Shown: positions 1 through 58,182 of the stretch, one piece after another
How positions within the stretch are numbered: position 1 is the stretch's first letter
How the letters are laid out: each line of letters starts with the position of its first letter
Assembly: GCA_947496065.1 (NCBI GenBank)
Contig: CANMBF010000015.1
Coordinates: forward strand, 1-58,182
From: Bacteroidota bacterium
Lineage (GTDB): Bacteria > Bacteroidota > Bacteroidia > NS11-12g > UBA955
Direction of reading: 5' to 3'
Length of the DNA: 58,182 nt
Position numbers and translations under genes: made by a program
Notes under the pieces: model-generated
Told to the model about the DNA's origin: nothing
The model's input: the letters and a program-made list of their open reading frames with translations, nothing else
Database searches by the model: none

Positions 1-3000
1 ATGGCTTGTTTACTTTAGATTCGAAAGGTGGTGGCGCAGGTGTTGATTTAGGTTTAACTTACATTCACCGTTCCCGTCCTGGTAAATATGCAAAGAATAG
101 ATTTTGTAACGACAATGCCAATAAAAGCGATTATGATTTTAAATTAGCTGCTGCTTTTAATGATCTTGGTGGTATCCACTTTAACCAAGGGGCTGTAAAA
201 TATACCTATGCAAACACTTCGCCTATTACCGTAAACGCCAATTCAAATATTTTGAATGGCTTTAATCAACCTACACACAATGCATTCGATACAATCGGTA
301 AAAATGTGTTTGGTCAGATGGGTGCTAGCAGAACCAATGGCTTTAACACTAGCTTACCAACCGCCTTTAACTTACAAATGGACTTCAGAATGTCTGAACA
401 CTTATATACTTCGGTGTATTGGAACCAAAGCATGAAGAGTGTAAATTCAACAGGCATGAGAAGTACCTCTATGGTTTCTGTTATCCCCCGCGTTGAATCA
501 AGAGGTTTTGAATTTAGCATGCCTTTGACTCTTAGTGAAAACTATAAAAACTTCTATGTAGGTGCATATGCCCGTTTTGGTCCAGTGTTTATTGGTTCAG
601 ATAACTTAGGTGGTTTATTAAACGTAGCAAGTAATAGTCAATTCAGAGGTGCCGATATTTACGGTGGTGTGTCGTTTGGTATTGGTCATTGCCACAAATG
701 GTGGTACGAAGAAAAAGTAGAACCTAACCACATTGATACCGTTAAACAACGTGATACCATTCTTAAAAAAGACACACTTAAAACAGTTAAACGCGATACC
801 ATTAGAATTATTAAACACGATACAATCAAAATAAAAGTACGCGATACTGTTATTATCAATAAAAAAGGTGAAGTGATTCAAAAAGTGGTACACGATACCA
901 TTATCATCGAAAAAACCATTCGCTCCAAAGCCGATATCGACAAAGAGATTGAATTGAAAAAGAAAGAAGACATTCTGAATGCCCGTCAAAAACAATTAGA
1001 TCAAAAGGAAAGAGATTTACTCAATAGAGAAAAAGGGACTTATAATGAATCAGAAATTTTAAGGAACTGTAAAACCCAAACAGTTGTTTTAATTGATGAG
1101 AACACTTTTCTAAAAAATAAAGTAAATACACAAGCAGATGAGATTGCTAAATTGAAATTGCAAATTGAAACTTTAAATAAAAATAAAGCGAAAACAGATG
1201 CCGAAATACTAGCAATTAAAGGCTGTAGTGGTGTCATACAATATGATGAAGCCGGCAAACCTTTAACACCTTGCCAAATGTATGAAAATGAATTGAGCAA
1301 ACGCAAAAGCATGGAAATCATTAATGCGTATAAAGACAAAGTGATTGATTCCTTGAATAGAAAAATTGCTTCGACTGATGCGGAAATCCTAGTATTGAGA
1401 CGTCAATTGGGTTCTAAAACCGAACCTGTGCTAACTGGAACAGATGCCATTAAATTACAAAAAGTTCAAAAACAACTCGATTCATTGACCATTAAAATGG
1501 CAGTTTTACAAACCGAGTTAAGCAATTGTAGAAAAGCAAGTAGTGCAACTGATGCTGAAATCATAAAAGCAACTACTGCCAAATCGAAAGCCGATGCACA
1601 AGTGATTACTTCGAATAAAAGAGCCGATAGTTTACAAAACAAATTAACCTCTGTTGAAATCGATTTGACGAATTGCAGAAAGAATGCAGGTTCATCTTCA
1701 GATGCAGAAATTATAAAAGCAAAAACTGACAAAGCAATAGCTGAAGCCGATGCCAAAGCAGCCAATAGACGAGCAGATAGTTTACAAGTTAAAATTTCAG
1801 GTTTAATAGTTGAATTAACCGCTTGTAAAAAAGGTGCAAGTTCATCTACCGATGCCGAGATTATAAAAGCAAAATCAGAAAAAGCAAAAGCCGATGCAGA
1901 GGTAATTACTGCCAACAGAAAAATTGATAGCCTACAAGTTAAAATCACTGGTTTGGTTGCCGAGTTAACAAACTGCAAAAACAGCAATAGCAATTCAACA
2001 GATGCCACCATCATTAAATTGAAAAAATGCGAAGATGATGCTGCCCTTTACAAAGCTGAGCTAGCAGCTGCCAACAAAACCAATTTAGCTTTGAATGCTA
2101 AAGTCTACAAACGCGATGCAACCATCGATAGTTTATTAACTGAACTTTCAAAATGTGGTAATAACAATGGCAGCGATAACAATGCAGAATTACTTAAAAA
2201 ATGTAACGATACCAAAGCAGAAATGAGTGCTGAAATAGTAAGTCTGAAAGCGAAAGTAAGCAACGCTGCTAAATCGCTAGATAGTGCAAATCTTGTAGCT
2301 TCTAATTTAAGAAAAAACCAAGCAACACTCGAAGCGCAAATAGTAGATTTAAAAGCACAGAACAAAGGCAGCGATTGCACTGACATTAAAAAACAATTGG
2401 ATGAAAAAATAATATTGATTGCTGATTTGAATGCCCAAAATGCTGCATGTAAAACCAATGTTACCAACCTTACCAATCAGTTGAATGAGTTGAAACAAGA
2501 GTACCAATTTGTGAATGCACAAAACCAAAAATGCAGTAAAAAATTAGACAGCTGTATGCGCGGTTTATTCAACAACCAAGACAATGGTGGCATTGCGCCA
2601 GGCTCAGGCAATGGCGGACCAAGCGAAGGCAGTATTAAAAAATCAGATGATTCAAATTTCGGTGTCATAGAAAATAGCAATGATGCTTCAACAGGAAATT
2701 CGAAAGATAACAAAAATGATACAGCGATACCTTCGCAAACTGGAGGGACCAAAAACAATGACACTAGCAAAGAGGAAGAAGTAATTTTGCAAGAAACACC
2801 TAAAGAAAAACCATTGATTTTATTAAAAATCCTCGGAGCCATAGCGAAAGGCGTCATTGAGTCTGGTAGCTCAGGTAATTCAAATAACAGTGGTTCAAGT
2901 AGTACAGGTAACACTGGATCACGCCCAAGTAATAAACCAACATCTACTACGCCTCCCCCAGTAACTGGCACCACCGGCACAAGCAAACCAGCAAATAGCA

Positions 3001-3173
3001 ATGGTTCTGGCACTTCTAACTCTGCACCTACTAGTCGACCAAATGTAGTAACACCTCCACCTGTAAGTGGCAATACTTCAACTAGCAAACCTGCTAACAA
3101 TACTGGATCTTCAAACAATAACAGCAAACCAACTACACCTGGTGCTGTTAGTCCTGGACCAGTTATTCGATAA
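1..3173 (+). CDS. Outer-membrane beta-barrel protein fused to long coiled coil (5' truncated)
   Basis: The reading frame is open to the left edge, so the N terminus and any signal peptide are missing; residue numbers here count from base 6. Residues 1 to about 230 look like the end of a beta-barrel of the DUF5723/PorP-SprF kind (LPTAFNL, then alternating aromatic strands and YGGVSFGIG). A linker (about 240-305) has regularly spaced Asp-Thr pairs (RDTI, HDTI, RDTV). About 310-860 is heptad-rich coiled coil with three or four near-identical modules of about 50 residues, each with DAEIIKA followed by RADSLQ and a CK or CR pair. The last 190 residues are low-complexity Ser/Asn/Thr/Pro. It could be a structural envelope or gliding-associated protein, but no enzymatic motif is visible and the function is unknown. 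The stop at 3171-3173 is followed by a clear terminator. Confidence 0.75.
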   Translation, partial: GLFTLDSKGGGAGVDLGLTYIHRSRPGKYAKNRFCNDNANKSDYDFKLAAAFNDLGGIHFNQGAVKYTYANTSPITVNANSNILNGFNQPTHNAFDTIGKNVFGQMGASRTNGFNTSLPTAFNLQMDFRMSEHLYTSVYWNQSMKSVNSTGMRSTSMVSVIPRVESRGFEFSMPLTLSENYKNFYVGAYARFGPVFIGSDNLGGLLNVASNSQFRGADIYGGVSFGIGHCHKWWYEEKVEPNHIDTVKQRDTILKKDTLKTVKRDTIRIIKHDTIKIKVRDTVIINKKGEVIQKVVHDTIIIEKTIRSKADIDKEIELKKKEDILNARQKQLDQKERDLLNREKGTYNESEILRNCKTQTVVLIDENTFLKNKVNTQADEIAKLKLQIETLNKNKAKTDAEILAIKGCSGVIQYDEAGKPLTPCQMYENELSKRKSMEIINAYKDKVIDSLNRKIASTDAEILVLRRQLGSKTEPVLTGTDAIKLQKVQKQLDSLTIKMAVLQTELSNCRKASSATDAEIIKATTAKSKADAQVITSNKRADSLQNKLTSVEIDLTNCRKNAGSSSDAEIIKAKTDKAIAEADAKAANRRADSLQVKISGLIVELTACKKGASSSTDAEIIKAKSEKAKADAEVITANRKIDSLQVKITGLVAELTNCKNSNSNSTDATIIKLKKCEDDAALYKAELAAANKTNLALNAKVYKRDATIDSLLTELSKCGNNNGSDNNAELLKKCNDTKAEMSAEIVSLKAKVSNAAKSLDSANLVASNLRKNQATLEAQIVDLKAQNKGSDCTDIKKQLDEKIILIADLNAQNAACKTNVTNLTNQLNELKQEYQFVNAQNQKCSKKLDSCMRGLFNNQDNGGIAPGSGNGGPSEGSIKKSDDSNFGVIENSNDASTGNSKDNKNDTAIPSQTGGTKNNDTSKEEEVILQETPKEKPLILLKILGAIAKGVIESGSSGNSNNSGSSSTGNTGSRPSNKPTSTTPPPVTGTTGTSKPANSNGSGTSNSAPTSRPNVVTPPPVSGNTSTSKPANNTGSSNNNSKPTTPGAVSPGPVIR

Positions 3174-3206
3174 TATTTACCCTCTATTGAGAAACACACC
3201 AACTAA

Positions 3207-3234
3207 GGGGGGCGCTATGACCCCCCTTTTTTAT
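3207..3234 (+). terminator. Rho-independent terminator
   Basis: A six-base G run and a six-base C run pair around the loop CGCTATGA and are followed directly by six T. It lies 34 bases after the stop of the coiled-coil protein gene and separates it from rimP. Confidence 0.85.
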
Positions 3235-3261
3235 TATCTGTCAATTAGGTTTCATAAAATT

Positions 3262-3292
3262 TTTGAGATTTCAAACTTAAATGCTATATTTG
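3262..3292 (+). promoter_or_regulatory. Bacteroidota promoter of rimP-nusA
   Basis: TTTG at 3262-3265 and TATATTTG at 3285-3292 are 19 bases apart. This is the textbook Bacteroidota arrangement of -33 TTTG and -7 TAnnTTTG. The predicted RNA start is near 3297-3300, giving a leader of about 45 bases before the rimP ATG. Confidence 0.75.
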
Positions 3293-3311
3293 CACTGTAT
3301 TTAAAGTATTG

Positions 3312-3336
3312 TTAAGGGCCCCAAAAAGGCCCTTAA
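3312..3336 (+). promoter_or_regulatory. Leader hairpin upstream of rimP
   Basis: A perfect 9-bp stem (TTAAGGGCC with GGCCCTTAA) encloses the loop CCAAAAA and ends 9 bases before the rimP ATG at 3346. No T run follows, so it does not look like a simple terminator. Placed between the predicted RNA start and the initiation codon, it could affect translation or transcription of the operon. That role is inferred. Confidence 0.6.
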
Positions 3337-3345
3337 TTGTTGTAT

Positions 3346-3810
3346 ATGAGTGTATCACAAACCCTAAACGAAATCCTAAAATCGGTGCTCCTAGAGCATC
3401 CGAATGTATTTTTGGTGGAAGCCAATCACCATCAACAGGCCCATGAATTTATTCTGGACGGTGATCTTCCCCTTGGTATTGGTGCTATCTCTGCTGTTAG
3501 TCGCTCATTGAACCATTTTGCAGAAGAGCAATTACCTGCCGAAGAAATTTACACCATTGATGTGTGCAGCCCGGGTGCGGATAGTCCACTTAAAATGTTG
3601 AGACAATTTCCCAAGCATATTGGAAGAGAATTTGAAATTATTTTAGCAGATGATACCACCATCAAAGGCCATTTAACCGCTATAAACAACGAAGATTTAA
3701 CATTCGACTATTTTAAATCAGCCAAACCTAAAAAATCGGAACTGAAAGAGAGTATTTCAATTCCTTTTAATCAAATAAAAAAAGCAACCATTATATTATC
3801 ATTTAAATGA
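3346..3810 (+). CDS. rimP: Ribosome maturation factor RimP
   Basis: RimP binds the maturing 30S subunit and assists late 16S folding and S12 assembly. The 154-residue product has the two-domain RimP layout. The N-terminal alpha/beta domain ends in VCSPGADSPL (residues 73-82), the divergent form of the family motif VSSPGLDRPL, and the Sm-like C-terminal domain follows (about 88-154, with GHLTAI and a final IKKATIIL strand). ATG 3346 was chosen over the upstream TTG codons because it lies at normal distance from the promoter and gives a standard N terminus. It overlaps nusA by four bases (ATGA), so the two are translationally coupled, the conserved order rimP-nusA. Confidence 0.93.
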   Translation: MSVSQTLNEILKSVLLEHPNVFLVEANHHQQAHEFILDGDLPLGIGAISAVSRSLNHFAEEQLPAEEIYTIDVCSPGADSPLKMLRQFPKHIGREFEIILADDTTIKGHLTAINNEDLTFDYFKSAKPKKSELKESISIPFNQIKKATIILSFK

Positions 3811-5072
3811 AAGCAGCTTCACCACAAGTAATGACCGTTAGAGGATTGGTAGAATCCTTCAGCGAGTTCAAAGAGTTTAAAAACATCGACAGGCCCACCC
3901 TCATGCGTGTGCTTGAAGAGGTGTTCCGCAACATGCTCAAAAAACGTTATGGCGATGATACCAATTTTGATATCATTATCAATACCGAACAGGGCGATTT
4001 AGAGATTTACCGCAACCGTTTAATCGTTGATGATGGTGAGGTAGAAGATGAAAACCTTCAAATTAGTATCACCGATGCTAAAAACATAGAAGCCGATTAC
4101 GTAATTGGTGAAGAGGCCATCGACCAAGTGCCAATGGATTTCTTTGGAAGAAGAAATATTTTAGCAGCCCGTCAAACTTTAATGACCAAAATTATGGAGT
4201 TAGAGAAAGACGAGTTGATGCGCAAATACACCGATAGAGTAGGCGAAATTGTAACAGGTGAGGTATACCAAATCTGGAAAAAAGAAATCATGGTATTAGA
4301 TGATGATGGTAATGAATTACTATTGCCTAAAACCGAAATGATTGGTGCCGATTTCTACAAAAAAGGTGAGACTTTAAAAGCCATCGTTCACGAAGTGGCC
4401 ATGCACAATGGTACACCTAAAATTATTTTGTCTAGAACCTCTCCAGTGTTCCTAGAAAAATTAATGGAATTAGAAGTACCTGAAATTTTAGATGGTTTAA
4501 TCACTATTAAGAAAATTGTTAGAGAGCCAGGTGAAAGAGCCAAAATTGCAGTAGAAAGCTACGATGATAGAATCGATCCTGTTGGTGCTTGTGTGGGTAT
4601 GAAAGGTAGCAGAATACATGGTATTGTGAGAGAATTGAGAAACGAAAACATTGACGTTATCAATTTTACAACCAACCCTACTTTGTTTGTACAACGTGCC
4701 TTGAACCCAGCAAAAATATCTTCTATCGCTTTAGACGAAGTGCATAAAAAAGCCAACGTATTCTTGCACCCTGACCAAGTTAGTTTGGCCATTGGTAAAG
4801 GCGGTTTCAATATCCGTTTGGCGAGCCGTTTGGTTGGTTACGATATTGAGGTATACAGAGAAGATGCAGAGTTTGATGATTCAGATATCGACTTAGAAGA
4901 ATTCTCAGACGAGATAGATGGCTGGATAATCGATGAGCTAAAAGCCATCGGATTAGATACCGCTAAATCAGTATTAGATGCTACTACCGAAGATTTGGTA
5001 AGACGTACAGAATTAGAAGAAGAAACTGTTGTCGAAATCAAACGTATTCTAAAAACAGAATTCGAGAAGTAA
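3807..5072 (+). CDS. nusA: Transcription termination/antitermination factor NusA
   Basis: NusA binds RNA polymerase and nascent RNA and modulates pausing, termination and antitermination. The 421-residue product shows, in order, the polymerase-binding N-terminal domain (1 to about 125), an S1 domain (about 128-200), KH1 with DPVGACVGMKGSRI, KH2 with LAIGKGGFNIRLA, and a short acidic C-terminal helical segment (about 370-421). It is shorter than E. coli NusA (495 residues) because only part of the C-terminal repeat region is present, which is usual in this phylum. It begins inside the rimP stop codon. The gene often found next, infB, is absent here; a palindrome and a terminator follow instead. 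Confidence 0.95.
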   Translation: MKAASPQVMTVRGLVESFSEFKEFKNIDRPTLMRVLEEVFRNMLKKRYGDDTNFDIIINTEQGDLEIYRNRLIVDDGEVEDENLQISITDAKNIEADYVIGEEAIDQVPMDFFGRRNILAARQTLMTKIMELEKDELMRKYTDRVGEIVTGEVYQIWKKEIMVLDDDGNELLLPKTEMIGADFYKKGETLKAIVHEVAMHNGTPKIILSRTSPVFLEKLMELEVPEILDGLITIKKIVREPGERAKIAVESYDDRIDPVGACVGMKGSRIHGIVRELRNENIDVINFTTNPTLFVQRALNPAKISSIALDEVHKKANVFLHPDQVSLAIGKGGFNIRLASRLVGYDIEVYREDAEFDDSDIDLEEFSDEIDGWIIDELKAIGLDTAKSVLDATTEDLVRRTELEEETVVEIKRILKTEFEK

Positions 5073-5081
5073 CACTTCGAC

Positions 5082-5099
5082 TCCCGATAGCTATCGGGA
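5082..5099. repeat. Perfect 18-bp palindrome after nusA
   Basis: TCCCGATAGCTATCGGGA is a perfect palindrome ten bases after the nusA stop, flanked by short complementary arms (ACACT and AGTGT). It resembles the dispersed intergenic palindromes seen in many Bacteroidota genomes. It has no T run of its own. Confidence 0.7.
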
Positions 5100-5135
5100 C
5101 AGTGTGACTTGCACATTGAGTTTAACTTATAATAG

Positions 5136-5165
5136 AAAGCAGCTTCATTTGGAGCTGCTTTTTTT
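5136..5165 (+). terminator. Terminator of rimP-nusA operon
   Basis: AGCAGCT (5138-5144) pairs with AGCTGCT (5153-5159) around an 8-base loop and runs into seven T. It ends the operon before the repeat array. Confidence 0.85.
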
Positions 5166-5204
5166 ATGGGTTTCTTTTCCGAAGCTATGTTGACTAGTGG
5201 GTGG

Positions 5205-5806
5205 CTTCGCCCTTTCTATGTCGCTCCTCTGGAGCTTCTTTGGGCTTTCTGGTTTTGTCTGTTACTAGGATATAGCTCCTACGGAGCTAAAAAACGCCTA
5301 GTTAATTTGACGTACCATTGCATTCTCCTTAGAAGATATAAATCCTAAGTAGCCTTAATTCTTGTTAGGACTATGGCGTTCTCCGTAGGAGAACAATCTT
5401 AGTAACATTAGGTATAACCACACACCTCTCAAGCTCCGTAGGAGCTATACCATCCCTCACTCTGAGAGAAAGTAAAAAGGTATCAACCTAAAAAAGACAT
5501 AAAAAACGTTTGCCTTTTTAACCTACCATCGAATTCTCCGTAGGAGATTAATATCTGTAACACATAGCAACCCCCACCCATCTATAGCTCCGTAGGAGCT
5601 AAACCATCCCTCGCGTTGAGAGAAAGTAAAAAGGTATCAACCTAAAAAAGACATAAAAAACGTTTGCCTTTTTAACCTACCATCGAATTCTCCGTAGGAG
5701 ATTAATATCTGTAACACATAGCAACCCCCTCCCCTCTATCGCTCCATAGGAGCGACACCATCCCTCACTCTGAGAGAAAGACACATAAAAGTATAAGCAT
5801 AAAAAA
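5205..5806. repeat. Palindromic composite array A (leader module plus three ~155-bp units)
   Basis: The array opens with a leader module containing GCTCCTCTGGAGC (5223-5235) and AGCTCCTACGGAGCT (5274-5288). Three tandem units follow, each with two palindromes: a TCTCC-GTA-GGAGA type (5378-5394, 5535-5547, 5689-5701) and a GCTCC-GTA-GGAGC type (5432-5446, 5586-5600, 5739-5755, the last with CCATAGG). Each unit then has CCATCCCTC and GAGAGAAAG. The TCTCC cores are 155 and 154 bp apart. The leader palindrome has loop TAC where the unit palindromes have GTA, so it is in opposite orientation. ORFs crossing the array look like chance. Array B (6427-7036) repeats the design beyond the lipoprotein gene. 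Confidence 0.9.
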
Positions 5807-5837
5807 AGGCAAGTAAGAATGTACTTACTTGCCTTTT
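5804..5837. terminator. Bidirectional hairpin terminator of the lipoprotein gene
   Basis: GGCAAGTAAG (5808-5817) and CTTACTTGCC (5824-5833) form a 10-bp stem with a 6-base loop. An A run lies on one side and TTTT on the other, so it can stop transcription from either strand. It lies 22 bases beyond the stop of the minus-strand lipoprotein gene. Confidence 0.8.
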
Positions 5838-5859
5838 AAAATTGTAGATGATTTGCTTA

Positions 5860-6231
5860 CTACCAAGCAGATGATTTGAAAGTTCTATTACCTCCTGATC
5901 CTATCCATTCACATTCCATTTCTGTATCTGTATTCCAATTAAATTTCCATTTAACATATACATTCGTATTGTCATCATCAATTTCCATAGTATCTGAGGT
6001 ATTTACCCATCTCCATTTTCCAACAGTACCATACGTGCCATTCGAATTTAATTTATGTATAATTGAACTCCCTTGATTGTACCATATTTTATTATTGGTA
6101 AGGGTGGCTTTATTTAAAGTTTTTGGTGTTTCTGCTGGGGTGGTGCTTTCTTTTTTGCAAGCGCCAAAGCTGATGGTTAATCCAGCTACTAAAGCCCATG
6201 CGAGCGATTTGAAGGTCATTTGTTTGGTCAT
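5860..6231 (-). CDS. Small lipoprotein, lipocalin-like fold possible
   Basis: The 123-residue product has a lipoprotein signal peptide with lipobox SFGAC followed by KKE. The mature part is about 95 residues and rich in Trp, Asn and Thr (KWRWVNTSDTMEID, YVKWKFNW). Alternating polar and aromatic residues suggest a small beta barrel of the lipocalin-like type common in Bacteroidota; that is inference. An internal Met (MTFKSL, residue 5) is an alternative start. The gene is isolated and bracketed by repeat arrays A and B, with its own terminator. Function unknown. Confidence 0.75.
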   Translation of the reverse strand: MTKQMTFKSLAWALVAGLTISFGACKKESTTPAETPKTLNKATLTNNKIWYNQGSSIIHKLNSNGTYGTVGKWRWVNTSDTMEIDDDNTNVYVKWKFNWNTDTEMECEWIGSGGNRTFKSSAW

Positions 6232-6340
6232 TGATTTGATTTATTTTTTAGATAATTTAAAGGTTATGAGATAACACGTTACCTAACAAATATATAATTT
6301 ATACTGATTCAATTCTATTTTGAGGTCAACTAAATCGTTG

Positions 6341-6357
6341 ATATATATATATATATG
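6341..6357. repeat. AT dinucleotide tract
   Basis: About eight AT units lie upstream of the lipoprotein gene. Such tracts can vary in length between isolates; here it lies about 110 bases upstream of the start, and a regulatory role is unsupported. Confidence 0.6.
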
Positions 6358-6426
6358 ATTTTCAAGCACTTATAGTTATACTTTTGATGGCCCTTTTAAG
6401 TTTTTTGTTGCGTATACAGTTACTTA

Positions 6427-7036
6427 CTTCGCCCTTTCTATGTCGCTCCTCTGGAGCTTCTTTGGGCTTTCTGGTTTTATCTGATACTAGGATATAGCTC
6501 CTACGGAGCTAAAAAACGTTAGTGTAGTTTCAAAACATTGAATTTTCTAACAGAGATATCAATCCTAAAGAGCCTTAAAAAAAATTAATTCTTGTTAGGA
6601 CTATGGCGTTCTCCGTAGGAGAACCATCTTAGTAAAATTAGATGTAACCACACACCTCTATCGCTCCGTAGGAGCGACACCATCCCTCGCGCTGAGAGAA
6701 AGGCACATAAAAGTATAAGCATAAAAAAGGTTCCAAGCCTTTGGTTACTTTACTCACTTTAGAATTCTCCGTAGGAGAATAATCTCAGTAACACAGCGCG
6801 CAACCCCTCCCCTCCATAGCTCCGTAGGAGCGACACCATCCCTCGCGCTGAGAGAAAGACACATAAAAGTATAAGCATAAAAAAGGTTCCAAGCCTTTGG
6901 TTACTTTACTCACTTTAGAATTCTCCGTAGGAGATTAATATCTGTAAAACATAGTAACCCCCACCCCTCTATAGCTCCGTAGGAGCTAAACCATCCCTCA
7001 CTCTGAGAGAAAGAAAAAGTACCAACATAAAAAAAG
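6427..7036. repeat. Palindromic composite array B (leader module plus three ~156-bp units)
   Basis: This is a second copy of the array design. The leader module has GCTCCTCTGGAGC (6445-6457) and AGCTCCTACGGAGCT (6496-6510). Three units follow, with TCTCC-type palindromes at 6608-6624, 6764-6780 and 6922-6934 and GCTCC-type at 6661-6677, 6819-6831 and 6972-6988. Spacing of the TCTCC cores is 156 and 156 bp. The last unit matches the body of array A units, while the first two share tails with the last unit of array A, so the arrays have exchanged sequence. The palindrome at 6819 has one arm of each GCTCC subtype (TAGC on the left, GCGA on the right). Confidence 0.9.
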
Positions 7037-7077
7037 GTAAGCCTTACAGCCTGCCTTCGATAGTATAGTTATAAGTT

Positions 7078-7596
7078 CTACTTCACGTTTATAGTAAGCG
7101 TTTTGCTCATAGCAGGGCCATACGACATGTGCACACTGTTGCCAAACTGCAATGTGATTGTATGCATACCAGGCGTTAACATCGGGTACTTTTTAAAACT
7201 CAAAGTATCTTGCAATTGCCCTTTGCCAAAATGGTAATACCCTTCGGTTTCTTTTTGCATAGGGAACATGGTATTGGCAGGAAGTGCTGCATGATCGATC
7301 ATGATATGGTGGTGACCAACATTAGGCTCTACACCCATGGCTGGTTTTACTTCCATACCTTCGACACCAAACTTAAGAATAAAAGGTAACTTAATGTTTT
7401 GCCCTTCTTTTAAATTTGGAAAAAACACCTTTTGATTCGGCATTATGGCCGTAGTATCTTGTGCCACCGGCATGTCCATGTTTGCATCGTGTGCAGGTTC
7501 TACTGCGGTGGTTTCGGGAGCAGTTGTTGGTGCAGGTGCGTTATTGCATGCTGTAAATGCTGCAGCTGCAAATAGTGTTATTATTAGATTTTTCAT
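7078..7596 (-). CDS. DUF4399 domain lipoprotein
   Basis: The 172-residue product starts MKNLIITLFA with lipobox FTAC and Cys17, so it is a likely lipoprotein. A Thr/Pro/Ala/Glu-rich linker is followed by a DUF4399 domain (about 55-172): VFFPNLKEGQ, KFGVEGMEVKPA, GHHHIMID (His95-97) and a final GPAMSKTLTINV strand. The family's biochemical role is not established; the three His suggest metal binding. ATG 7596 was chosen because the upstream extension (MRLNQSH) would spoil the signal peptide. It is the last gene of a same-strand run with a cytochrome and a di-heme peroxidase, 89 bases after the cytochrome gene. Confidence 0.85.
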   Translation of the reverse strand: MKNLIITLFAAAAFTACNNAPAPTTAPETTAVEPAHDANMDMPVAQDTTAIMPNQKVFFPNLKEGQNIKLPFILKFGVEGMEVKPAMGVEPNVGHHHIMIDHAALPANTMFPMQKETEGYYHFGKGQLQDTLSFKKYPMLTPGMHTITLQFGNSVHMSYGPAMSKTLTINVK

Positions 7597-7685
7597 ATGT
7601 GATTGATTTAATCTCACGAAGGTAAATGTATTCCTAGCCTTACTTTTTAAAAATAATTTACATAATTATCAGATTTTACAGTCCT

Positions 7686-8066
7686 TTAACTTGGCAATTT
7701 GTATCTTAGAAATGTGACTATTTGTTCTAACTCTTCAGGAGATATAACAGTTTCCTTCATTGGATCTTCATGAGAAGGATATTGAAATCTGATTTCATAA
7801 TCCATAATTTGTGGTAGCGAAAAGTTGGGTATCGTATTTTGACCACCCTCTGTTTTATTATGGCATTTTGCACAGTTGATACCGTATAAAACCTGTCCCT
7901 TGGTATAATTAGTGAGAAATAAAGGTTTTTCTGCTTCTTTAATGTCATCCGGATAGTTGAATGGCATTGGCACGATAGCAACTACTTTTTGTTTTGCTTT
8001 ACATGCCATGAAAGCACATAAAAACAGTATTACAATGGTGTAAATTTTAAATTTGATTTTTTTCAT
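7686..8066 (-). CDS. Monoheme c-type cytochrome lipoprotein
   Basis: The 126-residue product has an N-terminal signal ending in FMAC (Cys22), a likely lipobox, and one heme c site CAKCH (residues 65-69). The C terminus (SPEELEQIVTFLRYKL) is the usual last helix of a small class I cytochrome c. The axial Met is probably the one in DPMKE. It begins one base after the stop codon of the di-heme peroxidase gene, so the two are co-transcribed, and it is a plausible electron donor or partner of the peroxidase. The partnership is inferred from position. Confidence 0.85.
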   Translation of the reverse strand: MKKIKFKIYTIVILFLCAFMACKAKQKVVAIVPMPFNYPDDIKEAEKPLFLTNYTKGQVLYGINCAKCHNKTEGGQNTIPNFSLPQIMDYEIRFQYPSHEDPMKETVISPEELEQIVTFLRYKLPS

Positions 8067-8067
8067 A

Positions 8068-9990
8068 TTAATAGGTTCCTCCTACTTTTCTATTGTTAAG
8101 TTGTGCATCACTTGAATGCGGTAATTTGTGGGGCGGTTTTTCGAATGTTATTGTTTCATTGAGCGATTGAATAAATTGTATCAAATGTTGTGCATCAGCA
8201 TCGCTCAAGCCCAATGAATCGGCTGATAGTGTTTGATTAGGTACATTTAAGCCATGGCCTGCTCCGCCACCAGTATTGTAAAAATTAATGACTTCTTTTA
8301 AACTACTAAATACACCATTGTGCATATAAGGTTTGGTGTATTCTGCATTGCGAATGGTACCTGTTCTAAATGCATTTTTTGTTTCAAACGCTGGATTTAC
8401 ACCATACCTGCCAACATCGGCACTTAAGGCTTTGTAAGCCGTATCAGCTGGTACACCCAATACCTCAAACTCAGAACTTACATATGGTGGTTTTATGCCA
8501 TTGAACTGCGGTACAAAATGACAGGTAGCACATTGCGAGCGACTCATAAATAAATTGAATCCAATCTTCACATCAGCACTTACTTCGCTTACCTTGTTCA
8601 TGGCTTTATCGAAAGGCGCATTGAACTGACTGAATCGGTTGTAGTACAAGGTAATGGCCGAGGTGATGTGTTGAAAGGTAATAGTAGTCTCTTGGGGTGT
8701 ATACTTTAACAATTTAGTAAACCCATCTCTGTACGTTTTGCAACTCAATATTTTCTCTAAAATCAATTTTTCATCACCACCCATTTCCATCGGATTTGTA
8801 ATAACATCTTTGGTTTGATTCTGCAAAGAGATGTGCTTGCCATCTAGCATTATCAAATGGTTGTTGCCAGCATTTAATAATGAAGGTGAGTTACGCGTAA
8901 GCGCTGTAATACCATCGTACGCTATGGAAGTGCGGTGAACAGTATCTGTAAAAAAAGCTGTAGGCAGGTGGCATGAAGCACAGCTCCTTTGATTGTTGCC
9001 TGATAAGATGGGATCATAAAAAAGTAATCGGCCCAATTGGTCAATTTCATTCAATGCTTTGGCATCTGTTACACGTAGATAAATACCCTTTGCATTTTGA
9101 CCGTTATACAATTCCTTATCAAAAATAGAACGGCTCTTATTATTGATTGAATAATCGACAAAACTTCTGCTTTTAATTTGATACAATTGTATGAAATTTT
9201 GATTCATCTCATACAATGGATTCACGTAAGTTTGAATAAAAGTAAAATGGTCGAAACTGCTGTAGTCCTTAGGTTGTGACGCTACAAAAGCAATGGTAGC
9301 ATTGTATAATTTCATGTATTCAGAACTCAAAGGTGTAGTTTCGAAACCTTGATTAAAGACCTCATAGGTTTCATTCATATCTTTTAACATACTGTGCAAT
9401 TCAGGAATAATTTGCGAAGTATCAGGACATTCAAATCCTGTTGTATAGATGGCTGCAAGATTCAATAAATGTAAGCGATTGCACAAGAAAAAATGATGGC
9501 AATCCTTTAAATTTTTTGTGATTGAATCAGCCTCAAAGGTAGGTATCGATTTTATTGATGAATTTATTAAATCTAATAGCGTATCTTTATTTATGCTTTC
9601 TTCATCTAGGTATAATGCGGCAAGTGTTAAACCTGCAGCTTCTCTTTTATAGGGTTTTTCAAATTTTTCAAATACCTCGGTCTCCCACTCAACAGGTAAT
9701 GGGCCGTTTATTTTTTTATAGACCACTGGCTCTAGGTAACGAAGCCAAAAGTCGAGGCCCTTTAATTGTAATCGGGTCTTATTAATTGCTTGATGAATTA
9801 ATTCAATATCACTAGCGTTATTTAAATTGCTATTCTTAATGGTAGTTAACAATGCAATTTGTTGTGCTTTTAATGCACTTATTCTTTGGAAATATAAATT
9901 CTGATAGGCGTTATCTCCCTCTCTATGCGTGAATGACAGGAGAATAAGCAATGTTAGCCCTATAGAGATTAGTAAACTTTTGATTTTCAT
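8068..9990 (-). CDS. Di-heme cytochrome c peroxidase (CcpA/MauG family) with long N-terminal extension
   Basis: The product would reduce hydrogen peroxide (or oxidise a partner, as MauG does) in the periplasm using two c hemes. The 640-residue protein has a signal anchor (SLLISIGLTLLILLSF) and about 290 residues of helical sequence without family motifs. The peroxidase core has heme sites CASCH (near residue 338) and CATCH (near 488) and late core sequence NAEYTKPYMHNG and FYNTGGG. Classical enzymes are about 330-370 residues, so the N-terminal region is an added domain of unknown role. It contains CPDTSQ but no heme motif. It precedes the monoheme cytochrome by one base and follows a hairpin that separates it from the PhoX-like gene. 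Confidence 0.88.
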   Translation of the reverse strand: MKIKSLLISIGLTLLILLSFTHREGDNAYQNLYFQRISALKAQQIALLTTIKNSNLNNASDIELIHQAINKTRLQLKGLDFWLRYLEPVVYKKINGPLPVEWETEVFEKFEKPYKREAAGLTLAALYLDEESINKDTLLDLINSSIKSIPTFEADSITKNLKDCHHFFLCNRLHLLNLAAIYTTGFECPDTSQIIPELHSMLKDMNETYEVFNQGFETTPLSSEYMKLYNATIAFVASQPKDYSSFDHFTFIQTYVNPLYEMNQNFIQLYQIKSRSFVDYSINNKSRSIFDKELYNGQNAKGIYLRVTDAKALNEIDQLGRLLFYDPILSGNNQRSCASCHLPTAFFTDTVHRTSIAYDGITALTRNSPSLLNAGNNHLIMLDGKHISLQNQTKDVITNPMEMGGDEKLILEKILSCKTYRDGFTKLLKYTPQETTITFQHITSAITLYYNRFSQFNAPFDKAMNKVSEVSADVKIGFNLFMSRSQCATCHFVPQFNGIKPPYVSSEFEVLGVPADTAYKALSADVGRYGVNPAFETKNAFRTGTIRNAEYTKPYMHNGVFSSLKEVINFYNTGGGAGHGLNVPNQTLSADSLGLSDADAQHLIQFIQSLNETITFEKPPHKLPHSSDAQLNNRKVGGTY

Positions 9991-10014
9991 TTTTTACGGT
10001 TTTCTTTAAAAAAG

Positions 10015-10052
10015 AGAAAGAGGTTTAACCGATTAAGATTAAACCTCTTTCT
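10015..10052 (-). terminator. Long hairpin terminator between T9SS gene and peroxidase gene
   Basis: AGAAAGAGGTTTAA (10015-10028) and TTAAACCTCTTTCT (10039-10052) form a perfect 14-bp stem with a 10-base loop. It lies 18 bases beyond the stop of the large T9SS protein gene. On that strand T-rich sequence follows, which supports termination before the peroxidase gene. Confidence 0.75.
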
Positions 10053-10070
10053 AAATTATTATTATTTGTA

Positions 10071-13000
10071 TTAGTTATTCTTGATGATTTTGGTGGTAGA
10101 CACCTTGCCATCAATCACGACTTTTACTAAATAGATACCAGTTGGATAATTGTTTTGATTGCTACCAAAACTGAAATTATACTGACCTGCAGAAAATGCT
10201 TCATTTACAACTAGTTCAACACGTTCTCCTAAAAGATTGAATACTTCAATGCTAACTTTTGCAGCACTTACTAAATCGATCTTAACATTTGAATTCAATG
10301 TGAATGGATTCGGAGCAATTACGTATGAATTGTTATAAACAACTTGTTTGATACTGCTTGTGTTGCCGTTACCTTGTAAAGCAATGGTATAATCAAATTC
10401 GTCAGCATCATCACTCGCAACATTTAAAGTTGCAGTTCTTACACCCGAAGCAGTTGGAGCAAATTGTACAGTAATGGTTTGAGAACCATTCGCAGCAATT
10501 ACAAGTGGTAAAGTTGGTTTACCAACAAAAGTGAATTCGCTTGCGTTAGCACCAGTAAAGTATAAGTTATCTACTGTTAAGATTCCAGCACCAGTGTTCT
10601 GAATCACAAAACTCTTAGTTGCATTGCTACCTTTATTGACTGTACCAAAGTCGGTGTTGTTTCCTACATTTGGTGTTGTTGAGCCACTTGCAATACTTAC
10701 ACTGTTACCTTGAACATTAATTTCTGCTGAAACTGCAGTTCCTTGTAAAGCAAAATCATAACTGTTTTCATCAGCATCATTGTTATTGATAGTTAATGTT
10801 GCTTTTCTTAAGCCATCTGCCAAAGGCGCAAATTTAACTGTAACAATTAATGAATCACCAGCAATGATATCTTTAGGGAAAGTAGGAGCACTTACAAGTG
10901 AGAATTCAGCTGCATTGGTACCTGCAAATTTAATTGCACTGATTGTTAAAGCACCTGGACCAGCATTCTTCACAACAAATGTTTTATTAACAGATGTCTT
11001 TGTATTTAGTGTTCCAAAATCAGTATTGTCTGCAGTCGATGGTGTGATATCACCTTTTGCAATATTTACCTTGTTACCTTTAACACTTACTTCTGGATTT
11101 GAATTATAAGTATCAGGATTGTAAAGTGTCAATAATTGACCACCTTCTACTAAATCACCTGGTAATGAATAATGCGCTTGATCAGCATAAACAAACATAC
11201 CTGGACCTAAGATATCTTGCATATCTACGATTCCTGATGACTCTTCATCTTGGGTTAAGTAACTTGAACCTCCTAAGACAAATCTGTTGGCATCGTGACG
11301 AGCTATTTCTTTCACTGCATCGGTTGCAATGGTATACTGCCAGATTTTAGCAACATAACTTTGATTGCCCGGATCTTCTTGTATCATGATATGACCGAAT
11401 TTGTCTATCACCATATTGTCCATCATTTTAGGTCCTTCTGTACCATCTAATACTGCTGTGATTGTTCCTCCATTTTCTGGGTTTGCAATATCGGTAAAAC
11501 GCAATCTCCATAAACGGCTTGGTGCTGTAAATGAATTGGTGGTTACAAAATAGAAATCATTTGGATTACTTGGATCCCATGCACCATCTTCTGGTCTTAA
11601 GAAGGCTGTTACACCTGCTGTATTACTCGCTGTATTCAATGCTGCACCTGTTGTGTTGTGTACTTGACCTAAATCAAATAATGTAAATGCAGTACCTGCT
11701 GATGGTATACTTAAACTGCTCTCAGCTGTTAAACCTGATACTTTTACACCAAATAATTTACCACCACTTAAACCAGCTTTGTCGATTTCTGATCCACTGT
11801 TGGTTTTTGTTCCAATATAGAAATAGACTTGACCTGGAGTCGCATCATCTGTTCCTGCTACAATTGTTTTGTTGCTTGTATATGGACTTGCGATTGCATT
11901 CTCCCAACTGAATTTTCCAAGGTATGGTAACTCATAAGTAGTACCTGCATTAGAACCTGTTACAATGTGACCGAAAGCTCTGCCTTCTGCACCTGCTTCT
12001 TCACCATTCATGAAGATACGCTCTGTTGTTCCTAAACCTGTAGCTGCATTGTAGAATGCACTTCCTAATGGCAAGTCACCTGCGCAAAAACGGTTGAACG
12101 CTGTAGTTGTATCTTTATAAGTACTTGTTCTCCACAATTTAACTTTTGTGATTAAATCGCTTCCACTTGCTACTGATAAGTTAGTTTTGTTAACTACCCA
12201 TTTTGATACAAAAGCACCTTTTGATCCGTGGGCGTGAACTGCTCCTAATGTACTAGACATTTCATGGTTAGCTAGGAGAGTAAATGTACCATCATTGTTA
12301 TCGTATGCACCTAAGCCATCTAGTAAACCAGCCAATCTATAGCCACCTTTTACTGAATCTCCAACTGTCATTAATGCATCGGTTTTTACACCTGAAGCTA
12401 CACCTTCTAAATATGGAGTGTTAGAACTGCTTGGTAATGCACCTTTTGATGAATTATAAGTATCAGGATTGTAAAGTGTCAATAATTGACCACCTTCTAC
12501 AATATCACCTGGTATTGAATAATGCGCTTGATCAGCATAAACAAACATACCTGCACCTAAGATATCCTGTACATCAATGATACCTGATGACTCTTCATCT
12601 TGGGTTAAGTAACTTGATCCACCTAATACAAATCTATTCGCATCGTGTTGTGCAATTAATTTTACTGCATCAGTAGCAATGGTATACTGCCATATTTTAC
12701 CAATATGTGCTTGGTTACCAACATCTTCTTGCAACATGATATGACCAAATTTATCGATACCAATATTGTCTATCATCTTCGGTCCTTCTGTACCATCTAA
12801 TACTGCTGTGATTGTTCCTCCATTTTCTGGATTTGCAATATCAGTGAAACGCAATCTCCATAAACGGCTTGGCGCTGTAAATGAATTGGTAGTTGCAAAA
12901 TAGAAATCATTTGGATTGCTTGGATCCCATGCACCATCTTCTGGTCTTAAGAATGTTGTTACACCTGCTGTATTACTAGCAGTATTCAATGCTGCACCTG

Positions 13001-15143
13001 TTGTGTTGTGTACTTGACCTAAATCAAATAAGGTGAACGCTGTACCTGCTGATGGTATACTTGAACTGCTCTCAGCTGTTAAGCCTGATACTTTTACACC
13101 AAATAATTTACCACCATTCAAACCAGCTTTTTCTATCTCAGTACCACTGTTGGTTTTTGTTCCAATGTAGAAATATACTTGACCTGGAGTAGCATCATCT
13201 GTTCCTGCTACAACTGTTTTGTTGCTTGCGTATGGACTAGCGATTGAATTCTCCCAACTGAATTTACCAAGGTATGGTAACTCATAAGTAGTACCTGCAT
13301 TAGTACCTGTTACAATGTGACCGAAAGCTCTACCTTCTGGACCTGACTCTTCGCCATTCATAAAGATACGCTCTTGGGTTCCTAAACCTGTAGCTGCATT
13401 GTAGAATGAGCTTACCGGTGGTAAATCTGATGAACAAAAACGGTTAAACGCTGTAGTCGTATCTTTATAAGCACTTGTTCTCCACAATTTAACTTTTGTA
13501 ATTAAATCGCTTCCACTTGTTACTGCTAAATCTGATTTGTTAATATTCCATTTTGATACAAAGGCACCTTTTGATCCGTGGGCATGAACTGCTCCAAGGG
13601 TGTTGCCCATTTCATGGCTCACTAATACTGTAAAAGTTCCGTTGCCATTGTCGTATGCTCCTAAACCATCAGGTAAACCTGCCATTCTATAGCCACCTTT
13701 TACTGAATCGCCAGCGGTGATTAATGCATTGGTTTTTACACCTGAAGCTACACCCTCTAAATATGGAGTGTTAGAACTGCTTGGACCTGCACCGGTAGAA
13801 GGACCATTTCTAAAGCTTTTAAGCTTATTTGAGCCTTTTAATCCATAGGTATAAATGTGACAAAGTATTGATGTTGGCACAGGAATTCCATCCTGAGCAG
13901 TACATACTTGTCCAAAGTCATTGTCGTTACAAACTGCAATGGTACTATCATTAACAATGGCTAAACCTTCAGGTTTATCCAATGCTGCAGCCCAACCGTT
14001 TGCCAATAGATCTATAAATAATTTTTTCTTTACTGGTTTAACACCATTCGCTGCTAAGCCAGTAGAATCAACTAATGCTTCTAATGTTTTTCCGCCATAT
14101 AAACCAGAGTTAACGGCAGTAGCGCCATTAATATTAATTAAGTAAACACTCTTTCTATCTGTTGTTCCTCTAACTGCGTGATCAATTAACAAAAATGTTG
14201 AATCATTCACAGCAGCCATATCACCTATTTTCCAATCTCTGAATCTAATTTGGTTTGAACCAACACCAACAGGACCATCATTTAGGTATACATACATTTT
14301 TGATGTATTTGTAATAGGATCAATTTCAATCATTCTGTGCACTCTTGTTGCTTCTCCAATTGTTGTTGTTGGATATAAAATTGGACTCTGAATAATGGCA
14401 TAAATTTTACCATTAGGGGTAATAGACAAACCTTCAAAACCACGGTTATTTTTGCGATATGCAAAACATGAATCAATATAAATATCTTGTGCTTGTGCAC
14501 CAACTTTTTTAGCATATGGAGTGAATCTTGAAATAACAACACCATTAGGATTTAATTTCCAAATGGTAGGACCACCCTCTTCACTTATCCAAAAGTTACC
14601 ATCTTTGTCTACCACAATACCTTCGGCATCAATGCCCCAAATGTCTTTGGCAGCAATTTTTAAATTAAATTTAGAACAATTCAAAACTGTATCAGTAGAG
14701 GCTTGCTCTGTAGCAGTACTTCCAAACCCTGTTGGGTTCATGATACCTGTAGCGTCTGTACCACCTGGACGTTTAATTGAAATTGTTTTTAAAATTTGTA
14801 CTGAATCACCATTCAACTTAACTCTGAAAATTTTTGGAGCGTAAGTAGGTAAACCAAACATTTTGTCATAAGTAGGACGACACGTTAATGGATTGGCATT
14901 GGCCGCATCTACATTCATTCCTCTGTCAGAAATTACCCAAAATTCCTTACCATTTGTGTTAGGAATTGGATACATACCTGAAAAACCACCTTCCTTGAAT
15001 TTGATACCTTGGAAGGTGCCAATGGGCGCTGAATAATTGTTCTTGTAGTCTTGCAAAAGTGTGATTTGCGCATTCACACTCTTGTTGAGTATCGCTGCGA
15101 AAAAGAGCGATAAGACAAGCTTTAAAGTTGATTTTGATTTCAT
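10071..15143 (-). CDS. T9SS-exported protein: esterase-phytase-like domain, two PhoX/DUF839-like domains, two choice-of-anchor-D domains
   Basis: The 1690-residue product has a signal peptide (MKSKSTLKLV to VNAQ). First comes an esterase-like-activity-of-phytase domain (about 25-450; FWVISDRG, GIDAEGIVVD, FEGLSITPNG). Two near-identical 450-residue copies of a PhoX/DUF839-like domain follow (from about 455 and 905; TPYLEGVASGVKT, HEMG or HEMS, EDGAWDPSNPNDFYF). Next are two immunoglobulin-like choice-of-anchor-D domains (DFGTLN or DFGTVN with NDADE and DDADE). The C terminus is a T9SS type A sorting domain (APNPFTLNSN, YPTGIYLVKV, final KIIKNN). PhoX relatives are calcium/iron phosphatases; activity here is inferred. 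ATG 15143 was preferred over GTG 15167 because it starts a clean signal peptide. Confidence 0.85.
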   Translation of the reverse strand: MKSKSTLKLVLSLFFAAILNKSVNAQITLLQDYKNNYSAPIGTFQGIKFKEGGFSGMYPIPNTNGKEFWVISDRGMNVDAANANPLTCRPTYDKMFGLPTYAPKIFRVKLNGDSVQILKTISIKRPGGTDATGIMNPTGFGSTATEQASTDTVLNCSKFNLKIAAKDIWGIDAEGIVVDKDGNFWISEEGGPTIWKLNPNGVVISRFTPYAKKVGAQAQDIYIDSCFAYRKNNRGFEGLSITPNGKIYAIIQSPILYPTTTIGEATRVHRMIEIDPITNTSKMYVYLNDGPVGVGSNQIRFRDWKIGDMAAVNDSTFLLIDHAVRGTTDRKSVYLININGATAVNSGLYGGKTLEALVDSTGLAANGVKPVKKKLFIDLLANGWAAALDKPEGLAIVNDSTIAVCNDNDFGQVCTAQDGIPVPTSILCHIYTYGLKGSNKLKSFRNGPSTGAGPSSSNTPYLEGVASGVKTNALITAGDSVKGGYRMAGLPDGLGAYDNGNGTFTVLVSHEMGNTLGAVHAHGSKGAFVSKWNINKSDLAVTSGSDLITKVKLWRTSAYKDTTTAFNRFCSSDLPPVSSFYNAATGLGTQERIFMNGEESGPEGRAFGHIVTGTNAGTTYELPYLGKFSWENSIASPYASNKTVVAGTDDATPGQVYFYIGTKTNSGTEIEKAGLNGGKLFGVKVSGLTAESSSSIPSAGTAFTLFDLGQVHNTTGAALNTASNTAGVTTFLRPEDGAWDPSNPNDFYFATTNSFTAPSRLWRLRFTDIANPENGGTITAVLDGTEGPKMIDNIGIDKFGHIMLQEDVGNQAHIGKIWQYTIATDAVKLIAQHDANRFVLGGSSYLTQDEESSGIIDVQDILGAGMFVYADQAHYSIPGDIVEGGQLLTLYNPDTYNSSKGALPSSSNTPYLEGVASGVKTDALMTVGDSVKGGYRLAGLLDGLGAYDNNDGTFTLLANHEMSSTLGAVHAHGSKGAFVSKWVVNKTNLSVASGSDLITKVKLWRTSTYKDTTTAFNRFCAGDLPLGSAFYNAATGLGTTERIFMNGEEAGAEGRAFGHIVTGSNAGTTYELPYLGKFSWENAIASPYTSNKTIVAGTDDATPGQVYFYIGTKTNSGSEIDKAGLSGGKLFGVKVSGLTAESSLSIPSAGTAFTLFDLGQVHNTTGAALNTASNTAGVTAFLRPEDGAWDPSNPNDFYFVTTNSFTAPSRLWRLRFTDIANPENGGTITAVLDGTEGPKMMDNMVIDKFGHIMIQEDPGNQSYVAKIWQYTIATDAVKEIARHDANRFVLGGSSYLTQDEESSGIVDMQDILGPGMFVYADQAHYSLPGDLVEGGQLLTLYNPDTYNSNPEVSVKGNKVNIAKGDITPSTADNTDFGTLNTKTSVNKTFVVKNAGPGALTISAIKFAGTNAAEFSLVSAPTFPKDIIAGDSLIVTVKFAPLADGLRKATLTINNNDADENSYDFALQGTAVSAEINVQGNSVSIASGSTTPNVGNNTDFGTVNKGSNATKSFVIQNTGAGILTVDNLYFTGANASEFTFVGKPTLPLVIAANGSQTITVQFAPTASGVRTATLNVASDDADEFDYTIALQGNGNTSSIKQVVYNNSYVIAPNPFTLNSNVKIDLVSAAKVSIEVFNLLGERVELVVNEAFSAGQYNFSFGSNQNNYPTGIYLVKVVIDGKVSTTKIIKNN

Positions 15144-15289
15144 TTTAATATGATTGGTTGAATGCACAAAAATCCACTTATAGTGTTTCGCAAAACCTAT
15201 ATCAATATTAAAAAATGACTATGCTTACCTTAATTTTAGTAGAATTTAATGTGAATTTAGAGCTACTAATCATGTTAAAATACTGGTGC

Positions 15290-15469
15290 TTAAGGTTTTT
15301 TATTAGACCTTGTTTTTTTAACCTTTGAATAAGATAATATTGGTCGACCCTTCACCTCATTGGGGTCGTTCAAATTCGGTTGCTTATTGTTAAAATCCTC
15401 GTTGGTTCTTATACTGCCTTCTTTACCAGAATTGGGTTCTTTTGTAATCTTTATAGCGTTTTGTTTCAT
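15290..15469 (-). CDS. Small hypothetical protein, 59 residues
   Basis: A complete ATG-to-TAA frame encodes a basic, hydrophilic peptide beginning MKQNAIKITKEPNSGKEG and ending KTRSNKKP. There is no signal peptide or membrane segment; it is rich in Asn, Lys and Pro and probably disordered. Codon use looks like the neighbouring genes, and it sits alone between the large T9SS gene and the methyltransferase, on the same strand. I recognise no family. It may be a real small protein or chance. Confidence 0.45.
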   Translation of the reverse strand: MKQNAIKITKEPNSGKEGSIRTNEDFNNKQPNLNDPNEVKGRPILSYSKVKKTRSNKKP

Positions 15470-15597
15470 AATGTAATTTATTAATCTACAAATATGAATT
15501 AATGCTATTTAATAACTTTACAAGGTTCTTGATAGGATTTATATAATTGCTATCATCAATCATTGTCTATAATAAATCAATATCAAATAAATATTAT

Positions 15598-16221
15598 CTA
15601 TATGCTATTTTTAAAGCTACAAAATACAAAATTTTGAACAGTGTTAAAAGGTGTCAAATGGTCTACTGCTATGCATTTAATTTTATTGAAATACTTGCCA
15701 ATTTTTAATGCCATACTTTCTTTAGAATATTGTTTTATTTCAATACCACTGCATTTCGTAGGACCGGTTTCTGAAAAAGTGCCTAAAACAAATAAACCGT
15801 TTTTAGCAATATGATTTTTAGCCTTAGCAATATAATGGTTGATTTCATCTTCATTGGTAAGAAAATGAAAAGCAGCCCTGTCATGCCAAAAATCATAGAT
15901 TTCAGTTGGTTCAAAAGTAGTTATATCGGCTACAATCCATTTTACCAAAATTGCCTTATCTCCCAAGCGAATTTTCGCTTTTTCTATCGCAGCTTCAGAG
16001 ATGTCTAACACAGTAATATTCTGATAACCCAAGTTCAATAGATGGTCAACCAAAAAACTATCACCACCGCCAATATCAATAATCTTGGCATCTAAGGGCA
16101 CTGCAAATTCTTTAAAAAACGCTAAAGATGTTGTGGGTACATTTTGATACCAACTCACTTCTTGATGACCTTTGGTTTTATAGATGTTCTCCCAATGGTC
16201 TTTTCTTTCTACCTTATTCAT
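15598..16221 (-). CDS. Class I SAM-dependent methyltransferase, last gene of ars operon
   Basis: The 207-residue product opens with HWENIYKTKG, then SAM-binding motif I IIDIGGGDS (residues 47-55), acidic motif II TVLDIS, WIVADI and DFWHDRAAFHFL. The fold is a standard Rossmann methyltransferase of the trans-aconitate or thiopurine type. It lacks the spaced cysteines of the arsenite methyltransferase ArsM, so arsenic methylation is not shown; substrate unknown. It starts eight bases after the metallophosphoesterase stop and is the last of five closely spaced genes that begin with arsR, so arsenite induction is likely. Confidence 0.85.
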   Translation of the reverse strand: MNKVERKDHWENIYKTKGHQEVSWYQNVPTTSLAFFKEFAVPLDAKIIDIGGGDSFLVDHLLNLGYQNITVLDISEAAIEKAKIRLGDKAILVKWIVADITTFEPTEIYDFWHDRAAFHFLTNEDEINHYIAKAKNHIAKNGLFVLGTFSETGPTKCSGIEIKQYSKESMALKIGKYFNKIKCIAVDHLTPFNTVQNFVFCSFKNSI

Positions 16222-16229
16222 ATAATTTT

Positions 16230-17006
16230 TTAATACGCTTTTCTTAACATCTCAGCATAGGCATTTGGCAGTGGACTATCTTCCACAGCCTTCGCCGCTT
16301 TTTCTATGTCATATTCGAATCTTATAAATTCAATTTGTATACTTTCTCTTTCGAATTTATTACTGTTTTCATTAATGGTTAAAAGCACATAACAACCACG
16401 TGTATCGCCATCTTTTGGCTTACCTACCGAACCAATATTTATCGCATGTCGATAAGCTTTCTTACCATCCATTTCATATTCAAAAATACGGTGATAAGGT
16501 TTATGGGTATGACCACAAAACATGATATCTGCTTTAACCGTTTCCATGATGCGCAACATGCTTTTCTCATCTCTGTCTTCGAATAAATACTCGTTTATTT
16601 TTCGTGGACTCCCATGCACCATCAATACGAACAACTGATCATCGTTTAATTGATATTCCAATTGTAAATGGGCAGGCAAGGTTCTTAAATAGGCGCGCCC
16701 TTTATCATTTATCAATTGATTAGTTAGGGCAATTGATTGCGCACCCATGGCCTTGTCCTCCTCGGTTTTATAGGCACAACCGCAATCATCCGAATTTCTA
16801 CCGACACCAAAATCATAGTTTCCTGCAATGGTCGGAATACCTCTTTTTCTAATTTCATTGATCACCTCGTTGGGCCAAATATTATAGCCAACCAAATCGC
16901 CAAGGCAATAGATGGCATCTGGCTTCGTAATTTCCATATTCTGAAACATTGCCTCAAGTGCGGGAAGATTCGCGTGTACATCGCTAAATAAAGCTATTCT
17001 TGTCAT
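16230..17006 (-). CDS. Calcineurin-like metallophosphoesterase (YfcE/MJ0936-like) in ars operon
   Basis: The 258-residue product has the full two-metal phosphoesterase set: SDVHAN (Asp9, His11), GDLVGY (Asp37), AGNYD (Asn72), MVHGSP, and CGHTHKP near the C terminus. It is likely a soluble phosphodiesterase or phosphatase; substrate unknown. The gene lies 24 bases after acr3 and 8 bases before the methyltransferase, so it is embedded in the arsenic operon. It might act on arsenate or phosphate metabolites, but that is inference from position only. Confidence 0.88.
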   Translation of the reverse strand: MTRIALFSDVHANLPALEAMFQNMEITKPDAIYCLGDLVGYNIWPNEVINEIRKRGIPTIAGNYDFGVGRNSDDCGCAYKTEEDKAMGAQSIALTNQLINDKGRAYLRTLPAHLQLEYQLNDDQLFVLMVHGSPRKINEYLFEDRDEKSMLRIMETVKADIMFCGHTHKPYHRIFEYEMDGKKAYRHAINIGSVGKPKDGDTRGCYVLLTINENSNKFERESIQIEFIRFEYDIEKAAKAVEDSPLPNAYAEMLRKAY

Positions 17007-17030
17007 ATTGTTGGTTACTTGTATTACGCT

Positions 17031-18101
17031 CTAATTTTGTGTTTTATAGTATTTTCTTCTGAACCAAAAAGCAACATTCACTAATCCAATTAGAGCAGGT
17101 ACCTCTACCAATGGACCAATAACACCTGCAAAGGCTTCACCACTGTTGATTCCAAAAATACCTATGGCTACTGCTATGGCTAGCTCAAAATTATTGCCTG
17201 TAGCCGTAAACGATAAGGCTACATTGGTAGAATAATCGGCCCCTAATTTTCTCGAGATAATAAAGGTTACCACAAACATTACTGCAAAATAAATGACCAA
17301 AGGAATGGCCACCCTTACAACATCAAACGGAATTTGCACAATGAGTTGTCCCTTTAAACTGAACATAACGATAATGGTAAATAGCAAAGCGACCAATGTA
17401 ATAGGTGAAATAGTTGGTATAAACTTTTCCTGATACCAAGCCTCCCCTTTTAATTTTATCAATGCATAACGACTTACTATCCCCGCTAAAAAGGGGATGC
17501 CTAAATAAATAAAAACAGATTGTGATATTTGTGCTATGGTAATCGAAATTTCAAACCCTTTCATGCCAAAAAGTTGGGGCATAACGGTTAAATAGAAATA
17601 GGCATAACCTGAATAAAGTAAAACTTGCAAAACGCTATTTAAACCGATGAGTCCTGCAATATACTCTCTATTACCTCCAGCCAATTCATTCCAAACAATC
17701 ACCATGGCAATACACGGTGCTATGCCAATTAGTATGAGTCCTGTAAAATAATGGGGATAATCTTGCAGGAAGAAATAGGCCAATAAAAACATAAATAGAG
17801 GGGCAATAATCCACGTAATAAAAAAGGACATGGCCACCAATTTAAAGTTCTTAAAAATTTGAGGAATTTTCTCATAGCGAACCTTGGCCAATGGTGGGTA
17901 CATCATTAAAATTAAGCCTATGGCAATTGGGATATTAGTGGTTCCACTCGACAAACTATCAATAAAGCCGGAAGTAGAAGGAATAAAATAACCGATACCT
18001 ACACCAATTAACATAGCTGAAAAAATCCATACTGTTAAGTATCTATCCAAAAATCCTAACCTTTTGCGCTCAATTGTTGGCACATTATTTATTTCTGCCA
18101 T
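17031..18101 (-). CDS. acr3: ACR3-family arsenite efflux permease
   Basis: ACR3 exports arsenite across the inner membrane, driven by proton motive force. The 356-residue product has about ten membrane segments and the family core [17 protein letters not shown] with the essential Cys at residue 130. The second conserved segment ([20 protein letters not shown]) and the final [14 protein letters not shown] helix are also present. Length matches bacterial ACR3 (about 350). It begins three bases after the DUF6428 stop. No arsenate reductase gene is present in the operon. Confidence 0.93.
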
Positions 18102-18104
18102 AAA

Positions 18105-18575
18105 CTAACAACAGCCTCCTCCTGGCGTGCAGCAATTTGCCTCTGGGGTTAATTCAACTAATTTAATTTTGCGCTTTTCAGCTGGTATACCACAACTATC
18201 AGAAGCCAAACAATCGGTTTGTTTATTCGTTAAAACAAAATCTGAACCATTAAAAGAGAGTCCAAATTTACCAATGGTATCCGCTTGGTATTCTACCTCA
18301 ACCTCTAAGTCTTCGATACCCAAAACCTTTTCAGAAAGCGCAATAATATTCAGTAATTTTTGTGGTTTTAATCGGTGGTCAGTATCATTGGCATTCCACA
18401 ATTGAAAATTGGCAACCTTTTCGTCTCTAACGGTGCCACCACAATCGATAAAATGTTTCGTAATAACACCTACTTCGGTGACGTGAAAATGATCAGGTAC
18501 TTTTGTGCCATTTTCAAGTATAAAATTAACAGCTTCTGCTGTTGCTAAGGTTGATTTGATTTCAGAAAGTTTCAT
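18105..18575 (-). CDS. DUF6428 family protein of arsenic operon
   Basis: The 156-residue product matches the pattern of DUF6428, commonly found beside arsR in Bacteroidota arsenic operons: MKLSEIKSTL, VPDHFHVTEVG, FIDCGGTVRDE, NANDTDHRL. It has a cysteine-rich C-terminal part (CLASDSCGIP, ANCCTP, GGGCC), suitable for thiol coordination of As(III). Whether it is a metallochaperone or a sensor is not known. It lies 28 bases after arsR and three before acr3. Confidence 0.85.
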   Translation of the reverse strand: MKLSEIKSTLATAEAVNFILENGTKVPDHFHVTEVGVITKHFIDCGGTVRDEKVANFQLWNANDTDHRLKPQKLLNIIALSEKVLGIEDLEVEVEYQADTIGKFGLSFNGSDFVLTNKQTDCLASDSCGIPAEKRKIKLVELTPEANCCTPGGGCC

Positions 18576-18603
18576 ATAATTATTTATTTAAAGTTTAATT
18601 GGA

Positions 18604-18942
18604 TTAGCAGCATTCTGCTTTAGATTTTTGTTGACTGATTTTATTGGACAATAGTCCAAAATAGGATTGTATATTGGCTATCGCTTTTTCTTCCAAACAA
18701 TAACAAATGGTATTGCCTTCAATGCTACCTTTGATGATGCCCGCATTTTTCAATTCCTTTAAATGCTGAGAAACCGTTGGCTGGGCTAAGGGCAATTCAT
18801 TCACAATATCACTACAAATACAGCCTTCAGTTTTTAATAAAAACTCAATAATGGCAATACGTGCAGGGTGGGCCATGGCCTTCAATTGATTGGCCAATTC
18901 GTTTTGTTTTTTTGTGAAATGATCTGTTTTAGAAGCGCCCAT
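18604..18942 (-). CDS. arsR: ArsR-family transcriptional repressor
   Basis: The 112-residue winged-helix repressor senses As(III) or Sb(III). The metal-site helix reads EGCICSDIV (Cys41, Cys43), close to the classical ELCVCDL motif, and the recognition helix is QPTVSQHLKELKNAG. A further C-terminal Cys pair (AECC) could bind metalloid too. ATG 18942 was chosen over an upstream extension because it gives a normal ArsR N terminus (MGASKTDHF) and leaves the palindrome at 18955-18966 free as operator. It is first in the operon arsR, DUF6428, acr3, phosphoesterase, methyltransferase. Confidence 0.92.
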   Translation of the reverse strand: MGASKTDHFTKKQNELANQLKAMAHPARIAIIEFLLKTEGCICSDIVNELPLAQPTVSQHLKELKNAGIIKGSIEGNTICYCLEEKAIANIQSYFGLLSNKISQQKSKAECC

Positions 18943-18954
18943 AGTTATATTTAT

Positions 18955-18966
18955 ATATTGCAATAT
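18955..18966. promoter_or_regulatory. Candidate ArsR operator
   Basis: ATATTGCAATAT is a perfect 12-bp palindrome ending 12 bases upstream of the arsR ATG, followed by TACGATAT. Position and AT-rich symmetry fit autoregulation by ArsR. I see no clear TAnnTTTG on this strand, so the promoter itself is not assigned. Confidence 0.55.
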
Positions 18967-18998
18967 TACGATATTAATTTGAAATAAAAAAATGCACA

Positions 18999-19031
18999 AA
19001 AAAAGGTGACTGGTTTCCCAGTCACCTTTTT
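18999..19031 (-). terminator. Terminator of the PhoX-like gene, upstream of arsR
   Basis: AAAAAGGTGACTGG pairs with CCAGTCACCTTTTT around a short loop. Read on the minus strand it ends in T-rich sequence. It lies 14 bases beyond the stop of the gene at 19046 and insulates the ars operon. Confidence 0.8.
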
Positions 19032-19045
19032 AAAATAGTTTCTTA

Positions 19046-22000
19046 TTATTGGTGACTAATTTGATAAGCTACCACGGTAGTTCCGTTGCTTACTCTCAAC
19101 GTATAAATACCTGCTGAAAGATGACTCAAATCAATTGAAGCTATTGTATTTTCATCCTTCTTGCCTACCAACATAGACTTCCCGTTTAAATCAAATAATT
19201 CAAAGTCCAAACTTTCTAAGGCATCAATTACAAGGTAATTTTCTGCTGGATTTGGATACACTTTCAAACCTGGCATTTGCTTTAAGTTCTCAATTGAAGA
19301 ACTTTGTAAAGAAACAGTAATTTGTTCATTGCTACTTACACACTGTGCACTTGCAGTTTCAATAACATTTACAAGTCCTGATGTAAATGAACCCCATTTA
19401 ACACCTATTGCATTGGTGACACCACCAGAAACTTGTGAGCCATTTGTAACTGTCCAATTATAAACACTACCTGGATTATTCAGTACTGAATACGTTTGAA
19501 CAGATTGCTGAGTAGCTGTGGTAGGACCAACAATTGTAGGTTTTGCAACAGTAACAGGATTAAAGTTCTCTTTACGTGCTACTACAATTAAATGACTCTT
19601 ATTGAAAAGAACAGATGTTCCTTTAACATCCTTTTGTGAAGTAGTGGACGCTGCAGGTTCTTGAATTGACAAAAACATGTATTTAAAATCTGGTGTAAAA
19701 GTCATACCTGTTGGTTCAGATCCTGTAGGTGTAGTCATAAATAACTCAATCTTTGGTTCTGCCTGCGTGTGATCTGGTCTTACTAACCAAATATGATTTT
19801 TTCCGCCATCTTGCAATACCCATAAATTACCCTTATCGTCAAATGTTAGGTTATCATTTCCTCCACTCCAATCTTCAGCAATAACGCCTGTACCAAAATT
19901 AATTGGGTAGGTCTCTCCACCAACAAATGTTTTAAAATTAGAAACTGTAGTTCCATCATCTTTAAAACTATAAGTACGTCCTACGCCTTTTGCGGCAAAA
20001 TAAATTTGACCATTAAGTGGACTAATTTCTACATCTTCTACACCATTAAATGCTGTTGCGCCTGCATTTTTAGCTAGTAACTTGGTGTTATTTCTATCCG
20101 ATTTAGTTGTATTTGCTAGGACAACCCAAGTTCCTGTTGTACCAGTTGGATCGCCTTTACCATCTAAAAAATTGTTCAACTTCAATGCGTACAATGTTCC
20201 TGCTGATAAATTAGCCTTTTTAGAAGCAACAAATTTATAAACGTTACCATCTGGCTCGTCTTCACCGTAGTATGAAGTAATGCTATCTTGTTTGAAAACT
20301 ATGTTTTCATGACTCATACGACCCATGGCCCATAATTTTTCTGGTTTGCCATTGCCATATTCTTTAACTTTTCTTGTCTTAGGATCTATTTCTATATTCC
20401 AACCAATGTCTTCATATCCATCGGCATTCACATCACCAATTGGTGCATCCTCTTCGCAAGTAACTGTTGTACCCCAAGGTGTAAGTCCGCCTGAGCAATT
20501 GCTTGCTGTTTTAACCAAGTCGCCACCAAAACTAACTGGCAATACTGAATCTACTACCCAAGTTCCACTTGTACAATTGTAGTGTACATCTAATATAGAT
20601 ACACCACCTGGATTCTTTTCGTGATTAAGCGCAACATACCCTTTTTTACTGCTGTTGTTAATTGGGCTGTATCCAGTAAAATCAAAATTACTTGGAACTA
20701 TGCCTCCCTTACTATAAGCATCGCCTGTTTTTAAGATGGCTTGAAAACGGTGTGTTGTAGGAATACTAATGGTGTCATATTGTTCAATTGGTGTTACAGA
20801 TGTAAAACATGAAATATGACTACTTCCGCCTATACAACCTAGAGCTGCTGCATTGGCTTTATATTTTCTATTGTTTAATGCAAGGTCGAATAATACATCA
20901 GAGCTTAGGCTATCATACTGGTGAATTTCAACAGCAATATAGTTGGTATCTGCTTTTAAAACAGTTTTTGGTAAATAATACAACCAATAAACTCTTTCTT
21001 GTGGGGCTTCAACTATTTTATTAGCTTTTGTTTTAGAAAGAACAGTTCCGGCACTTATATTTTTTCTTACTACTTCTGTTCCATTAATATAAACAACCGC
21101 TCCATCATCACACATTAATTGTAATTCAATTGTGTCTGTCAAGATAGATAAATTTGAAACGACAATTGGTTTGCGGAAATAATTTGTGATGAATCTATTG
21201 CTTGGGTTTCCTTGATTAATATCTGTACCTGTAAATCCTATTTCACCAAATCCTAATGGGCCTTTTCCAAAACTCCATGTTGAGTCATTTTTATAAATAC
21301 TATTCTTCCAAGCAGTTCCTAAATTAAAACCACTGTCAGAATATAGCCAATTCGATTTCTTTACTACTGGATAAGTAGTTAAAGCAATTCTTGGTTTCAT
21401 TACGGGTCCATTGTCACCCATTAAATAATCAATAACCAATAGCGGTGCTTTTGGTGCATCTCCATCGTAAGATTCAACTTCGCGTGTGCCAGTGCCATTT
21501 AAGAAAAAGGCCATCGAATTTCCACTTTTCCAACCTGCTCTGTTAACCAAATTTTCTATAATAGGTTTTAAATTACTTGTTCTTTGATCCGCTGTTGCTG
21601 AACCTACAGTTGACCAAGAGGTTCCAGAAACATTCCAAATAATTGAATCTTGTGTCTTTATTCTTTTAGTAATATTGTAGGCAGATGAAGGATTAAAAAT
21701 TGATGGTGTATCATTGGCTTCACCTTTAATGGTAATAACACAAGGGTTTGCGTTTTTATTAATTGCATCTACTGTAAATTGGATGTATGCATTCTGAATG
21801 ATCGCCCCTTGAGGTAAATTAATATTATTAAAACGGATACCTGCTGTTTGAGGATCATTGCCAGTTGATTCTGTTCCAAGTTCTAAATCTGAACTTCCAG
21901 GATCTAAACTTCCAACAGTCTTTGCTTGGGTTTGTCCAGCTTTAGCAGGTGTCCATTCTTCTTGATCGTCATCTGCGGCACTAACACGAATAGAAAGAGT

Positions 22001-23254
22001 ACTTGTAGGGATGAATTCTATAACTAGTAATGGCGCTTTCGGTGCGTCTCCATCATAGGATTCTACTTCTCTGGTTCCTGTTCCATACATATAAAATGCC
22101 AACGGATTGCCCGATTTCCAACCATTTCTCATGATCAAGGATTGTACAATGGCTTTTAAATTTGATGTTCTTTGTTCTGTTGTTGCTGCACCAACAGTAC
22201 TCCAAGAAGTTCCAGAAACTGCCCAACTTACTGAATCCGTTGTTTTTGTTCTTGAACTAATGTTGTAAGCACTTGCAGGATTATACATAACAGCACTATC
22301 ACTAGCCTCTCCTTTAATAAGTATATTACAAGGACTATTATTCTTGCCAATGGCATCAACCGTAAATTGAATATAGGCATTGGTAATTAAAGACCCTTTA
22401 GGAATATTGATGTTGGTAAAACGCATTCCAACCATTTGGGGATCATTGCCGGTAGACTCAGCTCCAAATTCTAAATCTGAACTGCCTGGATCAAGACTTC
22501 CTACAGTTTTCGACTGCGTTTGACCTGACTTAGCAGGCAACCATTCCTCTTGATCATCATCGGCCGCATTAATTCTACTCATAATGGTTTTTGGTTCAAT
22601 GTAATTGATTACCAACATCGCTGCTTTAGGGGCATCGCCATCAAATGATTCAACTTCGCGAGTACCTGAACCATACATTAAAAACGTTAGTGGATTTCCA
22701 GATTTCCAACCACCACGATTCATTATTTGTTCTAATAAGAGTTTGATATTAGGCGTCCTTTGTTCTGTAGATGCAGCTCCAACGGTAGCCCAACTTGAAC
22801 CAGTAACAATCCATACAATTGAATCGCTCGTTTTTGAACGAGAAGAAATATTGTAAGAGACAGCAGGATTAAAGATTACTGAACTATCGCTCGCTTCTCC
22901 TTTAATGTATATCTTACAAGGATCATTATTTTTTCCAATGGCATCAACTGTAAATTGTATGTAGGCACTAAGAATGATTGACCCTTTTGGAATATTGATG
23001 TTGGTAAAACGCATTCCAACCATTTGAGGATCATTGCCAGAAGCTTCAGTTCCAAATTCTAGATCGGAGCTACCAGGATCAAGACTTCCGATGGTTTTCG
23101 ATTGTGTTTGTCCTGACTTTGCTGGCAGCCACTCCTCTTGATCATCATCTGCAGTTCCTATTCGAACATTCAATGTTTTTTGACCAAATAGATTTGGTGT
23201 TACCAGAAATGCCATAGAAAAAATGGCCGTAAATAGTAAATTTTTAAACTTCAT
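19046..23254 (-). CDS. T9SS-exported PhoX/DUF839-like protein with three tandem N-terminal modules
   Basis: The 1402-residue product has a signal peptide (MKFKNLLFTA to LFGQ). Three near-identical modules of about 197 residues follow (starting near 30, 227 and 424), each with DDDQEEW, SLDPGSSDLE, IQFTVDAI, GWKSGN and TREVES. A jelly-roll-like segment (about 620-790; DDGAVVYINGTEV) is next. The PhoX/DUF839-like domain (about 800-1230) has NHEKNPGGV, TCEEDAPIGD and DDKGNLWVLQDGG, followed by a PKD-like domain. The T9SS type A tail has LKVYPNPAENYLVI and LSAGIYTLRV. PhoX enzymes are secreted phosphatases; activity and substrate here are inferred, and the repeats may bind polymer or surface. Confidence 0.85.
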   Translation of the reverse strand: MKFKNLLFTAIFSMAFLVTPNLFGQKTLNVRIGTADDDQEEWLPAKSGQTQSKTIGSLDPGSSDLEFGTEASGNDPQMVGMRFTNINIPKGSIILSAYIQFTVDAIGKNNDPCKIYIKGEASDSSVIFNPAVSYNISSRSKTSDSIVWIVTGSSWATVGAASTEQRTPNIKLLLEQIMNRGGWKSGNPLTFLMYGSGTREVESFDGDAPKAAMLVINYIEPKTIMSRINAADDDQEEWLPAKSGQTQSKTVGSLDPGSSDLEFGAESTGNDPQMVGMRFTNINIPKGSLITNAYIQFTVDAIGKNNSPCNILIKGEASDSAVMYNPASAYNISSRTKTTDSVSWAVSGTSWSTVGAATTEQRTSNLKAIVQSLIMRNGWKSGNPLAFYMYGTGTREVESYDGDAPKAPLLVIEFIPTSTLSIRVSAADDDQEEWTPAKAGQTQAKTVGSLDPGSSDLELGTESTGNDPQTAGIRFNNINLPQGAIIQNAYIQFTVDAINKNANPCVITIKGEANDTPSIFNPSSAYNITKRIKTQDSIIWNVSGTSWSTVGSATADQRTSNLKPIIENLVNRAGWKSGNSMAFFLNGTGTREVESYDGDAPKAPLLVIDYLMGDNGPVMKPRIALTTYPVVKKSNWLYSDSGFNLGTAWKNSIYKNDSTWSFGKGPLGFGEIGFTGTDINQGNPSNRFITNYFRKPIVVSNLSILTDTIELQLMCDDGAVVYINGTEVVRKNISAGTVLSKTKANKIVEAPQERVYWLYYLPKTVLKADTNYIAVEIHQYDSLSSDVLFDLALNNRKYKANAAALGCIGGSSHISCFTSVTPIEQYDTISIPTTHRFQAILKTGDAYSKGGIVPSNFDFTGYSPINNSSKKGYVALNHEKNPGGVSILDVHYNCTSGTWVVDSVLPVSFGGDLVKTASNCSGGLTPWGTTVTCEEDAPIGDVNADGYEDIGWNIEIDPKTRKVKEYGNGKPEKLWAMGRMSHENIVFKQDSITSYYGEDEPDGNVYKFVASKKANLSAGTLYALKLNNFLDGKGDPTGTTGTWVVLANTTKSDRNNTKLLAKNAGATAFNGVEDVEISPLNGQIYFAAKGVGRTYSFKDDGTTVSNFKTFVGGETYPINFGTGVIAEDWSGGNDNLTFDDKGNLWVLQDGGKNHIWLVRPDHTQAEPKIELFMTTPTGSEPTGMTFTPDFKYMFLSIQEPAASTTSQKDVKGTSVLFNKSHLIVVARKENFNPVTVAKPTIVGPTTATQQSVQTYSVLNNPGSVYNWTVTNGSQVSGGVTNAIGVKWGSFTSGLVNVIETASAQCVSSNEQITVSLQSSSIENLKQMPGLKVYPNPAENYLVIDALESLDFELFDLNGKSMLVGKKDENTIASIDLSHLSAGIYTLRVSNGTTVVAYQISHQ

Positions 23255-23580
23255 TTTGATTATATTTTAACATAACAAAATAAGGTTAGCAATGTGAAAA
23301 CTATGTGAAATTGAGATTAAATTTGATTCTCAAATCAGTTAAATAAAAAACAATTTTATGTTACCTTAATATATGCAAAATAATAATCAACTAATTATTA
23401 CCGCATTAATTAAAAATAAATTAATAATGGCAAATACAGCATTTAGCATGCTAAAAAGAATTATAACAATAAGAAAATCTAAAAAAAAGGAAAGTTGAGC
23501 TTTTAAAATTTGTTAAGTAAACGCTATACTTTTAAAGAAGGTCATCTTCGATTTGCTACTAATTTCTTATCTAACTTTAT
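23255..23580. other. AT-rich intergenic region
   Basis: This is about 325 bases upstream of the PhoX-like gene, very AT-rich and with no coding frame of note. I see no repeats or RNA structure. It probably holds the promoter of the minus-strand gene, which I could not place. Confidence 0.5.
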
Positions 23581-23588
23581 TATCTTCG
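23581..23588 (+). promoter_or_regulatory. Likely -7 element of tRNA transcript
   Basis: TATCTTCG followed by CAGCCGC resembles the -7 region of Bacteroidota tRNA promoters (TAnnTTTG with one mismatch). It lies about ten bases before the truncated tRNA and 45 before the intact one. An upstream TTTG at 23552-23555 is spaced more widely than usual. Confidence 0.4.
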
Positions 23589-23597
23589 CAGCCGCTT

Positions 23598-23633
23598 GGC
23601 TCTTTAGTTCAATGGATAGAATATCTGCAAAAT
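23598..23633 (+). pseudogene. Truncated tRNA-Arg-like 5' half
   Basis: The sequence has tRNA order: acceptor strand GGCTCTT, TA, D-stem GTTC, loop AATGGATA, D-stem GAAT, then TCTGC as the 5' strand of an anticodon stem. It stops before an anticodon and runs directly into the intact tRNA-Arg at 23634. TAGTTCAA and GGATAGAATA are shared with the intact tRNA. It is a remnant of a related tRNA, left by duplication, recombination or deletion. Confidence 0.6.
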
Positions 23634-23705
23634 GGTCTCGTAGTTCAACGGATAGAATAGATGTTTCCTAAACATTTGATAGCAGTTCGATTCTGCTCGA
23701 GACTA
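23634..23705 (+). tRNA. tRNA-Arg (anticodon CCT)
   Basis: The cloverleaf folds by hand. Acceptor GGTCTCG pairs with CGAGACT (one G-U), and the D-stem is GTTC/GAAT. Anticodon stem GATGT/ACATT holds loop TTCCTAA, giving anticodon CCT (Arg, codon AGG). T-stem AGCAG/CTGCT holds TTCGATT, and the discriminator is A. CCA is not encoded. A terminator follows. Confidence 0.93.
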
Positions 23706-23709
23706 CTAC

Positions 23710-23750
23710 AAAAACTAACAATCCCGCTTTAGGCGGGATTTTTAGTTTTT
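23710..23750 (+). terminator. Terminator after tRNA-Arg
   Basis: ATCCCGC and GCGGGAT pair around TTTAG and are followed by TTTTAG and TTTTT. Outer bases AAAAACTA and TAGTTTTT extend the stem. Confidence 0.85.
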
Positions 23751-23756
23751 GTTGCT

Positions 23757-23795
23757 CTGTGGCGTGTCCGCAACTTGTTGCGGACTCTGCCACAG
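23757..23795. repeat. Two-part inverted repeat after the tRNA
   Basis: CTGTGGC (23757-23763) pairs with GCCACAG (23789-23795), and inside it GTCCGCAAC (23766-23774) pairs with GTTGCGGAC (23777-23785). The strong stem-loop has no T run, so it looks like a dispersed intergenic palindrome and not a terminator. The bases from 23796 to 24018 hold nothing I can name. Confidence 0.65.
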
Positions 23796-24018
23796 GGCAG
23801 TTATGACATAACAATTCAGGGTTAACTTGTACCGTTAGACAATGAAGCCTTACTCTAACGCTAAACTATAATTTAAACTAAGAAATTATATTTAGGTAAG
23901 AAATGCGGGGCGCAGGGGAATGAAACATTCAACCAGGTATTTAAAGACCCTTCAATTGAGAAATATTGACTCGGAATTTTTAACCTATTTTGATTTATTC
24001 TTGCTTGGGCAATATCAA

Positions 24019-24999
24019 TTAATCTAAAATTCTATCAATTATTTTGGTTATAATTTCTTGCGTATTCTGATCGTAATTTATCCGTTTCAATGCAAGGGCT
24101 TTATTGAAAATATCGATGCATATATTCATCCTTTCAAGGTACTCTGCAGTACTCATGTTCTGGATGTAATCAAGCAATTCATCCGTGTTTTTATATTGAA
24201 CAGTATCTATAAAACTATTTTTGGGGAAGGTTTCATAGATAGTTGAGTTAAAGCTACTGTAAATAGGTAAACAATAAGCCTGAATTGCATGCCATATTTT
24301 CTCGGTGACGTAATAAGGCTCGGCAGTATTTTCCAAACACAGATTAAATTTATAGCCTTTGAGTATTTCCATTTTTTCAATCCACCATGGTCTTTGTTTT
24401 TCAAAACCAAATCCTGAATTATCAAGGGCATAATTTGCAGGCCACTTGTTCCCATAAAGATCAACTTGCTTTCTCAAATAACCTGCCATAGCAATTTCAC
24501 ATCTTTGCCTAGAGAGGTCTATGTTTATTCCTCCTTTCATCAATTTGGTCTTTTGTTCTAATGTATAAGTGAAAAGGGCGGCAATTTTATTCTTTTTGTT
24601 AAATGATTCTAATTGCTCTAAACTAATATTAGGAAGCTCAGAATTAATATCAATACCAAGATTATTAATATTGTCAAAGTGATAGGAGCCCAAAAAGTGC
24701 AAATTGTTCCAGAATACATCCTTGCTATAGACATTCATTATCTTAATCATTGGAAAACCTAATGGCAGCTTAATCTCATTCCTGAAGAAGGTGTCATATC
24801 GCGGCTCATTTGTCCAAACCAAGAATTTTTTTGTTGGATACCTAAATATGTATGGTAACAACTTTTTATAACTATGGGCCATAATCACATCTGATTCTGA
24901 GCTGAGCATGGTCAAAGAATAGCCCATTCCTTTCATTATTGCCAGAGAAATTTCATCCCTAAATATACTCATATCAGATTTAGCCAAATATATCTTCAC
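24019..24999 (-). CDS. GT10-family glycosyltransferase (alpha-1,3/4-fucosyltransferase-like)
   Basis: This family transfers fucose from GDP-fucose to GlcNAc or Glc in surface glycans. The 326-residue product has the GT10 signature YKFNLCLENTAEPYYVTEKI (residues 216-235) continuing into WHAIQAYCLPIYSS, plus an early VWTNEP motif. It is soluble, with no signal peptide, like bacterial FucT enzymes. It lies 47 bases downstream of another glycosyltransferase on the same strand, so the two probably form a small glycan-decorating unit. Acceptor unknown; fucose as donor is inferred from the family. Confidence 0.85.
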   Translation of the reverse strand: MKIYLAKSDMSIFRDEISLAIMKGMGYSLTMLSSESDVIMAHSYKKLLPYIFRYPTKKFLVWTNEPRYDTFFRNEIKLPLGFPMIKIMNVYSKDVFWNNLHFLGSYHFDNINNLGIDINSELPNISLEQLESFNKKNKIAALFTYTLEQKTKLMKGGINIDLSRQRCEIAMAGYLRKQVDLYGNKWPANYALDNSGFGFEKQRPWWIEKMEILKGYKFNLCLENTAEPYYVTEKIWHAIQAYCLPIYSSFNSTIYETFPKNSFIDTVQYKNTDELLDYIQNMSTAEYLERMNICIDIFNKALALKRINYDQNTQEIITKIIDRILD

Positions 25000-25046
25000 A
25001 ACAGTTACTGTCTAAAAATGTAATTATTATTCAAAACATTACCAAC

Positions 25047-26021
25047 TTAATTTCTTTGATAAAAACGACCAATAGCAATACAAATTTTAAGTGATATTTT
25101 TCTAAAAAATATTTTACTTTTCGTGGCTACAGGAATTGGACCAGCCATAGAATTCCAGTATCCAATATCTACCTTCCTTGGAGGCATCCCTTTCAACATT
25201 TGTTTATATGGATTCCATTTCCAAGGCTTATCCGAGCCAATCGCGTGGTACATTAATACAAGTCCTCCAACGAATCCCATACCATCTTTCCCTAGAAAAC
25301 TAATATTCTTGTCACAAGCTTCTAGTGCAGCATTAAGCGCATCTTGATCGGTTTTAACGAAAGGACTGAATGGACCTCCAACTTTATCAAGCATAGCCAA
25401 ATCTTCATCGGTGAAAATAGAACGATTGAGTCCTCCAATCAGAGGAGCTATTGTTTCTTGCACTTTTTTCCATAAATCCAGAAAATTACGATCCTTTATG
25501 TTTAAGCCTAGAAAACCTGCATTTACATAGATACTGTCCTTGAATCGGAGTTCAATGCCCTTCTCGCTAAAGTATCTGCGCCACGCTACTCTCCGTGGAT
25601 TGAATTCAGATAATGGAGAATTGATATCCTCAGATACTGCAATTCCGCAATTAGCCCATTCTTCAAATAATGCCCATGGGCGAACAACCACAATATCTGG
25701 ATCGAAATAATATAAATTGTCTGTATTCTTCTCGGGACCATCCCACAACTGCATCATAAAATCGGGCTTGAAATTCGTTAAGTGGTAATCGGTGTTTAAG
25801 GCCATAAAATGGAGCATTAGTCCCTCTCCAAGCTTCATAGACTTACAATTTTCTATCGCCAAATCAGGATTATGCGTTGCCGAAGAAGCCCATGAAGGAA
25901 GTTCTCCCCTATATCCAGCATATAGATTTCCTCTGAAACCCTGCTCATACAATGAGTTTGTAAGTGCCGCTAAACCGAAATGATATTGGCCTTCAAATAA
26001 AGTGCAGATTGCTGATGACAT
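25047..26021 (-). CDS. GT-A fold glycosyltransferase (GT8-like)
   Basis: The 324-residue product begins SSAICTLFEGQYHFGLAAL, a nucleotide-sugar binding start. It carries the metal-binding motif YYFDPDIVVV (Asp107, Asp109), then YVNAGFLGLN and DEDLAMLD, and MYHAIGSDKPWKW near the end, as in GT8-type retaining transferases. It probably adds sugars to a surface glycan together with the GT10 gene 47 bases downstream. No membrane segment is seen. Donor and acceptor are not readable from sequence, and the exact CAZy family is uncertain. Confidence 0.72.
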   Translation of the reverse strand: MSSAICTLFEGQYHFGLAALTNSLYEQGFRGNLYAGYRGELPSWASSATHNPDLAIENCKSMKLGEGLMLHFMALNTDYHLTNFKPDFMMQLWDGPEKNTDNLYYFDPDIVVVRPWALFEEWANCGIAVSEDINSPLSEFNPRRVAWRRYFSEKGIELRFKDSIYVNAGFLGLNIKDRNFLDLWKKVQETIAPLIGGLNRSIFTDEDLAMLDKVGGPFSPFVKTDQDALNAALEACDKNISFLGKDGMGFVGGLVLMYHAIGSDKPWKWNPYKQMLKGMPPRKVDIGYWNSMAGPIPVATKSKIFFRKISLKICIAIGRFYQRN

Positions 26022-26510
26022 GTTTTCTAATACTGTTTTTCTAATTTATAAAACTACTTTAAATTTATAAAACTTAATTTAAGTGCTTTAGAATTTGATA
26101 AAATGTAATTTTTTATTGAAAACAAATTGCTTAATTGTTGTTGATATATAATTCTCGAGTTAACTTTAGCATGTTGCTTTTGAAGTTTTATATTAGGTGT
26201 TTTCGACATTTTTAATAAGTTTGAAAGCACAAATATAGTACAATTTTTCTTACATTATTCATCAAATAAATCTATCCTATTTATTTGATTATCTGTTTTT
26301 TATACCTATTTGAATTAAACAGAAAAGGTACTTACAAAACATTTAATTTAGGTTCTACTACTAAATGGCTACTACAAAATCTTAAATCTTGTTGAAAGCG
26401 AGATTTTAAGTTTTTATTGCCCTGTTGTTAAAGAAGTCAAATTCACAATTTGATTCCTTTATTTTGGACATCTTGAATTTTGTCCTATTTCATTTCTATA
26501 TAAAATCATA
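26022..26510. other. AT-rich intergenic region with short repeats and a hairpin
   Basis: It holds a direct repeat AATTTATAAAACT (26043-26055 and 26062-26074). A hairpin near 26389-26415 (CTTAAATCT with AGATTTTAAG, then TTTTT) could terminate leftward or rightward transcription. No coding frame is convincing. Confidence 0.5.
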
Positions 26511-26518
26511 TAATTTTG
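26511..26518 (+). promoter_or_regulatory. Candidate -7 element of beta-barrel gene
   Basis: TAATTTTG matches TAnnTTTG exactly and ends 22 bases before the ATG at 26541. No good TTTG lies at the right distance upstream, so this rests on the -7 element alone. Confidence 0.4.
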
Positions 26519-26540
26519 AAATAACTAATCAACATACAAT

Positions 26541-27254
26541 ATGAAAAAAATAATTTTATTTTGCTTGCTTGCAACAATTGTAAGCACATTAAATGCCCAA
26601 ACACTTAAAGGCGATTGGCTGTTGGGTGCTAGTTTGGGAAACATTAGTTACACAAGTAGCAAAAGTAGCACGAGCTATTCTAACACACCCACTGTCTATG
26701 ATAGCAAGGGAAATTCAACCTCTTTAAGCATTTACCCAACTATTGGGTATTTTATTAGAAAGAACCATGCTGTTGGTGCATACCTTAGTATCAGCCAATA
26801 CAATAGTAAAAGTAACAGCAGTAACACTAGCTCCACTTCTACCTCTGAATCCAAATACAATCAACCAAGTTTTTACCTAGGACCATTTTGGAGAGCCTAT
26901 TATGGGAGCAATGAAAAGACCTTGCCTTTTTTGCAACTAGGTGCTCAATTTGGTAACGCTGGTGGCAATTCTAAATCAAGCACAAATACAGGCTCAAGTA
27001 GCGAAACAACTACCAATCCTGTTAATGATTGGAATGTAGGTGGAATGTTTGGATTTGAATATTTTTTATCAAAAAATATTGGACTGATGATGTCTGCTGG
27101 TGTTAATTATAGCGATAGCAAAACCAAATATTTTTACCGACCAAGCACTGGCACTGGCTACGATTATACAAGTTCGTATAAAAGAACATATTTTAACTTT
27201 AGTATAGGTTTGCAAATACACCTTAGTTCAAAATCGAACCAAAAGCAGAATTGA
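26541..27254 (+). CDS. Outer-membrane beta-barrel protein
   Basis: The 237-residue product has a signal peptide (MKKIILFCLL to LNAQ). About eight alternating hydrophobic and aromatic strands follow (LLGASLGNISY, IYPTIGYFI, AVGAYLSISQYN, LQLGAQFG, GMFGFEYFL, LMMSAGVNYS), and it ends TYFNFSIGLQIHLS. Exposed loops are Ser/Thr/Asn-rich. It belongs to the general outer-membrane beta-barrel type abundant in Bacteroidota; the specific role is unknown. It is monocistronic, 96 bases before an ApbE promoter element. Confidence 0.8.
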   Translation: MKKIILFCLLATIVSTLNAQTLKGDWLLGASLGNISYTSSKSSTSYSNTPTVYDSKGNSTSLSIYPTIGYFIRKNHAVGAYLSISQYNSKSNSSNTSSTSTSESKYNQPSFYLGPFWRAYYGSNEKTLPFLQLGAQFGNAGGNSKSSTNTGSSSETTTNPVNDWNVGGMFGFEYFLSKNIGLMMSAGVNYSDSKTKYFYRPSTGTGYDYTSSYKRTYFNFSIGLQIHLSSKSNQKQN

Positions 27255-27336
27255 TATTAGATTAAATGTTGTAGAGTAATACTAAACTTCTATTTTTTTC
27301 ACTCGAGCATATAATCAGAATGGCCTTCCATTGGCT

Positions 27337-27344
27337 TAACTTTG
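27337..27344 (+). promoter_or_regulatory. Candidate -7 element of apbE
   Basis: TAACTTTG matches TAnnTTTG. It ends six bases before an ATG at 27351 and 30 bases before the ATG at 27375, so the choice of start decides whether the mRNA has a leader. Confidence 0.45.
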
Positions 27345-27374
27345 TATTCAATGACTAGGAAGGCTCGCTTAAAA

Positions 27375-28376
27375 ATGAAATTCTTTTTTTGGATATTCCT
27401 ATTTCTTATTAAGGGGCTGAATGCACAAGACAGCACCATACGCATTGAGGGCTACACCCAAGGCACCACTTATCATATTACTTATATTGATACGTTGGAG
27501 CGCGACTTTCAACCCGAAATAGAAACCATCTTACATAACTTTGATTTATCGGTTTCTACTTATAACCCCAACTCCATTATTTCAAAAATCAATAACAATG
27601 TTCCCAATGTTATCGTTGACCAATACTTTACCGAGTGTTTTAATAAGGCCAAAGAAGTATGGAAACACACCAATGGTGCTTTCGATCCAACTGTATTTCC
27701 TTTGGTTAATTTATGGGGGTTCGGACCATTGAGCAGCAAAACAATTGATAAGTCCAAAATCGATAGCATTAAGCAATTTGTTAGCTTTCAATTAATCGAT
27801 TTAAAAGAGGGTAAAATCATTAAAAAAGACAAAAGAGTACGCCTAGATTTTAATGCTTTTGCACAAGGTTATTCTGTAGATGTTATAGCCGCATTTTTAA
27901 GGTCACGAAATGTGCAATCTTATGTCGTAGAAATTGGCGGTGAAGTGGCGGCCAATGGTCAAAAGCCCAATGGCAACTATTGGCAAATAGGCATAGAAAA
28001 ACCCATTGATAACCACGACTCAACAAATCCTATAAAAGCCATTGCAACACTTCATAACATGGCATTAGCTACTTCGGGTAATTACAGAAAATTTTTTATT
28101 GAAAATGGTGAACGGTTTGCCCACCACATTGACCCCAAAACAGGTTACCCTGCAAAAAATAAACTATTGAGTGCCTCCGTTTTTGCTAAAGATTGTATTT
28201 CTTCTGATGCATATGCTACAGGAATACTTGTTATGGGTTTAGAGAAAGCCATTGCATTTTTGAGCCTACACCCAGAATTGCAAGCCTATCTTATTTATGC
28301 TGACAACAATTCAAGCGATGGGTACAAAGTCTATGAAACTCCTTTGATTAATTCCTATATAACTGAGATAAAATAA
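27375..28376 (+). CDS. apbE: FAD:protein FMN transferase ApbE
   Basis: ApbE uses FAD and Mg2+ to attach FMN to a Thr of exported redox proteins. The 333-residue product has a signal peptide (MKFFFWIFLF to LNAQ). Family motifs in order are EGYTQGTTYHITY, STYNPNSIISKIN, AFDPTVFPLVNLWGFG, LDFNAFAQGYSVDVI, VEIGGEVAANG, MALATSGNYRKFF, AHHIDPKTGYPA and SDAYATGILVMG. All metal and FAD ligand regions look intact. ATG 27375 gives a typical signal peptide after A-rich DNA; ATG 27351 (MTRKARLK) is possible if the mRNA is leaderless. The stop lies two bases from the stop of a convergent DUF2271 gene, its likely substrate. Confidence 0.92.
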   Translation: MKFFFWIFLFLIKGLNAQDSTIRIEGYTQGTTYHITYIDTLERDFQPEIETILHNFDLSVSTYNPNSIISKINNNVPNVIVDQYFTECFNKAKEVWKHTNGAFDPTVFPLVNLWGFGPLSSKTIDKSKIDSIKQFVSFQLIDLKEGKIIKKDKRVRLDFNAFAQGYSVDVIAAFLRSRNVQSYVVEIGGEVAANGQKPNGNYWQIGIEKPIDNHDSTNPIKAIATLHNMALATSGNYRKFFIENGERFAHHIDPKTGYPAKNKLLSASVFAKDCISSDAYATGILVMGLEKAIAFLSLHPELQAYLIYADNNSSDGYKVYETPLINSYITEIK

Positions 28377-28378
28377 GT

Positions 28379-29185
28379 CTATTTTAAAAGCGCTATTTTA
28401 AAATTTGAAATCTGATTGCTGTTAGAAATTTGGAAGGTATACATGCCATTCTCAAATGCTGATAAATCAATCGATTTTGTGGCTTCTGAAGTTGTTTCTA
28501 ATAACTCTTCATACACCAATTTTCCTGTTGCGTCTAAAACTTTTAATGTTCCTGTTTGGTTGTAATCAACATTAAAAACACCAGTGCTAGGATTAGGATA
28601 AACATTCAGTTGAAAACTCGCATTAAATGCATCAACACTAGCTGTGCCACCAGGCATCCAATCAATTTTTATATTTTTAAAATCTGCATCAGCAGCAGGC
28701 GTTTGGTGGTCTTCATTTGGACCTTTGGTGAAAGTATAAGATCGAATGGTAGTAGCATTTGTACCATGGTTCCATGTTTCTTGAATTGTAACTTTATAAG
28801 TGCCATCTGCTACAGTTGTACCATTTGAAGTTCCATTGACATTTTTACCATCCCATGTGAAGCTTTTGATCGTAAAACCATTTAAAGTTGCACCAGTGGT
28901 TGCATCTGTTTTATTACAAGCGGTTGACATGCAATTAAAAGCCGATCCACCAGAATTAACCGCCCAATCAGGCAGGTGATCGGATGTACTATTGCCTGCA
29001 TATCTCAACTTTGTTTTTACAAAACCGCCTGTGCTTGTTTGTATCCAAGCAGCCAAAACATTCTTAGTACCTTGGTAACATGGTGAATGTGAAACAGGTG
29101 TAAAGGTTACCGTTAAAACGCCGGCTGTCTGAGCGCTTAAATTAAGTGCGAGAAATAACAAAACTATAGATGAAAAGGGTTTCAT
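28379..29185 (-). CDS. DUF2271 protein with T9SS type A sorting domain; predicted flavinylated
   Basis: The 268-residue product has a signal peptide (MKPFSSIVLL to LSAQ) and a DUF2271 domain (about 20-180; NVLAAWIQTSTGGFVKTKLR, HLPDWAVNSGG). The C-terminal sorting domain has LNVYPNPSTGVFNV and FENGMYTFQI. Residues 94-100 read DATTGAT, the ApbE flavinylation pattern Asp-x-x-Thr-Gly-Ala-Thr, with Thr100 as the expected FMN acceptor. DUF2271 is linked to ApbE in extracytoplasmic flavoprotein systems. If correct, this is a flavoprotein placed outside the cell or on its surface by T9SS. ATG 29185 was chosen for the signal peptide; TAATTTTG (29191-29198) sits just upstream. Confidence 0.85.
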   Translation of the reverse strand: MKPFSSIVLLFLALNLSAQTAGVLTVTFTPVSHSPCYQGTKNVLAAWIQTSTGGFVKTKLRYAGNSTSDHLPDWAVNSGGSAFNCMSTACNKTDATTGATLNGFTIKSFTWDGKNVNGTSNGTTVADGTYKVTIQETWNHGTNATTIRSYTFTKGPNEDHQTPAADADFKNIKIDWMPGGTASVDAFNASFQLNVYPNPSTGVFNVDYNQTGTLKVLDATGKLVYEELLETTSEATKSIDLSAFENGMYTFQISNSNQISNFKIALLK

Positions 29186-29190
29186 TGGGC

Positions 29191-29198
29191 CAAAATTA
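29191..29198 (-). promoter_or_regulatory. -7 element almost touching the DUF2271 ATG
   Basis: Read on the minus strand, TAATTTTG ends five bases before the ATG at 29185, so a leaderless or nearly leaderless mRNA is predicted. Confidence 0.4.
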
Positions 29199-29410
29199 AT
29201 TTTAATAAAAGGGTAAAATAAATGAATATGTTTCATATCACAAAATAAATAGAGGCCAAGCAGCATTCTTTATAGCTAAATAGAATTTGAGCCACAAAAC
29301 AAGTTGCGTTTCAAGGTTTTAAATCATATATCAGCAAGTACTTTTTATGACACAACTCATATGAATACATTTTTATTCTTTATTCCTTTGTAAAAAATAA
29401 AACAAACACC

Positions 29411-30421
29411 ATGCGCTTAAGACTAACCGCCAATCGGAAATATCTTTACTATCTCAACCATTTTGCAACCCCTAAAAAATTACTCAATATCCTAGAAAAC
29501 AGAAAGGAAAATAAAAACGTAAAAACAACCCTCAAAACTTACCCTTATAAAAAAACTTTCGATCCTGGCAATATATGCAATTTGCGCTGCCCTGGCTGTC
29601 ATACGGGTATTAAACACCCCGAAATGTTAAGACCGGCTTTTATGAAATTAGACAATTATAAAACCATGTTCGATCAGGTAAAAGACCATGCCCTAAGTGT
29701 GGCCTTGTACAATTGGGGTGAGCCTTTTCTAAATAAACAAATCTTCGATATTATTGACTATACCCGTTCTCAGAAAGTTGGCACTACCATTCATTCAAAC
29801 TTAAACCATTTTAATGAAACCATGGCCGATGATATCGTAAAATCGGGCCTTACCCACTTATACCTTTCAATAGATGGTGCCTCACAAGATGTTTATGCTC
29901 AGTACCGTGTTAAAGGCCATCTTGAACAAGTCATACACAATCTAAAATTATTAATTGCCGCACGCAAAAAAGCCAATTCGAAATTACCCTTTATCACTTG
30001 GAAATACCTTGTCTTTCCATTCAATAAACACGAAGTAGAAAAAGCGCGTTCACTAGCAAAAGAAATTGGAGTCGATAATTTTGAAGTCTTTGATGCCGTA
30101 ATTAAACTCACTGATATTTATGATGAGGCTGAGAACTACAAACAACAACCTGAACTATTCAAAACACTTACCAATCCCTGTAAAAGTTTGTGGGCCAGTA
30201 TCTATTTAGAACCCAATGGTACCGTGTTCCCTTGTTCCTTATCATTTAGAGAAAACGAAGGATTTGGCAACTTAGTTCAATCCGATTTTAAATCTGTTTG
30301 GAACAATACCAACTACAGTGCAGCAAGAGGCCTTTTTAAGAATCCAAGCAACACAGAAAACATACCTATGCCTTGCAAAGGCTGTAAGTATTTCCTAAAA
30401 TGTTCTATGAGCTACAACTAG
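29411..30421 (+). CDS. Radical SAM/SPASM domain protein
   Basis: The 336-residue product has the radical SAM cluster motif CNLRCPGC (Cys56, Cys60, Cys63), with LYNWGEPFLN and LYLSIDGASQDVYAQYR in the barrel. A C-terminal SPASM cysteine set follows (NPCKSLW, FPCSLSF, PCKGCKYFLKC), which binds auxiliary iron-sulfur clusters. Such enzymes modify peptides or carry out other radical reactions. No precursor peptide gene is visible beside it, so the substrate is unknown. It stands alone between an unrelated T9SS gene and a convergent purF gene three bases away. Confidence 0.87.
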   Translation: MRLRLTANRKYLYYLNHFATPKKLLNILENRKENKNVKTTLKTYPYKKTFDPGNICNLRCPGCHTGIKHPEMLRPAFMKLDNYKTMFDQVKDHALSVALYNWGEPFLNKQIFDIIDYTRSQKVGTTIHSNLNHFNETMADDIVKSGLTHLYLSIDGASQDVYAQYRVKGHLEQVIHNLKLLIAARKKANSKLPFITWKYLVFPFNKHEVEKARSLAKEIGVDNFEVFDAVIKLTDIYDEAENYKQQPELFKTLTNPCKSLWASIYLEPNGTVFPCSLSFRENEGFGNLVQSDFKSVWNNTNYSAARGLFKNPSNTENIPMPCKGCKYFLKCSMSYN

Positions 30422-30424
30422 TCT

Positions 30425-32317
30425 TTAGTAAGCCCTGGCTGTATTTTTTTCCATGAAATAAATAAAGGCCCTATTGGCAATTTTTACCCCACCTTGTGTC
30501 GGGAAATTACCTGTAAAATACCAATCACCACTGTGATTAGGAATGGCCTTGTGCATATTCTCTACAGTTTGATAGATGATTTCTACTTTAGGTTTAAAAT
30601 CCTCAGGCGTTACAATTTCGGCAATCTTGTCTGAAATTTGCTCTTGGGTGAACATATTGTACAATTGGTTGACTTGGTTCACCATGTCTTCTACAGGCTT
30701 TTGCATTTCCAATTTACACAACTCGTAAACCTCTGTCAACTTGTGTTCTTGCTTGGTATCTTTCAATAACTCTAACAAAGCTCTGAAGGCCACGAAATCT
30801 TTCAAACGGCTCATATCAATGCCATAACAATCTGGATACAAGATTTGGGGTGCACTCGATACCACGATGATTTTCTTTGGTTCCAAACGGCCCAATATTT
30901 TAAGAATACTTGTTTTTAAAGTAGTGCCTCTTACTATTGAATCATCGATGATGACGAGTGTATCAATGTTTGGTTTAATTATACCATAGGTAACATCATA
31001 GGCATGGCCTACTAAATCTTCTCTATCCGCATCATTGGTAATAAAAGTGCGCATCTTTGCATCCTTTACCAATATTTTTTCGTGTCTTATTCTGTAGGTT
31101 AAAATCTCCTTAATGCGCTCTGGCGTAAGGGTGCCATTCTCAGACATCAACTGCTCGGTTCTTCTTGTTTTTAACCAATCATTCACCCCTTCTAATATAC
31201 CATAAAACGAAGTAGAAGCCGTGTTAGGAATATAAGAGAATACAGTATTATCAATATCATTTTCAAGTTTTTCAATGACAGTAGGTGCTAACAACTGACC
31301 TAAGGCTTTACGCTCATTATAAATATCAGCATCATTGCCTCTCGAAAAATAAATGCGTTCAAATGAACATGAACGTTTCTCTTTTTGCTCTAATATTCTA
31401 GTTTCATTATAACTACCATCTTTATTAATAATCAAAGCACAACCTGGTGTTACTTCGTTTATTTTTTGATAAGGCACATTGAACGTAGTTGCAATGGCTG
31501 GTCTTTCACTCGCCACTATGAGCATCTCATCATTGGCATACCAGAAAGATGGGCGAATACCATTGGGATCGCGCATTACAAAGGCCGCACCATGTCCAAT
31601 CATCCCTGCCATGTTATATCCACCATCTGTGCGTTTAAAGGCATTCTTTAATATATTTTCTACCGATAAGTTTTCTTTTATTTTTTCAGTAATATCAAAA
31701 TTACTGTAGCCTTGATCTTTGAAAATTTTGAATAAGCGTTCATTCTCTTCATCCAAAAAATGACCGATCTTTTCAAGCATGGTAACGTTATCACTGATTT
31801 CTTTAGGCTGTTGTCCCAATTCAATTAGTTGGGTAAACAATTCATCTACATTTGTAAGATTGTAATTGCCCGCTAATACTAAATTACGGCACATCCAATT
31901 ATTCTGTCTTAAAAATGGATGCAAGTTTTCTAAACTATTGCCACCATGTGTACCATATCTCAAGTGTCCTAACATTAACTCGCCTGCGTAAGGAAAATGT
32001 TCTTTCAAATAAAGGGCATTGTTAAGGTTCGATTTGTCAAGCGATTTCAAATCCTTGTTCACTTCATCAAAAATATCTGCAATCGCGTTTTTTGAGTTGG
32101 ACCGTTTGCGTGCTAAATAACGCTGGCCAAATTGAGGATCGAGTTTAATAACGCCCATTCCTGCACCATCCTGACCCCTATTAATCTGCTTGGCCATTAG
32201 CAATTGTAACTTTTTAAGGCCGTAAAGCGGAGTTCCGTATTTTTCTGTAAAGTATTCTAAAGGTTTTAAAAGCCTTATGAAAGCTACACCACATTCATGT
32301 TTTATTGGGTCGCTCAT
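30425..32317 (-). CDS. purF: Amidophosphoribosyltransferase, long Bacteroidota PurF variant
   Basis: PurF makes phosphoribosylamine from PRPP and glutamine, the first step of purine synthesis. The 630-residue product has a short propeptide (MSDPIKHE) before the nucleophile Cys9 of the Ntn glutaminase (CGVAFIR), then QINRGQDGAGM and HLRYGTHGG. The phosphoribosyltransferase part carries VIIDDSIVRGTT near residue 455 and YPDCYGIDM. It is longer than E. coli PurF (505) and has insertions (KPLEYFTEKYGTPLYG). Bacteroidota often carry this form beside a canonical PurF, so it may be a paralogue. TAACTTTG (32335-32342, minus strand) lies 17 bases upstream. Confidence 0.85.
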   Translation of the reverse strand: MSDPIKHECGVAFIRLLKPLEYFTEKYGTPLYGLKKLQLLMAKQINRGQDGAGMGVIKLDPQFGQRYLARKRSNSKNAIADIFDEVNKDLKSLDKSNLNNALYLKEHFPYAGELMLGHLRYGTHGGNSLENLHPFLRQNNWMCRNLVLAGNYNLTNVDELFTQLIELGQQPKEISDNVTMLEKIGHFLDEENERLFKIFKDQGYSNFDITEKIKENLSVENILKNAFKRTDGGYNMAGMIGHGAAFVMRDPNGIRPSFWYANDEMLIVASERPAIATTFNVPYQKINEVTPGCALIINKDGSYNETRILEQKEKRSCSFERIYFSRGNDADIYNERKALGQLLAPTVIEKLENDIDNTVFSYIPNTASTSFYGILEGVNDWLKTRRTEQLMSENGTLTPERIKEILTYRIRHEKILVKDAKMRTFITNDADREDLVGHAYDVTYGIIKPNIDTLVIIDDSIVRGTTLKTSILKILGRLEPKKIIVVSSAPQILYPDCYGIDMSRLKDFVAFRALLELLKDTKQEHKLTEVYELCKLEMQKPVEDMVNQVNQLYNMFTQEQISDKIAEIVTPEDFKPKVEIIYQTVENMHKAIPNHSGDWYFTGNFPTQGGVKIANRAFIYFMEKNTARAY

Positions 32318-32334
32318 GCGTTAATATTAGGCTG

Positions 32335-32342
32335 CAAAGTTA
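32335..32342 (-). promoter_or_regulatory. Candidate -7 element of purF
   Basis: Minus-strand TAACTTTG matches TAnnTTTG and ends 17 bases before the ATG at 32317. I could not find a convincing -33 element. Confidence 0.4.
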
Positions 32343-32452
32343 CCGATAATAAATTAATAATCGTAACGCATTTAATGATAGGCGAATAAAATGCAACAAT
32401 AGTCTTGGGGATTGTTTGATTCAATACTAAAAATTTAATGTATTCATTTCCC

Positions 32453-32460
32453 TACTTTTG
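32453..32460 (+). promoter_or_regulatory. Candidate -7 element of aroQ
   Basis: TACTTTTG matches TAnnTTTG and ends 11 bases before the ATG at 32472. The upstream region has no clear TTTG at the expected distance. Confidence 0.4.
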
Positions 32461-32471
32461 TAAAAGTAAAA

Positions 32472-32888
32472 ATGAATATTCTACTCATTCATGGACCTAA
32501 TCTAAATCTTTTGGGCACACGCGAACCCAATCAATACGGCAACGCTAGTTCTGAAACAATTGTGACAGATTTAAGAACGCAATTTACTGAATACACCATT
32601 ACCTATTTTCAATCCAATGATGAAGGTGAATTGGTGAATGCTATTCAAAATGCAAAACAAAATGTCCAAGGCATTCTCATCAATGCTGGTGGATTATCGC
32701 ATACTTCAATAAGCATTGCCGACGCAATTCGCAGTGTTGGTCTACCATGTATTAGCATTCATATTACCAATATCTACCAAAGGGAATCTTACAGACACCA
32801 TGATATAGTTGGCGAAGCATGTAAGGGTGCCATTGTAGGCTTGGGCACCGATGGCTATAAGCTGGCCATGGAATGCTTGTTAGATTAA
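32472..32888 (+). CDS. aroQ: Type II 3-dehydroquinate dehydratase
   Basis: AroQ dehydrates 3-dehydroquinate to 3-dehydroshikimate in the shikimate pathway. The 138-residue product matches the family in length. The N-terminal motif GPNLNLLGTREPNQYG holds the base Tyr22, followed by INAGGLSHTSISI, HITNIYQRE with SYRHH, and IVGLGTDGYKLA. The usual NPGA motif is NAGG here, seen in relatives. It is alone on its strand and meets the convergent rhodanese gene 12 bases later. Confidence 0.93.
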   Translation: MNILLIHGPNLNLLGTREPNQYGNASSETIVTDLRTQFTEYTITYFQSNDEGELVNAIQNAKQNVQGILINAGGLSHTSISIADAIRSVGLPCISIHITNIYQRESYRHHDIVGEACKGAIVGLGTDGYKLAMECLLD

Positions 32889-32900
32889 ATTCAAAAATAG

Positions 32901-34307
32901 TTATTTACCGCTGCCACAAGCAATGGTCTCTTTGTTCACATTGGTTTGTTTGATGGCTGCATACCCTCCAGCAACATCTACTAAATTTTCAAAGCCTCTG
33001 GCCTTCAAAATAGAAGCGTAAATCATACTGCGATAACCGCCCGCACAATGCACATAATAGGTGGCTGATTTATCGAGTTGAGACATTTGTTGATTGATAT
33101 GATCCAATGGCATATTTTTAGCGTCAGCAACGTGTTCAGGATTGTATTCTCCCGGTTTTCTCACGTCTAATATCGTGATACCTGTAGCGGCTACTTCTGC
33201 AAATTGTGTTGCAGGAATTGAAGTTATTGAATCTACTTCTTTACCAGCATTCTGCCAAGTTGCAAACCCGCCCTCTAAGAATCCGATGGTGTTATCATAA
33301 CCCACCCTAGCCAAACGTTGCACAACCTCTGTTTCACGGCCTTTATCTGCAACTAGTAAAAGGGTTTGGTTGATATCTGTAATCAATGCCCCTACCCATG
33401 GTGCAAAGCCACCATCTATCCCAATATAAATACTATTCGGAATAAAGCCTTTCGCAAATTCATCTTGTTTTCTTGTGTCCAAAATCAATGCGCCAGTGGC
33501 ATTGGCGCGCATCTCAAATTCAACTGCACTTAATGGCACAATTCCTCTCTCTAAAACCACCTCTAAATCTGCATAACCTTGTTTGTTCATTCTTACATTT
33601 TCTCCAAAATAAGCTGGTGGTGCAGGAATACCATCTGTTAATTCTTTGATAAATTCATCTTTGCTCATATTGGCTCTCAATGCATAATTGTTCTGCTTTT
33701 GGTTGCCTAATAAGTCAAAGGTTTCTTTGCTCATGTTTTTGCCACAGGCACTGCCCGCGCCGTGCGCTGGATAAACAACCAGACTATCTGGTAAAGGCAT
33801 TACCTTGTTTCTTAAAGAATCAAATAAATAGCCCGCCAAATCCTCGGTGGTTAACTCACCATTTTTTTGTGCTAAATCGGGGCGACCAACATCGCCTATA
33901 AACAAAGTATCACCGGTATAAATACTGTGCGGTAAATTGTTATCATCCATCAATAAATAACAGGTACTTTCCATGGTATGACCAGGCGTATGCAACACCT
34001 TAAAACTTACATTGCCTAATTTTATTACTTCGCCATCAGTCGCAATTTTTGCTTCATAACTTGGATTGGCATTCGGACCGAATACGATGGTTGCACCTGT
34101 TTTCTTTGCTAGGTCAACATGCCCACTCACAAAATCAGCATGAAAGTGCGTTTCAAAAATATATTTAATGGTAACGTTCTCAGCTTTTGCTTTGTCAATA
34201 TAGGGTTGTGGATCTCTTAATGGATCAATTACTACCGCTTCTCCATTACTAGAAATGAAATAGGCACCTTGTGCCAAACAACCTGTGTAAATCTGTTCAA
34301 TTTTCAT
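32901..34307 (-). CDS. Metallo-beta-lactamase fold protein with two rhodanese domains (CstB/persulfide dioxygenase-like)
   Basis: This type oxidises persulfides or transfers sulfane sulfur. The 468-residue product has an ETHE1-like hydrolase domain (1 to about 240): THFHADFVSGH with iron-binding His54, His56 and Asp58, TPGHTMEST, YTGDTLFIGDVGRPDL and YPAHGAGSACG. A first rhodanese domain has LLVADKGRE, with Asp in place of Cys in the active loop, so it is probably inactive. A second has VHCAGGYRS, an intact Cys loop. This is the CstB layout. TACCTTTG (34312-34319, minus strand) lies four bases before the ATG. Confidence 0.88.
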   Translation of the reverse strand: MKIEQIYTGCLAQGAYFISSNGEAVVIDPLRDPQPYIDKAKAENVTIKYIFETHFHADFVSGHVDLAKKTGATIVFGPNANPSYEAKIATDGEVIKLGNVSFKVLHTPGHTMESTCYLLMDDNNLPHSIYTGDTLFIGDVGRPDLAQKNGELTTEDLAGYLFDSLRNKVMPLPDSLVVYPAHGAGSACGKNMSKETFDLLGNQKQNNYALRANMSKDEFIKELTDGIPAPPAYFGENVRMNKQGYADLEVVLERGIVPLSAVEFEMRANATGALILDTRKQDEFAKGFIPNSIYIGIDGGFAPWVGALITDINQTLLLVADKGRETEVVQRLARVGYDNTIGFLEGGFATWQNAGKEVDSITSIPATQFAEVAATGITILDVRKPGEYNPEHVADAKNMPLDHINQQMSQLDKSATYYVHCAGGYRSMIYASILKARGFENLVDVAGGYAAIKQTNVNKETIACGSGK

Positions 34308-34352
34308 ATTACAAAGGTAATTAATATTTTAAAGTTTGTGAATTGCAACTAC

Positions 34353-34718
34353 TTATAATAATATAGAGAGGTGAGGAATAAAAACAATAAGGGCTATAAT
34401 AAACACTGCAATGCTTGCTACCAATACAGCCGCAGCCGCTAAGTCTTTAATTCTACCAGCTTTCAAATGGTACTCGGGCGAAATAAAGTTAACAATTTCC
34501 TCTATAGCCGTATTGACTAACTCCATACTTAAAACCAAACCTATGCAGAACAGTACAATTATCCATTCGAAAGAAGAAATATTGAAAACAAAACCCATGA
34601 GAATAGCGACAAATGCCGAAATCAGGTGAAGTTTAAAATTCCTTTCCTTCAACACCTCCTGAATGCCTTTAAAAGCAAAACCGAAGGAACTAAATAGCGC
34701 GTTGCCTTTTTTATTCAT
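34353..34718 (-). CDS. dgkA: Diacylglycerol/undecaprenol kinase family protein
   Basis: The 121-residue product is a small membrane kinase with three transmembrane helices (about 30-50, 52-70, 95-120), an N-terminal amphipathic segment (FGFAFKGIQEVLKERNFKLH), and the catalytic motif ELVNTAIEEIVN. It phosphorylates diacylglycerol or undecaprenol at the inner membrane. Substrate choice cannot be read here; phylum relatives are annotated both ways. It lies 45 bases upstream of the rhodanese gene on the same strand. Confidence 0.87.
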   Translation of the reverse strand: MNKKGNALFSSFGFAFKGIQEVLKERNFKLHLISAFVAILMGFVFNISSFEWIIVLFCIGLVLSMELVNTAIEEIVNFISPEYHLKAGRIKDLAAAAVLVASIAVFIIALIVFIPHLSILL

Positions 34719-34769
34719 TAATTAAGTACTGTTCAAAAGTACTAATATTCATACTGAAATACCCTTCCT

Positions 34770-35996
34770 TTAAAAATTTAATTGCGCCTGAAGTCTAAGC
34801 AAACTTCCCTTCTGTGTATTTGATTTTGATTTTTTATCTTCAAATCTGCGTTCAGAAAACGTATACATTGCAACCAATTCAAAGTTTTTGAAAGGTTGCC
34901 ATTCGATTCCATACTCCATTTCATTCACTGTATAGCTCCGTGCATCAAGTTCGTGTTTTTTGCCTCCATCATAATATTGGGCCCTCACAAATGGAATTAA
35001 TATCTGTTTCTTTATCTTAAGCATATAGGAAAGAGTGATGTACCCTCCTTCAAGTTTCTGTGTTTCTATAGAATCCTTTGAAGGATTATACTCTGGTCCT
35101 TCTCCTATATTATACTCTGCCTGAATGCCAAAAGGCTGCGGAAATAGTATAAAGCTGGCAGCTACCCTTTGATCATTAAATGAAAAACTTTTTACCGCTT
35201 TGACTCCGGTGCTCCTTAAATCAGCAGGTAGTACATATTTTCCCTTATAAGCCTGAAGGCTTCCTTCAATAATCTGACCATTCTTGAATTGATGAGGATA
35301 TGAAATTCTGGCCACTGCATGCATCTCATTATTTGCCTCAGGTTTGTTTGCTGTTTGACCGTTATATAAACCAAACCCTATTACACCATAATCGCCACTT
35401 CCTTTTAAGCCTTCATTCACCAACTTTGCAAACAATTGCCTTTTTTTATCTGGTGCCCAATAGAAAAACATACCCAAATCTCTTTCATTAGATACAGAAC
35501 TGTTCAGAGCATCATTTCTATCTAGTGCAAGCCTGTTCTGACTGGATTGAAGGTTTTCGAAACCAAATGGCACTTTACTCTGACCAATTCTCAAGCGAAA
35601 CGTTTTTTTTGCATCCAATGCTAAATCAAAGTAAGCATCACGCAGTTGTGCAAAGTGCAGCCCTGTAGATGAAGCCGAGGATGCAAAATCGGGTTGTATA
35701 TAAATATATACTCTTTCATGCACGTTTCCACTTATTATCACACGCATTCTTCGAATAAATGCACCTCCGTTTTCTCCCCAGGATTTATCGCATTGTTCGC
35801 ATTTCAACTGCTCATTTGTCTCAAAAAGCCTGTTATAACGAACCTGCATATATCCTCTTATGGCTATCGTTTCGAACCATTGTTTATTTACTTTCTTTTC
35901 GACTTTAGAGATTGAATCTCGGCTTACCTGACCAAAACTAATGTTACCTAATAGTATCATTATAATCATCAGGTGATATTTATTTAATGTTTTCAT
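34770..35996 (-). CDS. Phosphate-selective porin O/P family protein
   Basis: The 408-residue product has a signal peptide ending near FGQ. The porin O/P pattern includes GYMQVRYNRLFE, FIRRMRVIISGNVHERVYIYIQPDF, LRDAYFDLAL and LRIGQSKVPFGFE. Alternating strands end with LLRLQAQLNF, the terminal aromatic residue typical of outer-membrane barrels. It would form an outer-membrane channel, possibly for phosphate. Upstream on the same strand is a PiT transporter, separated by a terminator, so the pair fits outer and inner membrane phosphate uptake. The CEQC pair near the N terminus is unusual for a porin. Confidence 0.85.
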   Translation of the reverse strand: MKTLNKYHLMIIMILLGNISFGQVSRDSISKVEKKVNKQWFETIAIRGYMQVRYNRLFETNEQLKCEQCDKSWGENGGAFIRRMRVIISGNVHERVYIYIQPDFASSASSTGLHFAQLRDAYFDLALDAKKTFRLRIGQSKVPFGFENLQSSQNRLALDRNDALNSSVSNERDLGMFFYWAPDKKRQLFAKLVNEGLKGSGDYGVIGFGLYNGQTANKPEANNEMHAVARISYPHQFKNGQIIEGSLQAYKGKYVLPADLRSTGVKAVKSFSFNDQRVAASFILFPQPFGIQAEYNIGEGPEYNPSKDSIETQKLEGGYITLSYMLKIKKQILIPFVRAQYYDGGKKHELDARSYTVNEMEYGIEWQPFKNFELVAMYTFSERRFEDKKSKSNTQKGSLLRLQAQLNF

Positions 35997-36028
35997 GGCT
36001 ATTTATTAAGAATTTATTAATATAAGAT

Positions 36029-36060
36029 TTAAAAAAAACACCTCTTTTTCAAGAGATGTT
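36029..36060 (-). terminator. Terminator after PiT gene
   Basis: On the minus strand ACATCTCTT pairs with AAGAGGTGT around GAAA and is followed by eight T. It separates the PiT gene from the porin gene. Confidence 0.8.
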
Positions 36061-36081
36061 CTTAAATTATTTTTTTTACGA

Positions 36082-37479
36082 TTATTTAATAAACAATTGT
36101 AAAATGTAGTAGATCAAACCAGCTAAAATGATAGTGACAGGCAGGGTTAACACCCAAGCTATTGCTATACTTCTAATGGTACCTGGTTGTAAATTTTTCA
36201 CGCCTTTACTCGCTGTCATAGCACCTGCTACACCCGAAGACAATACGTGGGTGGTGGATACAGGTAATCCAAATGCTGTGCTTACACCAATGGTTGCTGC
36301 GGCCGTTAATTCGGCAGTTGCACCCTCTGCATAAGTCATATGGCGTTTACCAATCTTTTCACCGATTGTTACTGCAATACGCTTCCAGCCTATCATGGTA
36401 CCTAATCCTAAACATAAGGCAATCATAATGGTTACCCACCATGGCACCGATTCAGTTGAGGTTTTAAAATGCTTTATCTCTGCCTTTATTATCTTGGCAT
36501 TTTCAGGATTCTCTACAAATGTTACACTCTTCAATTCTGCATCAAACTTTTTGGTTATCTTATTGAGCTGTGTTCTTACTTTGATAGTGCTCTCTTTGTT
36601 TTCTTTCTCGCTAATCGTAGGATTTGCTTTTGCTAATTTATAATTTTCTAAAGCAGTTTTAAGCTCCTTTGTTTTAATCAACAAGTCGGCTTTGTACTCT
36701 GCAGTTAGGGCTACTTCTATCTTGTTTAATGATGCCAAGGACTGGTCAACATCAAAATTCTCATTCAGTGCGAAACGCAATGGCATGAAGGTAATAAGTA
36801 TTATTAACATCAAACCTACGCCTTTTTGACCATCATTACTGCCATGGAAAAAACTTACCAATGAACAAGTACTAATTAATATAACTCTGATCCATGTGGG
36901 TGGCTTGCTTCCAGCTTCAGGTTCTTTAAAAATATTTTTTCTCTCCTTAACAACGCGTCTTAAAATGTACATGAGCAAAATGGTCAAAGAAAAACCAAAC
37001 AACGGTGATATCAATAACGAAAGCCCAATATCAGCTGCCTTTCCCCAATTCACCCCATCGCCACCATGTAAATAAAAAAATACTAAACCAACACCTAATA
37101 TAGAACCTATCATCGTGTGCGAACTGCTACAAGGAATTCCTAAATACCAAGTTCCTAAGTTCCACAAAATCCCTGAAAGCATCATGCCTAATACCAAACT
37201 TACACTCTCTCCTGTCGAGAGCATTACCATATCTGAGAGTGGCAGTAGGTTGATTATGCCCATGGCCACTTTATAGCCAATGACACTGCTGTACATCAAA
37301 CCTGCAAAATTGAGGAAACCTGACCAAACAACCGCGTAAGTAGGTTTTAATGACCCAGTATAGATAACAGTGGCTACAGCATTAGCTGTATCATGGAATC
37401 CATTGGCGAATTCAAATATACATACTGTTAGTATGCACAAGATGAATAAAACGGCTAGGGAGGTTTCTAATCCGAACAT
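36082..37479 (-). CDS. pit: PiT-family inorganic phosphate transporter
   Basis: The 465-residue inner-membrane protein has two PiT repeats. The first contains FANGFHDTANAVATVIYT and GTWYLGIPCSSSHTMIG; the second contains FFHGSNDGQKGVG and FGLPVSTTHVLSSGV. Between them lies a charged, helix-rich loop of about 110 residues (Lys/Glu-rich, NEN to FKTSTES), a regulatory-loop position seen in many Bacteroidota PiT proteins. It imports phosphate with protons or sodium. Near-consensus CACCTTTG ends four bases before the ATG. Confidence 0.92.
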   Translation of the reverse strand: MFGLETSLAVLFILCILTVCIFEFANGFHDTANAVATVIYTGSLKPTYAVVWSGFLNFAGLMYSSVIGYKVAMGIINLLPLSDMVMLSTGESVSLVLGMMLSGILWNLGTWYLGIPCSSSHTMIGSILGVGLVFFYLHGGDGVNWGKAADIGLSLLISPLFGFSLTILLMYILRRVVKERKNIFKEPEAGSKPPTWIRVILISTCSLVSFFHGSNDGQKGVGLMLIILITFMPLRFALNENFDVDQSLASLNKIEVALTAEYKADLLIKTKELKTALENYKLAKANPTISEKENKESTIKVRTQLNKITKKFDAELKSVTFVENPENAKIIKAEIKHFKTSTESVPWWVTIMIALCLGLGTMIGWKRIAVTIGEKIGKRHMTYAEGATAELTAAATIGVSTAFGLPVSTTHVLSSGVAGAMTASKGVKNLQPGTIRSIAIAWVLTLPVTIILAGLIYYILQLFIK

Positions 37480-37535
37480 GGTGCAAAGGTGAATTCCCTA
37501 TGTTAAGGAATTGTTAACTCAATGCAATCAAATAA

Positions 37536-38882
37536 TTAAATTCCAGTGTAATTACTTGGAGAGATGTTTTTTAACCTATTCTTTAACGCCTCATTTACTG
37601 ATAATGAGTCGATAAATTCAGCAATTTCTTTTTCTCCAATATGTGTATTAGTACGGGTTAATCCTTTGAGTGCCTCATAAGGATTTGGATAGTTTGTGGT
37701 TCTCAAAATCGTTTGAATGGCCTCGGCTACTACTGCCCAATTATTATTTAAATCTTTGTTAATGGCGGCTTCATTTAGAATTAATTTACCAAGCCCCTTT
37801 TGCAAACTACCATAGGCAATTAAATTATGTGCAAATGGATTACCCAAATTCCTTAAAACGGTCGAGTCTGTTAAATCTCTTTGTAATCTTGAAATTGGCA
37901 ACTTGGCCGAAAGATGCTCAAACATCGCATTGGCAAGTCCCAAATTACCTTCTGCATTTTCAAAATCAATTGGATTGACTTTATGTGGCATCGCACTACT
38001 GCCAATCTCACCCTCCTTTAATTTTTGTTTGAAATAATCCATCGAAATGTATTTCCAAACATCCCTGGATAAATCAATCAAAATGGTATTAATTCTTTTG
38101 AAGCAATCGCAAAGCGCTGCTAAATGATCGTAATGTTCAATTTGGGTGGTAGGAAAACTTCTGTACAAGCCCAATACTTCTTTCACAAACTGATGTCCAA
38201 ATTGTTGCCAATTAATTTCTGGAAACGCGACATGGTGTGCATTGAAATTACCCGTTGCACCACCAAACTTTGCAGCATATGGCACATTATTTAATTGCTT
38301 AATTTGTTCATTGATTCGACTCACAAACACCATTAACTCCTTACCCAGTCGCGTAGGACTGGCTGCTTGACCATGGGTCTTAGCCAACATTGGTATGTCT
38401 TTAAATTCAATCGCCAATTTCTCAATAGTATCTCTAACAGCCTCCAAATCGGGCAATATTACGATCTGTATTGCATCTTTTAAACTCAACGGAATGGCAG
38501 TGTTATTAATATCTTGACTCGTTAAACCAAAATGCACCCACTCTTTTGAAGTACCCAAATTAAGCACCTCCAATTGTTCTTTAATAAAATATTCAACAGC
38601 CTTTACATCATGGTTAGTTGTTTTTTCAATCTCCTTTATCTTCAATGCATCGGCTTCGTTAAAATTCGTATAAATGCTTCTTAAACTTGCAAGCTCTGCC
38701 TCGCTAAATTTTTGATTAAAACTTTCTAATCCTTGTGAATTCAGGAATATTAGATATTCAATTTCGATTTTAATTCTATAATAAATCAACCCCCATTCCG
38801 AAAAATAGGTCGCAATGTTTTTGGTTTTACTTCTATAGCGCCCATCAATAGGGCTAATGGCGGTTAATTCACTTAAAATCAT
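37536..38882 (-). CDS. purB: Adenylosuccinate lyase
   Basis: PurB cleaves SAICAR and adenylosuccinate, in two steps of purine synthesis. The 448-residue product has the N-terminal AISPIDGRYRSKT, HFGLTSQDINNTA, KTHGQAASPTRLGKE and the family signature GSSAMPHKVNP near residue 290, the flexible catalytic loop. The length is normal for the E. coli-type enzyme (456). On the minus strand TAGTTTTG (38888-38895) ends five bases before the ATG. Confidence 0.95.
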   Translation of the reverse strand: MILSELTAISPIDGRYRSKTKNIATYFSEWGLIYYRIKIEIEYLIFLNSQGLESFNQKFSEAELASLRSIYTNFNEADALKIKEIEKTTNHDVKAVEYFIKEQLEVLNLGTSKEWVHFGLTSQDINNTAIPLSLKDAIQIVILPDLEAVRDTIEKLAIEFKDIPMLAKTHGQAASPTRLGKELMVFVSRINEQIKQLNNVPYAAKFGGATGNFNAHHVAFPEINWQQFGHQFVKEVLGLYRSFPTTQIEHYDHLAALCDCFKRINTILIDLSRDVWKYISMDYFKQKLKEGEIGSSAMPHKVNPIDFENAEGNLGLANAMFEHLSAKLPISRLQRDLTDSTVLRNLGNPFAHNLIAYGSLQKGLGKLILNEAAINKDLNNNWAVVAEAIQTILRTTNYPNPYEALKGLTRTNTHIGEKEIAEFIDSLSVNEALKNRLKNISPSNYTGI

Positions 38883-38887
38883 GACTG

Positions 38888-38895
38888 CAAAACTA
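38888..38895 (-). promoter_or_regulatory. -7 element almost touching the purB ATG
   Basis: Minus-strand TAGTTTTG matches TAnnTTTG and ends five bases before the ATG, predicting a very short or absent 5' leader. Confidence 0.4.
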
Positions 38896-39016
38896 AACTT
38901 TTTATGGCTTATGGCGAAAAAAAGTGATTTAATCCCTACATTTCGCCATTTATCGAAAAACCATATGACTAAGTATTATAACAACTTAATTTGTGGTCCT
39001 CTTAACAGCAAATAAT

Positions 39017-40777
39017 ATGAAGCAGTTTTTAAAATATACTTTGGCGACAATAGTAGGTGTCTTTATCACCTTTATTTTTCTTGGCCTTCTACTGTTTTTT
39101 ACCTTTCTTGGATTAGCAAGTTCATCGGGCAAAAAAGGCATTTCCATGAAAAATAATTCTGTACTTGAGCTGAATATCAATTACGATGTTCCTGAAAGAA
39201 CCCCACAAAGCTTCATGAACTTGTTCATGAGCGATGAACAAGATGCACTTTTGGGACTAAATGATATTTTAACAATTGTTAACAATGCCAGTAGTGACCC
39301 AAAAATAAAAGGCATATACCTTAAAACAAATTTGAATAACACCGGTTATGCCACCTCTTTGGAAATCAGAAATGCCCTCGATAAATTTAAAAAGTCAGGC
39401 AAATTTATTTATGCCTATGCCCCTTATTACGATGAAAAAAATTATTACCTAGCCAGTGTCGCAGATTCTATTTTTATTGAAAAAGCTGGTAGCGTATTGT
39501 TGAATGGCTTGTCTGCAAACCTTATGTTTTACAAAGGCGCACTTGATAAATTAGGGGTCGAAATGCAAGTGATTAAAGTAGGTGCATACAAAGGTGCTGT
39601 CGAAACATTTTCAAGAAATGATTTAAGTACAGAGAACAGAGAACAAATTGGGGTATACCTCAATAATATTTATTCTACGTTTATCAATGCTGTAAGCGCT
39701 AGCCGCAAGATAGATACGAGCACACTAAGAAAATCCTTCAATGATTTCAGTATACAAACACCATCCCAAGCAGTTGCCTTTGGATTAATCGACCGCACGG
39801 TCTATAGTGATGAAGTATTGAAAAGCTTTAGAAAGAAATTGGGATTAAAAGACAAAGAAGAGTTGCCCATTGTTAAAGCTGGGCAATATGCTGGCAACAT
39901 GAATGGCGAAGAAGATAAGGCCGGCGATAAAATTGCTGTCATTTATGCCGTAGGTGAAATCATGGAAGGCGAAGGCGACGACCAAACCATCGGCTCCGTT
40001 ACACTTTCCAAATCCATTGCCAATGCACGTGAAGATAAGCACATTAAAGCCATTGTTTTAAGAGTTAATTCTCCAGGTGGAAGTTCTTTAGCAAGTGATA
40101 TTATCATGCGAGAAATAAAACTCTGCAAAGGCATTAAACCAGTCGTAGTATCAATGAATGATGTGGCTGCGAGTGGCGGTTACTATATCAGTGCCATGGC
40201 CGATTCTATTATAGCAATGCCTAATACCATTACCGGTTCAATTGGCGTATTTGGTTTATTTCCGAACATGCAATCCTTGCTCAATGATAAAATGGGTTTA
40301 ACATTCGAAAGTGTTAAAACTGGTCAATATGCTGATTTTGGCAGAGTAGATAAACCGCTTTCTGAAGTTGACAGAATGTACCTTCAAAATATGGTGAATA
40401 GAATTTATGACGATTTTACGGGTGTGGTTGAAGCTGGCCGTGGTCTTGATAGCATGACAGTAGAAGCCCTTGCTCAAGGCAGAGTATGGACCGCCAATGA
40501 TGCTTTGTCAAGAAAATTAATTGATAGCTATGGTGGTGTCGATGATGCCATTAAGATTGCGGCTTATATGTCGAAAACCAAAACCTATTCAGTGGCAAGC
40601 TTTCCAAAACAAGACGATCCATTCAAAAAATTATTTGGCGGAAAAGCAAACGCCATGATGGAAACAAAAATGTCGAATGATTTGGGTGTTTTTTATAACT
40701 ACTACAAAACCTTACAAACTGCTGTTAAGTCACAAGGATTTCAAATGAGAATGCCTTTTAATTTAAATATACAATAG
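39017..40777 (+). CDS. sppA: Signal peptide peptidase SppA, 67-kDa type
   Basis: SppA degrades cleaved signal peptides at the inner membrane. The 586-residue product has an N-terminal membrane anchor (about 5-40), then two ClpP-like repeats. The first carries the catalytic Lys in GAYKGAVETFSRND (near residue 190). The second carries the Ser nucleophile in VNSPGGSSLASD (near residue 354), with AASGGYYISAMAD and GSIGVFG after it. Size and layout match the long SppA form. ATG 39017 was chosen because the upstream codons add no Met. Confidence 0.92.
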   Translation: MKQFLKYTLATIVGVFITFIFLGLLLFFTFLGLASSSGKKGISMKNNSVLELNINYDVPERTPQSFMNLFMSDEQDALLGLNDILTIVNNASSDPKIKGIYLKTNLNNTGYATSLEIRNALDKFKKSGKFIYAYAPYYDEKNYYLASVADSIFIEKAGSVLLNGLSANLMFYKGALDKLGVEMQVIKVGAYKGAVETFSRNDLSTENREQIGVYLNNIYSTFINAVSASRKIDTSTLRKSFNDFSIQTPSQAVAFGLIDRTVYSDEVLKSFRKKLGLKDKEELPIVKAGQYAGNMNGEEDKAGDKIAVIYAVGEIMEGEGDDQTIGSVTLSKSIANAREDKHIKAIVLRVNSPGGSSLASDIIMREIKLCKGIKPVVVSMNDVAASGGYYISAMADSIIAMPNTITGSIGVFGLFPNMQSLLNDKMGLTFESVKTGQYADFGRVDKPLSEVDRMYLQNMVNRIYDDFTGVVEAGRGLDSMTVEALAQGRVWTANDALSRKLIDSYGGVDDAIKIAAYMSKTKTYSVASFPKQDDPFKKLFGGKANAMMETKMSNDLGVFYNYYKTLQTAVKSQGFQMRMPFNLNIQ

Positions 40778-40779
40778 TG

Positions 40780-40787
40780 TATATTTG
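40780..40787 (+). promoter_or_regulatory. Candidate -7 element of subtilisin gene
   Basis: TATATTTG starts three bases after the sppA stop and lies 123 bases before the subtilisin ATG. The long leader in between holds no structure I can name. Confidence 0.4.
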
Positions 40788-40910
40788 CGTCCCTAATTTT
40801 CTCTTTGAACTCAAATTTACATAAGCATTATCTTATTGGCGAATGCTGTATTTACAACAACTGTCGGTATTTCTTTTATTCAATTTAACATTATTTTCTA
40901 CACATAAACC

Positions 40911-42479
40911 ATGCACGCTATTAAATATTTTTTTACAGCACTTCTATTTTTAATCCTCGTTTCAGTATCAGCCCAACATCCAAAAAAAGATTGGTACCAA
41001 CAATATTCAGTGAATGATACAGCCCTTGGAATTGATTTGGTAAATGCCCTCAATACCACGCCTCAACCCGCCAATGCCAAACCTGTTATTGTAGCGGTAA
41101 TTGATGGTGGAACCGATATTCTTCATGAAGACCTGCAATCCAATATTTGGGTAAATACCAGAGAGATACCAAGTAATGGCGTTGATGACGACCAAAATGG
41201 CTATGTTGATGATATCAATGGTTGGGATTTTATAGGTGGTAAAAATGGTGAAGTCCATTACGATAATCTTGAAATGACCCGCTTATTAAGAGATTATAAA
41301 GCAAAATTTGGTACCAAGACCAGCAAAGAAATAGCAAAAGCAGAGAGGGCTGACTACAAAAAATTTAAAGTATTAGAGGCCATTCATGCCAAACAGTTAA
41401 ATACCGCCAAAATAGAATTAGCAGCCACTGCCGACCTAAAGAAAACCATGGATGCCTTAATAAATGAAATTGGTAATAGCGACTTTAGTTTAGAAACGTT
41501 ACTAGAATATACCCCCAATAGAAATGAAGCAAAAATTGGCAAGGCCAACATGATTAATTATTGTGGCTATTTAAATATGACCCCAACCGAATTAATCAAA
41601 GCCATTCAAAACGATTACGAACAATTAAATGCCAGTGTTAATTTTCAATTGGATCCTAGTTATGACCCGAGAGATATTGTTGGCGACAATTATTTAAATA
41701 CCACCATCAGAAACTATGGTAACAATGAAGTAAAAGGTCCAGATGCCTTGCATGGTAGCCATGTGGCCGGTATTATTGGTGCTGCTAGAAACAATGGAAT
41801 AGGTGTCAATGGTATTGCCACCATGGTGCAAATTATGGTGTTACGCGTCGTGCCTGCTGGTGATGAACGCGACAAAGATGTTGCAAATGCGATTCGTTAT
41901 GCAGTTGATAATGGTGCAAAAGTCATTAATATGAGTTTCGGTAAAAGCTACTCATTTAATAAAGCCATCGTTGACGAAGCAGTTAAATACGCAGCAAGCA
42001 AAGATGTTTTAATCATCCACGCGGCCGGCAATGATGGTTTAAATACCGATGAACACAATAATTTTCCTACACCAAGTTATGAAAATGGCGACCGTTGCGC
42101 AACTTGGATTGAAGTGGGCGCGAGCAATAGGGACCAAAGTCCCGCAAGCTTTTCTAACTATGGTAAATCAACTGTCAATGTATTTGCTCCAGGTTCAGAA
42201 ATTTATAATACAGTTACCGATTCTAAATACGATTGGTTGCAAGGCACAAGCATGGCAAGTCCTGTAGTTGCTGGTGTTGCAGCGCTAATCAGATCATACT
42301 ACCCAAATTTAACCGCTGTTCAAGTTAAGTCTGTGATTGAAAGTACAGTAATAAAACCTGTGGTTAAATTTAAAAAGCCTGGCTCCAAAAGAAAGAAAAC
42401 ATATTACAAAAAACTATGCACTAGCCATGGAATTGTGAATGTGAATGCAGCATTGAAAGCCGCTGCGCAAATAAGATAA
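40911..42479 (+). CDS. S8 (subtilisin) family serine protease
   Basis: The 522-residue exported protease has a signal peptide (MHAIKYFFTA to SVSAQ). The catalytic Asp is in VAVIDGGTD (near residue 65), His in LHGSHVAGI (near 281) and Ser in QGTSMASPVVAGV (near 447), with oxyanion Asn in HAAGNDG. Between Asp and His is a helical insertion of about 150 residues (KAKFGTKTSKEIAKAE onwards), longer than in classical subtilisins. No T9SS tail is visible, so it probably acts in the periplasm or is anchored otherwise. Substrate unknown. Confidence 0.92.
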   Translation: MHAIKYFFTALLFLILVSVSAQHPKKDWYQQYSVNDTALGIDLVNALNTTPQPANAKPVIVAVIDGGTDILHEDLQSNIWVNTREIPSNGVDDDQNGYVDDINGWDFIGGKNGEVHYDNLEMTRLLRDYKAKFGTKTSKEIAKAERADYKKFKVLEAIHAKQLNTAKIELAATADLKKTMDALINEIGNSDFSLETLLEYTPNRNEAKIGKANMINYCGYLNMTPTELIKAIQNDYEQLNASVNFQLDPSYDPRDIVGDNYLNTTIRNYGNNEVKGPDALHGSHVAGIIGAARNNGIGVNGIATMVQIMVLRVVPAGDERDKDVANAIRYAVDNGAKVINMSFGKSYSFNKAIVDEAVKYAASKDVLIIHAAGNDGLNTDEHNNFPTPSYENGDRCATWIEVGASNRDQSPASFSNYGKSTVNVFAPGSEIYNTVTDSKYDWLQGTSMASPVVAGVAALIRSYYPNLTAVQVKSVIESTVIKPVVKFKKPGSKRKKTYYKKLCTSHGIVNVNAALKAAAQIR

Positions 42480-42485
42480 GTAGTT

Positions 42486-44573
42486 TTAAGGCTGCTCCAC
42501 TTTCCATAATTCTGCACCGTGTTCTTCATCATCGACCACAAAATAAAGTGTTCGATTTATCACAATCAATGAACTTGGTGGCTGAATATTGGTAGCCGAA
42601 TAATTGGCTCTAATGATCTCTGTTGATTTTGATTTGCCGCCTGTTCGCCATAATTCTACACCGTTACTACCATCATCGGCAATGAAGTATAAAACGCCAT
42701 TCAAATTGGCAAAATTATTCAAATTCGAACTTATAGGTCCGCTGCGAATGTCTTTTACAATATCGGTACCCTTCGAAGTACCATTGCTTACCCATAGCTC
42801 TAATCCATTTTTACCATCATCGGCCATCAAATACAATATGCCATTGACATTGATAAGATGACTTGCATTTGATCCTTCAAAATGTACCTTGTCGTTAATA
42901 TCTTTCACCAAAACTGTGCCTGCAGCAGTGCCATCACTTTTCCATAATTCAGGGCCATTCAATCCATTGTTGGCAATAAAATAGATTACACCATTCATTG
43001 CCGCTAAATCTTCAGGTTCCGATCCTTCTTCTCCTTCAAAAATATCTTTTATCATGACAGTTCCGGCCGCAGTACCATCGCTTTTCCATAACTCATGGCC
43101 ATGTATACCATCGTTGGCGGCAAAATAAAGCATGCCATTCACATTAATTAAATTATCAGGATAAGAACCTATGCCTTTTAATAGAACATCTTTTATCATC
43201 ACTGTACCAGCTGCAGTGCCATCGCTTCTCCATAACTCATTTCCTTTTCTCCCATCGCTTGCGGTAAAATATAAGATGCCATTTACATTGGTGAGATGTT
43301 GTGGCTCTGATGAGGCTTCCCTTGGATTAATATTCTTTACCATTAAGGTACCAGCGACAGTGCCATCACTTTTCCATAATTCATGTCCATTAGCCTTATC
43401 GCTTGCATTAAAAAAAAGTAGCCCATTTACGGCTGTTAAATACTGAGGCAATGCAGAATTACCAATATACTTTAATGGTTTAACCATTACAGTTCCTTTT
43501 TCAGTACCATCGCTTTTCCAGAGTTCTGCAGAGTCTTTGCCATTATCTGCAATAAAATATAAAACACCTTTTACATTGGTTAGATTTTGTAAGGTAGCAT
43601 CCGTATTATGCGGAAACAAATCTTTAATGAGGACCGTTCCATTTGTTTGTCCATTAGTCTTCCAAAGTTTAGCACCATCATTTGACGTTGCAAAAAACAA
43701 AGTACCTCCGACATTTGTAAGTTGATAGGGTGATGAACCATTGCCCTCTGTATGAATATTTTTAAATAAAAGTGTTCCTTCTGTTTTACCGTTACTATAC
43801 CACAATTCATCACCATTAATGCCATCATCAGCAACAAAAAAAACATACGCCTTGAATTTTACAAAAAGATGTGGATTTGAGGAGGTAATACCTGAAAAAA
43901 TATCTTTCAACAGAGTGGTGCCCTTGGTTTTGAAATTATAAATGCCCAATTCATTCCCAACTTTCGCATCTTTAAAAGCTACAATGCCCATATCATTGAT
44001 GGCTGCTGTTAGATTCGGCTTTGTACTTGGCAAGGTTTGTTGTTTTGCCTTTATAGTACCTTGGGCAGTGCCATCAGAGGTGTATAACACCTTATCTAAA
44101 TAAAAATAAAGTAAGCCATTCAAGTTTACTAAATCGATGGGTTTATAACTACCCGAACCGTTATTTAAATCTTTTACCAAATAAGTGCCCTCTATTGTTC
44201 CATCCGACCTCCACAATTCGGTGCCATGGGCCCCATCATATGCAGTAAAATAAAGTTGCCCATTGAACACTGTTAAATACATGGGGTTTGAATGTCCTGA
44301 ACCTGGACAAATATCCTTCACCATTGCGGTGCCATTCGGTGTACCATCGGTTTTCCAAAGTTCGGTACCGCTTTTACCATCGTTGGCTGAGAAAAAAAGT
44401 TGATTGCCAACCACAATGAGTTCCTTAGGATTGGACGACTTATTGGTTGGATCGCAATCTTTAATTAATGTTGGTGTCTGACCCAGCAAAGCGGTACTGT
44501 AAAGACCCATTGCCACGCAAACAAAAAGTTGAATTAAATAATTGAAAAATTGTACAGATTTTGAGAAATTCAT
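42486..44573 (-). CDS. ELWxxDGT repeat protein (beta-propeller-like)
   Basis: The 695-residue exported product has a signal region (FVCVAMGLYSTALLGQ) and about 13 copies of a repeat of roughly 48 residues, each with LYFxAxDGxxGxELWxSDGT, GT and VKDI elements, plus a final half repeat (AELWKVEQP). Several copies are degenerate (for example ELGIYNFKTKGT). The repeat is expected to form beta-propeller blades. There is no catalytic motif and no clear sorting domain, so it may be a surface or periplasmic binding protein. It is separated by 56 bases from the upstream transglycosylase gene on the same strand. Confidence 0.88.
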   Translation of the reverse strand: MNFSKSVQFFNYLIQLFVCVAMGLYSTALLGQTPTLIKDCDPTNKSSNPKELIVVGNQLFFSANDGKSGTELWKTDGTPNGTAMVKDICPGSGHSNPMYLTVFNGQLYFTAYDGAHGTELWRSDGTIEGTYLVKDLNNGSGSYKPIDLVNLNGLLYFYLDKVLYTSDGTAQGTIKAKQQTLPSTKPNLTAAINDMGIVAFKDAKVGNELGIYNFKTKGTTLLKDIFSGITSSNPHLFVKFKAYVFFVADDGINGDELWYSNGKTEGTLLFKNIHTEGNGSSPYQLTNVGGTLFFATSNDGAKLWKTNGQTNGTVLIKDLFPHNTDATLQNLTNVKGVLYFIADNGKDSAELWKSDGTEKGTVMVKPLKYIGNSALPQYLTAVNGLLFFNASDKANGHELWKSDGTVAGTLMVKNINPREASSEPQHLTNVNGILYFTASDGRKGNELWRSDGTAAGTVMIKDVLLKGIGSYPDNLINVNGMLYFAANDGIHGHELWKSDGTAAGTVMIKDIFEGEEGSEPEDLAAMNGVIYFIANNGLNGPELWKSDGTAAGTVLVKDINDKVHFEGSNASHLINVNGILYLMADDGKNGLELWVSNGTSKGTDIVKDIRSGPISSNLNNFANLNGVLYFIADDGSNGVELWRTGGKSKSTEIIRANYSATNIQPPSSLIVINRTLYFVVDDEEHGAELWKVEQP

Positions 44574-44629
44574 TTATGGAAATGCAATGATAAATTATTC
44601 GTTATTCAAATAACGTCCATGAATGACAT

Positions 44630-45529
44630 TTATTTCCCTTTCTTATCCACTCGTTCATCATACTCCAAAAAAGCGGCTAGAATGAGTTGAGAATAGTTTT
44701 GGGATGATGTTTGAAATCTCCCTGCAGAGGTAGTCCAAAGTTGTTTAATTAAACCCATTCCCTGCGCGAGTTGTGGAATTGCGTTTAATGCCATGCTTAC
44801 ATTACCAGCCCCCGCATTGTATACATGCATCACCAATAATCTAAACCACAAATCATTTTCACTATAGGCAATACTGCGGGCATCTAACATCGATTTTGTA
44901 TAAGGTATGCAAATGGTTTTTATCAATTGGCTAGCTGCATAAGCCGAGCGGTTAAAATTGGCGCGCTCATCCATCTTCTTATTCACTTTTAAACCGTAAT
45001 TTCTTGCAACTCCTTTCATCAATTGGAAAGGACCATAGGCACCGGCAGTAGATTTTTGCAATTGGTTAGGACTTTCAATCAGTAATATTGCTTTTGCATA
45101 CCAACCATTCACCCCATTCTTTTCAAAGGCTTCAATGCCTATTGGCACTTTCGGTGCTACCTTCTCAAATGAATAAAAAAAACGCTTACCCATGGTACCC
45201 ACGACACGACTGCTATCATAAATACCACGCAATCTTCTTAAACTATCTGCAATTGAGAGTTTTTGATTAACGCTGTGCGTGTTCCAATAATCTGCAGGGT
45301 AGGTGCTCAATACTTTACGGCAACTGTGTACGTTAATTAAGCAGCTATCGTGGTGCAAATTCATGATTTTTCTCCAAAATATAATATGTGCCATGGTATC
45401 ACAACCCATCTGCCTCATTTCATCAGCACTATATTTTTTAAGAAATGCAATGTTATGCGTAGGTGGTTTTAAGCCCATGCTAATAACAAGAATGGGTATT
45501 AACAATATTTTAGAAAAGTAATTGACCAT
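44630..45529 (-). CDS. Lytic transglycosylase (SLT domain)
   Basis: It would cleave peptidoglycan glycan strands. The 299-residue product has a short signal peptide (about 1-20), a divergent N-terminal domain with several Cys, then an SLT domain: catalytic Glu in AILLIESPNQ (near residue 147), AGAYGPFQLMKGVARNYGL, FNRSAYAASQLI and VMHVYNAGAGNV. The first base of its ATG overlaps the last base of the upstream stop (TAATG), so it is translationally coupled to the giant C25 protease. That link suggests the transglycosylase opens the wall for, or works with, the protease or T9SS. This is inference. Confidence 0.85.
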   Translation of the reverse strand: MVNYFSKILLIPILVISMGLKPPTHNIAFLKKYSADEMRQMGCDTMAHIIFWRKIMNLHHDSCLINVHSCRKVLSTYPADYWNTHSVNQKLSIADSLRRLRGIYDSSRVVGTMGKRFFYSFEKVAPKVPIGIEAFEKNGVNGWYAKAILLIESPNQLQKSTAGAYGPFQLMKGVARNYGLKVNKKMDERANFNRSAYAASQLIKTICIPYTKSMLDARSIAYSENDLWFRLLVMHVYNAGAGNVSMALNAIPQLAQGMGLIKQLWTTSAGRFQTSSQNYSQLILAAFLEYDERVDKKGK

Positions 45530-48500
45530 TATCGCAATAGCACAATTTTACCTGTATGGTGTTTAAATAAATTATTATTGGCCTTATCAGCATTCAAATC
45601 GTTGCTCACATTGTCTGAATCAATTTGCGCAATATCCTCACCATTTGATTTAATGGTAACTGTATATAAATAAACCCCATTCGATAATCTATCGCCATAT
45701 TGATCGGTGCCATCCCAAACCACATCCGTTATGTTAGAACCTACATGGATATTTCCTAAATCATCCTTATTTAATTCCTTCACCACTTTGCCCTGAATGG
45801 TCATAATTTTTATATTGATATAATCAGGCACCTCGCTTCCAGTCAATGTAAATACAAAGCGCATGGCCGAAGTAAATGGATTGGGGTAAGGGTAAAAATT
45901 AGTCGCCGATTTTTGATTGACAACTGTGAAATTAATTTGATAATCAGTAGACCCAGCATTATTCAAATTGGCATCATTCGATTGAACTTTAAGAGTGTAA
46001 ATACCATCGGGTAAATTTTTAGGAGAAAACTCGGCTCTTGCAATGTTACTCACAGAATTTGCCGGTATAAATTTGATATCAAAACTATCAAAATCTATTC
46101 TCTCAAATTGTGTTGAATTAGGTTTTTTCCACCACAATTTAATACCGTTGCTATCAATCTGCCAATTGTAAGCATTCTCATCTTTACTTGAGATTAATAT
46201 TACAGGATTGGCAGAAACAATTTCACCATTCGAAATATGTCTTGAATCGAAGGTAACATCTAATAGTGGATTAATCTTATCTTCTGACACCTCGAAGTAA
46301 CGAATGGCTGAATTATTCACCAACGAAAGTTCTGGCATCTCTGCTTTCGAAAACGCATCAAAATTAACTTTTACCAAATAGGCATAACGACCGCTCATTT
46401 TGTTGGTTGCAAGTGTTGTTGAAATCGGAAAGAACTGCCCTGCATTCAATGGCGAACCATAATAATAGGTTGAATCATAAACCGTATCTCTAGTATCTAT
46501 ATTAAAGATTTTAACTTGGTATTTTAAGTTGGCTGGAAAAGGCAACACCGATACATTTTGAAACCCTATATTGTATCTAAATTGTTCGCCTTGTCTTAAG
46601 CTATCGCGCCATGCAATATTCGAAAGGTTAGGATTCAGCGCCCCTTCTGGCACATCGCCAGCAGAAACACGCCAATTTTTTAATTGCGGTGGTGTGTAAT
46701 TATTCTGATCAGTAAATATCCCTTCTAAATATATATTTGGAAACCGCTTGGCATCAATAGATGAGATGTCCATTTCATTAACTTTTACAAAATCTAAACA
46801 AACTGAATCGATTCCTGAATTGGTAACACCATGTACTTTAATATAAAAGTCATCGCCCAATTTAGTGTCTTTTGTTGATGTATAATGGTAGAGTTTCTTC
46901 CAATCTGATGATGGTCCAATTAATTCCGTTTTTATACTGCCTTTATCGTATTTACCAATCAACTCCTTTTGTATTTCAATGTAACTTTGATCATTGTTCA
47001 ATACCCATAACCCAGTGTCCTCAACCGCCCATCCTGGAGTAGCGCCTTTTCTACCAATCATTGCATAACTGGTATTACCAGTAAATACATTGTTCATTAA
47101 TTTACAACCTAGTTTACCAAATCCATCTATCACGTCTTGCGACCAATTCGCTCTTACACACGAACCTCTATTACATATCGCAACATAGGTGCTATCAGGT
47201 ATCGAATCAACCCATCGTGGAAATTGCCCATTGCCAGAAGGATAACCTATACTAAAATTATAAAATTTACGCACATTCTCTAACAAACCATAGGTATTAG
47301 TTGTTGCATCAAACGCATAGGCATTTGGGTTAAAAATATCTTTCAATTTAAATTGTTCCAACGTGTTCTTATCAAACAGTACCGCAACAATTCCGCCAAA
47401 CTGCGCACCTGGATTTAAGGAAGTAGCACCTTGTCCACCCTTCTTAACACCATAACCAGGATAAGTATTGATGGCTGTATTAACATATACGTATTCTGAA
47501 TTGGTGGTGTATTCAAATTCTCTGCGCACCTTATTCAATTTTATTTTATTGAGTTTACTGCTTGGATAAAATTGCGGAAAATGCGATTGCGACCAACCAG
47601 GTTGATGGTTAAAAATATGAACAAAACTTCTATCAATGTATGAGCCTTCAATACCGCCTGTATTAATTTTGGCTCTCCAATAATAAACAATACTATCACT
47701 GTTGCCTAGTAATTTGATTTTCCATTTTTGAATCTGACCAACAATGTTAGAGGAGCTATCGCTCTTCTTCCATGGACTATCAAAAGTGCTTGCTGTGTCA
47801 ATATCAAAATAAAACTGATAATTATTTTCAAAAATATTAAGCGCTTGGGCCACCAACTCTACAGTATCATTGTTTAAATTAGAGATAATATCATACTTTT
47901 TGGGGTAAATTAAATGAATACCATTGCCCGGAATCAATACACTAAAATCAGTCGAATTATTAGCATAAGCTGTTCCTTCATCAACCGTATGTAAATCATT
48001 CACAGTAATTACAAATTTATTCGTACCTGTAGTGGCAATGTCCTTCGATTTAATGTACAAAAAGTAAGTAGTTTTATTCATTACACCAGGCACTTTAAAA
48101 TTATACGTTGTTTTTATAAAATCGTTTGGATAGCTCCGTTCAACTTTAATGTTAAAAGAATCGATTAGAAATTTACCATTGTTCTCTATCGTTACGGCCA
48201 ATGCAAATGAATCACTGATGGCTGTAAAGTTTGAAGGATAGGTTGAAATTGAAGTTTCATTAATGCTATAATCCGGCAACTGTGGTTGGTACCATTCAGC
48301 CGAAGGATCGCCTTGTAAAAAAGTAATACGCCCAATAATTGTTCCTAAAGAATCAGAACTATTGTTATTATTTTTTAGCATATCCTTTACAGCATCGCCC
48401 ACTGTATAATAGCCTGTATAGTTACTTTTAAAAGATAAGCTATAAAATTCTTGCATATACTCTTGTACTTTTCCTAACTCAGTTAAACCAGTTTGGGCGA

Positions 48501-50664
48501 TGAACGCAATAGCGCCCTTTCTGCTGGCTTTCAAAAAATTCTCACCCGATAAACGTGTTGATTTTGAAGGCGGCCCAGTACAAGGATTACCAATACTACA
48601 ACCGTTAAAATAAAATATAGGGTATTTACCATAGTTGGCGTAATCTGCAGTATCACCCATGTCTATGTCTGTGGTTATCGAACTACCATGACCTAAAAAA
48701 GTAACCATTTGTTTGCCACTATCAACTTGTTCAATCATCTTACTCGTTAGGTAAGGATCTGAAACTCCGGCCGCAGATTTGGCAAGCATTTTTACTCTAC
48801 CACCAAAAGGCTCCTGTTGTACAAAACTGCCCAAGCCATCCAATTTTCTTTTGATTAACGATGTTTGTGATCCATCCTCTCCACCAGCCAAATGCAATAC
48901 CTCCTTTTTCCAAGCAGCATTTCCACTATTGGCCATGTCTATTAATTTATTGGTATAAATACCCAAATCATGGGCCTTGTCTATCGTCAATCTACCTATC
49001 GCAATCACTGGGGCAATGCCCGAACCATTAATATCACTTGCAAATAAATTATCAGATGCAGGCACACCAATAGATGGCACTGCATTCGCATTTTGAAACC
49101 CATTGGCACGCATGATATTGGTTTGATAACCTCTTCCCACCAAAAATAAATATTTCAGGGTGGTATCGCCATTTTCAGTTAAAAAACGGATGTATCTGCG
49201 AATAGCGATAGGGTGTGGAATGCCATAAGAAAAATTATTATACAATTGTTGCACTGTGACAAGGGCATTTGGACTCGTAGCCGTAGCAGTACTTTTTAAT
49301 CCTAAATATTGTTCAGTGTAGGGTCCAACTAATTTTTCATTTGTTAGTAAAACCAGTTTATTTTTATTGATAATTTGGGTACTATTAAACTTTATCAAGT
49401 CTTTATCTAATACCTCGTAACTGATGGCCGGTTCAATTTGCTTTATGGTAACGGTTATGATATCGAGACTATCTAGCAAATAACAATCTGTTGCACTTGT
49501 TGGCGATGGCGGTAAGAAAAAATGCATGCGATTGCCGTTGTATATAGCACCTTCAATTCGATAGCCATTGGTGAGATCATAGACCACTGGCTTTTTTCGA
49601 GTGGTTTTATAATTTATCCAATCGATGTGTCGTGGATCGGCAGATGCATTGATGTTAAATGCCATAGTGGTATTGTCATCTAAATCAAAAATTCTAGGGT
49701 ATTTTAAATCAATTTCGGCAACGGCATGCCCTTGACTTGGAATAGCCGTCATAAATTCACCTCGAAATTTTAAAAAGGTGCTATTACTGCCAAAATAATT
49801 ACGGGGTAAATTCAACGACTTTTTAACAATAGAATAGCCACTGTAAAGCGTGTCATAAATGTTAACAAAATTGGTATTATCAACACTAATGCTAGTGGTT
49901 AAATGGTGATCAATCACTGCATTTTTGTTATCGGTAGTGCCTGCCACAGTGAATGAGAGCAAGGGTAAAGGCCCGTTGGTGCTGATAAACTTCGAATTGA
50001 TGGCCTCTGTTTTGTATTGAATACCATTTGGTTGGTCGAAACCAAAAGATGGACCATAAAAACCCTCACCCAATGTATACTCTGGATTGTAAGTAAAATA
50101 ACCCGCCACATCAAATGGCTTCCCTGAATTGTAGTAATTGATAAAAGTTAAATTACTTTCAGCCATAAAATAGGGTTCAGGTGCATAACCATTGTAGTTA
50201 GTAAACTTATAGGTTTGCATGTGCCAGCCATTGCTCAGCGATGCATTTGGTAGAAAGGTAAGGTAGTAACAACTGCTATCTGTAATCATGCTACGCGAAG
50301 TTTGAGCTTGAAAACTTGGATCGAGGTATAACTCTTGATCTAAGGCACCATTGTTAGTTTTGGCGTAGAACTCAATATAGTCATAGTTATTAAATTGATT
50401 ATCCGCCTCGCCCGAAACATAAATAGGAACTTCTTTTCCTAGATAAAATACTTGCCACTTTTTCGGATTAACATCACCAAGACTCAATTTCATCTCTGTT
50501 GCTGCATCTATCAATGTGGTATAGTCTAAGTGATAAATCCCTTGCGCCCCAATTTTTATTTTAAAATACTTTTGATTGTAATTAATCCATTCATTGCCAT
50601 AGGTCTGACCCGTGGATAATTTCAAAATGAATAGAAATCCAATAAGAAAAATAATTCTTTTCAT
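45529..50664 (-). CDS. C25 (gingipain/PorU-like) cysteine protease, giant T9SS-type surface protein
   Basis: The 1711-residue product has a signal peptide (MKRIIFLIGF to LSTGQ). A PorU-like N-terminal region (about 20-440) precedes the C25 domain (about 450-760), with catalytic His in TFLGHGSS (near 655) and Cys in YFNGCSIGNPC (near 686). Ig-like and CARDB-like repeats follow, and a C-terminal FlgD-like tail has YPYPNPFTSAMRFVFTLTG and LSNGVYLYTV. PorU is the T9SS sortase that cleaves sorting domains; this protein shares the domain order but is longer, and porV is not adjacent, so it may be PorU or a related protease. The promoter is at 50687-50717 on the minus strand. Confidence 0.85.
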   Translation of the reverse strand: MKRIIFLIGFLFILKLSTGQTYGNEWINYNQKYFKIKIGAQGIYHLDYTTLIDAATEMKLSLGDVNPKKWQVFYLGKEVPIYVSGEADNQFNNYDYIEFYAKTNNGALDQELYLDPSFQAQTSRSMITDSSCYYLTFLPNASLSNGWHMQTYKFTNYNGYAPEPYFMAESNLTFINYYNSGKPFDVAGYFTYNPEYTLGEGFYGPSFGFDQPNGIQYKTEAINSKFISTNGPLPLLSFTVAGTTDNKNAVIDHHLTTSISVDNTNFVNIYDTLYSGYSIVKKSLNLPRNYFGSNSTFLKFRGEFMTAIPSQGHAVAEIDLKYPRIFDLDDNTTMAFNINASADPRHIDWINYKTTRKKPVVYDLTNGYRIEGAIYNGNRMHFFLPPSPTSATDCYLLDSLDIITVTIKQIEPAISYEVLDKDLIKFNSTQIINKNKLVLLTNEKLVGPYTEQYLGLKSTATATSPNALVTVQQLYNNFSYGIPHPIAIRRYIRFLTENGDTTLKYLFLVGRGYQTNIMRANGFQNANAVPSIGVPASDNLFASDINGSGIAPVIAIGRLTIDKAHDLGIYTNKLIDMANSGNAAWKKEVLHLAGGEDGSQTSLIKRKLDGLGSFVQQEPFGGRVKMLAKSAAGVSDPYLTSKMIEQVDSGKQMVTFLGHGSSITTDIDMGDTADYANYGKYPIFYFNGCSIGNPCTGPPSKSTRLSGENFLKASRKGAIAFIAQTGLTELGKVQEYMQEFYSLSFKSNYTGYYTVGDAVKDMLKNNNNSSDSLGTIIGRITFLQGDPSAEWYQPQLPDYSINETSISTYPSNFTAISDSFALAVTIENNGKFLIDSFNIKVERSYPNDFIKTTYNFKVPGVMNKTTYFLYIKSKDIATTGTNKFVITVNDLHTVDEGTAYANNSTDFSVLIPGNGIHLIYPKKYDIISNLNNDTVELVAQALNIFENNYQFYFDIDTASTFDSPWKKSDSSSNIVGQIQKWKIKLLGNSDSIVYYWRAKINTGGIEGSYIDRSFVHIFNHQPGWSQSHFPQFYPSSKLNKIKLNKVRREFEYTTNSEYVYVNTAINTYPGYGVKKGGQGATSLNPGAQFGGIVAVLFDKNTLEQFKLKDIFNPNAYAFDATTNTYGLLENVRKFYNFSIGYPSGNGQFPRWVDSIPDSTYVAICNRGSCVRANWSQDVIDGFGKLGCKLMNNVFTGNTSYAMIGRKGATPGWAVEDTGLWVLNNDQSYIEIQKELIGKYDKGSIKTELIGPSSDWKKLYHYTSTKDTKLGDDFYIKVHGVTNSGIDSVCLDFVKVNEMDISSIDAKRFPNIYLEGIFTDQNNYTPPQLKNWRVSAGDVPEGALNPNLSNIAWRDSLRQGEQFRYNIGFQNVSVLPFPANLKYQVKIFNIDTRDTVYDSTYYYGSPLNAGQFFPISTTLATNKMSGRYAYLVKVNFDAFSKAEMPELSLVNNSAIRYFEVSEDKINPLLDVTFDSRHISNGEIVSANPVILISSKDENAYNWQIDSNGIKLWWKKPNSTQFERIDFDSFDIKFIPANSVSNIARAEFSPKNLPDGIYTLKVQSNDANLNNAGSTDYQINFTVVNQKSATNFYPYPNPFTSAMRFVFTLTGSEVPDYINIKIMTIQGKVVKELNKDDLGNIHVGSNITDVVWDGTDQYGDRLSNGVYLYTVTIKSNGEDIAQIDSDNVSNDLNADKANNNLFKHHTGKIVLLR

Positions 50665-50686
50665 AGTTTATAGTGTAGTTTGATTA

Positions 50687-50717
50687 CAAAAATACGCATT
50701 ATTGTGTAAAATTTCAA
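50687..50717 (-). promoter_or_regulatory. Promoter of C25 protease/transglycosylase operon
   Basis: On the minus strand TTG (50715-50717) is followed after 20 bases by TATTTTTG (50687-50694), in the Bacteroidota -33/-7 arrangement. It ends 22 bases before the ATG at 50664. Confidence 0.55.
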
Positions 50718-50731
50718 TCATAATCTCTTAA

Positions 50732-51436
50732 ATGAAAGACAAAAATACGCTATTTTTGGTACCTGTGGGCCTCTCCGATACCTCAATCGACTGGTATTTA
50801 CCCCATAATGTACTAGAAACAATACACTCTATCAACCATTTTATCGTTGAAAATGCTAAAACTGCAAGGCATTTTCTTAAATTTATCAACCATCCAACGC
50901 CCCTTCAAAACATAGAAATTTATGAACTCAACAAACATGATTTAGCATCTCAAATAGCCGATTTAAAAGCATTTTTAGGCAACCACCAAACCGTTGGATT
51001 AATGTCCGAAGCAGGTTTGCCCTGCATTGCCGACCCTGGTACCCATATTGTAAAGTTAGCGCATGAATTAAATATGCGTTTAAGACCATTAACAGGTCCA
51101 TCATCTATTTTATTGGCCTTAATTGCGAGCGGATTTAATGGTCAAAGTTTCAAATTTTTAGGCTATATACCGACTAAAGGTTTGGACAAAAAAACGGTAT
51201 TGCAACAACTCGAAAATGAGGCCATCCATACCACACAATTATTTATTGAAGCCCCCTACCGCAATGATCAATTGATGACCGATTTGTGCCAAATATTAAA
51301 ACCCACTACCATGCTTATGTTAGCCATTAATTTAACTGGAGAAGATGAAAATATAATTTCGAAACCTGTTAGCTGGTGGAAACAAAATAAGTTTATAATA
51401 GGCAAGGTACCATGCCTATTTGCTATAGGCAAATAG
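50732..51436 (+). CDS. RsmI-like tetrapyrrole-methylase family SAM methyltransferase
   Basis: The 234-residue product has the family fold: LFLVPVGLSDTSIDWYLP at the N terminus, GLMSEAGLPCIADPG (SAM loop), LRPLTGPSSILLALIASGF and FKFLGYIPTKGLDKK, then LFIEAPYRNDQL. RsmI 2'-O-methylates C1402 of 16S rRNA. This short form lacks the extra C-terminal part of E. coli RsmI (286 residues) and its N terminus is divergent (normally GTLYLVATPIGN), so it may be a paralogue with another target. It is divergent from the C25 gene and meets a convergent gene one base later. Confidence 0.82.
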   Translation: MKDKNTLFLVPVGLSDTSIDWYLPHNVLETIHSINHFIVENAKTARHFLKFINHPTPLQNIEIYELNKHDLASQIADLKAFLGNHQTVGLMSEAGLPCIADPGTHIVKLAHELNMRLRPLTGPSSILLALIASGFNGQSFKFLGYIPTKGLDKKTVLQQLENEAIHTTQLFIEAPYRNDQLMTDLCQILKPTTMLMLAINLTGEDENIISKPVSWWKQNKFIIGKVPCLFAIGK

Positions 51437-51437
51437 T

Positions 51438-52823
51438 CTAATTTTTACCCAAAATATAAGTGCTATCCAACCATAAAACCAGCTTGCTTTCATCCATTTC
51501 AAAATAAGTGGTATTTAATTCAGAATTTAACAATGGAAGTCCAAATGCTGGGCGAAAAGCATTTGGAAATTGACTTAAAAAAAGTGTATCATTTCTTTCC
51601 CTAAAATTCTTAAGATTGATCGCTTTTTTCAGCTTAATTTTTGACACTAAAATGGATTCATGCGGCAAAGCCCAGGTTCCCATCATAACCTCATGGTCAA
51701 TTTGATTTTCCGATAATAAGTATTTATCAGTTTGATTGGGTAATGCTTGCAAGAAATGCGCTAGTAAATCAACCCTTTCTGTATATTTTTTAACCACGGT
51801 ATTTGTCGACCAAAGTGCCCAAGAACAGCCCATTATAAAGAATATAAAAAAAATCGTTCGTGCACGCAATAACATTGTTTTTTCAACTAATATAAAGGGG
51901 ATCAAAAGTGTGAAATGAAAAATAAATAAGGTCTTCTGAATCATCATATGACTATCCCCTTTGCTATATACAATTGCTAATGTAAAATAGAGTGCAAAAA
52001 TGACGACTAAATAAATAAATAGTAGGCGCCAATTTTTTTGTTTAAAAAGAAGAATAACTTGTAATATAAATAAACAGATGAAAATAATAAATTGTGTAGT
52101 TAAAAGACCATAAAAATAGGTGTTTAAAAATGAATGTTTAAACAAATCTAAAGGACTGTTAAATGTTGCCAATACAAGCTCTTTTTCATAGGATGTTGAA
52201 CCAAAAATAAAGCCTTTGGCAAGTAAAAAAACCACTACAATTAATCCGTATAATACAACGCGTTTACTCGACTTAAAAAGGCCAATAAAAAACAAAATAA
52301 TCACCCCATAAATAATAAAAATTGGGTGGGTGTAAAAACCAAAAACAAGAATCAAAACACCGATGTAAATCGACTGTTGTTTTTCGCTTAATAAATGGGC
52401 CAAAAACAAACACGCAAAAGCCAAGGCAAATTTTGTTTCTGTAACCACATCAAAGAAGGTTTCATTCACCGAAACGAGTAATAAAAAGAGAAAAATCAAT
52501 GCAATGGTTTTTTCTTTCATCCAATGTCCTAAAAGTAGATATACTCCATACAAACAAGCGGTATACATGAAGGAAAAACAAATAACAATAATGTTCAATG
52601 GTGCACTTACTTTTACTAAAAGCCAAGGCACAATCTGTGGCAAAATATTGATAAACCTTCCACCCTCTGCAATCATTCTTTCACCATTCACCATGCGAAA
52701 AAACATATAGGCACTATCCATATAACAAACTCTTTCAAGTGCATAATACACCGATAATCCTAAGATCATTAGAAAAATAAAATGACCCAGTTTCCATAAC
52801 TGCTCTATTGTGAAAAATTTCAT
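51438..52823 (-). CDS. Polytopic membrane protein, GT-C-like
   Basis: The 461-residue product has about ten predicted membrane segments (from about 12-30 to about 325-345) and a soluble C-terminal part of about 110 residues. The early loop MDSAYMFFRMVNGER after the first helix has an acidic residue in the place where GT-C glycosyltransferases carry theirs, but I see no decisive family motif. A role in glycan or lipid-linked sugar assembly is possible and unproven. It starts divergently from a T9SS type B gene, with both promoters packed into about 80 bases. Confidence 0.65.
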   Translation of the reverse strand: MKFFTIEQLWKLGHFIFLMILGLSVYYALERVCYMDSAYMFFRMVNGERMIAEGGRFINILPQIVPWLLVKVSAPLNIIVICFSFMYTACLYGVYLLLGHWMKEKTIALIFLFLLLVSVNETFFDVVTETKFALAFACLFLAHLLSEKQQSIYIGVLILVFGFYTHPIFIIYGVIILFFIGLFKSSKRVVLYGLIVVVFLLAKGFIFGSTSYEKELVLATFNSPLDLFKHSFLNTYFYGLLTTQFIIFICLFILQVILLFKQKNWRLLFIYLVVIFALYFTLAIVYSKGDSHMMIQKTLFIFHFTLLIPFILVEKTMLLRARTIFFIFFIMGCSWALWSTNTVVKKYTERVDLLAHFLQALPNQTDKYLLSENQIDHEVMMGTWALPHESILVSKIKLKKAINLKNFRERNDTLFLSQFPNAFRPAFGLPLLNSELNTTYFEMDESKLVLWLDSTYILGKN

Positions 52824-52853
52824 TGTTACAAGTTTTCAAAAATAGGGTAAAAA

Positions 52854-52861
52854 TATTTTTG
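52854..52861 (+). promoter_or_regulatory. -7 element that decides the T9SS type B gene start
   Basis: TATTTTTG matches TAnnTTTG. RNA starting just after it excludes the upstream in-frame TTG codons at 52823 and 52859 and supports TTG 52907. Confidence 0.5.
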
Positions 52862-52906
52862 TCAGAGGATAGCAGAATTTTAATTATTTTCGTATTCCTT
52901 AGGCCC

Positions 52907-54739
52907 TTGAAACAGCTGTTTTCAATATTGTTTTTTTTTATCTCAACCTGCACCTTTGCGACCCATATTGTAGGTGGAGAGCTCAATTATTATCCCTTAA
53001 ACAATAGCAAATATCGGATCACTTTAAAACTTTATATCGATTGTTATAATGGCCAGGCAGGTGCCATTGCACAAGATCAATACGCCAATATTGCTGTATA
53101 CGGCAAAGACTCTAATCAACTGCTTTCAGGATTATGTTTTGCAATAAAAAGAGGTGCTCCTGTAAGGGTTTCAAAAACCAATTACAACTGCATTTTATTA
53201 GCACCAAATGCCTGTGTTGATGCCTATTATTACGATACCGTTGTTACGCTTCCTTACCGCGTTGAAGGATACATACTCTCCTTTCAAAGATGTTGTCGAA
53301 ACATCACCATCATAAATTTAGTTGACCCCAATGGGACGGGTGAAAATATTTGGACCCAAATATCAGATTCTGCTCAAATTGGGTCCAATTCTAGTCCGAC
53401 TTTTAAAAATTTACCACCTAACTTTTTGTGCACGAATGCCCCACTTATTTTCGATCATTCTGCCTATGATAGTGAGGGCGATAGTTTAGTTTATGAGTTC
53501 TTTCATCCCTATACAGGCGGTAATTCTACCGACCCTCGTCCCTCTTTTTTTAATGCCGAACCACCTCCCTTTAGTAAGGTCATATTTCAATCTGGTTATG
53601 TAAACAACAATGCTATTAATTCAAACCCAATTGTTAGCATCAATTCTAAAACAGGTGTCCTCAAAATTACACCTACTTATTCTGGACAATTTGTAGTTGG
53701 AATTGTTGTAAAAGAATTTAGAAAAGGTACACTCATTGGCTTTACTCAGCGCGATTATCAATTTAATGTACAAGCATGCGTTTTCGAAACAACATCAGCA
53801 TTTGTATCGCCTGATATTAATTGCGACCGTGAAGTGTTTTTCACAAATAATAGTAACAATGCAAAGAGCTACCTTTGGAACTATGGCGACACAACAACGT
53901 TAGCAGACACCTCAAACAAAGCAAGTGGTTATTATAAATACCCAAAAGCAGGTGTTTATAATGTTAAATTAATTGCTAAAAATGGTAACTGCATGGATTC
54001 TGTTTTAAAAACAATCACCATTCTTGAAAATATAACATTTCAATTGCCTAATGATACATTCCTGTGCAATGTCACTAACAAACTACTTTTTCCGAGTAAA
54101 TTTTATTTTGGTGCTACTTACTTATGGAGTACAGGAAGCACCGATTCTATTATCAATACCAGCGCTAATGGAACATATTGGGTCCGCATCACCTATGGCA
54201 AATGCATAAAATATGACACTTGTATTATATCACTCGACCAAGAAGGTGTAGCGCTCCATACAGATAGCTTAATTTGTGACAACAGCCTAAAACAATTGAG
54301 AGCTACATTATGGGTATCCGGGCCTTTCAAAACAATCAATTGGTATTCCAATCCAAGTCAATTATCGCCTCAATTTTCAGATAGCAAAGCCTTTGTTAAG
54401 GAAAAGGGCTTTTTTAGAATAAGTGGGTTAAAAAAGAATGACTGTCCATATAGTGATTCTGTTGAACTGAAAGACAACTCAAGTAACCTTAATTTTAAAT
54501 TCGCTAATGTATTTACACCCAACAATGATGGTTGGAATGATGTATTTCCAGAAGCTACTCCACCCTATAACTACCACTTAACAATCTTCGATAGGTGGGG
54601 CCTCAAAATTTATGAAACAGATAATATTCCATGGAACTCAGGAAAATTTCCGAATGGCACTTATTATTATTTCATTGAAGCAGATGGCTGCGGTCAGAGC
54701 ATCAAAACGCATGGCGTCGTGCAGGTTATCAAAGATTAA
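52907..54739 (+). CDS. T9SS type B sorting domain protein (gliding/adhesin-like), TTG start
   Basis: The 610-residue product begins at a TTG codon: there is no in-frame ATG before the mature region, and MKQLFSILFFFISTCTFA forms a clean signal peptide. The N-terminal domain opens THIVGGELNYYPL with YRITLKLYIDC and SFQRCCRN, a pattern frequent in Bacteroidota surface proteins. A PKD-like domain (SYLWNYGDTTTL), further Ig-like modules and a type B (gliding, CHU_C) tail follow: VFTPNNDGWNDVF, IFDRWGLKIYET, FPNGTYYYFIE. It is likely exported by T9SS and attached at the surface; ligand unknown. Confidence 0.85.
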   Translation: MKQLFSILFFFISTCTFATHIVGGELNYYPLNNSKYRITLKLYIDCYNGQAGAIAQDQYANIAVYGKDSNQLLSGLCFAIKRGAPVRVSKTNYNCILLAPNACVDAYYYDTVVTLPYRVEGYILSFQRCCRNITIINLVDPNGTGENIWTQISDSAQIGSNSSPTFKNLPPNFLCTNAPLIFDHSAYDSEGDSLVYEFFHPYTGGNSTDPRPSFFNAEPPPFSKVIFQSGYVNNNAINSNPIVSINSKTGVLKITPTYSGQFVVGIVVKEFRKGTLIGFTQRDYQFNVQACVFETTSAFVSPDINCDREVFFTNNSNNAKSYLWNYGDTTTLADTSNKASGYYKYPKAGVYNVKLIAKNGNCMDSVLKTITILENITFQLPNDTFLCNVTNKLLFPSKFYFGATYLWSTGSTDSIINTSANGTYWVRITYGKCIKYDTCIISLDQEGVALHTDSLICDNSLKQLRATLWVSGPFKTINWYSNPSQLSPQFSDSKAFVKEKGFFRISGLKKNDCPYSDSVELKDNSSNLNFKFANVFTPNNDGWNDVFPEATPPYNYHLTIFDRWGLKIYETDNIPWNSGKFPNGTYYYFIEADGCGQSIKTHGVVQVIKD

Positions 54740-55996
54740 CTATTTCAACGCTGAATTGCGCTTTTTATACTCTTTAACACCATTTTCTAAGAATTTTAAA
54801 AACTCTTCTGTGTCAAATTGTTTGTGGTTAATTTCACTTCCAACAGGTGTTTGTAACAAGCTTTCCTTTCCATCTAATAAGCAGTAGAGCGGTTGCGATG
54901 ATTTACCAAAATAACACACTTCTATTTCCGTATTTTTTTTGCCCAACGTTTTAATTTCTTGCTTACTAAATCTGCCTACAAAAAAATCTGATGGGTCTAA
55001 TTTTATAACTTTATCATCAACGTATAAAGATGCTATGACATACTCTTCATTGAGTACTTTTAATACGCGAGGATTGCTCCATACTTTCTCTTCCATTTTT
55101 CTGCAATTAACACAGCCATGACCGGTAAAATCAATAAACAATGGCTTCTTTAATTCTTTGGCACAGGCCACCGCTTCATCATAATCATAATAGCCATTCA
55201 AACCATGGGGAATATGCAAATAGTTGCTGAAATTTGGTTTCTTACAAACATTGCCTTTGACACCTTGCGACTCTCTTAAACTGCGATTAATATCAAAATC
55301 TTGGGTACTTATTGGCGGTAAATAGCCAGATAAAAATTTAAGTGGAGCGCCCCATAAACCTGGTATCATATAGACCACAAAGGCCAATGTTGCCATTGAT
55401 AACATCAATCTAGGCACTTTTAAATATTTCATTTCACTGTCATGAGAGAATTTCAATTTACCTAAAAGATAAAGGCCCATTAATCCAAAAATGACAATCC
55501 ATAAACTCAAATAAACTTCTCTATCAAGAATATGCCAGTGATACGTCTGATCGGCAACGCTTAAAAACTTTAAGCCCAAAGCCAATTCAATAAAACCAAA
55601 ACACACCTTTACACTGTTGAGCCAACCACCACCTTTTGGCAAACTATTTAACCAATTGGGGAAAACTGCAAACAATGAAAATGGTAACGCAAAGGCTAAC
55701 CCAAAACCTAACATAGCTATCACAGGACGAATAAACTCGCCTCCTGCGCTTTGCACTAGCACCGATCCTACAATTGGACCCGTGCAAGAAAATGAAACAA
55801 TGGCCAATGTTAAAGCCATAAAAAATATTCCATAGATGCCACCTTTATCAGCTTCTCTATCTACCTTAGTGCTAAGCCAAGATGGTAACATTATTTCGAA
55901 CGCTCCAAAAAATGAAAAAGCAAAAACTAAAAAAATGACAAAGAACAAGGTATTTGGCAACCAATGGGTAGATATAAAACTACCTGCATCTGCGCC
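54740..55996 (-). CDS. dsbD: Thiol:disulfide interchange protein DsbD, 3' part after frameshift
   Basis: This frame carries the second half of DsbD. It has membrane helices with SFSCTGPIVGS (second core Cys), GFELP-type helices FGLAFALPFSLFAVFP, and a C-terminal thioredoxin domain with DFTGHGCVNCRKMEEKVW (CxxC). No ATG exists near its start; the frame reads back through LPNTLFF to FGADAGSFISTHW, exactly the sequence expected to follow GPLTALA of the upstream frame. The two pieces join at an AAA run at 55997-55999 (TTT on the coding strand). An extra T would restore one reading frame of about 720 residues. Confidence 0.85.
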   Translation of the reverse strand, partial: GADAGSFISTHWLPNTLFFVIFLVFAFSFFGAFEIMLPSWLSTKVDREADKGGIYGIFFMALTLAIVSFSCTGPIVGSVLVQSAGGEFIRPVIAMLGFGLAFALPFSLFAVFPNWLNSLPKGGGWLNSVKVCFGFIELALGLKFLSVADQTYHWHILDREVYLSLWIVIFGLMGLYLLGKLKFSHDSEMKYLKVPRLMLSMATLAFVVYMIPGLWGAPLKFLSGYLPPISTQDFDINRSLRESQGVKGNVCKKPNFSNYLHIPHGLNGYYDYDEAVACAKELKKPLFIDFTGHGCVNCRKMEEKVWSNPRVLKVLNEEYVIASLYVDDKVIKLDPSDFFVGRFSKQEIKTLGKKNTEIEVCYFGKSSQPLYCLLDGKESLLQTPVGSEINHKQFDTEEFLKFLENGVKEYKKRNSALK

Positions 55997-56904
55997 AAAG
56001 CAAGAGCAGTTAGGGGGCCAATAATCACATAGATGCCAATAATCGATAGACCAAAAACCATTCCATTCAAAAAAGCTTTCTTTTTACTCTTTTTATCCTT
56101 TAGAAAAAAAGAAACGGTCATCGGTATCATTGGAAAAACGCATGGTGTTAACAAGCCAGCAAGACCTGAAATAAATGCCAAAATAAAAAGACCCCAGTTG
56201 CTTTCTTTATCAGTTTCGGATTGTTCTCCATTAAATGTTTTTGCGATGCAGGTCGCTTGGTCGTTATTGCCATTTAATCTATAGCTACAAGTCTTGAAAT
56301 TGGCCGTATCTTGCTTGCTTGTATCACCACTGCGGGTTGGAGATTGAATATTTATTTTTGGCGTGTCAGTGGTTTCAATTACTTCTTGGGCACCTGTCTC
56401 CCCACATTTCGCTGGATTTCCAATCGCCATTACACTCCCAGAAAAAACCAACGGTGTGAGTCCTCCGAACCCATAGCAAGTAGATTCCGAACACCATTGA
56501 CCTTCTATTCTTCCACTTATTTTAAAATTGGAATTCAATACCCTTACTTTTTGATGTACCTCGGCCCTATCATGAAATTCTCCTACTTCACAATTGAATA
56601 CCTCATCCATAATGATTTTATCACCTATACTGAAAGGATTGCCTTCTAAGCAATAACTTGTATTTTTATCAAAAAACAACTCAAGTTTTAGTGGGCCAAT
56701 ATCACATTTATTAAAAGTGCTATACATGTGCATGCCCTTCGGAACACTCGCTTTAAGAATAACTTCAATGACATCGCCAGTTTTAGGCGCTTTGTTATTA
56801 AAACTAATTGCAAAGACGGGTGGCAATGGCTCTTGCTGCGCATTAACAGAAGGTAAAAACATGCTTAAGCACAAAAGCATGCAGAATAATTTAACACTTT
56901 TCAT
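55927..56904 (-). CDS. dsbD: Thiol:disulfide interchange protein DsbD, 5' part before frameshift
   Basis: DsbD passes electrons from cytoplasmic thioredoxin across the inner membrane to periplasmic reductases. This part has a signal peptide (MKSVKLFCML to VNAQ), the periplasmic DsbD-alpha domain (about 25-180) with FNKCDIGPL and EGQWCSESTC, and the first membrane segments with GLLTPCVFPMIPMTV (first core Cys) and FGLSIIGIYVIIGPLTALA. From there the frame becomes AQMQVVLY and stops at 55927, unlike any DsbD. ATG 56904 was chosen for the signal peptide, with a promoter at 56922-56952. Confidence 0.85.
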   Translation of the reverse strand: MKSVKLFCMLLCLSMFLPSVNAQQEPLPPVFAISFNNKAPKTGDVIEVILKASVPKGMHMYSTFNKCDIGPLKLELFFDKNTSYCLEGNPFSIGDKIIMDEVFNCEVGEFHDRAEVHQKVRVLNSNFKISGRIEGQWCSESTCYGFGGLTPLVFSGSVMAIGNPAKCGETGAQEVIETTDTPKINIQSPTRSGDTSKQDTANFKTCSYRLNGNNDQATCIAKTFNGEQSETDKESNWGLFILAFISGLAGLLTPCVFPMIPMTVSFFLKDKKSKKKAFLNGMVFGLSIIGIYVIIGPLTALALAQMQVVLYLPIGCQIPCSLSFF

Positions 56905-56921
56905 CGTTGTATATATGTTGA

Positions 56922-56952
56922 CAAAAATATGGTGTAAAAAGTTGTCTGCCAA
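56922..56952 (-). promoter_or_regulatory. Promoter of dsbD
   Basis: On the minus strand TTG (56950-56952) is followed after 20 bases by TATTTTTG (56922-56929), and the ATG at 56904 begins 17 bases beyond it. It sits back to back with the promoter of the glucosaminidase gene. Confidence 0.5.
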
Positions 56953-56953
56953 T

Positions 56954-56961
56954 TATTTTTG
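56954..56961 (+). promoter_or_regulatory. -7 element of glucosaminidase gene
   Basis: TATTTTTG matches TAnnTTTG and ends 14 bases before the ATG at 56976. It is 24 bases from the -7 element of the divergent dsbD gene. Confidence 0.45.
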
Positions 56962-56975
56962 AATTTCAAAGACCA

Positions 56976-58182
56976 ATGATTGCTATAAAAAAAACTTATA
57001 TTAGCCTCTGTTTCATTTTTATAATAAACAACGCATTCGCGCAAACACTCAGTGTTAAGCAATACATCGACAGTTTCAAAAACATTGCCATGCGTGAAAT
57101 GATTGAGTATAAAGTTCCTGCTAGTATTACCCTTGCCCAAGGTTTATTGGAGAGTGGCAGCGGAAATAGCCGACTAGCAAAGAATGGAAACAACCATTTT
57201 GGCATAAAGTGTAAAAAAGAGTGGACAGGCTGCACGATATTAGAAGATGATGACGCCTTGCAAGAGTGTTTCCGATGCTATAGCACAGCTGAGGAATCGT
57301 TTAGAGACCATTCGCGTTTTTTAAATGAAAATAAACGTTATGCTTCCTTGTTTACTTTTTCAATAACCGATTATAAATCTTGGGCTGCAGGGCTATTGGC
57401 CGCGGGTTATGCCACGAACCAAAAATATACTGATTTAATAATAGGCTGTATTGAACGCAACAAATTGGCCAAATTTGATACATTGATTGTTAATGGCTAT
57501 AATCCCTATAACCAAGAAATGCCTGCTAATTTCGAAATTATCAATGCCAAACACCTTCCGGTAACTGTGGTTCAACCGAATCAAAATTTAGAAACAATCG
57601 CAACTCAGAATAATAAAACTGAAAAAAAACTCACCAAGTACAATGATTTGAGCTACCACCATATTGAACCAGGAGATGTATTATACTTAAAACCCAAGAA
57701 AAACAAGGCAACGATTCCATCGCATATAGTTGCAGAAGGTGAAGATATGTGGACGATTTCTCAAAAATATGCCATTAAACTCAATGCCCTTTATAAGAAA
57801 AACTTAATGTTACCAGGCACAGAGCCTGTATCGGGAACTGTTTTACAATTACAACATAAAGCAGGTTCTGCACCTGATACGATTCAAAAAACAGGCATTC
57901 AAACAATAAGCACAAGTAATAATATGGAAAATTTGAATGTAACTTTTCATACTGTTACTGCTGGTGAAACTTTATATAGTATCAGTAAACTTTATGGCCT
58001 ATCAGTTGAGGAACTTAAAACAAGTAATAGCTTAACTAGTAATCAATTAATATTGGGCCAAAAATTAAAAATAAAGTCAGCAGGTGCCACAATCAAAACC
58101 CAAGAAAGTGTCAAACACATGGTTAAAACTGGCGATACGCTATACTCAATTTCAAAATTATATGGTATTTCTATCGAAGCTA
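56976..58182 (+). CDS. Glucosaminidase (GH73-like) with LysM repeats, 3' truncated
   Basis: It would cleave beta-1,4 GlcNAc-MurNAc bonds in peptidoglycan. The frame is open to the right edge (402 codons visible). It has a signal peptide (MIAIKKTYIS to AFAQ) and a glucosaminidase domain (about 27-160; PASITLAQGLLESGSGNSRL, NNHFGIKC, SFRDHSRFL and GLLAAGYATNQKY) with Glu in LLES as likely acid. Then come LysM repeats for glycan binding: about 247-298 (GEDMWTISQKY), about 324-368 (VTAGETLYSISKLYGLS), and a third cut by the edge (KTGDTLYSISKLYGIS). It is divergent from dsbD. Confidence 0.92.
   Translation, partial: MIAIKKTYISLCFIFIINNAFAQTLSVKQYIDSFKNIAMREMIEYKVPASITLAQGLLESGSGNSRLAKNGNNHFGIKCKKEWTGCTILEDDDALQECFRCYSTAEESFRDHSRFLNENKRYASLFTFSITDYKSWAAGLLAAGYATNQKYTDLIIGCIERNKLAKFDTLIVNGYNPYNQEMPANFEIINAKHLPVTVVQPNQNLETIATQNNKTEKKLTKYNDLSYHHIEPGDVLYLKPKKNKATIPSHIVAEGEDMWTISQKYAIKLNALYKKNLMLPGTEPVSGTVLQLQHKAGSAPDTIQKTGIQTISTSNNMENLNVTFHTVTAGETLYSISKLYGLSVEELKTSNSLTSNQLILGQKLKIKSAGATIKTQESVKHMVKTGDTLYSISKLYGISIEA

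Follow-up and report, generated by a model that had tools for sequence, protein, structure and literature searches.

Two arrays of double-hairpin units that flank a small lipoprotein gene in a Bacteroidota genome are best explained, taken as a whole, as clusters of REP-like non-autonomous elements, a reading to which we give a probability of about 0.72. It is favored because of the anatomy of the arrays, the dispersal of their relatives, the covariation of their stems and the association of kindred palindromes with tnpA genes. The system is most likely a variant one, and is filed as such because it departs from classical REPs in the GTAG foot, the copy number and the inverted pairing. The genome under study, a 2.9 Mb draft, is referred to as G000, and the window is the 58 kb stretch of it that was analyzed here.

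Organization of the arrays

The features of the locus are as follows.

3807..5072 (+): nusA, conserved left neighbor and anchor of the locus
5205-5785: array 1, whole array
5205..5296 (-): array 1 leader, inverted hairpin doublet, palindromes at 5223 and 5275, spacing 52 nt
5370..5524 (+): array 1 unit 1, TCTCCGTAGGAGA at 5380 and GCTCCGTAGGAGC at 5433
5525..5678 (+): array 1 unit 2, palindromes at 5535 and 5587, with the tail ATATCTGTAACA in between
5679..5785 (+): array 1 unit 3, palindromes at 5689 and 5741, the second with an ATA loop
5860..6231 (-): small lipoprotein gene between the arrays, 123 aa, lipobox-like signal
6427-7028: array 2, whole array
6427..6518 (-): array 2 leader, likewise an inverted hairpin doublet, sharing 98% identity with the leader of array 1
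6600..6755 (+): array 2 unit 1, palindromes at 6610 and 6663
6756..6911 (+): array 2 unit 2, palindromes at 6766 and 6819
6912..7028 (+): array 2 unit 3, palindromes at 6922 and 6974
7078..7617 (-): DUF4399 lipoprotein gene, conserved right neighbor

A sequence-only reading of this DNA had described two arrays, each with a leader and three double-hairpin units of about 155 bp, forming long direct repeats of about 600 bp around one lipoprotein gene. This description was borne out: the units measure 154-156 nt, and the arrays are 81% identical over 588/577 nt. They are direct copies of each other, so the mirrored design once attributed to them has to be given up; nor is the leader a separate module, as it consists of the double hairpin of the units, inverted. 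Each array therefore holds eight palindromes, one inverted doublet in the 92 nt leader and three direct doublets in the units. In every unit, TCTCC-GTA-GGAGA is followed 52-53 nt on by GCTCC-GGAGC with a GTA or ATA loop. In the window, GTAA lies about 11 nt 3' of the first hairpin. Array 1 also contains a degenerate palindrome near 5327, between its leader and unit 1.

All 16 palindromes of this five-bp-stem kind in the window lie within the arrays, and all are perfect; the 12 palindromes elsewhere in the window are unrelated to them. Across the whole genome, the pattern CTCCnnAGGAG has 30 strand matches (19 + 11) against 5 for the reversed-pattern control, and 16 of the 30 fall in the two arrays, a concentration far above chance.

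Both arrays sit between open reading frames, array 1 between convergent genes. The bracketed lipoprotein has no Pfam or NCBIfam assignment. A comparison with plasmids gave no match. Elsewhere in the window, positions 10071-15167 encode a secreted protein of 1698 aa in which two similar blocks, several hundred residues in length, form a long internal duplication.

Dispersal in the genome and its genus

The window units form one subfamily within a dispersed double-hairpin repeat, whose conserved core consists of the palindrome, N3 and ATATCTGTAAC. When the stem was relaxed (CCGTAGG-N6-ATATCnGTAA, at most two mismatches), 30 matches were found on several contigs of G000, compared with one in the reversed control, and this pattern is abundant in six of 17 genomes of the genus. 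Searching the genome and its relatives with the core units, the check originally suggested for this locus, returned copies outside the window, including a lone unit on contig C34 (77% identity) and further units in the relatives G010 and G014. The units are thus not confined to this locus, nor is the locus invariant, as described below.

Single doublets and further arrays are scattered through G000 and its nearest relatives, and many doublets bracket nothing special. Other arrays and doublets of this genome, on C36, on C51 and on C2 near recA, carry other stems. The C36 array (L324 3130-3656) is composed of five tandem units of 128-129 nt, each with a single ACCCC-type hairpin. On C51, a lipoate-ligase-like gene is flanked by doublets (L325 2658-2721 and 4007-4070), bracketed in the same way as the gene at the window locus. 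Furthermore, unit number varies between orthologous loci, as seen for C36 versus G010:C61, C51 versus G010:C7 and G014:C112, and C12 versus G003:C3.

Y1 transposase genes and their flanking hairpins

The absence of a transposase near the arrays, already remarked from the sequence alone, holds for Y1 genes throughout the window; G000 has two such genes, on C2 and C65, both outside it. The C2 tnpA (G000:C2:125572-126033; L001 1396-1857) is single-copy and is embedded among clustered ATCCCGTAGGGAT doublets that point either way, with 11 ATCCCGTAGGGAT-type palindromes around it and doublets spaced 50-52 nt. One of these doublets has the tail ATAATATCTGTAACACAT, common to the window units; the stem at this gene is ATCCC, unlike the TCTCC/GCTCC of the window. 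Its product of 153 aa bears the motifs DHLH, WQEG and YIENQEEHH, is labeled IS200/IS605 by NCBIfam and matches solved IS200/IS605-type transposases (best E 4e-8). These features fit subclass 1.2 (Y---Q--HH, WQ, DH[IVL]H, about 150 aa, low copy number), a group for which no REPs were reported and whose members are not insertion sequences (Quentin et al. 2018, PMC6006769). The expectation of a RAYT elsewhere in the genome was therefore realized in part, in that a REP-type Y1 gene exists, but the likely partner of the units is an IS200-like subclass 1.2 TnpA and not a classical GTAG RAYT.

The second Y1 gene (G000:C65; L002 1492-1880) encodes 129 aa, with a C-terminus shortened by a stop past which recognizable coding sequence continues, and has no arrays or doublets alongside. 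Class 2-like Y1 genes of the genus were rejected as partners, since this palindrome type does not flank them. Four genomes of the genus encode a TnpA with at least 60% identity to that of C2, and all four belong to the six repeat-rich ones (Fisher p 0.006, uncorrected for phylogeny); G006 and G010, the latter 83% complete, have the repeats with only more distant TnpAs (41-50%).

The association extends across the phylum. A set of 80 relatives of the C2 TnpA, 61-96% identical, was drawn from Flavobacterium, Emticicia, Chitinophagaceae, Spirosoma and other Bacteroidota, and 72 of them carry the Y---Q--HH motif. Most of these 80 genes have such palindromes beside them: CCnTAGG-type palindromes occurred in 85 of 153 near intervals (600 bp beside tnpA) versus 2 of 144 far intervals (1.6-2.2 kb away; p 6e-29). 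Neighboring palindromes in the same orientation show a spacing peak at 47-53 nt, as in the window. Their stems covary through compensatory changes: among 98 copies selected by tail alone, stem position 5 is paired in 94 against 48 expected, with A-T in 47 and G-C in 47. GTA forms the loop in 93 copies, and in single-stranded DNA triloops of the cGNAg kind have unusual stability; a standard energy model gave no strand preference of the hairpins. GTAG follows the first hairpin in 42% of copies and is absent at the hairpin foot. The CTCC/GGAG stem type of the window, as ACTCCGTAGGAGT, flanks three Flavobacterium tnpA genes. More distant subclass 1.2 genes (L097, L099, L100 and L107) stand beside different hairpins, again spaced 48-52 nt. 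One of them, L097 (G008:C14), is accompanied by six GCCCTGAAAGGGC hairpins that are absent elsewhere in G008 by exact match, so not every pair of tnpA and hairpin spreads.

An abundant palindrome family of Bacteroidota is in this way linked to a transposase subclass (1.2) reported without REPs. No earlier description of the family was found in the open-licence literature by repeat sequence or by RAYT/Flavobacterium. Tentatively, and at somewhat under even odds, we suggest that Bacteroidota subclass 1.2 TnpAs may constitute a second lineage of REP-mobilizing domesticated transposases, derived from IS200 independently of class 2 RAYTs, in which each clade would have its own direct double-hairpin REP and the CCGTAGG palindromes of the phylum would be the substrates. 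If TnpA processes the doublets, domestication with REP formation arose more than once from IS200-type enzymes, and the conserved and variable parts of the doublets would offer a ready substrate set for recognition.

Gene turnover at the locus

The neighborhood of nusA and the DUF4399 lipoprotein gene is conserved in G000, G003 and G006, and the lipoprotein gene between the arrays turns over among relatives. The close relative G003 has neither the arrays nor this gene, and a different gene takes its place. In G006:C50 (L077 5110-7090), there are two tandem lipoprotein copies with degenerate array remnants between them; these copies are identical in the upstream and signal-peptide part, and their mature domains differ strongly. 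Agreement of the G000 gene with one or other of the two G006 copies comes in blocks (66 sites, 22 runs, shuffle p 0.003), a pattern that fits recombination or conversion and other histories too. G010, which is 97% identical upstream, has one array followed by an unrelated ORF absent from G000, and its contig ends 675 bp past the array; the G014 contig begins inside the array.

In several genus relatives, the lipoprotein family occurs in tandem pairs without arrays, and a cassette function is for this reason unproven. Carriage of the lipoprotein as array cargo was rejected, as palindromes of this kind are lacking beside its relatives in G004, G007, G008 and G012. Most probably the gene is a bystander, and the repeats make its turnover easier. 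Variation among relatives agrees with the earlier idea that the flanked gene could be exchanged, lost or duplicated, but the arrayless tandem pairs and the 81% identity of the arrays leave exchange by recombination between them at the level of a possibility.

Proposed mechanism and alternative explanations

In the proposed element, two short hairpins with stems of 5-7 bp and mostly a GTA loop follow each other as a direct doublet about 52 nt apart, and a ATATCTGTAAC-type motif comes after the first. Each hairpin would fold in single-stranded DNA and be recognized by the single-copy HUH/Y1 subclass 1.2 transposase, which would cleave and rejoin the strand and thereby seed new doublets in intergenic DNA; we infer this cleavage and mobilization from the known biochemistry of TnpA_REP (PMC8266576). 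Seeded doublets could then grow into tandem arrays via replication slippage or recombination. The lipoprotein gene would be a bystander in an intergenic stretch that gathered two arrays, and homologous recombination between array copies could duplicate, convert or delete it, which may account for its turnover. The weak points of the REP-like reading are a missing cognate stem, as neither of the two G000 tnpA loci, both examined, has TCTCC/GCTCC flanks, and a missing empty-site pair, as no clean empty and filled insertion sites were obtained in the relatives compared. The lack of GTAG at the hairpin foot, the restriction of the GCCCTGAAAGGGC hairpins of G008 to its tnpA locus and the distant TnpAs of the repeat-bearing G006 and G010 also count against it.

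The missing cognate stem would also suit a relic subfamily, in which the CTCC/GGAG doublets were spread by a now-lost transposase and have been diverging in place, array changes being due to replication slippage. The degenerate G006 copies and the 81% identity of the arrays agree with such a history; however, all 16 hairpins are still perfect palindromes and the tail motif of the window equals that of the C2 REPs, and we regard it as possible but rather unlikely. The idea that the arrays are functional recombination sites and the gene an exchangeable cassette, selected for swapping surface lipoproteins, draws on the G003 locus with another gene, the two G006 copies and their blockwise likeness to the G000 gene (p 0.003), the unrelated ORF after the G010 array, and the C51 doublets that also bracket one gene. 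Nevertheless, it appears improbable: tandem pairs of the family exist where there are no arrays, array 1 shares just 81% identity with array 2, many doublets bracket nothing special, and the G010 contig stops 675 bp beyond its array.

A role as cis-acting RNA elements, either terminators or mRNA-stabilizing hairpins at convergent gene ends, is very improbable. Array 1 does lie between convergent genes, and in the inverted leaders the hairpins at 5223 and 6445 have a weak T-rich tail, but the unit hairpins have no T tract, for which reason intrinsic terminators were rejected for them, no Rfam family matches, and the hairpins cluster at tnpA genes across the phylum.

Comparison with known systems

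CRISPR arrays likewise consist of regular palindrome-bearing repeats, but these are separated by unique spacers, whereas the linkers between palindromes are here repeated too. IS200/IS605 elements such as IS608 and ISDra2 share the transposase family and subterminal single-stranded DNA hairpins; they differ in that near-identical multiple gene copies are absent here and the hairpins are dispersed without the gene.

The closest parallel is found in REP, BIME and REPIN sequences with their TnpA_REP (RAYT) (PMC2817692, PMC3116915, PMC6006769, PMC8266576), and the likeness to REP/BIME elements seen in the initial reading stands in the broad sense. In both cases, short intergenic palindromes are dispersed at several genome sites and in mosaic clusters, a Y1 HUH transposase gene of low copy number has palindromes on its flanks (here C2 and the 80 loci), and stems covary. 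The basic unit departs from that model, being a direct doublet about 52 nt apart where BIMEs and REPINs pair inverted copies; inversion occurs here only between leader and units. Classical REPs have GTAG at the hairpin foot, whereas GT[AG]G is absent from the 5' foot here and GTAG or GTAA follows the first hairpin, and about 30 pattern matches contrast with the usual >100 copies per genome. While RAYTs belong to class 2, the transposase here is of the IS200-like subclass 1.2, with which the C2 protein shares its length of about 150 aa, DH[ILV]H, WQ and Y---Q--HH motifs, few copies and occurrence in Bacteroidota; no REPs are listed for that subclass (PMC6006769), yet the genes described here are flanked by REP-like doublets.

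Follow-up and report, generated by a model that had tools for sequence, protein, structure and literature searches.

A predicted flavoprotein with a T9SS sorting domain, encoded beside ApbE in a Bacteroidota bacterium, belongs to a family of divergent DUF2271-like proteins

That DUF2271 proteins serve as ApbE substrates is already published (PMC8238504), and in A. ursilacus their flavinylation, as well as its loss upon exchange of Thr for Ala, was demonstrated in 2021 (PMC8238504). Such substrates usually sit in PepSY-like systems, and the literature assigns DUF2271 systems to the periplasm (PMC8238504). A second published flavinylation system consists of ApbE, DUF3570, DUF4266, and a thioredoxin-like protein (PMC8238504). 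Like the pair described here, it joins ApbE to a non-FMN_bind substrate in Bacteroidota, but its substrates belong to another family and lack a T9SS tail, and its ApbE is more distant. In the PplA/FmnB system of Listeria (cited in PMC8238504), an ApbE-type enzyme attaches flavin to a protein on the outside of the cell, as is proposed here, but the substrate there is an FMN_bind domain on a lipoprotein in a cell without an outer membrane, and the likeness is at most functional. Type A cargo of the T9SS, e.g., the gingipains of P. gingivalis or NucA of F. johnsoniae, likewise combines a Sec signal with a TIGR04183 tail, but none was found described with an ApbE-attached flavin. A literature search that covered few subscription journals found no publication on flavinylated T9SS cargo. 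The earlier note on this DNA had stated that an extracellular covalent flavoprotein delivered by the T9SS would be unusual. The T9SS-tailed form of DUF2271-like substrates appears to be new.

The window, i.e., the whole stretch of DNA analyzed (positions 1-58,182 of contig CANMBF010000015.1), comes from the Bacteroidota bacterium GCA_947496065.1 (UBA955). The features that concern us here are the following:

27375..28376, + strand: apbE, FAD:protein FMN transferase, 333 amino acids (PF02424, E 1.5e-79)
28379..29185, - strand: DUF2271-like protein with T9SS tail, 268 amino acids, predicted ApbE substrate (domain matches and family conservation)
29129..29185, - strand: N-terminal signal sequence, residues 1-19, MKPFSSIVLLFLALNLSAQ (assigned by eye)
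28640..29134, - strand: DUF2271-like beta-sandwich, residues 18-182, which holds the acceptor site (model and profile match)
28886..28906, - strand: flavinylation motif DATTGAT, residues 94-100 (sequence)
28886-28888, - strand: codon of the predicted acceptor Thr100 (Gly98 and Thr100 invariant in alignments)
28394..28603, - strand: T9SS type A C-terminal sorting domain, residues 195-264 (PF18962, TIGR04183, and fold match)

The apbE gene (ending at 28376) and the gene for the 268-residue protein (ending at 28379) are convergent with a gap of 2 bases, so the tail-to-tail arrangement described in the earlier note agrees with the coordinates. The pair is flanked by genes for an OMP barrel and a radical SAM protein. 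Among the flanking genes examined there is no PepSY partner, in contrast to the usual setting of DUF2271 substrates, and no iron-uptake gene adjoins the pair. A promoter scan gave fewer sites than were obtained in shuffles.

ApbE matches PF02424 with 267.7 bits, far above the cut-off of 25.6, and its N-terminus is a Sec signal sequence without a lipobox cysteine. Its closest solved relative is ApbE from V. cholerae (6nxi, E 2.2e-50), and in the alignment to this structure Ser234, His250, and Asp278 correspond to Ser241, His257, and Asp285 of the V. cholerae enzyme. The catalytic Ser, His, and Asp are retained, and the protein is predicted to be an FMN transferase. It is the sole ApbE in the genome (96.6% completeness). 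A search of the genome for the ApbE substrates FMN_bind, DUF3570, and PF10029 found none; NqrB/RnfD constitutes a further substrate family. In a tree of ApbE proteins, those adjoining members of the family described below form one group, which also includes two for which no neighboring family member was seen; the support of this node is low (0.128), and a dedicated ApbE clade for the family is not claimed.

The motif DATTGAT is present at residues 94-100 of the 268-residue protein, where the earlier note had placed it. The pattern D-x-x-[ST]-G-A-[ST] occurs in this protein only, i.e., in one of the 51 stop-to-stop frames of at least 100 amino acids in the window, and in 0.46% of shuffled versions of the protein. 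It is very unlikely that motif and apbE are paired by coincidence, given that a convergent apbE accompanies 36 of the 46 homologous loci.

The assignment to DUF2271, also made in the earlier note, holds in part. PF10029 (DUF2271) does not match the 268-residue protein at E<=1, nor does it match anything else in the whole genome, but among 37 family members 29 give a match at E<=0.01, the best of them reaching 3.9e-12, and the multidomain members L099 and L104 exceed its curated cut-off of 27.3 bits with 27.7 and 29.5 bits, respectively. In an hhalign comparison with DUF2271 proteins, TGAT is aligned with the TGAS/TGAT site of DUF2271 (E 2.3e-4, probability 44.5%); the DUF2271 profile employed had 11 rows and was weakened by one of them (L134) in the wrong frame. 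As judged from sequence, the domain is a divergent DUF2271-like domain, the label being justified solely through the homologues. With canonical DUF2271 substrates of ApbE it has in common a homologous acceptor domain, an [S/T]GA[S/T] site in register, and the link to apbE, but it differs from the canonical DUF2271/PepSY-like systems in its C-terminal T9SS tail and in a sequence that lies below Pfam detection. Weak PF10029 matches in a survey of the phylum (L054-L062) were not counted as DUF2271, since those that were read are FlgD or tailed surface proteins and share one strand pair only.

The full-length model of the 268-residue protein (pLDDT 86.6) consists of two beta domains. The acceptor domain (residues 18-182) is modeled with a pLDDT of 94.9 and a pTM of 0.90, and Thr100 lies directly behind a short strand. 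Its matches in the PDB are generic beta-sandwiches, with a best Foldseek E of 0.05, and the best VIA match is a C2 domain (Z 7.5, rmsd 3.2, 107 aligned residues). No DUF2271 or flavoprotein relative is listed among these fold matches, which excludes nothing. For the C-terminal domain, the model matches the translocon-bound NucA cargo 8glk_D (Foldseek E 5.1e-4) and the sorting domains of PorZ, mirolase, and PorU (VIA Z 9.3-10.2). Residues 195-264 match PF18962 (6.7e-14, 52.4 bits against a cut-off of 27) and TIGR04183 (1.3e-10, 41.1 bits against a cut-off of 23), and the sorting domain recognized in the earlier note is thus borne out by both profiles and by the fold of solved tails. The genome encodes the translocon protein SprA (SprA_N, E 3.0e-164) and many other T9SS-tailed proteins. 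Elsewhere in the window, two large proteins that combine a T9SS tail with PhoX or phytase-like domains are encoded at 10071-15167 and 19046-23254 (- strand), and a Peptidase C25 protein of 1711 amino acids, possibly PorU-like (PF01364, 3.7e-48), at 45529-50664 (- strand).

When genomes of bacteria and archaea were scanned, 46 loci encoding members of this family were obtained, all of them in Bacteroidota, and the T9SS tail was found in all 37 single-domain members scanned. The residue aligned with Thr100 is a threonine in 46 of 46 loci, its context being [ST]GAT in 44 and TGST in 2, and Gly98 and Thr100 are invariant in alignments of 37 and 44 rows. One of the two search patterns overlapped the motif; in the 33 loci checked separately, without that pattern, the acceptor site is kept throughout (33/33). 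The Asp that opens the motif is kept in 27 of the 46 loci and replaced in 19. A review of ApbE calls this residue strictly conserved, but states that its exchange for Ala had only minor effects in one substrate (PMC12052999).

Wherever apbE adjoins the family gene (36 of 46 loci), the two genes are convergent. The gap is smaller than 300 bases in 35 loci and amounts to 1380 bases in L083, with a TPR gene in between, and the genes beyond the pair vary widely. Flavobacterium paronense (L106), a culturable relative, also possesses the pair. When nine genomes without apbE at the locus were searched, ApbE was encoded elsewhere in seven, and in three of these seven another copy of the family adjoins apbE; in the other two ApbE is absent entirely from assemblies that may be incomplete. 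At six loci, long versions of 668-1063 amino acids begin with this acceptor domain, including the motif, and carry SprB, PKD, or Ig repeats. Five of them end with the T9SS tail; L104, the sixth, is cut off by the end of its contig. These long multidomain members, which may be large flavinylated surface proteins, are encoded at the following positions:

L069, 5929-8550
L077, 5929-9117
L085, 4360-7125
L087, 5932-8469
L099, 5932-7935
L104, 3969-6467

The family is sparse, since a profile (A2) searched against 395 genomes of the phylum matched just the genome studied here and gave one weak partial match. A plasmid search with the 268-residue protein gave no match. Full-length matches to the flavoprotein were found in 5 of 17 genomes of the genus. 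Three genomes of the same genus (L129, L130, and L131) possess instead an ApbE with DUF3570, a small, lipoprotein-like protein whose last residues are CGCN, and a thioredoxin-like protein. This corresponds to the DUF3570 system known from the literature (PMC8238504), so that two flavinylation systems alternate inside one genus.

Taken together, it is probable that the pair gives rise to a covalent flavoprotein at the cell surface or released from the cell, modified by ApbE at Thr100, exported by the T9SS, and acting as an electron carrier. Sec would carry both ApbE and the DUF2271-like protein into the periplasm, where ApbE would take FAD and attach FMN by a phosphoester to Thr100, the last residue of DATTGAT. 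Recognition of the C-terminal sorting domain would then direct the folded FMN protein through SprA; the protein would be trimmed and displayed on the surface or released, serving as electron carrier there. The sequence features and their conservation, the linkage of the two genes, the single ApbE, and the presence of SprA are shown by the analysis, whereas FMN attachment, its timing ahead of export, and a task in redox chemistry are inferred. The order of Sec transport, modification, and T9SS export is proposed because it fits a periplasmic ApbE; folding of T9SS cargo in that compartment has been proposed, and a precedent for modification ahead of export is the periplasmic glycosylation of TfsA/TfsB, which takes place even when they are not secreted (PMC10202324). 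What the earlier note had claimed, i.e., an ApbE substrate with Thr100 as acceptor and export by the T9SS, is supported at the level of sequence and model by family conservation, the single ApbE, and the modeled tail.

Two other readings assign the protein a different place or a different task. It might work mainly in the periplasm, with its sorting domain weakly used, like the DUF2271 proteins of PepSY systems, for which the periplasm is the published location (PMC8238504). Canonical DUF2271 proteins in Bacteroidota are mostly frames of 160-190 amino acids with no room for a tail; in contrast, every one of the 37 members scanned here has a tail with a good fold match to solved ones, and SprA and much other tailed cargo are encoded in the same genome, so that a mainly periplasmic role seems quite improbable. 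Alternatively, the protein might be a surface adhesin or a structural beta-sandwich in which the motif is a structural turn, while ApbE serves another protein. The repeats of the long members are typical of surface proteins and the acceptor domain does resemble generic beta-sandwiches, but such a reading leaves aside that the acceptor Thr is invariant and in register with the proven DUF2271 site, that the convergent apbE is conserved, and that the genome contains no other substrate among FMN_bind, DUF3570, and PF10029. We regard it as highly improbable and retain the exported, ApbE-modified electron carrier as the preferred reading.

The earlier note had left the electron partners of the flavoprotein open. 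This still applies to the genome studied here, in which no partner is linked to the pair, but its relatives offer candidates. A DUF5777 barrel together with a small c-type cytochrome lies within ~6 kb in 15 of the 46 loci, and YceI in 14. The cytochrome is monoheme, its haem motif being CX4CH (CVNAGCH, CGTIGCH) in L128:3145-3516, L132:2096-2470, and L070:8604-9056 and CXXCH in the other loci. Crocinitomicaceae-like loci have the genes of this DUF5777 set in another order than Flavobacterium-like ones. This speaks against a single block that was simply inherited, but the 15 loci are not phylogenetically independent. In Flavobacterium aquatile, the substrate (L100:5929-6816) and the DUF5777 set occur together, but the genome encodes a single ApbE, which lies elsewhere and is of a more distant type. 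Within the window, genes for a DUF4399 protein, a cytochrome c of small size, and a dihaem peroxidase of the MauG type lie clustered at 7078-9990 (- strand), ~17 kb away from the pair; they are possible redox partners.

As an extension of the preferred reading, one might tentatively suppose that the flavinylated exported protein passes electrons via a monoheme cytochrome c lipoprotein, the DUF5777 barrel, and YceI, a set that is the leading, though uncertain, candidate for the partner. Besides the repeated neighborhood in varied gene orders, the presence of the same set in the genome studied here speaks for it. However, in this genome the set is situated on a different contig (C17, with L128:3145-3516 as its cytochrome) from the flavoprotein pair, the loci with the set are not independent of each other, and DUF5777 occurs in 16 of 17 genomes of the genus, including members in which no flavoprotein was found, compared with the five genomes that have a full-length flavoprotein, so the DUF5777 set also functions where the flavoprotein is absent. 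That cytochrome c lipoprotein, DUF5777, and YceI constitute a dedicated outer-membrane route exchanging electrons with a T9SS-exported surface flavoprotein is rather doubtful; if true, extracellular electron transfer would run on a single bound flavin and not on multiheme cytochromes. DUF2271 systems elsewhere have been linked to ferric iron reduction (PMC8238504; PMC11870441), which makes surface metal reduction a reasonable candidate role.

The pair is small and self-contained and lends itself to direct tests. If the preferred reading is true, a cofactor-loaded protein would cross the SprA pore, and ApbE chemistry, so far found mainly at the inner membrane or in the periplasm of bacteria with an outer membrane, would reach the cell exterior. 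Environmental Bacteroidota would then carry a non-diffusible redox cofactor on their outer face.
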